DNA of 48,401 bases from Flammeovirgaceae bacterium (GTDB taxonomy: Bacteria > Bacteroidota > Bacteroidia > Cytophagales > Cyclobacteriaceae): NCBI GenBank assembly GCA_024638265.1, contig JAHEKQ010000016.1, positions 1 to 48,401 of the forward strand, written 5' to 3'. Made by a program: the position numbers and the translations under genes. Below, piece by piece: positions 1 to 48,401 of this stretch. Numbering within the stretch: the first letter of the stretch is position 1; each line of letters opens with the position of its first letter. A model generated the notes under the pieces. That model did no database searches. It was not told the DNA's origin and saw nothing but the letters and a program-made list of their open reading frames with translations.

Positions 1-332
1 CGCTTTTCAAAAACACTTCCATGAAGGTGTACGACATTGGTGGATCCCGCCTTTTCGTGTAAGTGATCAATGTTTTGGGTAACGACGGTTACGTCATAAT
101 ATTCCTGCAACTTCGCGATGTAGGCATGCCCGACATTAGGTTCTGCATGAAGGGCCTGTCGCCGGCGTTGATTATAAAAATCGAGTACTAATTCGGGATT
201 GCTTGCCCAACCTTCGGGTGATGCCACTTGGGTTACGTCGTGACCTTCCCAAAGTCCACCACTATCCCTGAAGGTAGCAAGGCCGCTCTCTGCACTCATC
301 CCTGCCCCGGTGAGTACAACGAGGTGTTTCAC
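1..332 (-). CDS. cobB: NAD-dependent protein deacylase, sirtuin family (partial, 3' end outside window)
   Basis: The first 110 residues of a Sir2-type deacylase, which removes acyl groups from protein lysines using NAD. Visible motifs are the NAD-binding GAGMSAESGLATFRD segment (residues 9-23), Tyr53 and Arg56 in FYNQR (the pair that lets class III, CobB/SIRT5-like enzymes accept acidic acyl groups such as succinyl), TQNIDHLH (85-92) and LHGS with the catalytic His104. The start is a GTG at 332 whose last bases form the topA stop in a GTGA 4-bp overlap; an in-frame TGA lies a few codons upstream, so no longer start is possible. Translation is therefore probably coupled to topA. The zinc-binding module and C-terminus are beyond base 1. 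The family is clear; the acyl preference is inferred from Tyr53 and Arg56. Confidence 0.93.
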   Translation of the reverse strand, partial: MKHLVVLTGAGMSAESGLATFRDSGGLWEGHDVTQVASPEGWASNPELVLDFYNQRRRQALHAEPNVGHAYIAKLQEYYDVTVVTQNIDHLHEKAGSTNVVHLHGSVFEK

Positions 333-2626
333 CTTCTCCTTGATTTTCGTTCAGGAGTTTTTTCAGCGAGGTCCTGGCATTCTTCGAGAGTCAACTCTGC
401 CGGTTCTTTGCCCTTTGGAATCTTTACATTCTTCTTCCCCGCTTTTATATAGGGTCCAAAACGACCATTTAATACTTGTATATCGGTCCCCTCGAACGTT
501 TTTATTATCCTGTTGGCATCTGCTGATCGCTTTTCCTTGATAAGCTCAATGGCCCGATCAGCGGTGATGTCATAAGCATTTTCTTCAGCCGGTATCGAAA
601 CAAATTTACTGTCATGTCTTATATAAGGACCGTATCGGCCAATACCCGCCACCATCTCCTTATCCTCAAATGACCCTATTTCCCTTGGCAGTTTAAACAG
701 GTCCAGGGCCTCTTCAAGGCTAATACTTTCAATGAACTGCTCATTCTTTAAGGAAGCAAAGCGAGGTTTCTCTTCAGATTCATTATCCCCGATCTGAACC
801 AGCGGTCCATATCTGCCCATTCTTGCAATCACTGGTTTTCCACTCTCAGGATGAGTCCCTAACTCCCTGACCATCTTTATCTCGGATCGGTCGATGCTTT
901 CAGCTGACTCTACCCTGTCGTGGAACTTTCCGTAAAAATTATCGATCATTGAACCCCATTCCTTTCCACCCTGGGCTATTGTATCAAATTCTTTCTCTAC
1001 TTCAGCAGTGAATGAATAATTGGTGACATTTGGAAAATGCTCGACAAGAAAATCAGTGACCATCATAGCCATATTGGTGGGAAATAACTTTTTGTTCTCC
1101 GCTCCGGTGATCTCAGTTTTGACTTCATTCCTGGTCTCGCCGCCTTTCAGCTCAATGTACTTGTAGTCCCTTTTCTTTCCATCACGTGATTCTTTAACCA
1201 CATATCCCCTGTTCTGTATGGTTGAAATAGTCGGAGCATAAGTGGATGGCCTGCCTATTCCCATTTCCTCAAGTTTTTTCACAAGGCTGGCTTCCGTATA
1301 CCTGGCAGCAGGTCGGGAGAATATCTCCCGGGCAATAATCTGTTCATAACTCAACTCCTGTCCTTCATTGAGTGGGGGAAGCATTCCCTTTTGCTCCTCA
1401 TCAGAATCCTCGTCAGTGGACTCCATATATACTTTAAGGAACCCATCGAATTTTACTACCTCACCCTGGGCTACAAAGGTGTTTTCATCATTGGAAATCC
1501 CTATGTCTACAGTGGTCTTTTCTAACTTGGCCTCAGCCATCTGGGAGGCAACTGCTCGTTTCCATATCAGTTCATACAGACGCTGTTGATTTCTGTCTGC
1601 ACCTGCATTCTGTGAAAAGAAATCAGTAGGCCGGATGGCTTCATGAGCTTCTTGGGCGTTGCCGGATTTGGTCTTGAATTTCCTTACGTTATGGTATTCC
1701 TCGCCGTAGTTGTTTTTAATAACGGCTCCCGCTGCCCCAAGGGCTTCATTCGATAGATTAAGAGAATCAGTCCTCATATAGGAGATCTTACCTGCCTCAT
1801 ATAGCTTTTGGGCCACTGTCATGGTTTGGGATACGCTGAATCCTAATTTGCGGGAGGCTTCCTGCTGTAACGTACTCGTGGTAAAAGGTGGTGCAGGTGA
1901 CTTTTTCCCAGGTTTTTTAGTCAGCTTATTAATCTGAAACAGGGCATCGGGTAATTTCTCCATAAAAGAAAGTGCCTCTTCAAACGACCCAAACCGCTTC
2001 GAAAGTTCTGCCTTTAAAATTGCCTTATCAACCTTGAACTCTGCCGTAATTTTAAAGCTTGATTTAGCTTTGAAACTTTCTATTTCACGTTCTCTCTCTA
2101 CGACCAGGCGTACAGCAACAGACTGAACGCGGCCTGCACTTAACCCTGTCTTGATCTTCTTCCAGAGCACAGGTGATAATTCAAAGCCAACCAAACGGTC
2201 CAGAACTCTCCTGGCCTGTTGAGCGTTTACGAGATTGATATCAATATCCCTGGGTGACTTAAGGGCATTCTCAATAGCATTCTTGGTTATTTCCCTGAAT
2301 ACAATACGCCGCGTAGATGCATCATTGAGGTCAAGAACTTCTTTTAAATGCCAGCTTATCGCCTCTCCTTCCCTGTCATCATCACTTGCCAGGTATACAA
2401 GTTCAGCCCCTTTTACTTCCTTTTTTAACTCTGATATAACTTTCTTTTTATCAGCAGAGACCTCATAGGTTGGCTTGAAACCATTTTCGATATCAATAGC
2501 CAAACCTGCCTTAGGAAGATCTCTCACGTGACCATAGCTGGATACCACTTTATAATCTTTTCCGAGGTATCCCTCAATGGTTTTTGCTTTTGCAGGTGAC
2601 TCAACTATTACAAGATTCTTTGACAT
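329..2626 (-). CDS. topA: DNA topoisomerase I (type IA)
   Basis: Relaxes negative supercoils by a single-strand passage mechanism. The 765 residues open with the Toprim domain (NLVIVESPAKAKTI; acidic DDDREGEA at 82-89). The catalytic tyrosine is Tyr283 in YMRTDS, and the active-site wall MGIGRPSTYAPTI follows in the central domain. The C-terminus lacks four-cysteine zinc ribbons and instead has at least three glycine-rich topoisomerase C-terminal repeats (GRYGPLVQIG, GRYGPYIRH, GRFGPYIKAG) and a basic tail KSRRR, as is usual in Bacteroidota. It is divergent from the SixA-like gene and is followed without a gap by the sirtuin gene. Length and motifs are complete; there is no sign of damage. 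Confidence 0.98.
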   Translation of the reverse strand: MSKNLVIVESPAKAKTIEGYLGKDYKVVSSYGHVRDLPKAGLAIDIENGFKPTYEVSADKKKVISELKKEVKGAELVYLASDDDREGEAISWHLKEVLDLNDASTRRIVFREITKNAIENALKSPRDIDINLVNAQQARRVLDRLVGFELSPVLWKKIKTGLSAGRVQSVAVRLVVEREREIESFKAKSSFKITAEFKVDKAILKAELSKRFGSFEEALSFMEKLPDALFQINKLTKKPGKKSPAPPFTTSTLQQEASRKLGFSVSQTMTVAQKLYEAGKISYMRTDSLNLSNEALGAAGAVIKNNYGEEYHNVRKFKTKSGNAQEAHEAIRPTDFFSQNAGADRNQQRLYELIWKRAVASQMAEAKLEKTTVDIGISNDENTFVAQGEVVKFDGFLKVYMESTDEDSDEEQKGMLPPLNEGQELSYEQIIAREIFSRPAARYTEASLVKKLEEMGIGRPSTYAPTISTIQNRGYVVKESRDGKKRDYKYIELKGGETRNEVKTEITGAENKKLFPTNMAMMVTDFLVEHFPNVTNYSFTAEVEKEFDTIAQGGKEWGSMIDNFYGKFHDRVESAESIDRSEIKMVRELGTHPESGKPVIARMGRYGPLVQIGDNESEEKPRFASLKNEQFIESISLEEALDLFKLPREIGSFEDKEMVAGIGRYGPYIRHDSKFVSIPAEENAYDITADRAIELIKEKRSADANRIIKTFEGTDIQVLNGRFGPYIKAGKKNVKIPKGKEPAELTLEECQDLAEKTPERKSRRR

Positions 2627-2655
2627 ACTCTCTCTTCACTTTCCTTAGAAAGCCT

Positions 2656-2685
2656 CAAATATCATTAAAAAAATTAAATTGCAAA
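2656..2685 (-). promoter_or_regulatory. Candidate sigma-ABfr-type promoter of topA
   Basis: On the minus strand TTTG (plus coordinates 2682-2685) is followed after 18 bases by GATATTTG (2656-2663). This matches the Bacteroidota -33 TTTG / -7 TAnnTTTG promoter at all but one position with normal spacing. Predicted transcription would start near 2649, giving a leader of about 23 bases before the topA ATG. Confidence 0.45.
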
Positions 2686-2699
2686 GGATATTAAATCAG

Positions 2700-3203
2700 A
2701 TGGCCCACAAGCATTTATTTCTATTAAGACATGCAAGGACGCTTGAAAGAGCAGCAGATGAACAGGATATAGATCGAGAATTATCCTCTATAGGACTTCA
2801 GAATTCCACTCGAATGGGAATCAACTTTCTGAACCACGATTATAAATTTGACCAGATCATCTGTAGTCCAGCAAAAAGAGCATTAACTACAGCTGAATTG
2901 ATCGTGGAACAACTCAAGATCGATCCCTCCGAAATCTTTATTAACGAAGAGATCTATGAAGCATCTACCAGAACGCTTCTCAAAGTCGTCAATAGCTTAA
3001 AAAATGAATGGAAGACCGTGCTGATAGTCGGTCACAACCCTGACATCAGCTACTTGGGTGAGTTTCTCAGTGACGCTGAAATCGGATCGATGACAACTTG
3101 CGGGGTTGTTCATATCAAATTTGAACTTAATAAGTGGGAGGAAGTTTCTGAGGGCTCCGGACAAATGGTTTCATATGAATATCCCGACTTGTTGAATTTC
3201 TGA
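2700..3203 (+). CDS. SixA-like histidine phosphatase
   Basis: A 167-residue member of the histidine phosphatase (phosphoglycerate mutase-like) superfamily. The N-terminal LLRHART carries the catalytic RH pair, CSPAKRALTTAE gives the second arginine region, and VGHNPDISYL holds the second catalytic histidine. The size, with no large inserts, fits the SixA group, which acts on phosphohistidine proteins such as phosphotransfer domains in E. coli; the true substrate here is unknown. I chose the ATG at 2700, directly before the conserved beta strand; a TTG at 2679 would add seven residues. The gene is divergent from topA and about 70 bases ahead of murB. Confidence 0.85.
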   Translation: MAHKHLFLLRHARTLERAADEQDIDRELSSIGLQNSTRMGINFLNHDYKFDQIICSPAKRALTTAELIVEQLKIDPSEIFINEEIYEASTRTLLKVVNSLKNEWKTVLIVGHNPDISYLGEFLSDAEIGSMTTCGVVHIKFELNKWEEVSEGSGQMVSYEYPDLLNF

Positions 3204-3272
3204 AGGATTTAATAAAAAATCTTTGTCATTGGAATACCTTTACAATTAAGGGAATTCACTCATTCATTACGA

Positions 3273-4283
3273 TTGGAAACTAATAAGAACCTTTATCAAT
3301 ACAACACCTTTGGATTCAATGTGATGGCCACTGAATATGTGTCTATTTCCAGCATTTCAAGCCTCCAGGAATTCATAAAACAAGGTGAGCTCGCTAATAC
3401 AAGTGTTTTGGTACTTGGGGGCGGAAGCAACATTCTCTTTACTTCAGATTTTAAAGGCTTGATATTACATAATCAGATTCTTGGCATAACAAAAATCCGG
3501 GAAGATGATAACGAGGTGGATATTAGAATAGGTGGTGGTGAAAACTGGCATGAAACCGTTATAAATGCGATTGGCAATGGATGGGGTGGCATTGAAAATC
3601 TTTCGCTCATCCCGGGCTCCGTGGGTGCAGCACCCATTCAGAATATCGGGGCATATGGAGTGGAGATAGAAGATACTTTCAAAAGCCTGGAATTCGTCCA
3701 TTTCTCAGATGGGTCCACTCAGGAGTTTACAAAAGAAGATTGCCAGTTCGGCTATAGGGACTCTGTCTTTAAACGTGATTTAAAGGGCAAAGGAATGGTT
3801 GCCTCAGTTACTCTGACCCTTTCCAAAAAGCCAAGCCTCAATACCTCATATGGCGCCATAAAGACTACTCTTGAAGATATGAGTATTGAAAATCCAACAA
3901 TTTCTGATGTTAGCAACGCTGTCATCCAAATTAGACGAAGTAAACTTCCCGATCCGGCAGAAGTAGGTAACGCTGGTAGCTTTTTTAAAAATCCTGTCAT
4001 CCCCGAGCATAAATATGCTGAACTAAAAGAACTTCATCGCGACCTCCCGGGCTATTCCAATGGTCCCGGAAAAATAAAAATTCCTGCCGGCTGGCTTATT
4101 GACAAGATTGGATGGAAAGGGTATAGAAAAGGCAGCGTTGGTGTTCATAAAGACCAGGCCCTTGTAATAGTACACTATGGAGGGGGTAGTGGCAAAGAGG
4201 TCAGAGACCTGGCCCTGGAAATTAAAAAATCGGTTTACGAAAATTTCAGTATCGAATTGGAGACTGAAGTTAATATCCTGTAA
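3273..4283 (+). CDS. murB: UDP-N-acetylenolpyruvoylglucosamine reductase
   Basis: Reduces UDP-GlcNAc-enolpyruvate to UDP-MurNAc with NADPH and FAD, the second committed step of peptidoglycan synthesis in the cytoplasm. FAD-binding motifs are LGGGSNILF (48-56) and IPGSVGAAPIQNIGAYG (113-129). Catalytic residues fit the type I enzyme: Arg162 in YRDSVF, Ser236 in GNAGSFFKNP and Glu332 in the C-terminal ETEVNIL. The start is a TTG at 3273, because the N-terminal NTFGFNV segment is conserved and lies upstream of the first in-frame ATG; no in-frame ATG precedes it after the previous gene. The sigma-factor gene follows 61 bases later. Confidence 0.96.
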   Translation: METNKNLYQYNTFGFNVMATEYVSISSISSLQEFIKQGELANTSVLVLGGGSNILFTSDFKGLILHNQILGITKIREDDNEVDIRIGGGENWHETVINAIGNGWGGIENLSLIPGSVGAAPIQNIGAYGVEIEDTFKSLEFVHFSDGSTQEFTKEDCQFGYRDSVFKRDLKGKGMVASVTLTLSKKPSLNTSYGAIKTTLEDMSIENPTISDVSNAVIQIRRSKLPDPAEVGNAGSFFKNPVIPEHKYAELKELHRDLPGYSNGPGKIKIPAGWLIDKIGWKGYRKGSVGVHKDQALVIVHYGGGSGKEVRDLALEIKKSVYENFSIELETEVNIL

Positions 4284-4344
4284 AAATCCTACTGTCGCTG
4301 TAACCATTGGCTTCCTTTGCAGTAACCAAATTGAATCTACCGTG

Positions 4345-4866
4345 ATGAGCGAAGAACAAATCATGACAGAGGTCAAGAACGGCAAGCTTGAAAAAGCTGC
4401 TATGCTATTTGAGCTGTATCACAAGCCGCTGTATCATTTTTTCTTTCGCATGTCTTTAGATTCCCAGTTAAGTGAAGATCTCACACAAAATGTTTTTGTC
4501 AGAATGATCAGGTATCGCAGTAGCTACAGGGCAGAAAAGAAGTTCAGATCATGGATTTACCAGGTCGCCAGGAATATCTTTTACGATCATATTAAAGAGT
4601 CGAAAAAAATGCCTACTGACGATATCGACAATGCAATCATGATTGGCGTGAACCCCGATGATGATGACAGGGAAGCAGTACTTAAAAAATCACTCTTACT
4701 CCTGGACGAAGAGGATCGTCAGATTCTGTTTTTCAGTAAATACCAGAATATGAAATACGATCAGATCTCAGAAATCCTGGATATATCAGTGAGTAATGTC
4801 AAAGTTAAGGTACACAGGGCCCTGCAAAAGTTGAGGAAGCACTATTTCGAACTTGAGCAACAATAG
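4345..4866 (+). CDS. ECF (group 4) RNA polymerase sigma factor
   Basis: A 173-residue sigma-70 family factor with only regions 2 and 4. Region 2 (about 15-90) includes the -10 recognition segment SEDLTQNVFVRMIRYRSSY and the conserved WIYQVARN; region 4 (about 115-168) ends with the helix-turn-helix KYDQISEILDISVSNVKVKVHRALQKL. The ATG at 4345 gives the expected N-terminus; the reading frame runs further upstream only because murB overlaps it out of frame. The next gene begins one base after the stop and encodes a single-pass membrane protein in the position of an anti-sigma factor, so this sigma factor probably responds to an envelope signal. Confidence 0.93.
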   Translation: MSEEQIMTEVKNGKLEKAAMLFELYHKPLYHFFFRMSLDSQLSEDLTQNVFVRMIRYRSSYRAEKKFRSWIYQVARNIFYDHIKESKKMPTDDIDNAIMIGVNPDDDDREAVLKKSLLLLDEEDRQILFFSKYQNMKYDQISEILDISVSNVKVKVHRALQKLRKHYFELEQQ

Positions 4867-4867
4867 T

Positions 4868-5623
4868 ATGAAAAAGAATATGCAAGAGCTTCTAGTAGAA
4901 TACGTATCAGGAAACCTGGAGGGTGAACTGGTAGAGTACGTCAAAGGGCAAATCGAAAAGAATGAAAACATCCGTAAGGAGTATGAGGAACTTAAAGAGG
5001 TTAATAAATTATACCAGTCTCTTCAAAGTGAGGTTCCTTCAGACCGCATGAAGTCCAGGTTCGATGATTTCATTGCCTCAGAATTATCACATGAAAAGTC
5101 TTCCGGAAATACAAATTGGGGAGTGCTTAAAATTGCTGCAGCCCTGGCCTTGATAGCACTGTTCATATCCATTGGATGGTTTTATGGAGCCCGGCAGAAT
5201 GATGATAAGATCAAACAATTGGAGTCGGAAATGGCCATGACCAAAGAGGCCGTGATGGATTTAATGTTGCAATCTTCAGCCAGCACCCGCATTCAGGGTG
5301 TTAATTCAAGTGCAGAGGTTAAAGCAGATCAGGAAATTATCAGTGCCCTCATATTTACACTCAACTTTGATGAAAATACCAATGTCAGGTTGGCAGCTCT
5401 CAATGCCCTTGCAAAATTCAGCGATGAAGAAAAGGTGAGAGATGAGCTCGTAAAAGCACTCAAATTCCAGGATAATCCCACCATTCAGATCTCTTTGATC
5501 AACCTTCTGGTCGAGATTCGGGAAGAAAAAGCTATTTCTCCGCTCCGGGAATTACTGGATAGCCAGGATATAGAAGAATTTGTCAAGGAAGAAGCCCAAT
5601 TGGGCATTTTCAAACTTTCATAA
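4868..5623 (+). CDS. Membrane anti-sigma factor with C-terminal HEAT-like repeats
   Basis: A 251-residue protein beginning right after the sigma-factor stop (ATG at 4868; a TTG at 4853 is an unlikely alternative). The first 80 residues are helical and occupy the place of a zinc-finger-like anti-sigma domain, but contain no HxxxCxxC motif. One transmembrane helix spans about 84-106 (VLKIAAALALIALFISIGWF), followed by a short coiled coil with MAMTKEAVMDLML and then two or three HEAT-like repeats (NVRLAALNALAKF, TIQISLINLLVEI, EEKAISPLRELL). By topology the N-terminus is cytoplasmic and holds the sigma factor, while the HEAT region is periplasmic and could sense a ligand or partner. Function is inferred from position and topology, not from a conserved zinc site. 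Confidence 0.8.
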   Translation: MKKNMQELLVEYVSGNLEGELVEYVKGQIEKNENIRKEYEELKEVNKLYQSLQSEVPSDRMKSRFDDFIASELSHEKSSGNTNWGVLKIAAALALIALFISIGWFYGARQNDDKIKQLESEMAMTKEAVMDLMLQSSASTRIQGVNSSAEVKADQEIISALIFTLNFDENTNVRLAALNALAKFSDEEKVRDELVKALKFQDNPTIQISLINLLVEIREEKAISPLRELLDSQDIEEFVKEEAQLGIFKLS

Positions 5624-5658
5624 TTATAGGTCAACTCAAATATTTAAAACAAACGAAA

Positions 5659-6423
5659 ATGAAAACGCTTATGAAAACTTTACTATTAACCCTATTGGGT
5701 GTGTTCAGCGCATCCCTGTTGATAGCGCAGGAATACAAGTTTAACATGAGGGAAGGTACACTCCGCTTTGTTGAAGTAAACAAAGTCACAATAAACGGAA
5801 CAAGTGGGTCTGAAGTCATTATCAAAGCAAAGAGCCCAAAGAACTTTCCCGAACGCGCCCAGGGGCTCCGGCCAATCAGCGGATCGGGAAAAGTCGATAA
5901 TACCGGCTTTGGATATGCCGTAGAAGAAAACGAGGATGGAAGGTCAATTTACCAAGTAACGAGAAATGGAGGCCATATAACTGTTTCTGTTCCCTCTACT
6001 GTTAAACTGCACATCACACATTCGGGAAACCAGGGTGGAACAGTAGAAATTACCGATTTTTCAGGAGAAATTGAGGCTGACACACGCTATAGTGGACTTA
6101 AGCTGAATAATATTACAGGTCCAATCCTGGCCAATACCATCTATGGGAAAATTGAAGGAAGTCTAGGTACAATCAGTAATAAAGACATGTCCATTGTTTC
6201 AGTATACGGATTAGTGGATATCGCACTTCCCGCCTCCACCAAGGCTGATCTTAAACTAAAATCCAGCTATGGGGATATCTTCACAGATTTTGATATCGAA
6301 TTTGATGAAGTGAATGGAATGAAATCAGTGAGGAATCGCGATTTCACCGGCAAAATTAATGGAGGTGGAACCAAGCTGTACCTTGAGGCAAAATATGGCA
6401 ATGTCTATCTCAGATCTAAATGA
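5659..6423 (+). CDS. Secreted DUF4097-like protein A
   Basis: A 254-residue exported protein with an N-terminal signal peptide (MKTLMKTLLLTLL... cleaved near IAQ-EYK). The body is a repetitive, probably right-handed beta-solenoid with short turns such as HSGNQGGTVEITDFSGEIEA, YSGLKLNNITGPI, TIYGKIEGSLG, SYGDIFTDFD and the final KYGNVYLRSK, typical of DUF4097 (the family that includes the LiaX C-terminus in Gram-positives). The ATG at 5659 is used; it precedes the signal peptide. The stop overlaps the start of the next, related gene in ATGA. Its place after a sigma/anti-sigma pair suggests it is an envelope target of that regulator. Biochemical role unknown. Confidence 0.78.
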   Translation: MKTLMKTLLLTLLGVFSASLLIAQEYKFNMREGTLRFVEVNKVTINGTSGSEVIIKAKSPKNFPERAQGLRPISGSGKVDNTGFGYAVEENEDGRSIYQVTRNGGHITVSVPSTVKLHITHSGNQGGTVEITDFSGEIEADTRYSGLKLNNITGPILANTIYGKIEGSLGTISNKDMSIVSVYGLVDIALPASTKADLKLKSSYGDIFTDFDIEFDEVNGMKSVRNRDFTGKINGGGTKLYLEAKYGNVYLRSK

Positions 6424-7172
6424 GAGCGTCATTCCTCTTTCTTGTACTGTTCTGCAGTTATACCCTTTTCGGTCAGACAATGATCGAAAAGGTATATCCT
6501 GCCGGCAACATTCGATCTGTCCAGTTGGATTTTACTTATCCTGAATTGGTAAAAATTGTCCCTGCTACGGGTAATGAGCTAAAATTATCTGTTTCAGTAT
6601 TGATCAATAATGGTGAAAATGATGACAATTTCTTTATTGAAGGTGAAACGGACAATGGTGTTCTGAAGGTCAGATCCGGGATCAATGACCTGGAAAACCT
6701 TCCGAAACGAATCATGATTTCCAGGGGTGATGAGAAAATCTACTTCAACGCAGACAGTCCCAGCAATCCGGAAGTAAGAAAATTTCTCGATTCCTCGGGT
6801 GCCAACTACTCCTACATGAATACAGGTGTTATAAAGGAAATCACCATTCGAATCGAAGTTCCAAGGGATCTTAGAATTGAAGTCAATACCAAATACGGGC
6901 TCCTGGAGTTGTCGGGAATTCAGAATCCGGGTTCGTATTCGTCCACCTATGGTGGTGTAGACTTCACGGATAGCGGCAATGGTTTAAATATTATTGCTAA
7001 AACCAAGTACGGAGATATCTTCACTAACCTTGAAGAAGCAGTAATGCCCGATCCACTTAATAAACCAGACGTGGGAAAATGGATCTCGGTTGCTGCCACC
7101 AGGGGGTCGGTAACAGCTCAAAGCAACCTGGAAAGCAAATATGGAAATATCTATCTCAGAAAAAACAATTGA
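6420..7172 (+). CDS. Secreted DUF4097-like protein B
   Basis: A 250-residue exported protein; signal peptide with LFLVLFCSYTLFG and likely cleavage before QTMIEK. It shares repeat turns with its upstream neighbour: TKYGLLELSGIQ, STYGGVDF, TKYGDIFTNLEE and a near-identical C-terminus SKYGNIYLRKNN. The N-terminal half differs, so the two are diverged tandem paralogs rather than a recent copy. A 4-bp ATGA overlap with gene A implies coupled translation and roughly equal amounts. It is the last gene of the sigma/anti-sigma operon; a hairpin at 7178-7203 follows. Function unknown, probably periplasmic or surface envelope protein. Confidence 0.76.
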   Translation: MRASFLFLVLFCSYTLFGQTMIEKVYPAGNIRSVQLDFTYPELVKIVPATGNELKLSVSVLINNGENDDNFFIEGETDNGVLKVRSGINDLENLPKRIMISRGDEKIYFNADSPSNPEVRKFLDSSGANYSYMNTGVIKEITIRIEVPRDLRIEVNTKYGLLELSGIQNPGSYSSTYGGVDFTDSGNGLNIIAKTKYGDIFTNLEEAVMPDPLNKPDVGKWISVAATRGSVTAQSNLESKYGNIYLRKNN

Positions 7173-7177
7173 TTAAA

Positions 7178-7203
7178 GGGGATGTCCATCAAAGGGTATC
7201 CCC
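7178..7203. terminator. Bidirectional hairpin between convergent genes
   Basis: GGGGATGTCC and GGGTATCCCC form a 10-bp stem (two G-U pairs) with loop ATCAAA. On the minus strand it is followed by a T-rich run (complement of AAAAAACAATTGATTAAA). It overlaps the last codons of the minus-strand lipoprotein gene and ends the sigma operon from the other side. Confidence 0.5.
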
Positions 7204-7671
7204 TATTACTTCTTTAGCCCTTTCGAGACTCTTGAGCATCTTTTGCCTGGCCTCTTCAATGTTTTGAAGGCTATTTTCTAATTGTTTCATAACTTCCTCA
7301 TGACTCAGACTGTCATCCGGCATACGGGAATCGTTCCTCATCCAATCCATCATTGACTGCCTGGCATCGTCGAGTTCCTTTACTACTTCTTCCAAGGCCT
7401 TTTTTCTCTCTTCCCGAACTTCCTTGAGCCCTTCCGCTGCTCTTTCAAGTTCTTCATTGATAATTCCCCTTGATTCGAATATACTATCCAGGTAAGGCAT
7501 TACATCATCATGTACTTCTCGTGCCTCATCGTAAACATTCCTCTTTTCCCTCTCTTCGGGTGGCAGTTCATCCTCGCCATTATCGCGTTGCTCACCCTGC
7601 GAACAGGAAAGTACCAGTGCGCCCAGAGAAAAGATCACCAGGTATCGAATAATATTGTTCATTGCTTTCAT
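7189..7671 (-). CDS. Coiled-coil lipoprotein of unknown function
   Basis: A 160-residue protein with a lipoprotein signal ending in LGALVLSC; the cysteine would be lipidated. The mature part is highly charged, begins with an acidic linker (GEDELPPEEREKR) and is then almost entirely helical, with heptad-like stretches (INEELERAAEGLKEVREERKK, VKQLENSLQNIEEARQKMLK). The acidic residue after the signal is compatible with surface or outer-membrane sorting, but this cannot be settled from sequence. I start at the ATG at 7671; a second ATG at 7662 and a TTG at 7683 are alternatives. It converges on the DUF4097 genes. No enzymatic motif is visible. Confidence 0.72.
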   Translation of the reverse strand: MKAMNNIIRYLVIFSLGALVLSCSQGEQRDNGEDELPPEEREKRNVYDEAREVHDDVMPYLDSIFESRGIINEELERAAEGLKEVREERKKALEEVVKELDDARQSMMDWMRNDSRMPDDSLSHEEVMKQLENSLQNIEEARQKMLKSLERAKEVIGDTL

Positions 7672-7813
7672 TTTACTTCGCAAATATCAGTAATCATTGC
7701 TGTATTATAAAGTGGGGCCACATGATAATAGCAAACTAAAAATCACAGGTGAAATTACCATTAAGCTGCTGAATTACCGATATTGAATAGTACTCATTTT
7801 ATCATCCAATTCT

Positions 7814-10800
7814 ATGCATCGTTACCGATTTTCATCTACCCTGAAATTCATTTTGGTCAGTCTACTCACCTCCCTCCTGTTCACTTCGTGTAAACGGTCA
7901 GGCGAAGCAGATGTAAGCAGTTATGTAGACCCCTCATTTGGTACCTATGTATCCAGTTATACAGCCGGCACCATCTCATCCGGGTCTTCAATTATTATCA
8001 GGCTTGCAAACCAGGTGGATGAAGAGACCTTCAATACGGTCGATCCCAACGATGTCATCAGTCTTGAACCAGGTGTAGAGGGCAAAGCGTATTGGGTTGA
8101 CAGGCAAACGGTTGAATTCAAACCAGAGAATCGGCTGAAATCAGGATCCACCTATACCGTAAGATTCAGGATCGGTAATTTACTCAAAGTACCCTCCTCC
8201 CTTTCCAACCTCGAATACATGGTGAACACCATTGCCCAGAATTATGATATATCTATTGAAAACATTACCACTCCGGATCCAAATATATTAAGCCAGCAAA
8301 TTCTTACCGGAACATTGGTAACTGCTGATGAAGCTTCCAATGAAGATGTGGAACGCATCTTGTCAGCTTTGCAGGATGATAATAAACTCGCTATTTCCTG
8401 GGATCATTCCGCCGATGAAACTTCACATAGGTTTACTATTAACGGACTCACCAGGAAGGAAGAGGAAAGTCAACTTGTCCTGCTATTGGACGGCGGCCCC
8501 ATCGGTTCTGATCGTTCTGACCAAGTAAATATTCCCATTCCGGCCTTGGGTGATTTTAAGCTGATGTCTGCCACAGTTGAACAAGGCGGCGAACAACATA
8601 TCGTGTTGAGGTTTTCCGATCCGTTAAAAACCGACCAGAATCTCAATGGGATTATAACAGTAGGAAATCTCAGGAGTCTCAACTTTGACATCCGTGGAAA
8701 CGAGGTTTGGGTCTATCCCAGCGTACGCCAGAATGGCTCCAAACTTGTATCCATATCCACGGGTTTACGTAATGTCCTGGATTACAGGCTTCCCCTGGAA
8801 ACCGAAATCGAGGTAGCTTTCGAGCAACTTAAGCCGGAAATACGACTAAAGAATTCCGGAAACATCATTGCTGGCGCTGAAGGAGTAGTCTTTCCATTTG
8901 AGGCCGTAAGCCTTCGGGCTGTTGACGTAACTGTGATAAAGGTATACGAAGACAATATCTCACAATTCCTGCAGGTGAATGCCCTGGGAGGAGACAGGGA
9001 AATACGTAGAGTGGGTAAGCCCGTATTCAGACGAGCCATCAGGCTTGATGAAAGTCTTACTGACCTGAGCAAATGGAGCCGATATTCCCTGGATCTGTCA
9101 GAGTTATTTGAAGCTGACCCCGGGGCTCTTTACCAGGTTAAGCTTGGCTTTAAGAAAAGCTATAGCGCATATTTCTGTGGGGAAGAACAGGAAGCCGAGC
9201 CATTGGATTTGGAAGAGATGGAATCATGGGATGGTCCTGTAGACGAGGCAGAATCGAGCTATTGGGATTATTCGGAGCAGTATTATTACTATGATGATTA
9301 TGACTGGCGAGAACGGGATGATCCCTGTAGTAACTCCTACTTCGGTGACAGGAGGTCAGTCAAGAGAAATATCCTCGCTTCCAACCTGGGAATGGTTGCG
9401 AAAAGAGGATCCGATAATTCACTTTTTATTTCTGTCACGGATATAAAATCAACTTCACCAACTCCGGGTGTAAAACTTAAAGTACTGGATTACCAACACC
9501 GTGAGATGGTTACTGGAACAACCGATAACAATGGTTTTGCAAATCTTGCCGTAGAGGGCCGCCCTTTTCTTGTGATTGCAGATGACGGAAATCAAAAGGG
9601 ATATCTTAAGGTCGATGATGGTAGTTCTTTATCGATGTCGAGCTTTAACGTTAGGGGTAAGACCGTAAGTCGGGGAATAAAGGGCTTTTTATATGGTGAA
9701 AGAGGAGTCTGGAGACCGGGAGACAGCCTGCATATTTCTTTCATTCTCGAAGATAAGGATGACCTGATACCTTCGGATCATCCAGTGGTGTTTGAACTCA
9801 CGGATCCAATGGGAAAACTGGCTGAACGGTTAGTTTCCAGGAATTCGGAAAATGATTTCTACCGGTTCAGCACAAAAACAGGGTCAGATGCTCCAACCGG
9901 CAATTGGAATGCAAGGGTGACTGTTGGAGGAGCTGTTTTCAATAAGAGGTTGAAGATCGAAACAGTCAAACCCAATCGTCTGAAAATCAACCTTGATTTT
10001 AATCGTGAAAAAATCACTGCGAATAACCCTCGACTTAACGGGAATCTCAATGTTACCTGGCTTCATGGGGCACCTGCAAGGAATCTAAAAGCTGTATTCG
10101 ATGTCACTCTTACGAAGGGGAAGACTGTCTTTGATCGTTTTGGTGAATTCAGTTTCGATAACCCCGAAAACAACTATTACAGTGAATCTTATACAGTATT
10201 TGACGATAAGGTCGACGGGAGTGGAAATGCCCTCATTACCTCTACTCTTGTGGCGGAAAATAATCCGCCGGGTGTGCTCAATGCCACCTTTACCGGAAAA
10301 GTCTATGAGGAAGGGGGTAACTTTTCCATTAAAAATCTCACTATCCCATATTATCCATATGAACAGTTTGTCGGTATTAAAACACCAAAGGGAGACAAGG
10401 CCAGGGGAATGCTCCTTACAGATACTACACACACTGTCAATATTGTTACACTGGATTCTGAGGGAAATGAGGTCGATGGCAGGGTAAACCTGGAATTGTA
10501 CAAACTCGACTGGCGATGGTGGTGGGATAACAGTTCTTATGGAGCCAACTATGTATCCAGGTCTTACCAGAACAGGCTTGCAAGCGGTACGGTTGCCACC
10601 CGAAATGGTAAAGGCAATTGGCAATTCGAAATAAACTACCCGGACTGGGGAAGGTACTATATCAAAGCATGTGATACGAATGGTGGCCATTGTACAGGCA
10701 AGATCATCTATGTCGATTGGCCTGGTTGGGCGGGTCGGGCTCAACGGGAAAATCCCGGTGGAGCTACAATGCTGAGCTTCTCTTCTGATAAAAACAGCTA

Positions 10801-13384
10801 TACAGTTGGGGAGAATGTTAGGCTCGATATCCCAGGCGCCGAGGGTGGAAGGGCATTGATAAGTCTGGAAAACGGAAGAAAAGTTCTGGACTCCTATTGG
10901 TTAGAGACCAATCCGGGGGAAAACCAGTTCCTATTCAAAACCACCCCGGATATGGCACCGGGGGTATATGTCAATATTACAATGCTTCAACCTCATGATC
11001 AGACGATTAACGATCTACCCATCAGGATGTATGGTGTAATACCCATTGCGGTTAACGATCCGGGTACCCAATTGAAACCCATAATAGAAATGGATGATGT
11101 TCTGGCGCCCGGAAAACCGGTTGAAATAAATGTATCAGAATCGACCGGAAAAAGAATGACATACACCATTGCAGTTGTGGATGAAGGATTGCTTGATCTT
11201 ACAAACTATAGAACACCAGATCCATGGTCTGAATTTTATGCAAGGGAAGCTCTCGGGGTAAAAACCTGGGACCTATTTGGACAGGTAATGGGAGCATATG
11301 GGGGTAAACTCGAAAGATTATTGGCGATTGGTGGCGACGGCGATTTGGATACTGAGAACAAAGACTCGGAGGCCAATCGATTTAAGCCGGTAGTCCAATA
11401 TATGGGACCCTACACTCTTGAAAGCAACGAAGAGGTTACTCATAGCTTTATCATGCCCCAATATGTCGGATCTGTTAAAACAATGCTTGTGGCTGGTAAT
11501 GAAGGAGCCTATGGAAACACTGAGGTTTCCACACCGGTTAGGCAACCAGTCATGATCCTGAGTACACTTCCACGAGTACTTGGGCCTGGCGAACAGTTTA
11601 CATTGCCGGTCAACGTTTTTGCAATGGATGCCGGCGTAAAAAATGTAACAGTTGAGATTGAATCCAATGACTTACTGATCCCGGTGAATACTTCTTCGAA
11701 ATCTGCACGATTTTCTGCTCCAGGGGACCAGGTAGTCAATTTTGAATACAAAGTGGCAGAAGAACTGGGAATTGGAAAAATCAAGATCACAGCCCGGAGC
11801 AAGTCCCACATTGCCGAGGAAGAAATAGAAATACAGGTGAGGAACCCGAACCCACCAACAACGGTCCTTGCAGAGTCCATCATTGAAGCTGGGAGTACAT
11901 GGAAGACGGATTTCAGCGCACCTGGAATCCCCGGGACCAACTCGGGATATATCGAAGTGAGTAATATTCCTCCTGTTGACCTTAGTCGAAGGCTGCAATA
12001 CCTCATTCGTTTTCCTCACGGATGTATCGAACAAACTACTTCAGCAGTTTTCCCGCAATTATTTCTCTCTGAGGTAATGGAACTAACCCCGGAAAAAGAA
12101 TCAGAAATTGAAAATAATGTGAAGCAAGGGATTCAGAAACTCGGTCAGTTTCAAAATAACAGTGGAGGATTTAGCTATTGGCCCGGTAACAATGATGTCA
12201 ATGAATGGGGTACTAATTATGCGGGGCATTTCCTGCTCGAGGCTCGTAAAAAAGGCTATGATGTCCCTAATTCCCTGATTAGGTCCTGGAAAAGGTATCA
12301 GTCCCGAGCGGCCTCCCAATGGAAGCGAAGTCCTTCCAACCGACGTTCAGATTTAATTCAATCCTATAGGTTATATACACTGGCATTAAATGGAACACCC
12401 GAAACGGGTGCGATGAATCGGCTGAGGGAAAGTGGTGAGCTGACGGAACAAGGTGCCTGGAGGCTCGCTGCGGCTTATGCTATTATTGGCCAGAAAGATG
12501 CCGCTGAGCAACTGGTTAATGGAATAACTACGAACATAGTTGCTTACAAGGAACAGGGAAATACCTTTGGCAACGCAACCCGAGACAGGGCCATGATACT
12601 TGAAACACTGGCCCTGATGGAGAGGTTTACGCAAGGCGCGGGACTGTTAAAGGAATTGTCCTCTGAGTTAAGTTCAAAAATGTGGCTGTCCACCCAGGCT
12701 ACTGCCTATTCCCTGATTGCTATCGGAAAATTTGCAGGCACGAACTCGGCAAATAAAAACCTCGTATTTGATTACAGCATTGATCAAGCAACCCGGAATG
12801 CACAAACGGAACTACCGGTCGTCCAGGTCCCACTGGACCTTTCTCAAAAACCCAATGGCCAGGTATCGATTTTAAACAAGGGATCCGGACTTATTTATGC
12901 AAGAGTAGTAACATTGGGTTCACCCCTCAGGGGAACAGAGAAAAGAATTCAGAGTGGCCTAACGATGAGCCTGGTGTATAAGAATAAGGATGGCTTGCCA
13001 ATTGATATTGGTAGTATGCAGCAAGGGACAGAGTTTACGGCCGAAGTTACCGTAAGACACAGTGGACTTACCGGCAATTATGAGAACCTCGCAATTACCC
13101 AAATTTTTCCAAGCGGTTGGGAAATAACCAATACCAGGTTGAATGATATGGAAAACGTTCAGCCCGGAGATGCATTCACGTACCAGGATATACGCGATGA
13201 TAGGGTGTACACATATTTTGACCTGAATCGTGGAAAGTCCAAGACCTTTAAGGTATTACTCAATGCGAGTTTCTCAGGCGAATACTATCTGCCAGCAGTC
13301 AGCTGTGAAGCCATGTATGACGACCAGGTAAGGGCAGTTCTTCCCGGTCAGGGAGTTACGGTCTTTACCGGGGGCATCAACTAA
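7814..13384 (+). CDS. Bacterial alpha-2-macroglobulin family lipoprotein (thioester-containing)
   Basis: A 1856-residue giant exported lipoprotein (signal ending LLFTSC). Bacterial alpha-2-macroglobulins trap attacking proteases in the periplasm; cleavage of a bait region triggers a conformational change and a reactive thioester captures the protease. The thioester motif is intact: GCIEQ with Cys1404 and Gln1407 in YLIRFPHGCIEQTTSAVFPQ. Upstream are beta-sandwich MG domains (for example SRGIKGFLYGERGVWRPGDSLHISF, about 620-645), and downstream an alpha/alpha toroid region (GGFSYWPGNNDVNEWGTNYAGHFLLEA) then a receptor-binding-like beta domain. An acidic tyrosine-rich segment (about 470-505) lies between Cys455 and Cys505, which may form a disulfide. 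The usual partner pbpC is not adjacent. Complete, with no frameshift. Confidence 0.92.
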   Translation: MHRYRFSSTLKFILVSLLTSLLFTSCKRSGEADVSSYVDPSFGTYVSSYTAGTISSGSSIIIRLANQVDEETFNTVDPNDVISLEPGVEGKAYWVDRQTVEFKPENRLKSGSTYTVRFRIGNLLKVPSSLSNLEYMVNTIAQNYDISIENITTPDPNILSQQILTGTLVTADEASNEDVERILSALQDDNKLAISWDHSADETSHRFTINGLTRKEEESQLVLLLDGGPIGSDRSDQVNIPIPALGDFKLMSATVEQGGEQHIVLRFSDPLKTDQNLNGIITVGNLRSLNFDIRGNEVWVYPSVRQNGSKLVSISTGLRNVLDYRLPLETEIEVAFEQLKPEIRLKNSGNIIAGAEGVVFPFEAVSLRAVDVTVIKVYEDNISQFLQVNALGGDREIRRVGKPVFRRAIRLDESLTDLSKWSRYSLDLSELFEADPGALYQVKLGFKKSYSAYFCGEEQEAEPLDLEEMESWDGPVDEAESSYWDYSEQYYYYDDYDWRERDDPCSNSYFGDRRSVKRNILASNLGMVAKRGSDNSLFISVTDIKSTSPTPGVKLKVLDYQHREMVTGTTDNNGFANLAVEGRPFLVIADDGNQKGYLKVDDGSSLSMSSFNVRGKTVSRGIKGFLYGERGVWRPGDSLHISFILEDKDDLIPSDHPVVFELTDPMGKLAERLVSRNSENDFYRFSTKTGSDAPTGNWNARVTVGGAVFNKRLKIETVKPNRLKINLDFNREKITANNPRLNGNLNVTWLHGAPARNLKAVFDVTLTKGKTVFDRFGEFSFDNPENNYYSESYTVFDDKVDGSGNALITSTLVAENNPPGVLNATFTGKVYEEGGNFSIKNLTIPYYPYEQFVGIKTPKGDKARGMLLTDTTHTVNIVTLDSEGNEVDGRVNLELYKLDWRWWWDNSSYGANYVSRSYQNRLASGTVATRNGKGNWQFEINYPDWGRYYIKACDTNGGHCTGKIIYVDWPGWAGRAQRENPGGATMLSFSSDKNSYTVGENVRLDIPGAEGGRALISLENGRKVLDSYWLETNPGENQFLFKTTPDMAPGVYVNITMLQPHDQTINDLPIRMYGVIPIAVNDPGTQLKPIIEMDDVLAPGKPVEINVSESTGKRMTYTIAVVDEGLLDLTNYRTPDPWSEFYAREALGVKTWDLFGQVMGAYGGKLERLLAIGGDGDLDTENKDSEANRFKPVVQYMGPYTLESNEEVTHSFIMPQYVGSVKTMLVAGNEGAYGNTEVSTPVRQPVMILSTLPRVLGPGEQFTLPVNVFAMDAGVKNVTVEIESNDLLIPVNTSSKSARFSAPGDQVVNFEYKVAEELGIGKIKITARSKSHIAEEEIEIQVRNPNPPTTVLAESIIEAGSTWKTDFSAPGIPGTNSGYIEVSNIPPVDLSRRLQYLIRFPHGCIEQTTSAVFPQLFLSEVMELTPEKESEIENNVKQGIQKLGQFQNNSGGFSYWPGNNDVNEWGTNYAGHFLLEARKKGYDVPNSLIRSWKRYQSRAASQWKRSPSNRRSDLIQSYRLYTLALNGTPETGAMNRLRESGELTEQGAWRLAAAYAIIGQKDAAEQLVNGITTNIVAYKEQGNTFGNATRDRAMILETLALMERFTQGAGLLKELSSELSSKMWLSTQATAYSLIAIGKFAGTNSANKNLVFDYSIDQATRNAQTELPVVQVPLDLSQKPNGQVSILNKGSGLIYARVVTLGSPLRGTEKRIQSGLTMSLVYKNKDGLPIDIGSMQQGTEFTAEVTVRHSGLTGNYENLAITQIFPSGWEITNTRLNDMENVQPGDAFTYQDIRDDRVYTYFDLNRGKSKTFKVLLNASFSGEYYLPAVSCEAMYDDQVRAVLPGQGVTVFTGGIN

Positions 13385-13385
13385 A

Positions 13386-13452
13386 TAATTATGTAATTAA
13401 TTACATGATTAATTGTATAAATAATTACATAAATAATTACATAATTAATTAT
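13386..13452. repeat. AT-only palindrome and tandem-repeat array
   Basis: Directly after the macroglobulin stop: a perfect 16-bp palindrome ATGTAATTAATTACAT (13391-13406), two head-to-tail copies of ATAATTACATAA (13421-13432 and 13433-13444), a 12-bp palindrome ATAATTAATTAT (13441-13452), and a 14-bp inverted repeat between 13386-13399 and 13434-13447. It is nearly free of G and C, so it is a poor intrinsic terminator and more like a binding site for a DNA-bending protein or a regulator. Role unknown. Confidence 0.7.
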
Positions 13453-13468
13453 ATAATCATTAGCGACC

Positions 13469-13476
13469 TACATTTG
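13469..13476 (+). promoter_or_regulatory. Candidate -7 box for ppk2
   Basis: TACATTTG is a perfect match to TAnnTTTG and would start transcription about 45-50 bases before the ppk2 ATG. No TTTG -33 box is visible at the expected distance; that position falls in the AT palindrome array, which might instead supply activator binding. Confidence 0.35.
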
Positions 13477-13528
13477 CTGTTACGGTCAAAATAAGCGTTC
13501 TTTGCAATGTTTTAAGCATTTTATATCT

Positions 13529-14380
13529 ATGGCAGAACCGAAGGGGATAAAGAAAGAGCACTTGATCGAGGAGCAATCCACACTGAAAAAACTCGAGAAA
13601 GAGGAAGGGCTTAGTACAATTACCAGACTCTGGGATAACAGCAAGGAGTACAAATCTGAGCTAAAGAAACTTCAGATTGAATTGGTAAAAATGCAGCGGT
13701 GGATACAGGATACCGATAACCGTGTTGTGGTGATATTCGAAGGAAGGGATGCTTCCGGCAAAGGTGGAGCTATAAAGAGATTTACCGAATACCTCAACCC
13801 AAGAGCCATGAGGGTAGTGGCACTCCCGAAGCCCACGGAAATTGAAAAAGGCCAATGGTACTTTCAACGGTATGTGAACCAGCTTCCAAATCCGGGTCAG
13901 ATCGTATTTTTTGACAGGAGCTGGTACAATCGGGCAGTAGTTGAGCCTGTAAACGGGTTTTGTACCGTTAAACAATACAAGCAGTTCATGCGACAGGTGC
14001 CAGAATTTGAACATATGTTGTATGAAGATGGAATACTGCTCATTAAGTTCTGGTATTCTGTTTCAAAGGAGATTCAGCTCGAACGCTTTACTGAAAGGAA
14101 ATCAAATCCCCTCAAGAATTGGAAGCACAGCTCTGTAGATGCCAAAGCCCAGGCCCTTTTCGAAGAATACAGCAAATACAAGAACAGGATGTTCAGCAAG
14201 ACGCATACAACCTTTAGTCCCTGGATCATTGTAAAAGGGAATGAAAAACGCGCAGCAAGACTCGAAAGCATCCGTTACGTGCTGTCACAAATCGATTACG
14301 AGGGTAAGGAAGAGGCAGATGTAAGCTTATTATCAGACCCCAATATCATCATGAGATATCACAGGGGTATAGATTCCTGA
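13529..14380 (+). CDS. ppk2: Polyphosphate kinase 2 (PPK2)
   Basis: A 283-residue class I PPK2, which transfers phosphate between polyphosphate and nucleotides, usually making GTP or ATP from NDPs. Walker A is EGRDASGKGG (71-80) and Walker B FFDRSWYNR (127-135). The lid module lies between them and beyond (KPTEIEKGQWYFQRYVNQLP; later KFWYSVSKEIQLERFTER, PLKNWKHSSVDAKA). The start at 13529 gives the conserved N-terminal extension; an upstream in-frame ATG at 13502 would add nine residues without homology. Its last base is one base away from the stop of the convergent gene at 14382. Nucleotide preference cannot be read from the sequence. Confidence 0.93.
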   Translation: MAEPKGIKKEHLIEEQSTLKKLEKEEGLSTITRLWDNSKEYKSELKKLQIELVKMQRWIQDTDNRVVVIFEGRDASGKGGAIKRFTEYLNPRAMRVVALPKPTEIEKGQWYFQRYVNQLPNPGQIVFFDRSWYNRAVVEPVNGFCTVKQYKQFMRQVPEFEHMLYEDGILLIKFWYSVSKEIQLERFTERKSNPLKNWKHSSVDAKAQALFEEYSKYKNRMFSKTHTTFSPWIIVKGNEKRAARLESIRYVLSQIDYEGKEEADVSLLSDPNIIMRYHRGIDS

Positions 14381-14381
14381 C

Positions 14382-14792
14382 CTACCCTGCAGTCCAGAGG
14401 GTTTCCCTGTTCTCCTTATCGATATTCATCACAATCCTCAGGGGATTGGGAATTAAAACGAGCCTGGTGTTCTTACCGGGATAGTCATCGGCATCAACGA
14501 AAACCCCCGAGTTCGGTGCCACATCATATTGATTATCACTTGAAATGCTGTATTCCTTGGCCAGATAGGCAATAGGAAGGAGCACATCATTATCAGGACA
14601 ATACTCATCGTGGACGTTATGCAGAACTTCCTCGAGGAAGTCACCAAACTTTTCAACAAAGTTATCTTCGAGGTCGTGAAGCTTCTCTTCCACCTCATCA
14701 TACCTTTCGTCATTGTAATCAAGTCCACTTAACTCGTTCTTCACCTTGATCAACTCCTGGACACTCTCGTCCATTTTCTTTACATCGGTCAT
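14382..14792 (-). CDS. Conserved-looking cytosolic protein of unknown function
   Basis: A 136-residue acidic protein with no signal peptide or membrane segment. Residues 1-60 form a charged helical hairpin or coiled coil (MDESVQELIKVKNEL, DEVEEKLHDLEDNFVEKFGDFLEEVLHNVHDEYC). The second half is more globular, with DVLLPIAYLAKEYSIS, SGVFVDADDYPGKNTRLVLIPNPLRIVMNI, ending WTAG. I do not recognise a family. Codon use and acidic composition match neighbours, and the gene fills the space between two convergent or divergent genes, so it is very likely real. It has its own promoter region shared with the phosphohexomutase gene. Confidence 0.7.
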   Translation of the reverse strand: MTDVKKMDESVQELIKVKNELSGLDYNDERYDEVEEKLHDLEDNFVEKFGDFLEEVLHNVHDEYCPDNDVLLPIAYLAKEYSISSDNQYDVAPNSGVFVDADDYPGKNTRLVLIPNPLRIVMNIDKENRETLWTAG

Positions 14793-14921
14793 GCCTGATA
14801 TTATATTTGCGTTCGTTTCGGGGTAAAATTAGAAACTTCTGTTCTGAAATAATAAAAATTAGATATACTTTCAGATTACATTCGATTTAGTCAAATAAAC
14901 TCTTTCAATAACAAATAAATC

Positions 14922-16643
14922 ATGACCGGAGAAGTAGCAGATAAGGCCAGGGCTTGGCTAAACTCAGATCTTGACAAGGATTCAAAAAATCAAATTGAGA
15001 AACTCTTAAATGAGGGTGGTGATGAACTTGTGGATTCATTCTACAAAGATCTTGAATTTGGTACGGGGGGGCTCCGGGGAATAATGGGTATTGGCTCCAA
15101 TCGGATGAACAAGTATACCATAGGACGCGCAACACAAGGCCTGGCCAATTACCTGAAGAAGACTTTTTCTGATGACATATCCGTAGCCATCGCCCATGAC
15201 AGCCGAAACAACAGCCGATTTTTCGCAGAAGTATGTGCCAGTATTTTCAGCGCCAATGATATCGGGGTCTATCTCTTCGAGGATCTACGACCCACTCCTG
15301 AGCTATCATTTGCCATACGTCATTTTGGATGCAAAAGCGGGGTGGTGATCACCGCTTCACACAATCCAAAGGAGTATAATGGTTTTAAAGCTTACTGGAC
15401 AGACGGAGCGCAAATCACGCCACCTCATGACAAAAATATAATCACCGAAGTAAATGCGATTACTGATTTTGGTAAGCTGGACTTTGAGGGAAAGCCCAAA
15501 CTCATTAAATCAGTAGGAAAAGAAGTAGACGAACTCTATCTCAATATGATCAAAGGTCTGTCACTTGACCCCTCAGCCATAGAAAGGCAAAAAGACCTGA
15601 AGATCGTCTACTCCCCTATTCACGGGACGGGTGTTGAACTGGTACCCGCTGCGCTGCGAAAACTAGGGTTCGAGAATATTCATATAGTGGAAGAACAGAG
15701 TATACCTGACGGGAATTTTCCTACCGTCGTATATCCAAACCCAGAGGAATCTGAAGCAATGAAAATTGCGCTTGAAAAAGCGCGCGAAATTGATGCGGAT
15801 CTCATTATGGCCACCGATCCCGATTCGGACCGGGTGGGTATTGCCACTAAAAATCTCAATGGTGAGTTCGAATTACTCAATGGTAACCAGACAGGCGCAT
15901 TACTTGTCAACTACCTGTTAGAAATGTGGAATTCGACGGGCAAACTCAAGGGACAGGAATTTGTAGTAAAAACCATTGTTACTACTGAACTTATCAAGGA
16001 ATTGGCTTCTCACTACGGTGTGCCATGCTACGATACCCTCACTGGTTTCAAATACATTGCGACCCTCATTCAGGAATTAGAGGGGAAGATGAATTTTATT
16101 GGAGGTGGAGAAGAGAGTTATGGATACCTGATCGGGGACGAGGTAAGGGATAAGGATGCCATATCAGCCTGCGCAATTATTGCAGAGATGACCGCTTCGG
16201 CAAAAGACCAGGGAAAATCCCTGTTCAGCCAACTCATCGAGCTTTACATTTCACACGGATTTTACCTGGAATCACTTATTTCAATTACGAAAAAAGGTAA
16301 GAAAGGTGCGGACGAGATCATCGAAATGATGAGGCAGTACCGGGAGAATCCTCCAAAACAACTAGCGGGTTCCAGGGTAGTGAAATTAATCGATTACCAG
16401 TCGGGTAAAAGTACTGACCTTGAGAGTGGCACTTCAGAATCCATTGATTTTCCTTCATCCAATGTACTTCAATTTTTAACCGAGGATGGAACCAAGGTCA
16501 GTGCACGGCCTTCAGGCACGGAGCCAAAGATCAAGTTCTATTTTGGGGTAAAAACTACTCTACCTTCTGCAGGAGATTTCGAGAAAACAAAACAATCCCT
16601 GCTGATGAAGATGGAAGACCTTAAGAATGATCTCGGTTTGTAG
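14922..16643 (+). CDS. Phospho-sugar mutase (phosphoglucomutase/phosphomannomutase family)
   Basis: A 573-residue alpha-D-phosphohexomutase that interconverts hexose 1- and 6-phosphates, feeding glycogen or nucleotide-sugar synthesis. Motifs in order: FGTGGLRGIMGIGSNRMN (46-63), phosphoserine loop TASHNPKEYNG with Ser146 (144-154), metal-binding DPDSDRVGI (299-307), sugar-recognition GGGEESYG, and phosphate-binding RPSGTEPKIKFYF near the C-terminus. The length and FGTGGLRG signature fit the PgcA/PGM2-like group, whose members include bacterial phosphoglucomutase. Sugar preference is not certain. It ends two bases from the stop of the convergent symporter gene, with no room for a separate terminator. 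Confidence 0.94.
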   Translation: MTGEVADKARAWLNSDLDKDSKNQIEKLLNEGGDELVDSFYKDLEFGTGGLRGIMGIGSNRMNKYTIGRATQGLANYLKKTFSDDISVAIAHDSRNNSRFFAEVCASIFSANDIGVYLFEDLRPTPELSFAIRHFGCKSGVVITASHNPKEYNGFKAYWTDGAQITPPHDKNIITEVNAITDFGKLDFEGKPKLIKSVGKEVDELYLNMIKGLSLDPSAIERQKDLKIVYSPIHGTGVELVPAALRKLGFENIHIVEEQSIPDGNFPTVVYPNPEESEAMKIALEKAREIDADLIMATDPDSDRVGIATKNLNGEFELLNGNQTGALLVNYLLEMWNSTGKLKGQEFVVKTIVTTELIKELASHYGVPCYDTLTGFKYIATLIQELEGKMNFIGGGEESYGYLIGDEVRDKDAISACAIIAEMTASAKDQGKSLFSQLIELYISHGFYLESLISITKKGKKGADEIIEMMRQYRENPPKQLAGSRVVKLIDYQSGKSTDLESGTSESIDFPSSNVLQFLTEDGTKVSARPSGTEPKIKFYFGVKTTLPSAGDFEKTKQSLLMKMEDLKNDLGL

Positions 16644-16645
16644 GC

Positions 16646-18385
16646 TTAGTGGAATTCACTGTAGGACTCTTCCTTTTTATCCATAGAGGGATACCGAATA
16701 CTCTCAGTAAGTTCACGTACTTCATGGGGTGGTGCTGATGTAAAGGCCCGAACGGTGAGAGCCACTGCAAAATTAATGATCATCCCCAGCGTCCCTATTC
16801 CTTCTGGGCTGATCCCAAACCAATAATCCTCGGGGTGTCCCGGACCACCCAGGGCAGGTTTAAAATACCAGATATAGACCGATGTGAAGAGGATCCCCGT
16901 AATCATGCCTGCAATAGCCCCTTGTTTATTCATGCCCTTGTAAAAAATACCCATTACAATAGCCGGAAAAAATGAACTGGCTGCCAGACCAAAGGCGAGT
17001 GCCACTACCTGGGCTACAAATCCGGGTGGATTTATCCCGGCCCATCCTGCAATTATGACTGCGAACGCAATCGCTATTCTCGCTGCCCTCAATTCGCCCT
17101 TTTCGGAGATATTTGGCATCAAGTTATTTTTTAACAGATCATGTGAAATCGAAGTGCTGATCACCAGAAGCAGTCCGGCTGCAGTTGATAAGGCTGCAGC
17201 AAGCCCTCCTGCCACTACCAGTGCTATCACCCAACTTGGCAATCCCGCAATCTCCGGATTTGCCAGGACCATGATATCATTATCAACACTCAGCTCGTTG
17301 CCTGACCAACCATTATTTTCGGCAGTCTCGGAAAACTCCTGGTTCAGGTCGTTATAATACTGGACACGTCCGTCCCCGTTTTTGTCTTCAAATCTCAGTA
17401 ACCCGGTAGTCTGCCAATTATCAAACCATGGTGGTAAATCTGAAATCTCGCGGTTATTCACCGTTTCAAGGAGATTGGTCCTGGCAAAAGCCGCTACAGC
17501 AGGGGCAGTTGTGTAGAGGATAGCGATGAAAAACAATGCATAGCCCGCAGATATCCTGGCATCCTTTACCTTGGGAACAGTAAAAAACCTCACGATCACA
17601 TGGGGAAGCCCCGCTGTGCCCAGCATCAGGGCGGCAGTGATAAAGAATACATCAATTTTGGGTTTAACTCCCGAAGTATATTCCGCAAAGCCCAGTTCCC
17701 CGTGCAATTGATTCAGTTTGTCCAGTAGATAAATATTTTCTGCTGTTTTTCCTCCGAATCCCACTTGGGGTACGGGATTGTCCACTAACAGGATTGAAAT
17801 GAATATGGCGGGCACCAGGAAGGCAAAAATCAGTACGCAATATTGAACTACCTGGGTATAGGTGATTCCCTTCATCCCTCCCAATACTGCATAAATAAAT
17901 ACGATGCCCACTCCAATAATGACCCCGGTGGCAAGATCAACTTCAAGGAATCGGCTGAACGCAATACCCACTCCCTTCATTTGCCCCACTACATAGGTGA
18001 AAGAAACAAAAAGTGCACATACAACAGCCACAAGCCTTGCCGTTTGGCTGTAATAACGTTCACCTATAAAATCCGGGACTGTAAATTTCCCGAATTTCCT
18101 CAGGTAAGGTGCTAGAAGCAGTGCGAGTAGTACATAACCCCCGGTCCATCCCATCAGGTATTGTGCTCCATCATATCCCATAAAGGAGATCAGGCCGGCC
18201 ATTGAAATAAATGAGGCTGCAGACATCCAGTCAGCAGCAGTGGCCATTCCATTGGCGAGAGGTGATACTCCTCCTCCGGCCACGTAGAAATCGCGTGTTG
18301 AACCCACTCGCGACCAAATAGCTACCCCTATGTAAAGCGCAAAAGTGATCCCCACGATCAAGAAAGTCCATGCCTGGATATCCAT
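16646..18385 (-). CDS. Sodium:solute symporter, large subunit (SSS family)
   Basis: A 579-residue inner-membrane transporter with about 13 helices, of the ActP-like branch of the solute:sodium symporters that works with a small DUF4212 subunit (VC_2705 type). Seen in the sequence: YVAGGGVSPLANGMATAADWMSAASF (about 34-58), FGKFTVPDFIGERY, and late helices with AGGLAAALSTAAGLLLVISTSISHDL. The likely substrate is a small carboxylate such as acetate, but this is inference. A hydrophilic loop in the middle contains DKNGDGRVQYYND, which looks like a calcium-binding EF-hand loop. The start overlaps the small-subunit stop in TAATG. The C-terminus is cytoplasmic and charged. Confidence 0.9.
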   Translation of the reverse strand: MDIQAWTFLIVGITFALYIGVAIWSRVGSTRDFYVAGGGVSPLANGMATAADWMSAASFISMAGLISFMGYDGAQYLMGWTGGYVLLALLLAPYLRKFGKFTVPDFIGERYYSQTARLVAVVCALFVSFTYVVGQMKGVGIAFSRFLEVDLATGVIIGVGIVFIYAVLGGMKGITYTQVVQYCVLIFAFLVPAIFISILLVDNPVPQVGFGGKTAENIYLLDKLNQLHGELGFAEYTSGVKPKIDVFFITAALMLGTAGLPHVIVRFFTVPKVKDARISAGYALFFIAILYTTAPAVAAFARTNLLETVNNREISDLPPWFDNWQTTGLLRFEDKNGDGRVQYYNDLNQEFSETAENNGWSGNELSVDNDIMVLANPEIAGLPSWVIALVVAGGLAAALSTAAGLLLVISTSISHDLLKNNLMPNISEKGELRAARIAIAFAVIIAGWAGINPPGFVAQVVALAFGLAASSFFPAIVMGIFYKGMNKQGAIAGMITGILFTSVYIWYFKPALGGPGHPEDYWFGISPEGIGTLGMIINFAVALTVRAFTSAPPHEVRELTESIRYPSMDKKEESYSEFH

Positions 18386-18645
18386 TATTCTTCTTGTTGA
18401 TACTTTTTATCCAGCCGGTTCATCAACCAGACATAAATGAAAATCAGGATCACAAAGACATAAATTGACCCTTGTTGGGCAAACCAGAATCCCAACGGAA
18501 ACCCGCCGATCTTAACCTGATTCAGTGGTTCCACCAGCAGTATTCCCAATCCGTAGGATGTAAAAAACCAGACACTTAACAGTATTGCCAGATATTTGAG
18601 GTTGGTCCTCCAATATCCCTTCCTTGACAATCGTTCGTCGGCCAT
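18385..18645 (-). CDS. Sodium/substrate symporter small subunit (DUF4212)
   Basis: An 86-residue membrane protein with two helices: LAILLSVWFFTSYGLGILL and FWFAQQGSIYVFVILIFIYVWLMNRLDKKY. This is the pattern of DUF4212 proteins that pair with VC_2705-type sodium/solute symporters, encoded immediately upstream of the large subunit as here (TAATG junction). I start at the ATG at 18645 (MADERLSRKGYW); a TTG at 18660 would add five residues. The hflX stop lies about 20 bases upstream, so the two subunit genes are probably expressed from the hflX transcript. Confidence 0.88.
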   Translation of the reverse strand: MADERLSRKGYWRTNLKYLAILLSVWFFTSYGLGILLVEPLNQVKIGGFPLGFWFAQQGSIYVFVILIFIYVWLMNRLDKKYQQEE

Positions 18646-18664
18646 CCGGGAAGTTAGCAATTAA

Positions 18665-19801
18665 TCAATAAATCTCAGGCCTGAGATAATTGGGATAAAT
18701 CCTGTAATGCTCCCGTTCGACCATTTTCATGAGTTTGGTCTTGAACTCATCTATATTGATCTTTTTACCCGCTGAAATGCAGACCTGGCTATCATCATTC
18801 CCCACATGGGGTATGTCTTCCCTGTCAACCTTATCTGACTTATTATATACGAGCAGCACCGGCTTTCCAGAAGCTTCAAGGTCTTTGAGTGTTTCATCAA
18901 CAACTTCCATTTGGGAATTATGATTGGGATGACTCAGGTCTACTACATGAATCAGGATATCAGCCTCAATGATCTCGTCAAGAGTAGACTTGAAAGATTC
19001 TATAAGGTGGTGCGGCAACTTCCTTATGAATCCCACAGTATCGCTCAGCAGAAAGGGAATTCCATCATAATATACCTTCCTGACAGTAGAATCGACCGTG
19101 GCAAAAAGTTTATCCTCTGCTTTCACTGAAGATTTTGACATCAGGTTCATAAGGGTGCTCTTTCCAACGTTCGTATACCCAACTAATGAAACACGAACAA
19201 TTCCACCCCTTGACTTCCGCTGGGTCTTCATTTGTTTATCAATTTTCTCAAGCTTGGTTTTGAGCTTGGCAATCTGATCCCTGAGTATACGACGGTCTGT
19301 CTCAATTTCCTTTTCCCCGGCACCTCCCCTTGTCCCGGTACCTCCCCTCTGTCTTTCCAGGTGAGTCCACATCCGGGTAAGCCGCGGCAGCAAGTATTGA
19401 TACCTTGCCAACTCAACTTGCGCCTTTGCTCGCGAGGTTTTTGCCCTTACAAGAAAGATATCGAGAATAAGCAGGCTCCTGTCATAAATTCTGCAGTTAA
19501 AGGCCTTTTCAAGATTTTTTAATTGGGAAGGGGAAAGATCATCATCAAATATGACCACATCAGCCCCTGAAGCCTGTACATATTCATTGATTTCCTCTAC
19601 TTTACCTTTGCCAATGTAAGTTTTAGGGTGGGGGTTTGACATTCTTTGCAGGAACCTCTTCTCTTCTTTTAGGCCGAGTGTCCTGGCAAGAAAGCTGAGC
19701 TCAGCCATATGTTCCAATGCAATTTCTTTATCCAAAGTGTCTTTATAAACACCAATAAGGACAGTTTTTTCGCCTTTTTGTAAATTTTTTTCTTCAAACA
19801 C
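18665..19801 (-). CDS. hflX: Ribosome-associated GTPase HflX
   Basis: A 378-residue GTPase that binds the 50S subunit and in E. coli splits stalled ribosomes after stress. The N-terminal HflX domain is seen in NPHPKTYIGKGKVEEI and the conserved KTSRAKAQVELARYQYLLPRL linker, followed by a glycine-rich loop (RGGTGTRGGAGEKEIETD). GTPase motifs are G1 GYTNVGKST, G3 DTVGFI and G4 NKSD. The start is a GTG at 19801, giving MFEEKNLQKG; there is no better ATG before the conserved sequence. It heads a minus-strand unit with the two symporter subunit genes. The usual bacterial neighbour hfq is absent, as expected for this phylum. Confidence 0.96.
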   Translation of the reverse strand: MFEEKNLQKGEKTVLIGVYKDTLDKEIALEHMAELSFLARTLGLKEEKRFLQRMSNPHPKTYIGKGKVEEINEYVQASGADVVIFDDDLSPSQLKNLEKAFNCRIYDRSLLILDIFLVRAKTSRAKAQVELARYQYLLPRLTRMWTHLERQRGGTGTRGGAGEKEIETDRRILRDQIAKLKTKLEKIDKQMKTQRKSRGGIVRVSLVGYTNVGKSTLMNLMSKSSVKAEDKLFATVDSTVRKVYYDGIPFLLSDTVGFIRKLPHHLIESFKSTLDEIIEADILIHVVDLSHPNHNSQMEVVDETLKDLEASGKPVLLVYNKSDKVDREDIPHVGNDDSQVCISAGKKINIDEFKTKLMKMVEREHYRIYPNYLRPEIY

Positions 19802-19917
19802 TTAAATGGGAACTTATTAAATTCAAATATTATTGGTTACTTTGGGGATAATTCCCGAATCAATAAACAATCAACCATCACAAATAATTTTTTACATTTT
19901 CGGGATGTAATAAAATC

Positions 19918-21018
19918 ATGAAAATCGCAATAGTTCTAAACACCTCCTGGAATATTTACAATTTCAGGAAAGGTCTTATAAAAAGCTTTATAAATGAAGG
20001 CCATGAGGTCGTTGCTATTGCACCCAAAGATAACTATTCCGATAAGTTGATTGAAATGGGTTGCGACTACCATCCTATCAGTATGGATAGCCGTGGAATT
20101 AACCCGATAAAAGACCTCTCACTGATTTTCGAATTGTTGAGGTTATATAAGAGGACTAAACCGGATGTAATTCTACATTTCACTGTAAAGCCCAATATAT
20201 ATGGGACCCTGGCTGCAGCTTTGCTGAGGAAGCCCGTGATCAACAACGTATGTGGTCTTGGCACAGCATTTATTAAAAAGGGATTCGTAACCCGAATAGT
20301 CAGTTTATTGTATAAAATCAGTTTTAGATTTTCCAACAAGGTATTTTTTCAGAACTGGGAGGATTGCACCCTCTTTGAGAAAAGCGGTATAGTTGATCCT
20401 GAAAAAACAGATATCATTCCGGGGTCGGGAATAGATATCGCCCAATTCAACCCCGTGTCTTCAAAAACCAATCAGCCCTTTACCTTCTTGCTTGTTTCAA
20501 GAATTATCAGGGATAAGGGTATCTATGAATACATTGCTGCAATTAAACTTTTGAGGCAAAAATACCCCGAATTAAGGTTTCAACTACTCGGACAAAAGGA
20601 TCCTTGTCATAAACATGGTATTCCCCCAGAGATGGTCGACCAATGGGCTGAAGCAGGAATTATTGAATACCTGGGTACGACTGACGACGTAAAAAGAGTG
20701 ATTGGTGAATCAGATTGCGTGGTGCTTCCCAGTTACCGCGAAGGGACGCCCCGGACCCTTCTCGAAGCGGCAAGCATGGAAAAACCTTTAATAACAACCA
20801 ATACTCCCGGATGTAACTCGGTGGTAGTAGATGGCAAAAATGGATTGCTCTGCTCCAAAAAAGACCCACAAGACCTGGCACGGGCATTTGAAGAAATGTA
20901 CCTTCTTCCAAAAGACCAAAGAGATCAAATGGGAATAAACGGCCGTAAGAGAATGGAAGAAAATTTCGATGAACGTTTCGTTATCGATGGCTACAGAAAA
21001 GCCCTGAAATCCATTTAG
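19918..21018 (+). CDS. Glycosyltransferase family 4 protein
   Basis: A 366-residue retaining GT-B glycosyltransferase. The N-terminal Rossmann domain opens KIAIVLNTSWNIYNFRKGL, with FTVKPNIYGTLAA further on. The C-terminal donor domain shows VSRIIRDKGIYEYIAA and the GT4 glutamate region PSYREGTPRTLLEAASMEKPLITTNTPG. It probably adds a sugar to a lipid-linked precursor of an exopolysaccharide or capsule, since it precedes rfbC and the Wza/Wzc-like genes. It is separated from rfbC by 42 bases. A TACATTTT box at 19893-19900 is a weak promoter candidate. Donor and acceptor cannot be predicted. Confidence 0.9.
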   Translation: MKIAIVLNTSWNIYNFRKGLIKSFINEGHEVVAIAPKDNYSDKLIEMGCDYHPISMDSRGINPIKDLSLIFELLRLYKRTKPDVILHFTVKPNIYGTLAAALLRKPVINNVCGLGTAFIKKGFVTRIVSLLYKISFRFSNKVFFQNWEDCTLFEKSGIVDPEKTDIIPGSGIDIAQFNPVSSKTNQPFTFLLVSRIIRDKGIYEYIAAIKLLRQKYPELRFQLLGQKDPCHKHGIPPEMVDQWAEAGIIEYLGTTDDVKRVIGESDCVVLPSYREGTPRTLLEAASMEKPLITTNTPGCNSVVVDGKNGLLCSKKDPQDLARAFEEMYLLPKDQRDQMGINGRKRMEENFDERFVIDGYRKALKSI

Positions 21019-21048
21019 GGACTTTCTTCCTTATCAACTTACAATCTT

Positions 21049-21056
21049 TATTTTTG
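21049..21056 (+). promoter_or_regulatory. Candidate -7 box just before rfbC
   Basis: TATTTTTG matches TAnnTTTG perfectly and lies four bases before the rfbC ATG. If used, the rfbC transcript would be leaderless. No -33 TTTG is seen at the right distance, so this may be a chance match. Confidence 0.2.
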
Positions 21057-21060
21057 TGCA

Positions 21061-21600
21061 ATGCAATTAACGACCACTGCGATTGATGGTTTAGTGGAAC
21101 TCCAGCCAGATGTTTTTAAAGATGACCGGGGATATTTCTTTGAGGAATTTCACGAGAGGAGTCTTGAGAAACTAGGATTGAATTTTAAATGTGTCCAGGC
21201 AAATCAATCCTTCTCCAAAAAGAATGTCATAAGAGGTTTACATCTCCAGGTGGCACCCCATGAACAAGCCAAGTATGTAAGGGTGATATCTGGGGAGGTA
21301 TTGGATATTGTTGTGGATTTACGCCCTGGTTCGCCAACGTATGGAAAGCACCATAAGTGCATTCTCAGTGATCAAAATGGTAAAATCCTCATTGTACCCC
21401 GCGGCTTTGCACATGGTTTTTCTGCCTTGACTGATACGGTCTTTCATTATATGTGTGATAACTTCTACAACCGGGAGCACGAAAAGGGTATACGGTGGGA
21501 TGATCCTGAATTGGGGATCGATTGGGAAATTAAAGACCCTATTATTTCTGAAAAAGATAGGATATTGCCTACTTTTAAAGATTTTCGGGAAGGAAAATGA
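21061..21600 (+). CDS. rfbC: dTDP-4-dehydrorhamnose 3,5-epimerase
   Basis: A 179-residue cupin enzyme that epimerises dTDP-4-keto-6-deoxyglucose at C3 and C5 in dTDP-L-rhamnose synthesis. Motifs: DDRGYFFEEFHE substrate loop, RGLHLQ with the catalytic histidine, VRVISGEVLDIVVDLR, VPRGFAHGFSAL, and the C-terminal HEKGIRWDDPELGIDW. Normal length for RfbC. The other rhamnose genes (rfbA, rfbB, rfbD) are not in the window, so they must be elsewhere or the sugar made may differ. The stop overlaps the polysaccharide-export gene start in ATGA. It is the first of five overlapping genes in the export cassette. Confidence 0.95.
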   Translation: MQLTTTAIDGLVELQPDVFKDDRGYFFEEFHERSLEKLGLNFKCVQANQSFSKKNVIRGLHLQVAPHEQAKYVRVISGEVLDIVVDLRPGSPTYGKHHKCILSDQNGKILIVPRGFAHGFSALTDTVFHYMCDNFYNREHEKGIRWDDPELGIDWEIKDPIISEKDRILPTFKDFREGK

Positions 21601-22334
21601 GAGAAGTAACATTTCTATTAGTCATAGTAATAATTTCTGGGTGTGCCGTATCCAGGGAACACATCTTATTTGATACTTCTGAAAATGGAATCGAATCGGC
21701 AGTTCGAACTGCAGAAGCATCTTATGTAATCAGGAAGTATGACCTACTTGAAGTTTTGATCGTAAGTAATGCCGGGGAAGTGCTTATCGACCCCGTATTT
21801 AGCGCGGCATCCGGAAGTGCCAACCCGGGAGAATATGAAGATTTTACCTACCGTGTAAATGATTCCGGACAAGTTAATCTTCCTATGGTTGGTGTGGTAG
21901 AGTTGGGTGGATTAACCATTGATCAGGCGGAGTCTAAAATCACCGAGCACTTCAGCTCAAAATATGATCAGCCTTACGTTCAGGTTCGGTTTAAGAATAA
22001 AAGAGCAGTAATCCTGACCTCGGGGCAAGGAAAGGTGATCCCACTTAATAATGAAGATGTCAGCCTGGCTGAAGCTATGGCCATGTCTGAGTTTGAGACT
22101 CCTGGGAATGCCACCAATATCAGGCTGCTCCGCAATGATGAACTGGTGGAGATAAACCTCAATGATATCAGCAATGCCTCCCTGGCCAATATCAGAATCC
22201 TTCCTGGAGATGTCATCTATGTAGAACCAATGCCTCCGGGATTCGGGGAAAAACTGAGAGATGTTTCACCAATAATCAGCCTGATTACGGCTCTGTCGTC
22301 AATTACGGCCCTAATAATTTCCGCGACCCGATGA
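21597..22334 (+). CDS. Polysaccharide export lipoprotein, Wza-like
   Basis: A 245-residue outer-membrane lipoprotein (lipobox VIIISGC near residue 16). It contains the polysaccharide-export domain (YVIRKYDLLEVLIV... YRVNDSGQVNLPMVGVVELGGLTIDQAESKI) followed by an SLBB-like beta-grasp segment and the C-terminal IRILPGDVIYVEP. It ends with a hydrophobic helix (IISLITALSSITALIISATR) that could cross the outer membrane as in Wza. It should form the exit channel for the polysaccharide, paired with the Wzc-like kinase encoded next, whose start overlaps in ATGA. Shorter than E. coli Wza, as is common in this phylum. Confidence 0.92.
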   Translation: MREVTFLLVIVIISGCAVSREHILFDTSENGIESAVRTAEASYVIRKYDLLEVLIVSNAGEVLIDPVFSAASGSANPGEYEDFTYRVNDSGQVNLPMVGVVELGGLTIDQAESKITEHFSSKYDQPYVQVRFKNKRAVILTSGQGKVIPLNNEDVSLAEAMAMSEFETPGNATNIRLLRNDELVEINLNDISNASLANIRILPGDVIYVEPMPPGFGEKLRDVSPIISLITALSSITALIISATR

Positions 22335-24625
22335 TAGGAAATGAAGGAAATAGGGATGTAATATTGGAAGGAGCGGAAAAGGTCAGCTTAAGAAAGATTC
22401 GCTGGTTGTTCAGCAAATACTGGATATGGTTGATCGCTATTTTATTTGCCACCAATACCCTGGCTTACCTGTACATTCGCTGGACAAAACCTGTTTACCA
22501 GGCTACCTCCGAAATTAAACTTGATGTGGAGTCCGATGCCACCGAATTTGGAATCGGCACCCTGATAGAAGATAAAAATTTGGGTATCCTTTCAGGGGAA
22601 ATTGAATTAATCAAATCAAGGCTGTTCTTTCAGAAGGTGCTGGATACATTGGACCTTTCTGTAAGCTATTATACCCAGGGCCGCATTCTAATGGAGGAGA
22701 AATACCCTTCTTCACCATTTGAAATTGAATACACCATTAATAACCCTTTTATTATTGACCAAAAAATATTTTTTGAATTCAAAAGCCCCGAAACCTTTGT
22801 CTTTTACCTAGAGAACCAATCTGAATCTGAAATTTACCACATTTCAGATCAGGTTGAGGATGAAAATCTTTCTTTTTCGGTCAATACAAACCCCAGCAAT
22901 ATTGATCTGACTCAACACAAGTTCGTGGTGATAATAAACAGCCGGGAATCACTTCAGGATTACCTTGATGCCAATCTTAATGTGAGTTTGCTGAACCTGA
23001 AGGCCAATACCCTAAAAATCTCTTTCTCTGATTATAACCCTGTAAAAGCGAGGGATATTGTCAATACGATCAACGAGATTTACATTAATTATACGCAAGA
23101 AGAGAAAAGCCGGGCGAACAGGAACAAAATTGACTGGATAAACCATCAGCTGGAGAATATAGAATCTGACTTATCTGAGTTCGAGAATTATTTCGAAGAT
23201 TTCACCATTGAGAACAGGACCAATGATCTCGATGCAGACCTTAAAACAACCGTCAGGCAAATTAACGTCCTGGACTCACAGCAATACGAGATCAGCCGCA
23301 GGATCAATATTGCAAGTGAGTTGATAAGCAAGGTCGACAGTAATACGATTCTCTCTCCCAGTCGATTGCTTCCTGAAGAGATCAATAACAATATCAGCAA
23401 TCTGAACAACCAGAGGATTGAAAGGGAAAGACTGGGGATATCCTACAAGGAATCTACTTTTACTATTCAATCAAAAGACAAGGAGATCAACACCATGGCT
23501 TCGGCAGTAAAGGAGCTTTTGGTTGAATACAATGAAAATTTGAATGTAACTCTGAAGAATACAGACGATAAGAAAAAGCAACTCGAGCGATCATTTACTC
23601 AAATCCCGGGGAAAACAACTGAATTCAACAAAAAACAGAGGTTCTACAAGCTCTACGAGGAGTTCTATCTCTCTCTAATGCAGAGTAAAGCTGAGTTTGA
23701 AATTGCCGTAGCCGGGATCACTCCTAATTTTACCGTACTTGAACCGGCTAAAATCTCGCCAACTCCCGTATCTCCGAATAAAATGGTCGTGCAATCCGGC
23801 GGGGTGATCTCCGGCGTAATCGCCTGCTTCTTCCTGATCACAGCCCTCTATGTAATTGAAGACAAGATTAATTCCGTGGAGGAAATGGAGGAGCTTCTCC
23901 CCTATCCGGTTATTGGGAACATTCCCCGTACACGTCATAAGAATTCGGATGGATCTCTCGTTAGTGACCAACATCCAAAATCGGGCGTGAGTGAGGCCTT
24001 GCGAACTACCCGAACCAATATACAGTTTATAGTGCCGGAGAATAAATCCCAGGTGCTTTCGATAAGTAGCAGTGTGGCGGGTGAAGGTAAATCTTTTATA
24101 GCGTCTAACATCTCTGCAATCCTCGCAGCCTCTAATAAAAAGGTATGCCTGATTGACCTCGATATGCGAAAACCAACCATACATACAACCTTTGGCAAAG
24201 GTGACAATGAAACGGGAATCAGTACGCTTTTGATTAATCAGACTTCCGTCGAAAATAGTATTGTGGAAAGTACATTATCCAATCTCCATTACATACCTTC
24301 CGGGCCTATTCCGCCAAATCCATCTGAATTAATCTCAAATGGCGGCTTCAGGGAGTTGATTAAGAAGCTGAAAAGCAGTTACGACTTCATTATTATGGAT
24401 ACCCCCCCTATTGGGCTCGTGACGGATGGGATACTCGCCATGAAGGAATCAGACCTCGCACTATTGGTTGTGAGATACGGTTATACTAGAAAGAAAGATG
24501 TGAAGTCTACATTGCGCAACCTGAAAATGGTAGATACCAAAATCGGTCTCATGTTTAACAGTCATGAAACAGGCGGTGACTACGGGTATACAAAAGGATA
24601 CTATACAGATAAAACATCCTCCTGA
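22331..24625 (+). CDS. Wzc-like polysaccharide co-polymerase with BY-kinase domain
   Basis: A 764-residue inner-membrane protein that regulates chain length and export of surface polysaccharide and autophosphorylates on tyrosine. The Wzz domain follows the first transmembrane helix (about 35-55, IWLIAILFATNTLAYLYI); a long periplasmic coiled coil continues to about 450; the second helix is GGVISGVIACFFLITALYVI. The cytoplasmic kinase has Walker A SSSVAGEGKSFIASN, Walker A' VCLIDLDMRKP and Walker B FIIMDTPPIGL. The C-terminal tyrosine cluster is short (DYGYTKGYYTDKTSS, four tyrosines). The cognate phosphatase gene follows at a TGATG junction. Confidence 0.94.
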   Translation: MIGNEGNRDVILEGAEKVSLRKIRWLFSKYWIWLIAILFATNTLAYLYIRWTKPVYQATSEIKLDVESDATEFGIGTLIEDKNLGILSGEIELIKSRLFFQKVLDTLDLSVSYYTQGRILMEEKYPSSPFEIEYTINNPFIIDQKIFFEFKSPETFVFYLENQSESEIYHISDQVEDENLSFSVNTNPSNIDLTQHKFVVIINSRESLQDYLDANLNVSLLNLKANTLKISFSDYNPVKARDIVNTINEIYINYTQEEKSRANRNKIDWINHQLENIESDLSEFENYFEDFTIENRTNDLDADLKTTVRQINVLDSQQYEISRRINIASELISKVDSNTILSPSRLLPEEINNNISNLNNQRIERERLGISYKESTFTIQSKDKEINTMASAVKELLVEYNENLNVTLKNTDDKKKQLERSFTQIPGKTTEFNKKQRFYKLYEEFYLSLMQSKAEFEIAVAGITPNFTVLEPAKISPTPVSPNKMVVQSGGVISGVIACFFLITALYVIEDKINSVEEMEELLPYPVIGNIPRTRHKNSDGSLVSDQHPKSGVSEALRTTRTNIQFIVPENKSQVLSISSSVAGEGKSFIASNISAILAASNKKVCLIDLDMRKPTIHTTFGKGDNETGISTLLINQTSVENSIVESTLSNLHYIPSGPIPPNPSELISNGGFRELIKKLKSSYDFIIMDTPPIGLVTDGILAMKESDLALLVVRYGYTRKKDVKSTLRNLKMVDTKIGLMFNSHETGGDYGYTKGYYTDKTSS

Positions 24626-25368
24626 TGGGAATATTCGATTTCCTGAAAAATACCTCATCCACTTCCCAACTTCCAATCCTTTTAACCGATGTACATTCCC
24701 ACCTGTTGCCGGGAATTGATGATGGCGCCAGGGATTTGAATGAGAGCATGTCCATGATTGAGGAATTCTATGAAATGGGTTACAGGAAGCTGATAACAAC
24801 TCCTCATATCATGCAGGATTACTATCCAAATACTCCAGAACTGATCAGGCAAAAACTCGATGAAACAAGAGGTGAGCTTGTGAAAAGAAAAATTGATATA
24901 ACCCTTGAGGCTGCCGCAGAATATTACCTGGATGAATTTTTCCTGGATAAACTGAAGAACAAGCAGGAATTGATGACATTTCACGATAACCATTTGCTAT
25001 TTGAAATGTCTTTCATGAGTGAAAGTCCATTCCTTAAAGAAGCTGTATTTCTTCTCAGATCGTCAGGGAAGATTCCGGTTCTTGCTCACGTGGAAAGGTA
25101 TTCCTATTACTTTAAGAATTTCCAGGATATAGAAGACCTCCTGGAGCGAGGATGTTTCCTCCAAATCAATATCAATTCACTGGGAGGTTATTATGGAAAA
25201 CCTTCACAATTGTTGGCACAACGGCTCATAGATAAAGAAATGGTCCATCTTCTGGGATCAGATTGTCACAATAGTCAGCACCTGGAAATAATTAGGAAGG
25301 TCAGACAGTCAAAATACTTTACAAAAGCAGTAAATTTGGCATTAATTAATCATAGCATAGAGCCTTAA
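24625..25368 (+). CDS. PHP-type tyrosine-protein phosphatase (CpsB/YwqE-like)
   Basis: A 247-residue metal-dependent phosphatase of the PHP superfamily, which removes phosphate from the tyrosine cluster of Wzc-like kinases. Metal ligands are visible in TDVHSHLLPGIDDGARDL (about 22-39), ITTPHIM, AHVERYSYY and LGSDCHNSQ. The family, CpsB in streptococci and YwqE in Bacillus, is normally encoded beside its kinase, and here the ATG overlaps the kinase stop (TGATG). The next gene begins at the stop (TAATG). This places kinase and phosphatase in a fixed ratio. The N-terminal MGIFDFLKN is usual for the Bacteroidota versions. Confidence 0.94.
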   Translation: MGIFDFLKNTSSTSQLPILLTDVHSHLLPGIDDGARDLNESMSMIEEFYEMGYRKLITTPHIMQDYYPNTPELIRQKLDETRGELVKRKIDITLEAAAEYYLDEFFLDKLKNKQELMTFHDNHLLFEMSFMSESPFLKEAVFLLRSSGKIPVLAHVERYSYYFKNFQDIEDLLERGCFLQININSLGGYYGKPSQLLAQRLIDKEMVHLLGSDCHNSQHLEIIRKVRQSKYFTKAVNLALINHSIEP

Positions 25369-26351
25369 TGATATTAGTGACAGGAGCGAACGGTTTGGTA
25401 GGAAGCCATTTATGCCGTGAATTATTAACAAGGAATATTCCTTTCAAGGCCCTGGTTCGAAAAGGAAGCAATCTCGAACTCATTGATGATATTCCTGCAG
25501 AACACCTTATTGAGGGAGATATTCTGGATGAGACAGGCCTTTTTGAGATTCTCCGAGGAGTTGAAACAGTTATACATTGTGCTGCAATTATATCCTTTGA
25601 TCCAAGGATGAAAAAAGCAATGTATCAGGTCAATGTTAATGGGACCAGGAACCTTGTCAATACATCCCTGGTGCATGATGTAAATAAATTTATCCATTTA
25701 TCGAGCGTAGCCGCAATTTCGAAAGACGGGAAGGCTACCCGGACGGATGAAAGTGTCAAGTGGCCGGGCAGTCAGACCCCGACTGACTACGGGCGGTCGA
25801 AGTACCAGGCTGAGTTGGAAGTTTTCAGGGGATCGGCAGAAGGCCTCGAGGTACATTGTTTCAATCCATCAATTATCCTGGGACCGGGAAATTGGGAGAA
25901 AAGTAGTACGAGGCTCTTTAAATATGTATTTGATGAGAAGAAGTTCTATACGGAGGGTTTCGTAAATTACGTTGACATCAGGGACCTTGTTGAACTCCTG
26001 ATAAAGGCCATCGATAAACCCGGAACCGACGAGCGCTATATCGTGAGTTCAGGAAGTGCCACATACAAAGAATTTTTTGAGATTATTGCCAGGGAATTGA
26101 GTAAAAAACCTCCACATATTAAGGTTAACCGCATGGTGGTAAACCTTACGGTACTCTTTGCAAAGGTCTATTCTTTTGTGACCGGTAATTCTCCTCTAAT
26201 TACACGGGAAACTGCCAGAAATTCCATGCGTAAAGTAACCTATGACAATTCAAAGGTTAAAAATGAGTTCGGATTTTCATTCAGAAATCTCGATGAATCT
26301 GTACGCTGGGTAAGCCGCGAATTATTAGATAGCGGCTATTCCCTTAAATAG
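25368..26351 (+). CDS. NAD-dependent epimerase/dehydratase (extended SDR)
   Basis: A 327-residue extended short-chain dehydrogenase. The NAD(P) motif is TGANGLVGSHL at the N-terminus; the second-strand region EGDILDETGL and the VIHCAAIISFDP segment follow; the active site is Ser in HLSSVAAIS and YxxxK in DYGRSKYQAE. C-terminal sequence (ITRETARNSMRKVTYDNSKVKNEFGFSFRNLDESVRW) resembles dihydroflavonol reductase-like members rather than classical sugar-nucleotide epimerases. It is translationally linked to the phosphatase gene (TAATG) and ends the polysaccharide cassette. A nucleotide-sugar substrate is suggested by position only. Confidence 0.88.
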   Translation: MILVTGANGLVGSHLCRELLTRNIPFKALVRKGSNLELIDDIPAEHLIEGDILDETGLFEILRGVETVIHCAAIISFDPRMKKAMYQVNVNGTRNLVNTSLVHDVNKFIHLSSVAAISKDGKATRTDESVKWPGSQTPTDYGRSKYQAELEVFRGSAEGLEVHCFNPSIILGPGNWEKSSTRLFKYVFDEKKFYTEGFVNYVDIRDLVELLIKAIDKPGTDERYIVSSGSATYKEFFEIIARELSKKPPHIKVNRMVVNLTVLFAKVYSFVTGNSPLITRETARNSMRKVTYDNSKVKNEFGFSFRNLDESVRWVSRELLDSGYSLK

Positions 26352-26385
26352 AATAAATACCTATCTTGGTTAAACTAACAACTAC

Positions 26386-27783
26386 ATGGCCGAATCTAAG
26401 AAGCGCAGGGAGAAAAATGAATTAGTATTAAGATTTGAGGAGCAGTTAAAAAATAACGAACTCGAATTCTACCAGGAAGAATCCCTCATCAACATCGTAG
26501 AACATTACCTCGATAATGCGGATACGATGAAAGCGTTAAAGGCTGCCGAAGTGGCCCACGATCAACATCCCTATTCGCTTGATATTAGCTTATTATTGGT
26601 AAATACACTCATGGATAATAACCAGCTCGACGCAAGTATTGATTTGCTCAATACCCTGGAGCCGTTATATCCGGGGGATGAGGAAATTGCCGACCTTATC
26701 GGATCCTGTTATTCCATGATGGGGGAATATGAGCAAGCTATTGAAGCATATGAAAAATTGTTGCCCATCAGTAACAGAAAGGATGAGGTGCATTATAACC
26801 TGGGAGTCGCATTGCAGAATATTGATCAACTCGATGAGGCGATAGAGCATTTCAAAAGGGCCATTGAAATCAATATCAATAATGAAGATGCACTTTATGA
26901 ATTGGCTTATACCCTGGATCTGACCGGAGAACTGGACAAGAGTATCTCTTTTTACAACCAGTTTATAGATGCAGATCCCTATTCGCAATCTGCCTGGTAT
27001 AATTTAGGGATAGTATATAATAAGCTTGGCCGGTACCAGGATGCGATAGATGCTTATGAATACGCCACAATAATAAACCCTGAATTCAGCAGTGCCTATT
27101 TCAACATGGGTAATACCTATATATCCATGAAGGAATACACTAAGGCGCTTGAAGTATTTCGCAAGACGCAGGAACTCGAAGGAGTCAGCCCAGAAACTTA
27201 TTTCAACATAGGAGTTGCATACGAAAAGATGGACCAGTATGAACTGGGCTTAAAATACTTCCAGAAAGCGGCCAAGCTTGACAATTTTTATCATGAAGCA
27301 TGGTTCAGAGGTGGAAAATGCCTTGTCGAATTGGAAAAGGGCTATCAGGCTTTGCATTTTTTCAATAAGGCATTGAAAATCGATCAGAATAATGCGCAAT
27401 ACTGGAAAGTGATAGCTGAAACCGAATATATGGTAGGAAATGTAGTTTCCAGTCTTGACGCTTGGGAAGAAGCTGCCAGGTTAAAACCTCATAATCCTTT
27501 TATCTGGCTTGATTGGTCAATGATTTATTACGAACAGGGAGATACGAACAAAGCATTGTCTTTATTGCTTGAAGGGTTAGAAGAACTTCCTGATAATGCT
27601 GATATGATCTACCGTTGCTCTGCATACCTGCTCGATATCGGTGACTACAAGGAAGCTTTCAATTATCTCGAGAATGGGTTGATTTTGGATTTTGAGAAAC
27701 ACGTGGTACTTTTCGACTTCTTCCCCGATCTGGAGATGCAAAAGGCACTCTATAAAATTATTAATCAATACAGAAATAAGTAA
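26386..27783 (+). CDS. TPR-repeat protein
   Basis: A 465-residue protein built of about ten to eleven tetratricopeptide repeats, without a signal peptide. Clear repeats include YSMMGEYEQAIEAYEKLLPI, YNLGVALQNIDQLDEAIEHF, YNLGIVYNKLGRYQDAIDAY, FNMGNTYISMKEYTKALEVF and FNIGVAYEKMDQYELGLKYF. The first 25 residues are charged and helical. Such proteins scaffold complexes; no partner can be named. It sits 34 bases after the SDR gene and 6 bases before the comA-like gene, so it probably heads or joins the six-gene plus-strand unit that runs through the GNAT-like gene. Confidence 0.9.
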   Translation: MAESKKRREKNELVLRFEEQLKNNELEFYQEESLINIVEHYLDNADTMKALKAAEVAHDQHPYSLDISLLLVNTLMDNNQLDASIDLLNTLEPLYPGDEEIADLIGSCYSMMGEYEQAIEAYEKLLPISNRKDEVHYNLGVALQNIDQLDEAIEHFKRAIEININNEDALYELAYTLDLTGELDKSISFYNQFIDADPYSQSAWYNLGIVYNKLGRYQDAIDAYEYATIINPEFSSAYFNMGNTYISMKEYTKALEVFRKTQELEGVSPETYFNIGVAYEKMDQYELGLKYFQKAAKLDNFYHEAWFRGGKCLVELEKGYQALHFFNKALKIDQNNAQYWKVIAETEYMVGNVVSSLDAWEEAARLKPHNPFIWLDWSMIYYEQGDTNKALSLLLEGLEELPDNADMIYRCSAYLLDIGDYKEAFNYLENGLILDFEKHVVLFDFFPDLEMQKALYKIINQYRNK

Positions 27784-27789
27784 GCTTTA

Positions 27790-28557
27790 ATGAATTACGC
27801 GTTATCTCAAATACCTGAGCGGACTAATAAGCCCAGGCAATATGGCTTTACAATGGTGATGGACAAGGGTCTAAGTACCCGGGAAGTCGAGGATTTCCTG
27901 GAGACAAGCGGAGACCACGTGGACATAGTTAAACTCGGTTGGGGCACGTCTTATGTCACTCCAATATTAAAGCAAAAACTGAAGATATATAGTGAAGCGG
28001 GTATACCGGTATATTTTGGCGGCACCCTATTTGAGGCATTTATTGTTCGTGACCAATTCGAGGACTACCGGAAGATTCTTGATAAATACGGACTAGAATA
28101 TGCAGAGGTATCAGATGGGTCAATTGAATTGGATCATGACCAGAAGTGCCACTATATCAGTAAACTATCCGAACAGGTGACTGTATTATCCGAAGTGGGT
28201 TCAAAGGACGCCGAAAAGATCATCCCCCCTTATCAGTGGATCAGTCTCATGCAGGCCGAGCTTGATGCAGGTGCCTGGAAAGTGATTGGTGAAGCTCGGG
28301 AAGGAGGAAATGTAGGGCTGTTTCGATCGACAGGTGAAGTTCGTTCTGGACTTGTCCAGGAGATCCTGACAAAAATACCATTCGAAAAGATTATCTGGGA
28401 GGCCCCGCAAAAAGCACAGCAGGTTTGGTTCATCAAATTGCTGGGGACTAATGTAAACCTGGGTAACATAGCCCCAAATGAAGTGATATCACTTGAAACG
28501 ATAAGACTCGGTTTACGAGGTGATACTTTCTCTCACTTTCTAAAATTTGAGGATTGA
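27790..28557 (+). CDS. Phosphosulfolactate synthase (ComA-like)
   Basis: A 255-residue TIM-barrel protein of the (2R)-phospho-3-sulfolactate synthase family, which adds sulfite to phosphoenolpyruvate. Family segments: TMVMDKGLSTREVEDFLE, DIVKLGWGTSYV, GIPVYFGGTLFEAF, LEYAEVSDGSIEL, VLSEVGSKD, and WKVIGEAREGGNVGLF. In methanogens this is the first step of coenzyme M synthesis; in Bacillus the homolog YitD makes sulfolactate. In Bacteroidota the product might feed C-sulfonates, including possibly sulfonolipids, but this is inference. No comB or comC gene follows; the next gene starts inside its stop (TTGA overlap). Family call strong, pathway open. Confidence 0.88.
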   Translation: MNYALSQIPERTNKPRQYGFTMVMDKGLSTREVEDFLETSGDHVDIVKLGWGTSYVTPILKQKLKIYSEAGIPVYFGGTLFEAFIVRDQFEDYRKILDKYGLEYAEVSDGSIELDHDQKCHYISKLSEQVTVLSEVGSKDAEKIIPPYQWISLMQAELDAGAWKVIGEAREGGNVGLFRSTGEVRSGLVQEILTKIPFEKIIWEAPQKAQQVWFIKLLGTNVNLGNIAPNEVISLETIRLGLRGDTFSHFLKFED

Positions 28558-29474
28558 TCAAGTACGGCATACTCCTGTTTCTTAAGGGTATGGCTATGGG
28601 TGCTGCAAACGTAATTCCTGGCGTATCAGGTGGCACAATTGCCTTTATTACAGGAATCTATGAGAAATTCATCGATTCTCTTAAGGCCATCGATCTTAAG
28701 GCTCTAAGGTATTTATTCAAGCTTGAATTCAGACAATTCGGCAGGCATATTAACTTCTCTTTCCTATTTATTCTGGGTCTTGGAATCCTGGCCAGCCTTT
28801 TCAGTCTTGGAAAATTACTGGATTATTTATTTGCCGAATTTCCGGTCAATGTATGGTCGTTTTTCTTTGGATTGATCGCTGTATCGATCTACTCAGTTGG
28901 AAGGACTATTAAAAAATGGTCATTTATAACCGTGTTATGGTTTATTATAGGAACTGGAGTTGCCGTATCCCTGGCACTTCTGAATCCTGCCTCTGAAAAC
29001 AGTAGTACTATATATCTATTACTATGTGGAGTTGTAGCCATGGCCAGCATGATCCTTCCCGGCCTTTCAGGGTCTTTTGTTCTCATCCTGATGGGTAATT
29101 ATCAGTTGATCATGCTGCGCGCTGTTCCAAATGCTCAACTGGACATCTTAATTCCTGTGCTTTTGGGAAGTATCCTCGGCTTTCTTATCCTGTCAAGGGT
29201 AATCTCATTTTTTCTGCATCGGTTCCACGATCAAAGCATCTCACTCCTTACGGGATTTATCCTTGGTTCCCTGTTGATCATCTGGCCCTGGAAAAGGGAA
29301 AACTACCTGTTGGATGAAATGGGGAATCTGATTTTGCGCAATCAGGAACCCGTAGTGACCGGATACGAATGGTTTATCCCTTCACTGACCTCCCCTACTT
29401 TTATTGCTATTCTGCTCGCATTGGCAGGTGTCTTTGTGGTACTGCTTATCGAAAGAACTGCAGTTAAACGATGA
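28554..29474 (+). CDS. DUF368 membrane protein (PopT-like polyprenyl-phosphate translocase)
   Basis: A 306-residue inner-membrane protein with about eight to nine helices. The family signature is near the N-terminus, GMAMGAANVIPGVSGGTIAFITGIYEKFI, and is repeated in inverted form in MASMILPGLSGSFVLILMGNY, as in other DUF368 proteins. DUF368 members (PopT in Vibrio cholerae) recycle undecaprenyl phosphate across the membrane for cell-wall and polysaccharide synthesis. The start is a TTG at 28554 overlapping the comA-like stop in TTGA; the first ATG is twelve codons later and would remove a conserved part of helix one. The stop overlaps aroE in ATGA. Confidence 0.88.
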   Translation: MIKYGILLFLKGMAMGAANVIPGVSGGTIAFITGIYEKFIDSLKAIDLKALRYLFKLEFRQFGRHINFSFLFILGLGILASLFSLGKLLDYLFAEFPVNVWSFFFGLIAVSIYSVGRTIKKWSFITVLWFIIGTGVAVSLALLNPASENSSTIYLLLCGVVAMASMILPGLSGSFVLILMGNYQLIMLRAVPNAQLDILIPVLLGSILGFLILSRVISFFLHRFHDQSISLLTGFILGSLLIIWPWKRENYLLDEMGNLILRNQEPVVTGYEWFIPSLTSPTFIAILLALAGVFVVLLIERTAVKR

Positions 29475-30199
29475 GAAAATTTGGTCTCATAGGAAAAAGC
29501 CTGAGCTATTCATTCAGCAAAAATTACTTTAACAGTAAGTTCAAAAAGGAAGGAATTCATGATTGTCAGTATGACCTTTACGAGCTCGAATCATTAGATG
29601 GTTTTCGAAAATGGGTTATGGAAATGGACTTGAACGGCTTGAATGTTACTATACCCTACAAACTTGAAGTACTTCCACTGCTGGACCATTTGGATGAGAG
29701 TGCCATCAAGGTAGGTGCTGCCAATGTCATTAAAATAGATGAGGTATTAACAGGATTTAATAGCGACTATTACGGTTTCCGTAAATCTCTACTGGGTTGG
29801 ATAGATGAATCGGTATCAACGGCCCTTATCCTTGGCACTGGTGGAGCTTCTCGTGCTGTTACAGCAGTATTGGACGATCTGAAAATAGATTGGAAGAAGG
29901 TAAGTCGCAGCACAGGAAAGTCAGATTATACTTACAAGGACCTGGCTGAAAATACAGATCTAATGGAGTTTGGCCTTATTATAAATACTACACCTTTGGG
30001 GACATTTCCTGAAGTTGACTCCATGCCCCCCCTGGAATATGACCAGATAAGTAAACTTCACTTTCTATACGATCTTGTTTATAACCCGGAAGTCACCTCA
30101 TTCATGAAAGAAGGTATTATCAGAGGAGCAAGAACCAAGGGGGGATTGGAAATGTTGCACTTACAAGCAGAGAAATCCTGGGAAATCTGGAACCGATAA
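29471..30199 (+). CDS. aroE: Shikimate dehydrogenase
   Basis: A 242-residue enzyme reducing 3-dehydroshikimate with NADPH in the chorismate pathway. Substrate-binding SLSYSFSKNYFNSKF matches the serine pair near the N-terminus; the catalytic lysine is in NVTIPYKLEVLPLLD and the aspartate in GFNSDYYGF; the nucleotide loop is ILGTGGASRAV. Slightly shorter than the E. coli protein, with a reduced segment after the glycine loop (SRSTGKSDYTYKDL in place of a typical longer NR-type loop), usual in this phylum. The ATG overlaps the DUF368 stop, and uvrB begins immediately after the TAA. Confidence 0.95.
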   Translation: MRKFGLIGKSLSYSFSKNYFNSKFKKEGIHDCQYDLYELESLDGFRKWVMEMDLNGLNVTIPYKLEVLPLLDHLDESAIKVGAANVIKIDEVLTGFNSDYYGFRKSLLGWIDESVSTALILGTGGASRAVTAVLDDLKIDWKKVSRSTGKSDYTYKDLAENTDLMEFGLIINTTPLGTFPEVDSMPPLEYDQISKLHFLYDLVYNPEVTSFMKEGIIRGARTKGGLEMLHLQAEKSWEIWNR

Positions 30200-32221
30200 A
30201 TGGAATTTAAACTCACCAGTGAATATGTACCCACCGGGGATCAGCCCCAGGCCATCGAACAAATAACAGAGGGTATTGACCAAGGTATCCCGTTTCAAAC
30301 TCTGTTAGGTGCCACTGGTACGGGGAAGACTTTTACCATGGCCAATGTGATCGCCCAGGTAAATAAACCCACGCTTATCCTAAGTCATAATAAAACCCTG
30401 GCAGCCCAGCTTTATGGAGAATTTAAAAAGTTCTTCCCCGAAAATGCAGTAGAATACTTTATCTCGTACTATGACTATTACCAGCCGGAGGCCTATTTAC
30501 CAACCAGCAATCTCTATATTGAAAAAGACCTTTCGATAAACGAAGAAATCGAAAAATTAAGGCTCAGTGCCTCATCTTCCCTATTGACAGGGCGACGCGA
30601 CATTGTGGTGGTCGCCTCCGTCAGTTGCATCTATGGTATTGGTAATCCGGATGAATTCGGGAAAAATGTGGTCTCCGTACAGAAAGGGGAAAAAGTCAGC
30701 CGGAATGGACTCCTCCACCGGCTTGTCGATATTCTCTATAACCGTTCACAGGTAGAATTCAAAAGAGGAACTTTCAGGGTAAAGGGAGATACGGTAGATA
30801 TATTTATAGCCTATGGTGATTTTGCTTATCGGTTATTCTTTTGGGACGATGAAATAGAGGAAATTCAGCGTATCGAACCAAATACCGGAAAAAAGATTTC
30901 TTCCGAAGATGCCATAACCATATTCCCTGCCAACTTATTCGTAACCGGTAAACAAATGCTTCCGACCATCCTGCATGAGATACAGGATGACCTCACCTCA
31001 CAAATCAGTCTTTTCGAAACTGAAAGAAGACATCTCGAGGCTAAGCGATTGAAGGAACGAACTGAATTCGACCTTGAAATGATCAGGGAATTGGGTTACT
31101 GTTCGGGGGTGGAAAACTATAGTCGTTATTTCGACCGGAGAGATGCCGGTGCCAGGCCCTTTTGCCTGCTGGACTACTTCCCAGATGATTACCTTATGAT
31201 CATCGATGAAAGTCACGTTACTGTACCCCAGGTTCGGGCTATGTGGGGAGGTGATCGCTCCAGGAAAATTAACCTGGTAGACTATGGATTCAGGCTGCCT
31301 TCAGCCCTGGATAACCGGCCTCTTACCTTCAATGAATTCGAGGGCCTGCTCAACCAGGTAGTTTACGTTAGTGCCACACCCAGTGAATATGAACTCAGAC
31401 AATCAGAAGGTGTTGTGGTAGAACAGATTATACGGCCGACGGGACTACTTGATCCGGAAATTGATATAAGACCCAGTACAAGCCAAATAGATGACCTCCT
31501 CGAGGAAATTGATGAACGTGTTAAAAAAGAAGAGCGTGTTCTGGTTACGACACTGACTAAACGGATGGCAGAAGAACTTACCAAATTCCTGGAAAGGGCC
31601 AATGTGAAATGTCGGTACATCCATTCCGAAGTGGATACGTTGGATCGGGTTGAAATCCTGAGAGAACTCCGTCTAGGAATATTTGATGTTTTAGTAGGTG
31701 TGAATCTCCTGAGGGAAGGCCTGGACCTTCCGGAGGTATCTCTCGTTGCCATACTCGATGCAGACAAGGAAGGATTTCTCAGGAATCAACGATCATTAAT
31801 TCAAACAATTGGTCGGGCTGCCAGGAATGTAAATGGAAGGGTAATTATGTACGCTGATACCGTAACTGACAGTATGAAATTTGCCATTGAAGAGACTAAC
31901 CGGCGCAGAAAGGTCCAGCAACAATATAATATCGACAATGATATTACTCCAATGACAATTACCAAGTCCAAGGAGCAGATATTGGGACAAACCAAAGTCG
32001 CTGACTCCAAAAAGGGTACGAAATTCTATATCGAAGAGGAACATGTAAGTGTTGCAGCCGATCCATTAATCCAATATGCCAATAAGGAAGATCTTGAAGG
32101 TATGATCAGCGAAACCAGGAAGAGAATGGAAAAGGCCGCCATGGACCTTGAATTCATTGAAGCAGCCAGGCTCCGAGATGAGTTGCAGGAACTGCGAAAA
32201 ATGCTCAAAGAAAAGGATTAA
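30200..32221 (+). CDS. uvrB: Excinuclease ABC subunit B
   Basis: A 673-residue damage-verifying helicase-like subunit of nucleotide excision repair. Walker A GATGTGKTFTMANVI, the beta-hairpin FISYYDYYQPEAYLPTSNLYIEKD that clamps DNA, the helicase motif DESHVTVPQ, motif V/VI segments GVNLLREGLDLPEVSLVAILDADKEGF and QTIGRAARNVNG, and a C-terminal UVR domain (EDLEGMISETRKRMEKAAMDLEF...) for UvrA/UvrC contact are all present. Full length. The ATG starts directly after the aroE stop and the uvrB stop overlaps the next start in TAATG. Confidence 0.98.
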   Translation: MEFKLTSEYVPTGDQPQAIEQITEGIDQGIPFQTLLGATGTGKTFTMANVIAQVNKPTLILSHNKTLAAQLYGEFKKFFPENAVEYFISYYDYYQPEAYLPTSNLYIEKDLSINEEIEKLRLSASSSLLTGRRDIVVVASVSCIYGIGNPDEFGKNVVSVQKGEKVSRNGLLHRLVDILYNRSQVEFKRGTFRVKGDTVDIFIAYGDFAYRLFFWDDEIEEIQRIEPNTGKKISSEDAITIFPANLFVTGKQMLPTILHEIQDDLTSQISLFETERRHLEAKRLKERTEFDLEMIRELGYCSGVENYSRYFDRRDAGARPFCLLDYFPDDYLMIIDESHVTVPQVRAMWGGDRSRKINLVDYGFRLPSALDNRPLTFNEFEGLLNQVVYVSATPSEYELRQSEGVVVEQIIRPTGLLDPEIDIRPSTSQIDDLLEEIDERVKKEERVLVTTLTKRMAEELTKFLERANVKCRYIHSEVDTLDRVEILRELRLGIFDVLVGVNLLREGLDLPEVSLVAILDADKEGFLRNQRSLIQTIGRAARNVNGRVIMYADTVTDSMKFAIEETNRRRKVQQQYNIDNDITPMTITKSKEQILGQTKVADSKKGTKFYIEEEHVSVAADPLIQYANKEDLEGMISETRKRMEKAAMDLEFIEAARLRDELQELRKMLKEKD

Positions 32222-33267
32222 TGCCTAAATTTCTTCAATTAACATCAGAACCACCAAATGGTTTTACAGAGCTGATGAAAAATACCCTGTGGGGCTCCAG
32301 TGGTGGCTTCAGGTACCTCCAGACTGATATTGCGGACAGGCTACAAGAACAGGAGGAGTCTTACTTCTTATCCCTAATTCGAGGTGATAACTTAATTGGT
32401 ACTATGAATACCTACGTGAAGCCAAGTCATTTGGGTGAGATCTATTACATTCGCTATTTCAGCTTCTTAGCGGGTTTTCAATCGGTAAATCCAAAGTCCG
32501 GTCGCATAAAAAAAGAAGGTATTATCAGGCGGGAGATCAACAGTCTCTTTCATCATGGTTCTCTGAGGTCCAAGGGGAATCCCGCCAGTTTCTTTGCCTT
32601 TGTTGAGACGGAAAATGAAAGAAGCCGGCACATGTGCGAGGCTTTTGGATTTATTCCAAGGCGTTCACTTTCGACGACACTTTTCACCCGGCTAAATCCA
32701 AGGGAATCAAGCGGGGTTCGCCGTATCAAACAGGAAGAAGTCACGACAATCCGTAATAAGCTTGATGATTATTACAGTAGCTATACCCTGCACAATTCAA
32801 ATGGAATTTCCAGCGAGAATTATTATGTCCTGGAAAATGATGGTAATACCCTGTGTGGTGTACGGGTTTTGCCCGTTGAATGGAAGATCGCCTCCGTACC
32901 AGGCTTATGGGGTTGGGCTATGATTCGTCTTTTACCCAGACTCCCCTATTTTAGCAGGATCCTGGATCCGAAACGTTTTAAGTTCCTCGCTGTCGACCAG
33001 ATATTTGTTGAAAACGGCTCAGAATCGATGCTAGACGAACTATTCGAATCGATATGTAATAAGTTGAGTCATCACTTTATTCTATCCTGGTCAGATAGTG
33101 ATTCAGCCATTCATTCAGTCTTAAACAAGGTCAATAAAGGCCTCCTGGGTAATTTTCGAAAGAATGAAGGTGGCCAAATCATATTCAGACATTCATCAGT
33201 GGAGCCTGATGTTGTTCATAGACTTGAAAACAGTCCTATGTACATTGACCCGAGGGACATGACATAA
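32221..33267 (+). CDS. GNAT-like acyltransferase family protein (function unknown)
   Basis: A 348-residue cytosolic protein. The first half resembles a GNAT N-acetyltransferase fold: IRGDNLIGTMNTYV, a basic helix with GIIRREINSLFHHG, and FAFVETENERSRHMCEAFGFIPRRSLSTTLF, where ENERSRHMCEAFGF looks like the acetyl-CoA helix and neighbouring strand. The second half (from about 170) has another sheet-rich region with GVRVLPVEW and FKFLAVDQIFVENGSESMLDELFESI, possibly a second GNAT-like domain. No specific acceptor can be named. It is joined to uvrB by TAATG and ends the plus-strand unit; a hairpin follows. Confidence 0.7.
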   Translation: MPKFLQLTSEPPNGFTELMKNTLWGSSGGFRYLQTDIADRLQEQEESYFLSLIRGDNLIGTMNTYVKPSHLGEIYYIRYFSFLAGFQSVNPKSGRIKKEGIIRREINSLFHHGSLRSKGNPASFFAFVETENERSRHMCEAFGFIPRRSLSTTLFTRLNPRESSGVRRIKQEEVTTIRNKLDDYYSSYTLHNSNGISSENYYVLENDGNTLCGVRVLPVEWKIASVPGLWGWAMIRLLPRLPYFSRILDPKRFKFLAVDQIFVENGSESMLDELFESICNKLSHHFILSWSDSDSAIHSVLNKVNKGLLGNFRKNEGGQIIFRHSSVEPDVVHRLENSPMYIDPRDMT

Positions 33268-33291
33268 AAAAAGGGACCCCATGGGGATCCC
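33266..33291. terminator. Hairpin terminator, mainly for the superoxide dismutase gene
   Basis: GGGACCCC-AT-GGGGATCCC (33273-33291) forms a strong stem with one bulged base. On the minus strand it is followed by seven T residues (33266-33272 read as complement), the classic form for the convergent sod gene. It may also stop transcripts from the uvrB unit on the plus strand. Confidence 0.75.
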
Positions 33292-33312
33292 GTTAAATTC
33301 TGTTTCAAGGTT

Positions 33313-33921
33313 CTATTTGCCTTCGGAATATCTCCTGCCAACTTCTTCCCAGTTAATTACGTTGAAGAAAGCTGAGATATAGTCGGGGCGCTTATTCTGA
33401 TATTTCAGGTAGTAAGCGTGTTCCCATACGTCAATTCCAAGGATTGGCGTTCCTCCACAGCCAATATTGGGCATAAGCGGATTATCCTGGTTAGCCGAAG
33501 AACATACTTCTACCCTGCCACCGGGGTGAACACATAGCCAGGCCCAGCCGGACCCGAATTGAGTAGCTGCGGCGTTGGAGAATGCCTCCTTGAAGCCATC
33601 GAATGAACCATATGCATTGTTTATAGCATCTGCTACTTCCCCGGAAGGATTTCCTCCACCGTTGGGAGACATCACTTTCCAGAATAAGTCGTGGTTGTAG
33701 TACCCACCACCATTATTCCGTACAGCGCCATTGTTCATATCGAGACCACTCAGAATCTCTAGAATACTTTTGTTTTCAAGATCAGTCCCCTCGATTGCAG
33801 CATTTAATTTGCTGGTGTAGCCTGCATGATGCTTATCATGATGAATTTCCATAGTCATCGCATCAATATGAGGTTCAAGAGCATCAAATGCGTAGGGTAA
33901 ATCTGGTAATGTAAAAGCCAT
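33313..33921 (-). CDS. sodA: Superoxide dismutase (Fe/Mn family)
   Basis: A 202-residue Fe/Mn-type superoxide dismutase that converts superoxide to oxygen and peroxide, cytosolic (no signal). Ligand histidines and aspartate fall in [20 protein letters not shown] and [11 protein letters not shown]. The glycine run GGGYYNH and the glutamine in NQDNPLM match the usual manganese-type positions rather than the iron-type AAQ pattern, so Mn or cambialistic use is likely but not proven. It has a perfect -7 box upstream and a hairpin terminator downstream, so it is a single-gene unit. The symbol sodA is used on the basis of the Mn-like residues. Confidence 0.95.
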
Positions 33922-33953
33922 ATTTTTATTACTTAGATGGTTATTAATTATAC

Positions 33954-33961
33954 AAAGTTAC
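33954..33961 (-). promoter_or_regulatory. Candidate -7 box of the sod promoter
   Basis: The minus-strand sequence TAACTTTG is a perfect TAnnTTTG match, about 33 bases before the sod ATG, giving a leader of roughly 25 bases. A clear -33 TTTG is not visible at the proper distance. Confidence 0.45.
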
Positions 33962-34012
33962 ATTATAAACATGTAATGAGGTAGAAGGGTTTGTTAAAAT
34001 GAGAATTTATGG

Positions 34013-34468
34013 TCAGTATCCCTTTTTACGCCTGACACTCTCGAAAAACCGATGAATCAACTCCTCTGATTCACTGGCGAGAACCCCTCCTGAAACTTCA
34101 GTCTTAGGATGTTTAAGATATTCACCTGCTTGCTTGTATCCTCGTTTATCATCTGAAGCTCCATAAACGATACGCCCAAGCTGAGCCCAATAGCTGGCAC
34201 CAATACACATAACACAGGGTTCAAGCGTAACGTATAGAGTGCATTCCTTGAGGTACTTAGAACCAATTTGATTGGCAGCGGAGGTAATGGCCAGCATCTC
34301 GGCATGCGCTGTACTGTCTTTCAGGAGTTCAGTTTGATTTCGGGACTTGGCGATGACTTTCTGTCCGGATACCATAACAGCACCAACGGGCACCTCCCCC
34401 TCATCCAATGCAGCCTCCGCCTCGCGAAGTGCCATCTTCATGAAATATTCGTCATCGAATACAATCAC
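34013..34468 (-). CDS. tadA: Nucleoside deaminase, probable tRNA(adenine34) deaminase
   Basis: A 151-residue zinc deaminase of the TadA/CDA fold. Zinc and catalytic motifs are AHAEM (histidine ligand and proton-shuttling glutamate) and LEPCVMCIGA (two cysteine ligands). TadA deaminates A34 of tRNA-Arg to inosine; some close relatives act on guanine or free nucleosides, so the tRNA role is the most likely but not the only one. The start is a GTG at 34468 in the GTGA overlap with the upstream gene; it gives the conserved N-terminus VFDDEYFMKMALREAEAA, which the first downstream ATG would cut. Confidence 0.85.
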   Translation of the reverse strand: MIVFDDEYFMKMALREAEAALDEGEVPVGAVMVSGQKVIAKSRNQTELLKDSTAHAEMLAITSAANQIGSKYLKECTLYVTLEPCVMCIGASYWAQLGRIVYGASDDKRGYKQAGEYLKHPKTEVSGGVLASESEELIHRFFESVRRKKGY

Positions 34469-35013
34469 ATTCCCTTGATTTTAATGCTGTTCAAAATACC
34501 AGGAACAACAGGAATATATTCTTCTTTTTGACGCTCCGGGCATCGAAAGCTGAACACAAGGGTCCTCCCTAATCCCAGGAAGTACATAATGTAATTGTAT
34601 TTCCTGTCCGAAGGCTGATCGTTGTCGCCCGCCAGGTATGATTCGAACTCAAAATAAATGAATTTCTGCTTATTGATGGTTTTTACCCCCTCGTCGATCA
34701 TTTTCACCCGATCAAATAGGTTATAAATCCCCGCCTTAAAGAATCTGCTTGCAATTTCTGTATCAGTTTTTCGCCATTGGGTCGCTGAGACTTTTACGTT
34801 GAAATCAGTCATCCTGTCCACACTGGAATACGCCGCCAGTGGATTTCGGACCGATGGAATCCTCAGGACCATATCTTCCGGTGTCATCTGATAAAAATCC
34901 TTGGGAACCTTGAGCTTTATATTTCCATCCGCCAACTTCACCTTTTGCATGGGTTGCGCAAGGCTTAATGAAATACTCAAAAGGAGACAAACAAACGAAA
35001 GGGTTAATTGCAT
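34465..35013 (-). CDS. Secreted protein of unknown function
   Basis: A 182-residue protein with an N-terminal signal peptide (LTLSFVCLLLSISLSLAQ, cleavage after LAQ). The mature part begins VKLADGNIKLKVPKDFYQMTPEDMVLRIP and contains KTINKQKFIYFEFESYL and YNYIMYFLGLGRTLVFSFRCP, a pattern of two-sheet domains seen in small lipid- or protein-binding periplasmic proteins. The fold is not recognised with certainty. I start at the ATG at 35013; a TTG at 35031 would add six residues. Its stop overlaps the tadA start in GTGA, although the two functions seem unrelated. Confidence 0.75.
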   Translation of the reverse strand: MQLTLSFVCLLLSISLSLAQPMQKVKLADGNIKLKVPKDFYQMTPEDMVLRIPSVRNPLAAYSSVDRMTDFNVKVSATQWRKTDTEIASRFFKAGIYNLFDRVKMIDEGVKTINKQKFIYFEFESYLAGDNDQPSDRKYNYIMYFLGLGRTLVFSFRCPERQKEEYIPVVPGILNSIKIKGM

Positions 35014-35050
35014 AATCGGGTTTTTTACCAAAAGCTGCTAAAATCGTGCA

Positions 35051-35058
35051 CAAATATA
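35051..35058 (-). promoter_or_regulatory. Candidate -7 box for the secreted protein/tadA unit
   Basis: Minus-strand TATATTTG matches TAnnTTTG and lies about 38 bases before the ATG at 35013. It shares the short divergent region with the aspS promoter. No -33 match is visible. Confidence 0.4.
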
Positions 35059-35112
35059 ACCAACCCACTCGTTTGACCTACCCGTGAACATGAGTCTTTC
35101 CTCAATTTTGCC

Positions 35113-35120
35113 TAGATTTG
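35113..35120 (+). promoter_or_regulatory. Candidate -7 box for aspS
   Basis: TAGATTTG matches TAnnTTTG and lies 29 bases before the chosen aspS ATG at 35150. Its presence downstream of the in-frame ATG at 35084 supports the shorter aspS start. Confidence 0.4.
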
Positions 35121-35149
35121 CGCGCTCAAAGCTTGAAATTATATATACT

Positions 35150-36913
35150 ATGTGGCGAACGCATAACTGTGGTGAACTCAGACTTGACGACAAAGGAAAA
35201 TCGGTTACCATAAGCGGATGGATTCAGAAAATCAGAGATAAGGGTGGATTGATCTGGATCGACCTTCGTGACCGCTATGGGATAACACAAATTATCCTTG
35301 AGGAAGGAGAAACTGATCCAGGACTAATTGACCTGGCTAGGAGCCTTGGAAGGGAGTTTGTTATCCAGGTACAGGGTGAGGTAGTAGAGAGGGTTTCTAA
35401 AAACCCGAAAAATCCTACGGGTGATATTGAGATCAAAGCTGAATCGATCAACATCCTGAACCGTTCTAAAGTACCTCCTTTTACGATTGAAGACGAAACG
35501 GATGGAGGAGAAGAGCTTAGAATGAAATATCGCTATCTCGACCTGCGCAGGGGAACGGTAAGGAAAAAACTGGAGCTCAGGCATAAGGTCATGCAAAAGA
35601 CCCGGGAGTACCTGTCATCCATTGAATTTATGGAAGTTGAAACCCCGGTACTCATTAAATCCACGCCCGAAGGAGCACGGGATTTCATTGTTCCCTCCAG
35701 GATGAATCCCGGTGAGTTCTATGCCCTTCCACAGTCACCTCAGACGTTTAAACAACTCCTGATGGTTTCGGGATTTGATCGGTATTTTCAGATAGTAAAA
35801 TGCTTCAGGGATGAGGATCTAAGGGCGGACCGACAGCCCGAGTTCACACAGATCGACTGTGAGATGTCATTTGTCAGCCGAGATGATGTGCTCTCCACAT
35901 TTGAAGGACTTACTAAGTTCCTTTTTAGAGAGGTAAATAAGGTTGATCTTGAAGATTTTCCTGTGATGAGCTATCAGGATGTAATGGCCAAATATGGCAC
36001 AGATAAGCCTGATCTCAGGTTTGGAATGCCAATAACAGACTTATCTGGTATTGCTAAAAATCATGATTTCAATGTATTCAACTCTGCAGAATCCATCCTG
36101 GCAATTTGTGTTGAGAGAGCTGCGGATTATACCCGCAAACAAATTGATCAACTTACTGATTGGGTGAAGCGACCCCAGGTAGGTGCCAGGGGGCTGGTAT
36201 ATGTCAAATACAATGAAGATGGCAGCCTGAAATCCTCCGTTGATAAATTCTATGATCAGGAAGACCTGAAAAAATGGTTTGCCCAAGCTGAGGGAAAGCC
36301 TGGAGACCTCCTGCTTATCCTAGCTGGAGATGATAAATCCACGCGGTTTGCTGCTGGGGAACTCCGGTTGCACATGGGAAATACTCTTAAACTCATGAAT
36401 CCTGATGAGTTCAAGCCATTATGGGTGGTAGATTTCCCTTTACTGGAATGGGATGAAGAGACACAACGGTATTATGCCATGCACCATCCCTTTACATCAC
36501 CAAAGGAAGAAGACCTTGAACAAATCGAGAAAAATCCTGGTAATGTTTCAGCCAATGCTTATGACCTGGTCATTAATGGGGTCGAGATTGGAGGGGGCTC
36601 CATAAGGATTCATGACCGATCTATACAGGAAAAGATGTTCAAGGCACTTGGATTTACAGAGGAAGAGGCAAAGGAGCAATTTGGATTTCTTTTGAATGCC
36701 TTTGAGTACGGTGCCCCGCCTCATGGTGGAATTGCATTCGGTTTTGACCGCTTATGCAGTTTAATGGGAGGATCCACTTCCATCAGGGATTATATCGCCT
36801 TCCCCAAGAATAACAGCGGAAGAGATCTCATGATCGATACTCCCTCTGAAATATCGCCCGAGCAATTAGAAGAGCTTTCGATCAAGCTCATCAGTAAAAC
36901 GAAGGAATCTTAG
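35150..36913 (+). CDS. aspS: Aspartate--tRNA ligase
   Basis: A 587-residue class IIb aminoacyl-tRNA synthetase. N-terminal OB-fold anticodon-binding domain ([28 protein letters not shown]), motif 2 in [18 protein letters not shown], a GAD-type insertion (about 290-420) and motif 3 GIAFGFDRL near the C-terminus are seen. [21 protein letters not shown] is the flipping/aspartate-pocket region. The start at 35150 ([11 protein letters not shown]) fits the family; the frame is open further upstream but that part carries the promoter and no homology. Whether it is discriminating or not cannot be decided here. Confidence 0.97.
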
Positions 36914-36928
36914 ATTATTTTTTGAAAT

Positions 36929-36942
36929 ATGACATTCGTCAT
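36929..36942. promoter_or_regulatory. ATGAC-N4-GTCAT palindrome (Crp/Fnr-type operator candidate)
   Basis: ATGACATTCGTCAT is a perfect inverted repeat with the 5-4-5 spacing of Crp/Fnr-family sites; one further base pair on each side also matches. Its centre is about 40 bases upstream of the start predicted from the TACATTTG box at 36965-36972, the position expected for class II activation. Confidence 0.45.
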
Positions 36943-36964
36943 AGAATCCTTGTATCAACAGATT

Positions 36965-37045
36965 TACATTTGAACTGGAATTCTCTGAATTTCATGGTTT
37001 ACTGGTTTAATGCTGAGGCCTACCATCAGGTAGGCCTCTTCTTTA
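36965..37045 (+). ncRNA. Possible small transcript: -7 box, about 70 nt, and terminator
   Basis: In the 184-base gap after aspS, a perfect TACATTTG -7 box (36965-36972) is followed about 43 bases later by a strong terminator hairpin. A transcript starting near 36977 would be about 65-70 nt. A 21-codon frame (36994-37059) starting MVYWFNAEAYHQV runs through the hairpin, which argues against it being a gene. The same hairpin may simply be the aspS terminator, so the RNA is a hypothesis. Confidence 0.25.
37015..37045 (+). terminator. Intrinsic terminator after aspS
   Basis: GAGGCCTACC and GGTAGGCCTC form a perfect 10-bp stem with loop ATCA (37015-37038), followed by the T-rich TTCTTTATTTT. Strong plus-strand terminator; the minus-strand side has no T run. 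Confidence 0.85.
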
Positions 37046-37097
37046 TTTTAACCCCATGAAACTATCTCTTACTATTCAAATAAGTTTATCAATAAAT

Positions 37098-37625
37098 CTA
37101 TTTGAATGTGCTGCGGATGGCAGATTTTGCTATGTAAATTCCAATTTCTTCATCGGAGAGTCCCGAAATTTTCAATCGATCCACACCAGGACGAGCAATA
37201 ACTTCCTCACGACCTCCCTTCACTTCACTAATCACCTCACTAAACCAAATTACCCCCTGGCTAAGGCTATCAAGGTAGATTCTCAATATTTTCCCATCCT
37301 CTTCAATTGGTTCCTCGCGAAGGACATGCAAGGTATGATGAGGGATCATAAGGGTATCATTTGAAACGGGAATACCTGATTCTACTTCTCCATAATAGGG
37401 CCATCCGGAATCTGCACTATTATTGGTCAGGTAATAGGATCTAGGCCGATTCAGATAAGAATTAATGTATCCTCTAACGGAAGCAGATGATTCGGTATTC
37501 AGAGAATCAATTATAAAGAATCTGAATAGTTCAGAATCGGCTAAACGTGATTGTTGCGGGCCGCTTCCGCAACCCGCAACAATGACAAATATAACCATAA
37601 ATAAGCCGATGTACTTTCTTTCCAA
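37098..37625 (-). CDS. Lipoprotein of unknown function, last gene of the electron-transfer operon
   Basis: A 175-residue lipoprotein (signal with FMVIFVIVAGC; cysteine 19). The mature part has helical and strand segments such as LADSELFRFFIIDSL, VRGYINSYLNRPRSYYL, ILRIYLDSLSQGVIWFSEVIS and a C-terminal GLSDEEIGIYIAKSAI. It contains no heme motif. The start is a TTG at 37625 with a preceding purine-rich AAGAG; the first ATG would leave too short a signal. The gene lies 10 bases after the cytochrome c gene in the same direction, so it is likely co-transcribed and may be an assembly or accessory protein for the system. Function unknown. Confidence 0.7.
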   Translation of the reverse strand: MERKYIGLFMVIFVIVAGCGSGPQQSRLADSELFRFFIIDSLNTESSASVRGYINSYLNRPRSYYLTNNSADSGWPYYGEVESGIPVSNDTLMIPHHTLHVLREEPIEEDGKILRIYLDSLSQGVIWFSEVISEVKGGREEVIARPGVDRLKISGLSDEEIGIYIAKSAIRSTFK

Positions 37626-37635
37626 CTCTTAAAGT

Positions 37636-38037
37636 CTATTTGAAAGTTCTCATATAATGAACAATAAGCCACCTGTCTTCCTCTAACGGAATTTTCTTGG
37701 TGAATTCAGGCATTTCATCCCTGCCAACAGTTAGTTTGTAGTACAAAGTCCCATCACTTTGCTTTTGAAATTCTTCTGCGGTAAAGTCACCCGCGAAGGT
37801 GTCCAACTCTTCAGCCTTGGAACCATCTCCAAGACCTTCTTTACCATGACAGGACTGGCAATGTTTTGCGTAAAGCTGTTTACCTATGGCGAGATTTTCC
37901 TTATCTGCCGGATAAGGATTTTTCTTTTTTGCCTCTTCGGCAGGAACTTTCCAGTCGCTGTTTTGATATAACACTCCGCTGAATGACAGGAGCCCTACCG
38001 CTATTAAGACAAAAAATAAATTCATCACTTTTTTCAT
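37636..38037 (-). CDS. Monoheme cytochrome c, periplasmic or membrane-anchored
   Basis: A 133-residue class I cytochrome c. N-terminal hydrophobic segment MNLFFVLIAVGLLSFSGVLY may be an uncleaved anchor or a signal peptide. One heme site C60QSCH64, with Met109 in GRDEMPEF as the probable sixth ligand, and the C-terminal helix EEDRWLIVHYMRTF typical of the fold. It would accept electrons from, or give electrons to, the NrfD/ferredoxin pair encoded just upstream. Only four bases separate it from the membrane-anchored Ig-like gene. Confidence 0.92.
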   Translation of the reverse strand: MKKVMNLFFVLIAVGLLSFSGVLYQNSDWKVPAEEAKKKNPYPADKENLAIGKQLYAKHCQSCHGKEGLGDGSKAEELDTFAGDFTAEEFQKQSDGTLYYKLTVGRDEMPEFTKKIPLEEDRWLIVHYMRTFK

Positions 38038-38041
38038 TTCA

Positions 38042-38878
38042 TTATTGTTTAGATCTACTAATTAAGTACAAATAATATACCAGATATATCAAAGTTCCCC
38101 AAACACCCAGTATGATAAGGTTGGGGAAAACCAACAACCATAAAGGAGTTTTATTCGCTGGGGCCCACATACTACGTTCATCAAAACTTGTATCGGGTTC
38201 ATAAGGTATTCCATAATTCACTTTTTCTTCGTGAAATACGGCTCCGGTATCATCACCTTCCAGTCTGATTCCCAGTGTCACCAGTCCGTCCAGATCACCG
38301 GGCAGCATTTCCTCCAGGCTGAATTCAAATTCCCCGTTATCATCCGTAAATTCAATCTCTGATAACCAGTGCGGGGCGAAGTACCTTGAAACATATAATC
38401 TTACTTCAGCCTCACTGACAGGACCATTATCCATACTTTTCCTGGATTGAACCCTTACTGAAGCAACTGAATCTTCACTGATTTCAACCTTAAAATCTAT
38501 TTTAATGGGAGTTATGGATATCTCCTCATCAACATCCCGGAAACCATCCTTGTTTTCAACGGAAGCGACGAAATGCCACATGCCCATGCTATCATATTCA
38601 AGTGTAGAAATATCACCAATGCTCATGGTAGCTTCTCCAGAGTGATTGGTATTTGAATCACCAAGTAGCTTCTTATCCCCATCAATCACTGTATAAAAAA
38701 GAATTCCTAATCCATGAATATTCTCATACCTTCTCCCCACCCTTGTCCGGGCTTTGGCCGTAAGGAATGCTTCCTGATTCTCCATTTTATAACTCAAACT
38801 GAGTCTGACAGTAGCTTCTTCCTGGGCTTCCACGGTAAATGAAATCAAGACCAAAAAAATCAGAATTCTAGCTTTCAT
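38042..38878 (-). CDS. Exported Ig-like protein with C-terminal membrane anchor
   Basis: A 278-residue protein. Signal peptide at 1-18 (ILIFLVLISFTVEAQ), an all-beta periplasmic part with two probable immunoglobulin-like domains (about 20-130 and 130-235; the second has EAEVRLYVSRYF and DDNGEFEFSLEEMLPGDLDG, like carboxypeptidase-regulatory or CNA-B folds), and a C-terminal helix (PLWLLVFPNLIILGVWGTLIYLVYYLYL) near 244-272 that would anchor it with the body outside. It overlaps the NrfD-like gene by 11 bases. It carries no cofactor motif and could be a docking or sensor subunit of the membrane complex. No known family is recognised with confidence. Confidence 0.7.
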   Translation of the reverse strand: MKARILIFLVLISFTVEAQEEATVRLSLSYKMENQEAFLTAKARTRVGRRYENIHGLGILFYTVIDGDKKLLGDSNTNHSGEATMSIGDISTLEYDSMGMWHFVASVENKDGFRDVDEEISITPIKIDFKVEISEDSVASVRVQSRKSMDNGPVSEAEVRLYVSRYFAPHWLSEIEFTDDNGEFEFSLEEMLPGDLDGLVTLGIRLEGDDTGAVFHEEKVNYGIPYEPDTSFDERSMWAPANKTPLWLLVFPNLIILGVWGTLIYLVYYLYLISRSKQ

Positions 38879-40169
38879 GACTCGATGTTTTTTTCATGTG
38901 ATCAGAAAACTCCTGGATAGGTATAATGGGAAGAAACCTTACCAGGATGGTAATAATCAGAAGTGCCATAGTTAAAGTACCCAATGTTATCGCCCATTCC
39001 ATCCATGTAGGGGAATATCCAGCCCATGATTCCGGGACACCCTGGATAGGCATAGAAGGATGCAGCAAAGTCGGGGTAACTATCAGGTAGCGTTTCCACC
39101 ACGAGGTTATAACTACAATTACCGAGATGACAAATAAGGGGAACGGACGCCTCCATTTTCTAAATAACAATAGAATGACGGGCATTACGAGTCCAAAACC
39201 TATCACAGACCAGAATAATGGTGCATAGTGGCCAAATAGCATAGAATAGATATGTATTTCCTCTTCTTTCTTAAGCTTAAAAGCCGGAATCAGATATTCG
39301 TTGAGGTTGAAATACAGGTAAACCAGGCAGAGCATGACCAAAAGCTTACCCATCTTGTTAAAATGTTCATCGGTAATATATTTCTCAAGCTGGTAATGCC
39401 TTCGCAATAAGTACATGGCCGCTATAACTCCACCTGCCCCAACAACAAAGGCCCCGGAAACAAAATATGCACCAAAATTGGTACTGTCCCACCCGGGACG
39501 AAACGTTGTGGCAAATAACCAACTGGTAACCGTATGGATACCGAAAGCAACCGGTATTATTAAGACAGAGAGAATAAAGATACCTCGCTGATGAAGTTTT
39601 TCCTGGAGTTTGCTGCCATTCCAATTGATGGCCAGTCTTTTGTATCCTTTTTGTATCCAGCCGGGATTACCCTTTTCATTTTTGAGAATGGCAAAATCCG
39701 GGATAAGGGGAAAATAAAGCAACATCAGGGAAATGAATAAGTAGGTGGTTATTACTATTACATCCCAGATGATGGGTGATTGCAAACGCCCGTGGATAAA
39801 AAGGTTCATTAACCGATCGGGGCGTCCCATATCCACAATAATGGTAAGACCCGCCATAATAATTGCTGCCACGGCAATGATTTCCGAGATTCTGGTCAAG
39901 GGGATACTCCATTCTGCCCCCGACAAACGTAAAATAGCGGTGACTAGGGATCCTACCAGGCTAATGGCAACAAAAAAAACAAAATTGGAGATGTAGATAC
40001 CCCAAAAAGCGTAATCACGCATCCCGGTGATAACCAGACCATCTTGTATTTGCCTGTAGTATGCCCAGATGCCAATCAAAGTCATAATTACCAACACTAC
40101 AGTCCAAATCCGACCCCATAATCCAAATGGCCTGGGTTTCAAATCGTTCACAAGGTTTGAGTCGATCAT
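38868..40169 (-). CDS. NrfD/PsrC-type integral membrane quinone-interacting subunit
   Basis: A 433-residue polytopic protein with about nine or ten helices, of the NrfD/PsrC family that exchanges electrons between the quinone pool and a periplasmic iron-sulfur subunit. Typical features: AYYRQIQDGLVITGMRDYAFWGIYISNFVFFVAIS at the first helices, GRPDRLMNLFIHGRLQSPIIWDV, GIHTVTSWLFATTFRPGW, and LNEYLIPAFKLKKEEEIHIY. The gene overlaps the ferredoxin gene start in ATGA, as in true NrfCD or PsrBC pairs. Neither a molybdopterin subunit nor a multiheme NrfA is encoded in the operon. Confidence 0.9.
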   Translation of the reverse strand: MIDSNLVNDLKPRPFGLWGRIWTVVLVIMTLIGIWAYYRQIQDGLVITGMRDYAFWGIYISNFVFFVAISLVGSLVTAILRLSGAEWSIPLTRISEIIAVAAIIMAGLTIIVDMGRPDRLMNLFIHGRLQSPIIWDVIVITTYLFISLMLLYFPLIPDFAILKNEKGNPGWIQKGYKRLAINWNGSKLQEKLHQRGIFILSVLIIPVAFGIHTVTSWLFATTFRPGWDSTNFGAYFVSGAFVVGAGGVIAAMYLLRRHYQLEKYITDEHFNKMGKLLVMLCLVYLYFNLNEYLIPAFKLKKEEEIHIYSMLFGHYAPLFWSVIGFGLVMPVILLLFRKWRRPFPLFVISVIVVITSWWKRYLIVTPTLLHPSMPIQGVPESWAGYSPTWMEWAITLGTLTMALLIITILVRFLPIIPIQEFSDHMKKTSSHES

Positions 40170-41089
40170 GGTTGCTCAGTATTTTCTAAACTGTCTTGCT
40201 TAAACTCAGAGTAATTTTCCAAACCCTCTTCGAAATCATACAGACGATTGGAGGGGGGCAGGTAGTAGACACTTGGATGCGTCCCGTAAGATTCCATTTC
40301 ACGGTATGCAGCCCTGTCTTTTATCAGCTTACTGAAGCGAAAAGTCTCAGATCCGTTGGTTACAGTATCCTCATATAGATCTCCAAAAAAGAAAACCGAG
40401 TTTGGACAGGCGGTAACACAATGGGGTAGTTCCCCTTTCTCAACAACATCAGGACAAAAGTCACATTTTCCCACGGTGCCTTTTTGAGGTGGCCAACTGG
40501 TTTCCGGTGATTCAAGGGCGTGTTCCACATCTGCTACAGCCGAGGGTTCTTCCCAGTTGAATACCCTTGCGGAGTAAGGACAGGCAGCCATACAGAACCT
40601 GCACCCGATACACCGGTCATTGTCAACCAGTACAATTCCATCCCTGCGCTTAAATGTTGCATCTACCGGGCATACTTTTACGCAGGGTGGTTTATCGCAA
40701 TGTTGACAAAGCATGGGTTGCCAGTAGGGTGCTGTCTTCTCAGAATCGCTCATTTTAAGGACTTTCAACCAGTCATTGGGGGTGGATGCGGAGTGCATCT
40801 TATTACAGGCTGAAACACACTTCCTTGCATTGGCACATCTTGCCAGGTCGATAACCATGACAAATTTGCGATTCTTCATTCCTTCCCTTACCCGGATATC
40901 ATCCTTGATTGTTTCCTCCACCTGATCTCTTCTGACTTCTATGATATTGCCATCCTGGTCCAGTATCTGCACCATTTCAGAATCTTTCTGCCTGGTACAG
41001 GATTCAGAAAGGCCTAACACAGCCACTGAACCTGCTACCGCAGCTGAAGTTTTCAGGAAGTCTCTCCTATCATTATCGGTTCTTTTCAT
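40166..41089 (-). CDS. Tat-exported 4Fe-4S ferredoxin (NrfC/DmsB-like) with a lost cluster cysteine
   Basis: A 307-residue periplasmic iron-sulfur protein with four cluster motifs. The signal carries the twin arginine RRDFLKTSAAVAGSV (8-22) and ends near GLSESC31, which may be a Tat lipoprotein cleavage. Cysteine groups are C85-A88-C91-C95 (second position replaced by alanine), C128-C131-C136-C140, C160-C163-C166-C170 and C209-C212-C224-C228. Fifteen of the usual sixteen ligands are therefore present, so one cluster may be 3Fe-4S or use another ligand. It should pass electrons between the NrfD-type subunit and periplasmic cytochromes. It overlaps the preceding small gene by 17 bases. Confidence 0.92.
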   Translation of the reverse strand: MKRTDNDRRDFLKTSAAVAGSVAVLGLSESCTRQKDSEMVQILDQDGNIIEVRRDQVEETIKDDIRVREGMKNRKFVMVIDLARCANARKCVSACNKMHSASTPNDWLKVLKMSDSEKTAPYWQPMLCQHCDKPPCVKVCPVDATFKRRDGIVLVDNDRCIGCRFCMAACPYSARVFNWEEPSAVADVEHALESPETSWPPQKGTVGKCDFCPDVVEKGELPHCVTACPNSVFFFGDLYEDTVTNGSETFRFSKLIKDRAAYREMESYGTHPSVYYLPPSNRLYDFEEGLENYSEFKQDSLENTEQP

Positions 41090-41282
41090 GGTTCTGGTGG
41101 TTTGGTTTATTTATCCAGGTAACTATTTCTTCATGCGAGGCACCCTTCTTTGTGACAACCCTTCCCTTGATCTTGACCAAACGGCCATCCCTGGTCAGAA
41201 AATAGTTCTTCTTTTCCTCGTCATTCAGTGATTCAAACCAGGGAATCAATCTTCTGATAAATTGTCTTCTTTCAGTTTTCAA
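41073..41282 (-). CDS. Small twin-arginine-like protein of the electron-transfer operon
   Basis: A 69-residue protein beginning MKTERRQFIRRLIPWFESL and containing a short basic sheet-like part (YFLTRDGRLVKIKGRVVTKKG). The start is a TTG at 41282, 10 bases after the upstream stop with GAAGAA before it; the last 17 bases overlap the ferredoxin gene. ERRQFIRR resembles a twin-arginine signal core but no hydrophobic segment follows, so export is doubtful. Short length, operon position and tight spacing suggest a real gene, perhaps a chaperone or remnant signal domain. No family recognised. Confidence 0.55.
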   Translation of the reverse strand: MKTERRQFIRRLIPWFESLNDEEKKNYFLTRDGRLVKIKGRVVTKKGASHEEIVTWINKPNHQNHEKNR

Positions 41283-41292
41283 TGTTCTTCAG

Positions 41293-42204
41293 TTAGAAAT
41301 TCCACAATCTTGTCATATTAAATCCTATCAGGAACTTTGATGCATCCGGAGAACCGTTGTATGCATAATTATATTGTGGTACTATGTCATAATACCGACC
41401 GGCAAATATCTGGAAGGCATGGCCGCTTGTGGACATCTCCAAGCCGAAGGAAATATTGGGCCGGTAATCAAAGTCGCCTTCCCCTTCATAAAGGCCTACA
41501 ACCGGACTATCATAGGCAAGTAACAGTGAAATGGTTGAACCAACTTTATACCTTGCTTTTGCCGATATTCCAATAACATCATTCCTGTAGAGTGTATCAG
41601 GGGTAGCTCCTTCCAGTTTATAAAAGCTTTTCTCCATCCCATTAAAATGGCTGAAATTACCTGATAACTGTACGGAGAGATTCATGTTCACGCGAACTGC
41701 AACCATCAGCTCATGGTAAAATGACCATCTCTGAAGGCCGTTGAAAATATTGTCCTGGCCGGCATCAACCACGGCGTTTCCAAAATAACTTACACTTACG
41801 GGAGTACTCCAGTCTCTCGTCTGTTTGAGAATGGAATACTTGACATTAAAATCAATGAGATTATCATTTTTCGTGTTGCCAAAGCCCACCATCAGGTTTT
41901 CAACGGGAACATAGGAAAATCCGAGTCGGATATTCGAAGGACTGTATATTCCCCACAATGACCTCAGATTTACACCGCTGTCCCTGTTGACATCAGTATT
42001 TATCCTGCCAAAGCGGTGCTGTATGTCCCATTCAAACGTACCCTTGGAAGGTACAATAATCGTCTGACCATCAATTAACCAAATGCTCTCGAAAGGAGCT
42101 CTTACCGGACGTGGCTTCTGTGTTTGTTCTCCTTCCTCCTGTGCGAGAACTGCCGCAGGAAGACAAAGAATCAATGACAAAGTAAGAAGAAAAATATTTT
42201 TCAT
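41293..42204 (-). CDS. Outer-membrane beta-barrel protein (DUF5777-like)
   Basis: A 303-residue exported protein; signal peptide to about residue 22 (LPAAVLAQ). The mature protein alternates strands and turns over its length (FEWDIQHRFGRINTD, NIRLGFSYVPVENLMVGFG, DFNVKYSILKQ, PVSVSYFGNAVVD, FYHELMVAVRVNMNLSVQL, HAFQIFAGRYYDIVPQYNY) and ends in phenylalanine (MTRLWNF), the outer-membrane C-terminal pattern. It resembles the DUF5777 beta-barrel family common in Bacteroidota near cytochrome genes. The ATG at 42204 immediately precedes the signal. It may form the outer-membrane channel for the cytochromes of this operon (inference). Confidence 0.82.
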   Translation of the reverse strand: MKNIFLLTLSLILCLPAAVLAQEEGEQTQKPRPVRAPFESIWLIDGQTIIVPSKGTFEWDIQHRFGRINTDVNRDSGVNLRSLWGIYSPSNIRLGFSYVPVENLMVGFGNTKNDNLIDFNVKYSILKQTRDWSTPVSVSYFGNAVVDAGQDNIFNGLQRWSFYHELMVAVRVNMNLSVQLSGNFSHFNGMEKSFYKLEGATPDTLYRNDVIGISAKARYKVGSTISLLLAYDSPVVGLYEGEGDFDYRPNISFGLEMSTSGHAFQIFAGRYYDIVPQYNYAYNGSPDASKFLIGFNMTRLWNF

Positions 42205-42217
42205 CGTCTTGAATTTT

Positions 42218-42595
42218 TTATTGTTCACACTCTTCCTTGGCACCCCCATTGATCCAAGAAAGAATAATTGCTTTTTCCACGTCGGTAGCCAGGTCCTTCA
42301 TACTTCCGACCGTAATCTTTAAATACAGTTCGGACTGGTCTGGATTCAGCGTATCGATCAAGGTTGATTGAGTTAAATTCAGGTAAGCATAGCTCTCTGA
42401 AAGATCGGGGTAAACTCCTCCTGTATTATGACAGCTGATCGCCGCACAACTATTCACAAAAACAGGTAATACTTCATCGGTCCAACAAACATTTTCCGGA
42501 GCTTTTACAGGTTCAATCTGTTCATATACACAACCCGTTAACTGAATCATTATTATCAGTAGCGCGGGAATAAAATATCGTAGTCGATGTAGCAT
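42218..42595 (-). CDS. Cytochrome c lipoprotein with a CX4CH heme site
   Basis: A 125-residue lipoprotein (QLTGC22). The heme site is C50-AAIS-C55-H56, a CX4CH variant known in Bacteroidota and Planctomycete-type cytochromes, instead of CXXCH. Met99 in VGSMKDL is the likely sixth ligand, and ILSWINGGA is the usual C-terminal helix end. The sequence after the lipid cysteine, GCVYEQIEPV, is nearly identical to that of the next upstream gene product (GCVYEQIKPL). One base separates the two genes. Surface or periplasmic orientation of the lipoprotein is not known. Confidence 0.85.
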   Translation of the reverse strand: MLHRLRYFIPALLIIMIQLTGCVYEQIEPVKAPENVCWTDEVLPVFVNSCAAISCHNTGGVYPDLSESYAYLNLTQSTLIDTLNPDQSELYLKITVGSMKDLATDVEKAIILSWINGGAKEECEQ

Positions 42596-42596
42596 T

Positions 42597-43838
42597 TTAT
42601 TTGAATTCCATATTTATTAAAGCAGTACCCACTTTATTCAACTCATCGTTATCATAGAGATTTATCCTTAATTGATAGACCAGGGAGGGGTCGAACTGAA
42701 TATCCTCTGTACTGCCTGTATTTAGTTTTCTCACAAATAAAACCTTGTACCCGCTGGTATTTTCGCTCGGTAAGTTGCCAAAAATTACATTCGATGCGGT
42801 TTGAATATCAGAAGTGGCTCCGTTTTGGTTTTCCAGGTAATATCCGGGTACTCCCGAGAATCCTCTCATCCTTGTGATTATGTCATTCTTCTCAACGGAT
42901 GTGAGTCCATCCCAGTATGACTTTCCGGAGTGATTGTCAGAACCAATACGTGCTTCAAATCCAGTTCTCGGGGTAGTATTCCATTCCCCCGGCTTATTGA
43001 GTGCTTTCCCTGTATTCCATTCATAACCGTCGCCATCCCCCCCAACTCCATGACAACGGGCACACTCATTTTGATAGACGGTTTCCCCGGCATTGATGTC
43101 GCCTTGAAATGCCAATTTTTCCGATAGAAAATACCTTGGATCAAGTAAGGTTAATCCACCAATACCCCTTACATATTCCTGAGAAGTGCCGTCCCACTCA
43201 TACATGGGGCCTGATCTAAGATCTGAACCGGCCATATTCGGGTAAAAAAGTTTGTCTCCTGTATCGACTGAAGGCACCCCGTAATCAAACATATCGATGG
43301 CGAATCCCATGGGAGCTGAAAGGGCCAGATTCCACTGCCAGATGTCTGTACTGTTTTGATCTATTGGAAACTCAATCTCAATTTTGTCATTACTTCGCTG
43401 ACTTGTCCAGCCATCAGTAGACCCAGCTTTGAGTGGGTCCGGCTTTCCATTGTACACCCAGTGCCTGTTATCTGCATTATGGGTTCCGTCCTTCCATTCT
43501 GCCAGGATGTAGATGTATTCATCATCATACAAACCACGGAGAATCAGCTCAGGATCTTCACCACCATTAAAATCGGTCAGTCCATTATACGTGCCAGATA
43601 TATTAAAAAGACCATCCTCTGCTCCCACTTCCCCTGTTACCACATCAGAGACCGATGGAATTACAAAGTCTACGTAATTCCAGGCATTGGCATTGACGGT
43701 ATTGGGAATTGACTGGGTTTTGGCCAATTCAAATTGACTGGTTTCCTTGGGAGGTGGCGGAGGTCCGAGTGGTTTAATCTGCTCATATACGCAACCTGTT
43801 GCAAGAAATATAAGTGTGGTACATACGAGCACTTTCAT
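42597..43838 (-). CDS. Lipoprotein with ethylbenzene-dehydrogenase-type heme domain and inserted cytochrome c
   Basis: A 413-residue lipoprotein (ATGC16). Residues about 95-215 match the heme-b-binding gamma-subunit fold of type II DMSO-reductase enzymes (LILRGLYDDEYIYILAEWKDGT; DKIEIEFPID; QWNLALSAPMGFAIDMFDYG). A cytochrome c domain follows with C259ARCH263 (about 240-325), and the C-terminal part (VLFVRKLNTGSTEDIQFDPSLVYQLRINLYDNDELNKVG, about 365-405) looks like the last strands of the first domain, so the cytochrome is probably inserted into it. Two hemes, one b and one c, would lie in one polypeptide. It is the first gene of the nine-gene unit and has no promoter of its own that I can see. 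Confidence 0.85.
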   Translation of the reverse strand: MKVLVCTTLIFLATGCVYEQIKPLGPPPPPKETSQFELAKTQSIPNTVNANAWNYVDFVIPSVSDVVTGEVGAEDGLFNISGTYNGLTDFNGGEDPELILRGLYDDEYIYILAEWKDGTHNADNRHWVYNGKPDPLKAGSTDGWTSQRSNDKIEIEFPIDQNSTDIWQWNLALSAPMGFAIDMFDYGVPSVDTGDKLFYPNMAGSDLRSGPMYEWDGTSQEYVRGIGGLTLLDPRYFLSEKLAFQGDINAGETVYQNECARCHGVGGDGDGYEWNTGKALNKPGEWNTTPRTGFEARIGSDNHSGKSYWDGLTSVEKNDIITRMRGFSGVPGYYLENQNGATSDIQTASNVIFGNLPSENTSGYKVLFVRKLNTGSTEDIQFDPSLVYQLRINLYDNDELNKVGTALINMEFK

Positions 43839-43872
43839 TTCACTGGGGTTTTAATACTAAAAAATGAAAAGG

Positions 43873-43908
43873 AAAAAAAAGGAGATCTACAGATCGTAGA
43901 TCTCCTTT
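43873..43908 (-). terminator. Strong hairpin after the YceI lipoprotein gene
   Basis: AAAGGAGATCTAC and GTAGATCTCCTTT form a 13-bp stem with loop AGATC (43878-43908). On the minus strand it is followed by a run of eight T residues (43873-43880). Because the next gene begins within 40 bases and no promoter is seen there, the nine-gene operon may depend on read-through of this terminator. Confidence 0.8.
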
Positions 43909-43915
43909 CACCAAA

Positions 43916-44971
43916 CTATAGGGTTTTCCTCAACTGGATGGTCGAATATACCTCTACGTCGTCATCTACCTGGCTTGCTGTGATACTAAAATCACTTTCC
44001 GCCCTGAAGACAAATTTTGCTTCAAAACTGGAATATTGTGTGCCATCGCTCACATAGCCGTCAATAAACTTGAAGAAGGCTACTACTTCAGCTTCTACTC
44101 CATTAAAGTTCATCGTACCCTTCGCACGGTAGCCATCGCCATAGATTTCAATATCATCATTTCTTTGCGTATCAGATGGATCACACCAGAAAATTGCTGT
44201 GACATCGTTTGTCAAGACTGTATTCAAACCGCGGCCTACTGCAGCACCTAGATATTCAGTCAAGCAACCTGCATAGAACCATTCCACTACATTGCCCTGG
44301 TTATCGAGGCTGTCCTGTCCTTCGACAGAAGATTCAGTGGTATAGCGTCCGTCTCTACCAGGTTGTCCTGTTTTAATGGTCCGTAGATCGACTTCTGCCC
44401 AGATTGTACTATTGTCCAAATCGCCGTCGTCAAACTCGAAAGCAAAATCATAACTGTCAAAGTTACCGGAGAAAGTTCCGTTAAATTCCCTGTAGGGGAA
44501 TTCAAAAACAACTTCTGAATGAGATCCGTCAACTGTCCAGGCACCTGTAGTACTTACAGCAACACCGGACGGACTGCTGTTCTCAAGGGTTATGTCCGAA
44601 GCGGCATTCGCCGCAATAACGGATACTGCCTGGGGAGTGGATGAGAATTTCATTCCACCTAATCTTCCACTACTGTTGGTATTCTCAGAGTCAAAGTTTG
44701 CCCAGATAAAATAGTCGCCTCCCCTGATATTGCTAAGGGTATAGGCACCAAAGTCATCTGATATAGCCATTGCTATATAGTTCGTGGAAGTGGCGGATTC
44801 AGTAAGGTAAACTACTGCTCCTTCTGCATTCTCCGATCCGTCAGGAAGGACAACGGTTCCACTAATAGAATAAAGAGGTATCTCAACCTCTTCCGTCGTA
44901 GTACATTGGACTATTAATGCTAATAATCCAACTGCTGCGAATAGGGATAAAAATGTTTTAAAAGATTTCAT
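43916..44971 (-). CDS. Lipoprotein with carboxypeptidase-regulatory-like and YceI-like domains
   Basis: A 351-residue lipoprotein (LIVQC23). Residues 32-130 form a carboxypeptidase-regulatory-like beta domain (YSISGTVVLPDGSENAEGAVVYL; GAYTLSNIRGGDYFIWANF). Residues about 142-350 resemble YceI, a lipocalin-like fold that binds polyisoprenoid quinones (WTVDGSHSEVVFEFPYREFNGTFSG; DGYRAKGTMNFNGVEAEV; EAKFVFRAESDFSI). A loop of about 60 residues with Cys236 and Cys263 is inserted, perhaps disulfide-linked. I start at the ATG at 44971. Quinone binding would suit its place next to a quinone-linked electron-transfer operon. Confidence 0.8.
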   Translation of the reverse strand: MKSFKTFLSLFAAVGLLALIVQCTTTEEVEIPLYSISGTVVLPDGSENAEGAVVYLTESATSTNYIAMAISDDFGAYTLSNIRGGDYFIWANFDSENTNSSGRLGGMKFSSTPQAVSVIAANAASDITLENSSPSGVAVSTTGAWTVDGSHSEVVFEFPYREFNGTFSGNFDSYDFAFEFDDGDLDNSTIWAEVDLRTIKTGQPGRDGRYTTESSVEGQDSLDNQGNVVEWFYAGCLTEYLGAAVGRGLNTVLTNDVTAIFWCDPSDTQRNDDIEIYGDGYRAKGTMNFNGVEAEVVAFFKFIDGYVSDGTQYSSFEAKFVFRAESDFSITASQVDDDVEVYSTIQLRKTL

Positions 44972-45052
44972 AATAACAGCTTTATGGTTCGTAATTTGAA
45001 ACAAGTTATAACACGCTTCAAAGCCGCTATGTGATCAGAAGCAGAAAATCAG

Positions 45053-45066
45053 ATGATATATATCAT
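45053..45066. promoter_or_regulatory. ATGAT-N4-ATCAT palindrome upstream of the YceI lipoprotein gene
   Basis: ATGATATATATCAT is a perfect 14-bp palindrome with the TGAT-N4-ATCA core of Fnr-type sites, 82-95 bases before the ATG at 44971. A partial -7 box (CGGCTTTG, 45019-45026) would place its centre near -44. The same core occurs upstream of the neighbouring yceI gene. Confidence 0.5.
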
Positions 45067-45092
45067 GTTATTTCTTGACCTGGGTAAATACG

Positions 45093-45117
45093 AAAAAAAA
45101 CCGCCTAAAAGACGGTT
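45093..45117 (-). terminator. Terminator after the secreted YceI gene
   Basis: AACCG...CGGTT (45099-45117, with one internal mismatch, loop TAAAA) forms a short stem followed on the minus strand by an eight-T run (45093-45100). It separates this yceI gene from the next. Confidence 0.65.
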
Positions 45118-45136
45118 GATTTGAAACAGTCAAAAC

Positions 45137-45703
45137 TCAAAAACTCGAAGCTGATGCATAGGTCAATGAAAACTTAACTTTAAGGTCATCGCCTGTTTTA
45201 ATGGTTCCGAACATGGCTGTTGGGGGATCCACATCGAAATCTGTCATTTTTAGATTGTATTCGCCCGTAAACTTCACTTTACCACCTCCATATACTGCAT
45301 TGACGTTCATTACTGCCGTATTGGTTTTACCTGCGATCGTAAGGTCTCCTTTCCCTGTGATCTTATAAGTAGATCCCGTTTTAGTGATCGAGGTTATATC
45401 GGAAAGTTCAAAGGTAATCCATTCATGATCATCCGTTTTCATGGCATCATAACAAATTCTATCCATGGTACCCTTTCCACTCTTCAGGGTACGTGTCTTC
45501 ATCTTGAAAGATAAACTTCTGATATCCTTCAGTTCAGATCCTTCCAATAGAAAATCTGCAGTTCCCTGGCCATCATTAGAGACCATCTCCCAATCGTGAA
45601 GGGTGGAAGTACCCCAGATTTCCATTTTTAAATCGTCACTCACCCTGAAGCTTTGAGCCCCGGCGAAGAATGGAATTAGCAACAATATGATTAAGTATCT
45701 CAT
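45137..45703 (-). CDS. Secreted YceI family protein
   Basis: A 188-residue exported protein (signal MRYLIILLLIPFFAGAQ). It has the single YceI lipocalin-like domain: MEIWGTSTLHDWEM, SLSFKMKTRTLKSGKG, HEWITFELSDITSITK, YKITGKGDLTIAGKTN, VKFTGEYNLKMTDFDVDPPTAMFGTIKTGDDLKVKFSLTY. Members bind isoprenoid quinones or fatty-acid-like ligands in the periplasm. The HDWEM and final FGTIKTGDDLKV patterns are typical. It has its own terminator and a Fnr-type palindrome 60-73 bases upstream, so it seems to be a separate, regulated unit beside the cytochrome operon. Confidence 0.92.
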   Translation of the reverse strand: MRYLIILLLIPFFAGAQSFRVSDDLKMEIWGTSTLHDWEMVSNDGQGTADFLLEGSELKDIRSLSFKMKTRTLKSGKGTMDRICYDAMKTDDHEWITFELSDITSITKTGSTYKITGKGDLTIAGKTNTAVMNVNAVYGGGKVKFTGEYNLKMTDFDVDPPTAMFGTIKTGDDLKVKFSLTYASASSF

Positions 45704-45757
45704 TCTGTGTATTTGATATTAGTTTGGTAAGGCGAAGGTCAAAAACTATTCTAAGCT

Positions 45758-45784
45758 GTTAAATGATTAAGATCATAATTTAAC
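45758..45784. promoter_or_regulatory. Inverted repeat with ATGAT-N4-ATCAT core upstream of yceI
   Basis: The 27-bp repeat GTTAAAT...ATTTAAC contains ATGATTAAGATCAT (45763-45776), which has the same core as the site at 45053-45066. The centre is about 66 bases before the ATG at 45703, with a TAGTTTTTG -7-like box (one base longer than consensus) at 45740-45748. A Crp/Fnr-type regulator is the best guess. Confidence 0.5.
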
Positions 45785-45802
45785 GTGATGTTAATCTCAA
45801 GG

Positions 45803-48241
45803 CTATTCCCAACTTGCTCCCACCAGTTTGAATGCGCCCCAGTAATAAGTTTCCTGGTATTTATCTTTCATTTTATTCCGGGTTTCTTTCAGTGAAGCAT
45901 ACGGATCAAGTTTCTGTTCAACCAATTGAGAATAAAACTCTGACATAAATTCCCTTGTTGCTGAATCATCTACTTTCCACATACTCATGAGGGTAAAATC
46001 AACCCCATTGACTTCAAAAGCCCTTTGCAATCCGTATACTCCTTCCCCACTCTGAATCTCACCTAAACCCGTATCACAGGCCGATAAAACCGCTATCCGC
46101 GTGTCCCTAAGATTTAATCCGGCTGCTTCATAAGCGGTCAGAATCCCATCCTCTCCTTCTTCCGGATTCCCGGCCAATAATAACCCGCTGTTTAGCATAG
46201 CATTTCTTGATCCAGCATTTTGTCTGAAAATACCATGGGTCGCCACGTGTAAAATGGGACAACCTGACAATTTCTTCAATTCATTTTCACTGGCCGATAA
46301 ACCCATAAGTACCCTGCTATTTCCCTCATTCCTGTTCAGCATAACTTCAATTTCTGTGACCTCGATGGCCGTTTCGGGGAGGGGTTCAGGTTTGATCCCC
46401 TCATAATGATCAAAATCAGGATTACCTACCAGGCAAGCCTTCAACTCCAATGGGTTTCCGGTAGTTTTTACTTCATTTAAGCGACGGATACTCGTCAAAT
46501 TTATCAGGTTGATCTTTTCAAAGAGGTATTTTTCATTTTCTGTATCCCACAGGTTATCAGGATTCATCAAATTGTAGATTCCATCGGGCGAAAAATAGAT
46601 TTTGCCCCAATTCTCTTCTTCCACGTTCAATGACTTCCAGAAAGCATCATAGCTTAAAGTATCTGTCAATCGATATTTAATGGAATTATTGTAATAGTTG
46701 ATGTACCTGTTTTCAAGCTCTAAACCATTCTCCACCAGGCTGATATTATTAAACCCACCATTGTCCAGATGAAACACGAGGTAGACGGCATCCTCTTGCT
46801 TTTTCCATTCTCCGCTTCTGTTCTTAGTGGGAGAAGAAGTGTCCACCCTGAGAAGCTCAATAATTTTATCCCTCGGTTTTAAATCTTTCAGAATATCCTC
46901 GATGTCCAGGGAATCAACACTGGAAACGGGCAATGCCGTGAGCAACACTCGTTCCAGCTTTATAATCTCACTCTCAATATTCTGAATGGCCTCAAACTCA
47001 TTTTTATATTTCTTGGAAGAGACCATAAAAGCGAATTGATTTTTCAGAAATTTCCAGGCTTCATATTGGCTGTGAAGTGAGTCGGCAAACAGCTCTTCTT
47101 TCTGATATAATCGAGTTGATTCGTTCAGGATCAGCCCTTTTGTCCTCGTATTGTAATCGAGAACCTCCACCCAAAAAGGGTCATTGTTCCCGATAAGATC
47201 TCTACTCCAGGCTTCGATCATCACCTTGTTCATCTTGTTAAATAGTTTCCTGTGTCGAACCTGGAAGTTTTCTTTCTCATATTCACTAAGCAATGAGAAA
47301 TTTCGGGAAATGTAATTGATCTCTTTTTCAGCCGCTTGCCTGATGAGTCCCTTGATCCCTTCAATATCCTCATGAAAGAGGTGAAGATGTGAGCGCTGAA
47401 CCAGTACTTCATTGAGAACAGGCAAATCCACCCTGATATTTTTCAGGTAAAGTTTAAATGCGCGGTCATTCCATTCCTGTGCCCGTTGAACTCTACCCAT
47501 CAGGTACAGGACCTCAGACAATGTGTTCATTGCCCTTACACGTTTTACCGTGTTCTTTCCCTCTTCCCTTTTTGTCCAGCTGTGCTTCTGAAGACGTTTA
47601 GCATTTCTCGCATATTTTTTTGCCTCCTCCAGGTTTCCCGCATCAAGGGCCATTTCACTCAGAATCTGAAAGCCATCGGCATAGCGGTTGATTTCGAGAT
47701 GTCCGGTATAGTTTGAATTTCTGATATTAAAGAGGTACTCCTCAATATAGTATTTAGCACTGTCAGGCTGATTTCTCTGATAGAATAGAAGTCCTTTAGC
47801 GAGGTAAGGCCTGAAGTTAGTGGGGTTATTCTTAAAGTATTTCCCCACCCGGTTAGCCAGTGAAAATTCAATCCACTTTTCTGCTTCGAGAAAATTCCCG
47901 GCTCGAATGGAATAGAGGGCAAATTCATCAATTACATCATAATCCGAGAGGGTCAGCCTGTCTCCCGAATCGTACTTCACCTGTACATATTCCAGGGCGG
48001 AATTCAGATATTTCTGTGCTTCAGGTAAATCCCCCAGTGCCTCATATAATCTTCCCATGGCCAGCATGAGAGGGAGCCTCGCAGCTCTGTCTTTTTTCTC
48101 AAGTGTTTCCAGTTTTTCAAGCCCATATTCTTCTGCTGCTTTGAAGTTTTCTCGTTTGATCAAGTGTGTAACTTTGGAAGCCTGCCCCATTGAAGAATGG
48201 GTCAACAGCAGGAAAATTAGATATAGCAGAAACCGACGCAC
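45803..48241 (-). CDS. Exported TPR-CHAT protease
   Basis: An 812-residue protein with a signal peptide (FLLYLIFLLLTHSSMGQ). The first 400 residues are tetratricopeptide-like helical repeats (LMLAMGRLYEALGDLPEAQKYLNSALEY; EWNDRAFKLYLKNIRVDLP). The C-terminal CHAT domain is a caspase-like cysteine peptidase with His669 in HVATHGIF and Cys722 in LSACDTGLGEIQSGEGVYGLQRAF, so the dyad is intact. CHAT proteins with TPRs are often intracellular signalling or defence proteases, but the signal peptide puts this one in the periplasm or outside. The GTG start overlaps the stop of the upstream gene (TAGTG). Target unknown. Confidence 0.88.
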   Translation of the reverse strand: MRRFLLYLIFLLLTHSSMGQASKVTHLIKRENFKAAEEYGLEKLETLEKKDRAARLPLMLAMGRLYEALGDLPEAQKYLNSALEYVQVKYDSGDRLTLSDYDVIDEFALYSIRAGNFLEAEKWIEFSLANRVGKYFKNNPTNFRPYLAKGLLFYQRNQPDSAKYYIEEYLFNIRNSNYTGHLEINRYADGFQILSEMALDAGNLEEAKKYARNAKRLQKHSWTKREEGKNTVKRVRAMNTLSEVLYLMGRVQRAQEWNDRAFKLYLKNIRVDLPVLNEVLVQRSHLHLFHEDIEGIKGLIRQAAEKEINYISRNFSLLSEYEKENFQVRHRKLFNKMNKVMIEAWSRDLIGNNDPFWVEVLDYNTRTKGLILNESTRLYQKEELFADSLHSQYEAWKFLKNQFAFMVSSKKYKNEFEAIQNIESEIIKLERVLLTALPVSSVDSLDIEDILKDLKPRDKIIELLRVDTSSPTKNRSGEWKKQEDAVYLVFHLDNGGFNNISLVENGLELENRYINYYNNSIKYRLTDTLSYDAFWKSLNVEEENWGKIYFSPDGIYNLMNPDNLWDTENEKYLFEKINLINLTSIRRLNEVKTTGNPLELKACLVGNPDFDHYEGIKPEPLPETAIEVTEIEVMLNRNEGNSRVLMGLSASENELKKLSGCPILHVATHGIFRQNAGSRNAMLNSGLLLAGNPEEGEDGILTAYEAAGLNLRDTRIAVLSACDTGLGEIQSGEGVYGLQRAFEVNGVDFTLMSMWKVDDSATREFMSEFYSQLVEQKLDPYASLKETRNKMKDKYQETYYWGAFKLVGASWE

Positions 48242-48401
48242 TAAAATTTGATCTGAAACATGTACACTTTCAGTGATAGTGCGACATTTAACTGGAACTT
48301 CCCCTCAAGGATTTCATCAGTGGTGTTTCTGGCCAATCTTGCAAAATCTGCAACCCCGGTACCGAAGGAAAAATGAAGTCGTTGAAAAACGATATATGTC
48401 A
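48241..48401 (-). CDS. C-terminus of an unknown, probably outer-membrane protein (partial)
   Basis: The last 53 residues of a protein entering from the right edge: HFSFGTGVADFARLARNTTDEI, then GKFQLNVALSLKVYMFQIKF. The end has alternating hydrophobic residues and a terminal phenylalanine, as in outer-membrane beta-barrels, but so short a piece cannot establish this. Its TAG stop overlaps the CHAT gene's GTG start by one base, so the two are translationally coupled and likely functionally linked. Confidence 0.6.
   Translation of the reverse strand, partial: TYIVFQRLHFSFGTGVADFARLARNTTDEILEGKFQLNVALSLKVYMFQIKF

Follow-up and report, generated by a model that had tools for sequence, protein, structure and literature searches.

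A Bacteroidota gene cassette proposed to couple a heme-free quinone module to exchangeable electron-transfer parts at the outer membrane

We read a conserved gene cassette in a Flammeovirgaceae bacterium as encoding two coupled parts: a quinone module free of heme, and an electron unit at the outer membrane whose outermost components can be exchanged. The stretch analysed (the window) comprises positions 1 to 48,401 of contig JAHEKQ010000016.1, assembly GCA_024638265.1. We propose that a molybdopterin-free quinone:cytochrome c module (D, E, C and B, with F) is joined to an outer-membrane electron unit (H, G and an exchangeable lead gene, here I with J and K), a proposal to which we give an even chance of being right. 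The genes are present and conserved, no molybdopterin subunit is conserved with them, their outer part varies, and porin-cytochrome genes are associated with the cassette where its barrel is missing. No description of such a cassette was found in searches of the open-access literature.

Gene content of the locus

Nine tightly packed minus-strand open reading frames (ORFs) occupy positions 37098-43838, with inter-gene spacings of -17 to +13 bases when the start of G is set at 42204 (Table 1). All nine lie where the initial annotation had placed them, and the identities it proposed agree with the Pfam, motif and structure-model evidence. Its boundaries are in need of revision: the conserved locus extends upstream to 45703 through the YceI genes J and K, which had been missed, and the block had included A, which is barely conserved, with homologs in just two further loci of 80 (3/81 with the window counted). 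YceI genes immediately precede the heme lipoprotein in several loci, and in L042 the K homolog lies upstream of J with one intervening 469-aa gene.

Table 1. Genes of the cassette in the window, listed in the direction of transcription
Gene	Position	Strand	Product and evidence
K	45137..45703	-	YceI-family accessory protein with signal-peptide-like start; Pfam YceI 47.2 bits
J	43916..45004	-	Lipoprotein-like; Pfam YceI 47.3 bits; CarboxypepD_reg 23.1, below the cut-off of 32.3
I	42597..43838	-	Lead lipoprotein, lipobox-like FLATGC at its start; EB_dh (heme-b type) domain (PF09459, 31.2 bits, just below the cut-off of 33.3) and single cytochrome c motif CARCH (Pfam Cytochrom_C 28.4 bits)
H	42218..42595	-	Small lipoprotein with CX4CH heme motif CAAISCH
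G	41293..42204	-	DUF5777 outer-membrane barrel; Pfam 188 bits; start taken as 42204
F	41073..41282	-	Small protein, Tat-type in many relatives; TTG start
E	40166..41089	-	Tat-exported ferredoxin (307 aa); Fer4 domains and TAT signal by Pfam; four Cys groups, group I without its second Cys
D	38868..40169	-	NrfD-family membrane subunit, probably quinone-binding; PF03916 103.3 bits (cut-off 25.8)
C	38042..38878	-	278-aa protein; Ig-like domains and C-terminal membrane helix
B	37636..38037	-	Monoheme cytochrome c; Pfam Cytochrome_CBB3 41.6 bits
A	37098..37625	-	Small putative lipoprotein (175 aa), outside the conserved core

In the non-overlapping ORF set, the window's sole CX2CH or CX4CH motifs are CQSCH, CAAISCH and CARCH, and the set contains no multiheme ORF. 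B, H and I carry one c-type motif apiece and none was found in D or E. Among relatives of H, 52 of 53 carry CX2CH or CX4CH. The model of G has 12 strands (pLDDT 83.9) and the porin NanC as its top PDB match; a 12-strand barrel leaves too little room inside to hold a cytochrome in the manner of the large conduits. The AlphaFold2 model of C (pLDDT 89.9) consists of beta-sandwich domains and a single C-terminal helix (residues 246-277), its Foldseek matches are beta-sandwich proteins, and on our reading of the model the protein probably has two Ig-like domains. F contains an LxxDGxxVxV-like stretch, found likewise in the linker of E, and no clear hydrophobic stretch was seen in it; a small-protein family holds the F position in 67 of 81 loci, with BLAST matches to the window's own F in five loci, itself counted.

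Recurrence in Bacteroidota and exchange of outer parts

A scan of GTDB r220 confirmed 477 stretches as relatives of the NrfD subunit D, and all except one of the best 80 of these loci carry a Bacteroidota label. Records of isolates among the hits include Niastella vici, Chryseolinea serpens, Limnovirga soli and Solitalea agri. The core in the best 80, complete in most of them, consists of a small Tat-type protein, a Tat FeS protein, NrfD, a two-Ig membrane anchor and a monoheme cytochrome c. Among the 44 well-flanked loci (at least 4.5 kb upstream and at least 2.5 kb downstream of D; partly non-independent, L077 and L081 being near copies by gene lists), B is present in 44, E in 42, G in 41, C in 37 and H, as detected by BLAST, in 34. 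Moreover, a small CX2CH/CX4CH protein lies no more than two genes away in 38 of the 41 with G. Genes were called as the longest ORFs without overlap, and some starts will be misplaced. Because the gene set recurs in other Bacteroidota, a chance arrangement is excluded, and the comparison of gene order suggested by the initial annotation revealed strong conservation and no conserved molybdopterin gene. The module was found in 8 of 296 sampled Bacteroidota genomes. A connection with denitrification or a terminal oxidase was considered and set aside: a COX1-family gene near the module was noticed in L028 (the record of L080) only, and gave no NCBIfam match at 1e-20.

The gene ahead of the barrel unit varies, being of the EB_dh heme-b type, diheme, YceI or, rarely, hexaheme. 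In the 44 well-flanked loci the lead was diheme in 11, EB_dh in 10, YceI in nine, EB_dh with YceI in one and EB_dh with hexaheme in one, with none detected in 12; the EB_dh domain (PF09459) of the lead protein scores 65.9 bits in L088 and 62.5 bits in L048. DUF5777, YceI and heme-motif proteins also occur together without the NrfD module, and the outer unit therefore has another life besides it. Of the 296 sampled Bacteroidota genomes, 110 contain the DUF5777 family, on which our search of the open-access literature found no paper.

For genome-wide tests 47 loci, mostly long-flank ones, were taken from the 80; the tests covered 46 of them, in 45 genomes, with L103 left out. All three well-flanked loci without the barrel lie in genomes with porin-cytochrome-type multiheme genes, which in one case directly follow the module. 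In this locus, L073, the set after B runs NHL, 11-heme, 4-heme, NHL, 5-heme, 659-aa barrel and 11-heme, and its genome is the sole one of the 45 without a DUF5777 match. In L098, a comparable set (362-aa gene, 5-heme/OmpA, 653-aa barrel, 13-heme) is found a short way downstream on the same contig; this locus starts at a contig edge, and H and G may lie further upstream. The same genome also carries L048, with an EB_dh lead, H and G, and in the tree the D proteins of L048 and L098 are sisters. Conduit genes and module are on different contigs in the genome of L106. The genome of L111, one of the three barrel-less genomes, gave no barrel match, just an 11-heme and an NHL-type gene ending a 7-kb contig. 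No such porin-cytochrome barrel was found in the window's genome.

The exchange was assessed in 39 of the 44 well-flanked loci (L081, L085, L091, L103 and L115 left out), using PF09699, which has matches in 22 of the 45 genomes (none in 23, one or two in 18, at least four in four). Genomes with at least four matches hold 3/3 loci without G vs 1/36 with G (Fisher p = 4.4e-4), a result that rests on three loci and on a statistic and cut-off set after the data were seen, the value of four having been picked on inspecting the table; with the barrel itself as the criterion, the counts are 2/3 vs 1/36 (p = 0.012). Putative porin-cytochrome genes have been reported in some Bacteroidetes (PMC6344600), and the excerpted texts of PMC6344600, PMC6295460 and PMC7399161 on porin-cytochrome systems or extracellular electron transfer do not name NrfD.

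Proposed electron path and alternative readings

By its PF03916 score D belongs to the NrfD superfamily. In the tree it clusters with ActC-type rows, apart from DsrP, and its top four PDB matches are NrfD chains (150-156 bits), one of which carries the name Alternative Complex III subunit C; the remaining three are presumably from the same complex. Residue D113 was aligned by phmmer with His139 of chain 6f0k_C, a position whose meaning we take from section 7 of PMC8076601; at the quinone-site positions given there, the 19 of 23 module rows with the pattern keep Asp in 16/19, Cys in 3/19 and Ser in 19/19. Paralogs in G013 (a and b) and G004 have a D that falls outside the other module D proteins and an E that falls inside the module E proteins, so the histories told by D and E differ somewhat.

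In the path that we propose, D would draw electrons from menaquinol at a site close to the periplasmic face, E would hand them onward via its FeS clusters, B would ferry them across the periplasm, and H, G and I would deliver them to an acceptor at or past the outer membrane. A path between menaquinol and the outer membrane, run in either direction, had been suggested in the initial annotation, and the exchange with porin-cytochrome genes lends it support; from the gene set we infer the flow of electrons, its outward direction, the substrate or acceptor and extracellular transfer.

One alternative keeps the system wholly within the periplasm: the module would act as a menaquinol:cytochrome c oxidoreductase, a pared-down relative of alternative complex III, and supply terminal oxidases via B, while the outer-membrane genes would have a separate function and merely be co-transcribed. 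This would suit the affinities of D in the tree and the PDB, the CBB3-type monoheme cytochrome B, the COX1-family oxidase and cytochrome c genes a few genes downstream in L028, and the DUF5777/YceI units found alone. However, G, present in 41 of 44 well-flanked loci, is too constant for a bystander, the genomes of G-less loci have porin-cytochrome-type genes, and the genomes of the window and of G016 encode a further NrfD, 29% identical to D and assigned by identity to the ActC kind. We consider this reading unlikely, though it merits serious attention.

Somewhat more doubtful is an inward course of the same path, in which a donor outside the cell or at the outer membrane gives its electrons to the lead lipoprotein and D reduces menaquinone, perhaps translocating charge as Qrc does. 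In favour of this direction, the YceI domains hint at a lipophilic ligand. Some NrfD complexes do reduce quinone, namely Qrc (PMC13059093) and Nhc (PMC8076601), but the gene lists of the loci, which are coarser than a family-by-family scan of the flanks, revealed no enzyme specific to a donor.

A metal-stress redox device, for example for copper or silver oxidation or reduction in the cell envelope, is very unlikely. In seven loci of the well-flanked 44 (L058, L063, L077, L080, L081, L089 and L109) the module is preceded by RND-efflux-type genes and followed by a cation P-type ATPase (families checked on L058 and, for L080, on its record L028), and the same seven have no detected lead gene; by gene lists and family tables, however, this arrangement is absent from the other well-flanked loci.

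The initial annotation had noted that the block lacks a molybdopterin subunit, and accordingly PF00384 has no match on the window's contig; four matches lie on other contigs of the genome, one of them accompanied by FeS and NrfD genes of its own. Among 47 carrier genomes (from 45 loci of the genome-wide set plus G160 and G091; drafts can miss genes), eight have no PF00384 match and eight further ones only weak matches, in ORFs of 1,017-1,095 aa. E has lost the second group-I Cys in 23/23 representatives, and 8/10 outgroup ferredoxins keep it; in 81 E proteins the residue at this position is A in 43, L in 28, V in seven and C in two, with the pattern absent in one, these last three exceptions being taken from the pattern count alone. 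A role for the module as partner of a molybdopterin catalytic subunit whose gene lies elsewhere is barely credible given the carriers without PF00384 and the lost Cys, despite the four matches in the window's genome, the 40% NrfD homolog of G204 that adjoins a molybdenum oxidoreductase (PF00384, 131 bits) and the MoaA-type molybdenum-cofactor synthesis gene upstream of the module in L111.

A broader reading of the proposed outward path is more tentative, and we would sooner doubt than assert it. Bacteroidota may possess an additional kind of quinone oxidoreductase that serves extracellular electron transfer and has a heme-free FeS/NrfD pair at its core, together with a miniature outer-membrane conduit (DUF5777 barrel and monoheme lipoprotein). 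The outer terminus of this conduit would be swapped among lipoproteins of the heme-b, diheme, hexaheme and YceI types, and porin-cytochrome conduits could stand in for the miniature one altogether. If the proposed path holds, a sizeable number of scattered Bacteroidota may route electrons through the outer membrane, and DUF5777 would gain a first functional frame. The exchange of outer parts behind one inner-membrane module would then offer a natural test of interchangeable parts in extracellular electron paths.

Comparison with known systems

The cassette is distinct from complex iron-sulfur molybdoenzymes of the Psr/Ttr type and from NrfABCD, since the window has neither a linked molybdopterin subunit nor a multiheme ORF. 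Alternative complex III supplies the rows nearest to D in the tree and its PDB matches, but there the FeS domain is fused to the large ActB and two NrfD subunits are present, whereas E is a separate protein and the window's contig has a single PF03916 match. DsrOP, of DsrMKJOP, shares a periplasmic FeS protein and an NrfD with the cassette. E comes close to the NCBIfam DsrO model (195.2 bits, just below the cut-off of 200), but membership was rejected on the DsrP score of D (130.5 bits against a cut-off of 350), on the tree, where D stands apart from Chlorobia-type DsrP, and on a Cys that four Chlorobia-type DsrO retain and E lacks. Pfam gave no match to DsrM, DsrK or DsrJ among the 13 proteins of 34468-35031 and 37098-48241, and no window ORF has several heme motifs as triheme DsrJ would.

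Porin-cytochrome conduits of the Mtr/Pcc type likewise combine an outer-membrane barrel with heme proteins, but their barrel is large and their cytochromes multiheme, whereas the cassette pairs a barrel of 12 modelled strands with monoheme partners; in L073 and L098 a porin-cytochrome set comes after the same inner-membrane module. According to a 2018 survey, as far as its excerpts go, three families were known to link quinone to extracellular electron transfer, all of them multiheme cytochromes (PMC6295460); the role proposed for the cassette is theirs, but D and E are without c-type heme motifs. An ImcH-like partner was rejected: a homolog of the ImcH-like gene of G013 occurs in 2 of 52 carrier genomes (43 of the genome-wide set plus nine G genomes), only G013 and G004.

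The initial annotation overstated the case in treating an FeS/NrfD pair without a molybdopterin subunit as unusual, as such pairs are established in Dsr, Nhc, Mcc, Cbc4 and SirCD (PMC8076601, PMC11434368). An nrfD of Desulfobulbaceae is treated in PMC4595844. SirCD of Shewanella, which can substitute for CymA in ferric citrate respiration (PMC11434368), and Cbc4 (CbcSTU) of Geobacter resemble the cassette in joining an FeS protein to an NrfD-type or b-type membrane partner without a molybdopterin subunit. They differ, on a comparison by description rather than sequence, in that the excerpts of PMC11434368 describe no barrel, heme lipoprotein or Ig anchor for them. Molybdopterin-free FeS/NrfD complexes are thus already known, and the cassette is a fresh variant among them.

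Gene order and distribution of the cassette

The nine open reading frames reported in the initial annotation (A to I, 37098-43838) were confirmed as real; all lie on the minus strand and are spaced by -17 to +13 bases. Two further genes precede them in transcription order, with intergenic distances of 132 bases (K-J) and 77 bases (J-I). The window spans the whole of one contig, from a draft genome of 3.6 Mb. We refer to F-E-D-C-B as the module, and to H, G and the variable lead gene preceding this barrel unit (here I) as the outer unit. I and H share an identical lipobox-like start (GCVYEQI), which makes both likely lipoproteins. An LxxDGxxVxV-like stretch is common to F, in the window and in relatives, and to the linker of E between its Tat signal and its clusters, so that F looks like a duplicate of this section of E.

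Genes of the cassette in order of transcription, and DUF5777 loci lacking NrfD
Feature	Identity	Location	Order
K	YceI		1
J	YceI lipoprotein		2
I	EB_dh + cytochrome c		3
H	CX4CH lipoprotein		4
G	DUF5777		5
F	small protein	41073-41282	6
E	Tat ferredoxin		7
D	NrfD		8
C	Ig-type anchor		9
B	cytochrome c		10
A	small lipoprotein		11 (last)
DUF5777 loci without NrfD		L169-L178, L181 (L177 = G000:C118, the window's own genome)	

Three aligned NrfD proteins were used to scan GTDB r220 (one genome per species); 575 stretches matched, 477 were confirmed as relatives by tblastn, and the best 80 of these 477 were analysed. The record titles of these 80 place them in Bacteroidota lineages, except for a MAG labelled Bifidobacterium breve (L091), a label that is probably wrong. 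The closest of them, L042 (D 70% identical), has the window's order from K to A, except that an additional gene separates K from J. Across the window and the best 80, D was found in 81 loci, E in 78, B in 72, C and F in 67 each, G in 63 and H in 56, many loci being cut by contig ends. The comparison of gene order across Bacteroidota that had been proposed earlier showed that the set recurs: among 44 well-flanked loci (at least 4.5 kb upstream and 2.5 kb downstream of D), B was present in 44, E in 42, G in 41, C in 37 and H in 34. Of 296 evenly sampled Bacteroidota genomes, eight had D at E <= 1e-60, counting the window's own, and one of the eight is a 40% homolog in genome G204 that belongs to a different cluster. 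The cassette is thus real and conserved, but patchily distributed rather than universal. Near the module of L136 (genome G143, ~2000-3900), repeated short ORFs resemble a CRISPR array.

Molybdenum neighbours and the origin of D and E

The initial annotation had remarked on the missing molybdopterin subunit, and none is conserved: of 47 carrier genomes, 8 gave no match to PF00384, the family of that subunit, and another eight gave weak matches only, in ORFs of 1,017-1,095 aa. Among the neighbours of carrier loci that were looked at, the only molybdenum-related gene was a MoaA-type gene upstream of the L111 modules. In that locus (5846-17696) two tandem FeS-NrfD modules follow the MoaA-type gene and a diheme cytochrome, with no DUF5777 barrel nearby.

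Outside the module, the closest relatives of E and D lie next to molybdenum genes: a PF00384 gene (131 bits) beside the G204 homolog and, in two Nap operons, NapA with scores of 950 and 958 bits (cut-off 904). The G204 locus (L137, G204:C24) encodes a molybdenum oxidoreductase, FeS, NrfD (40% identical to D) and an 11-heme protein, along with six-heme, Rieske-like and cytochrome-b-like genes identified by eye. Besides D, the window genome has two further PF03916 (NrfD) genes. One, separate from the cassette (L033, G000:C2), accompanies FeS and a Phs/Psr-like molybdenum enzyme (best NCBIfam PhsA, 423.7 of 694 bits); the other, at 29% identity to D, is like the ActC-type genes that almost all relatives carry.

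In a tree, module E proteins form one clade (100/99). Module D proteins fall into two groups: one holds 20 rows (99/99), and the other consists of three paralogs from G013 and G004, placed next to ActC-type rows and G204. All of these branch separately from DsrP and Nap-linked NrfD (98/98), the deeper branching order being unsure because some outgroup branches are long. In a phmmer alignment, D113 of D lies opposite His139 of chain 6f0k_C, a quinone-site residue of R. marinus ActC according to PMC8076601. The serine and WD pattern after D113 are kept as well, and ActC Asp253 is not, lying opposite L218 in the same alignment. One contig (G013:C31, L029/L030) carries three paralogous FeS-NrfD-Ig modules. 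Two of these flank an ImcH-like gene of 500 aa that has six CX2CH and a NapC/NirT domain.

In module E the second Cys of the first cluster group is lost, with A, L or V at that position in 78 of the 81 proteins (window and best 80 of 477 loci). Cys occupies it in 0 of 23 module representatives versus 8 of 10 outgroup ferredoxins, the other two being Nap-linked with Tyr instead; the remaining 15 Cys are conserved throughout the 33 rows. A His four residues past the last Cys of group I is present in all 23 module proteins and also in four DsrO. In NarH-type proteins group I holds the cluster closest to the catalytic subunit, so this change would fit the loss of such a partner. Cluster I of E may be a [3Fe-4S] cluster or have a non-Cys ligand.

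Proposed outer-membrane partners of the module

The model of G is a 12-strand barrel (pLDDT 83.9) with porin NanC as top PDB match (TM 0.52 by query length). The model of C has beta-sandwich domains, two by our reading, and one C-terminal helix. DUF5777 is present in 44 of 45 carriers and 110 of the 296 sampled genomes; a search of the open-access literature found no paper on it. DUF5777 without NrfD adjoins a YceI-like gene in eight examples taken from carriers, and likewise in the window's own genome and two others (one Pfam-confirmed at 65.2 bits, the rest by eye or BLAST), mostly with a heme-type-motif protein adjoining too. YceI, heme-motif protein and G therefore constitute an outer unit that occurs independently of D as well.

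The lead gene is exchangeable. Typed by BLAST at 1e-5 against four kinds of reference, it was a diheme cytochrome in 11 well-flanked loci, EB_dh in 10, YceI in 9, EB_dh with YceI in one and EB_dh with hexaheme in one, with none detected in 12. Multiheme-family matches were obtained for two hexaheme examples, in one case to an MtrC/MtrF-like domain. Seven loci (L058, L063, L077, L080, L081, L089, L109) have RND-efflux-type genes upstream and a cation P-type ATPase downstream, which hints at a metal link in that group.

Multiheme genes, whose linkage the initial annotation had proposed looking for, directly follow the module in L073: F-E-D-C-B, then NHL, 11-heme, 4-heme, NHL, 5-heme, a 659-aa barrel and 11-heme. 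An opposite-strand gene lies upstream of F, and this genome alone of 45 has no DUF5777 match at 1e-10. In L098, B-F-E-D-C precedes an opposite-strand gene, which is followed by genes for a 362-aa protein, a 5-heme/OmpA protein, a 653-aa barrel and a 13-heme protein; in the same genome, L048 has EB_dh, H and G genes and a D sister to that of L098 (100/100). The porin-cytochrome barrel family occurs in 3 of 45 carriers versus 1 of the 296 in the even sample (Fisher p = 0.008), which is only suggestive because the two sets are unlike in taxonomy and quality. Three well-flanked loci lack G (L073, L106, L111). At least four PF09699 (multiheme family) matches occur in the genomes of 3/3 loci without G versus 1/36 with G (p = 4.4e-4), a criterion chosen after the data were seen; with the barrel itself the figures are 2/3 versus 1/36 (p = 0.012). 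The upstream opposite-strand neighbours of L106 are QueG-type and DUF1572 genes, with no barrel. None of the four genomes with such porin-cytochrome-type genes has a homolog of G013's ImcH-like quinol oxidase.

Comparison with known electron-transfer systems

The simplest account of this exchange, in our view, is that the H, G and lead-gene set and the porin-cytochrome set fulfil one function behind a single inner-membrane module, which would be to carry electrons to or from the cell surface. The main doubts come from the small numbers and draft genomes, the narrow barrel and single hemes, and the DUF5777 unit living without D.

No description of the cassette was found within the open-access literature searched. 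A 2018 survey lists three families of quinol oxidase/quinone reductase for extracellular transfer, all multiheme (PMC6295460), and SirCD can replace CymA with ferric citrate, an FeS/NrfD pair feeding iron respiration (PMC11434368). From this precedent and the kinship with ActC, our guess would be an outward direction of flow. FeS/NrfD quinone complexes free of molybdenum are already known, and the cassette belongs among them, possibly with an outer-membrane partner of a new kind.
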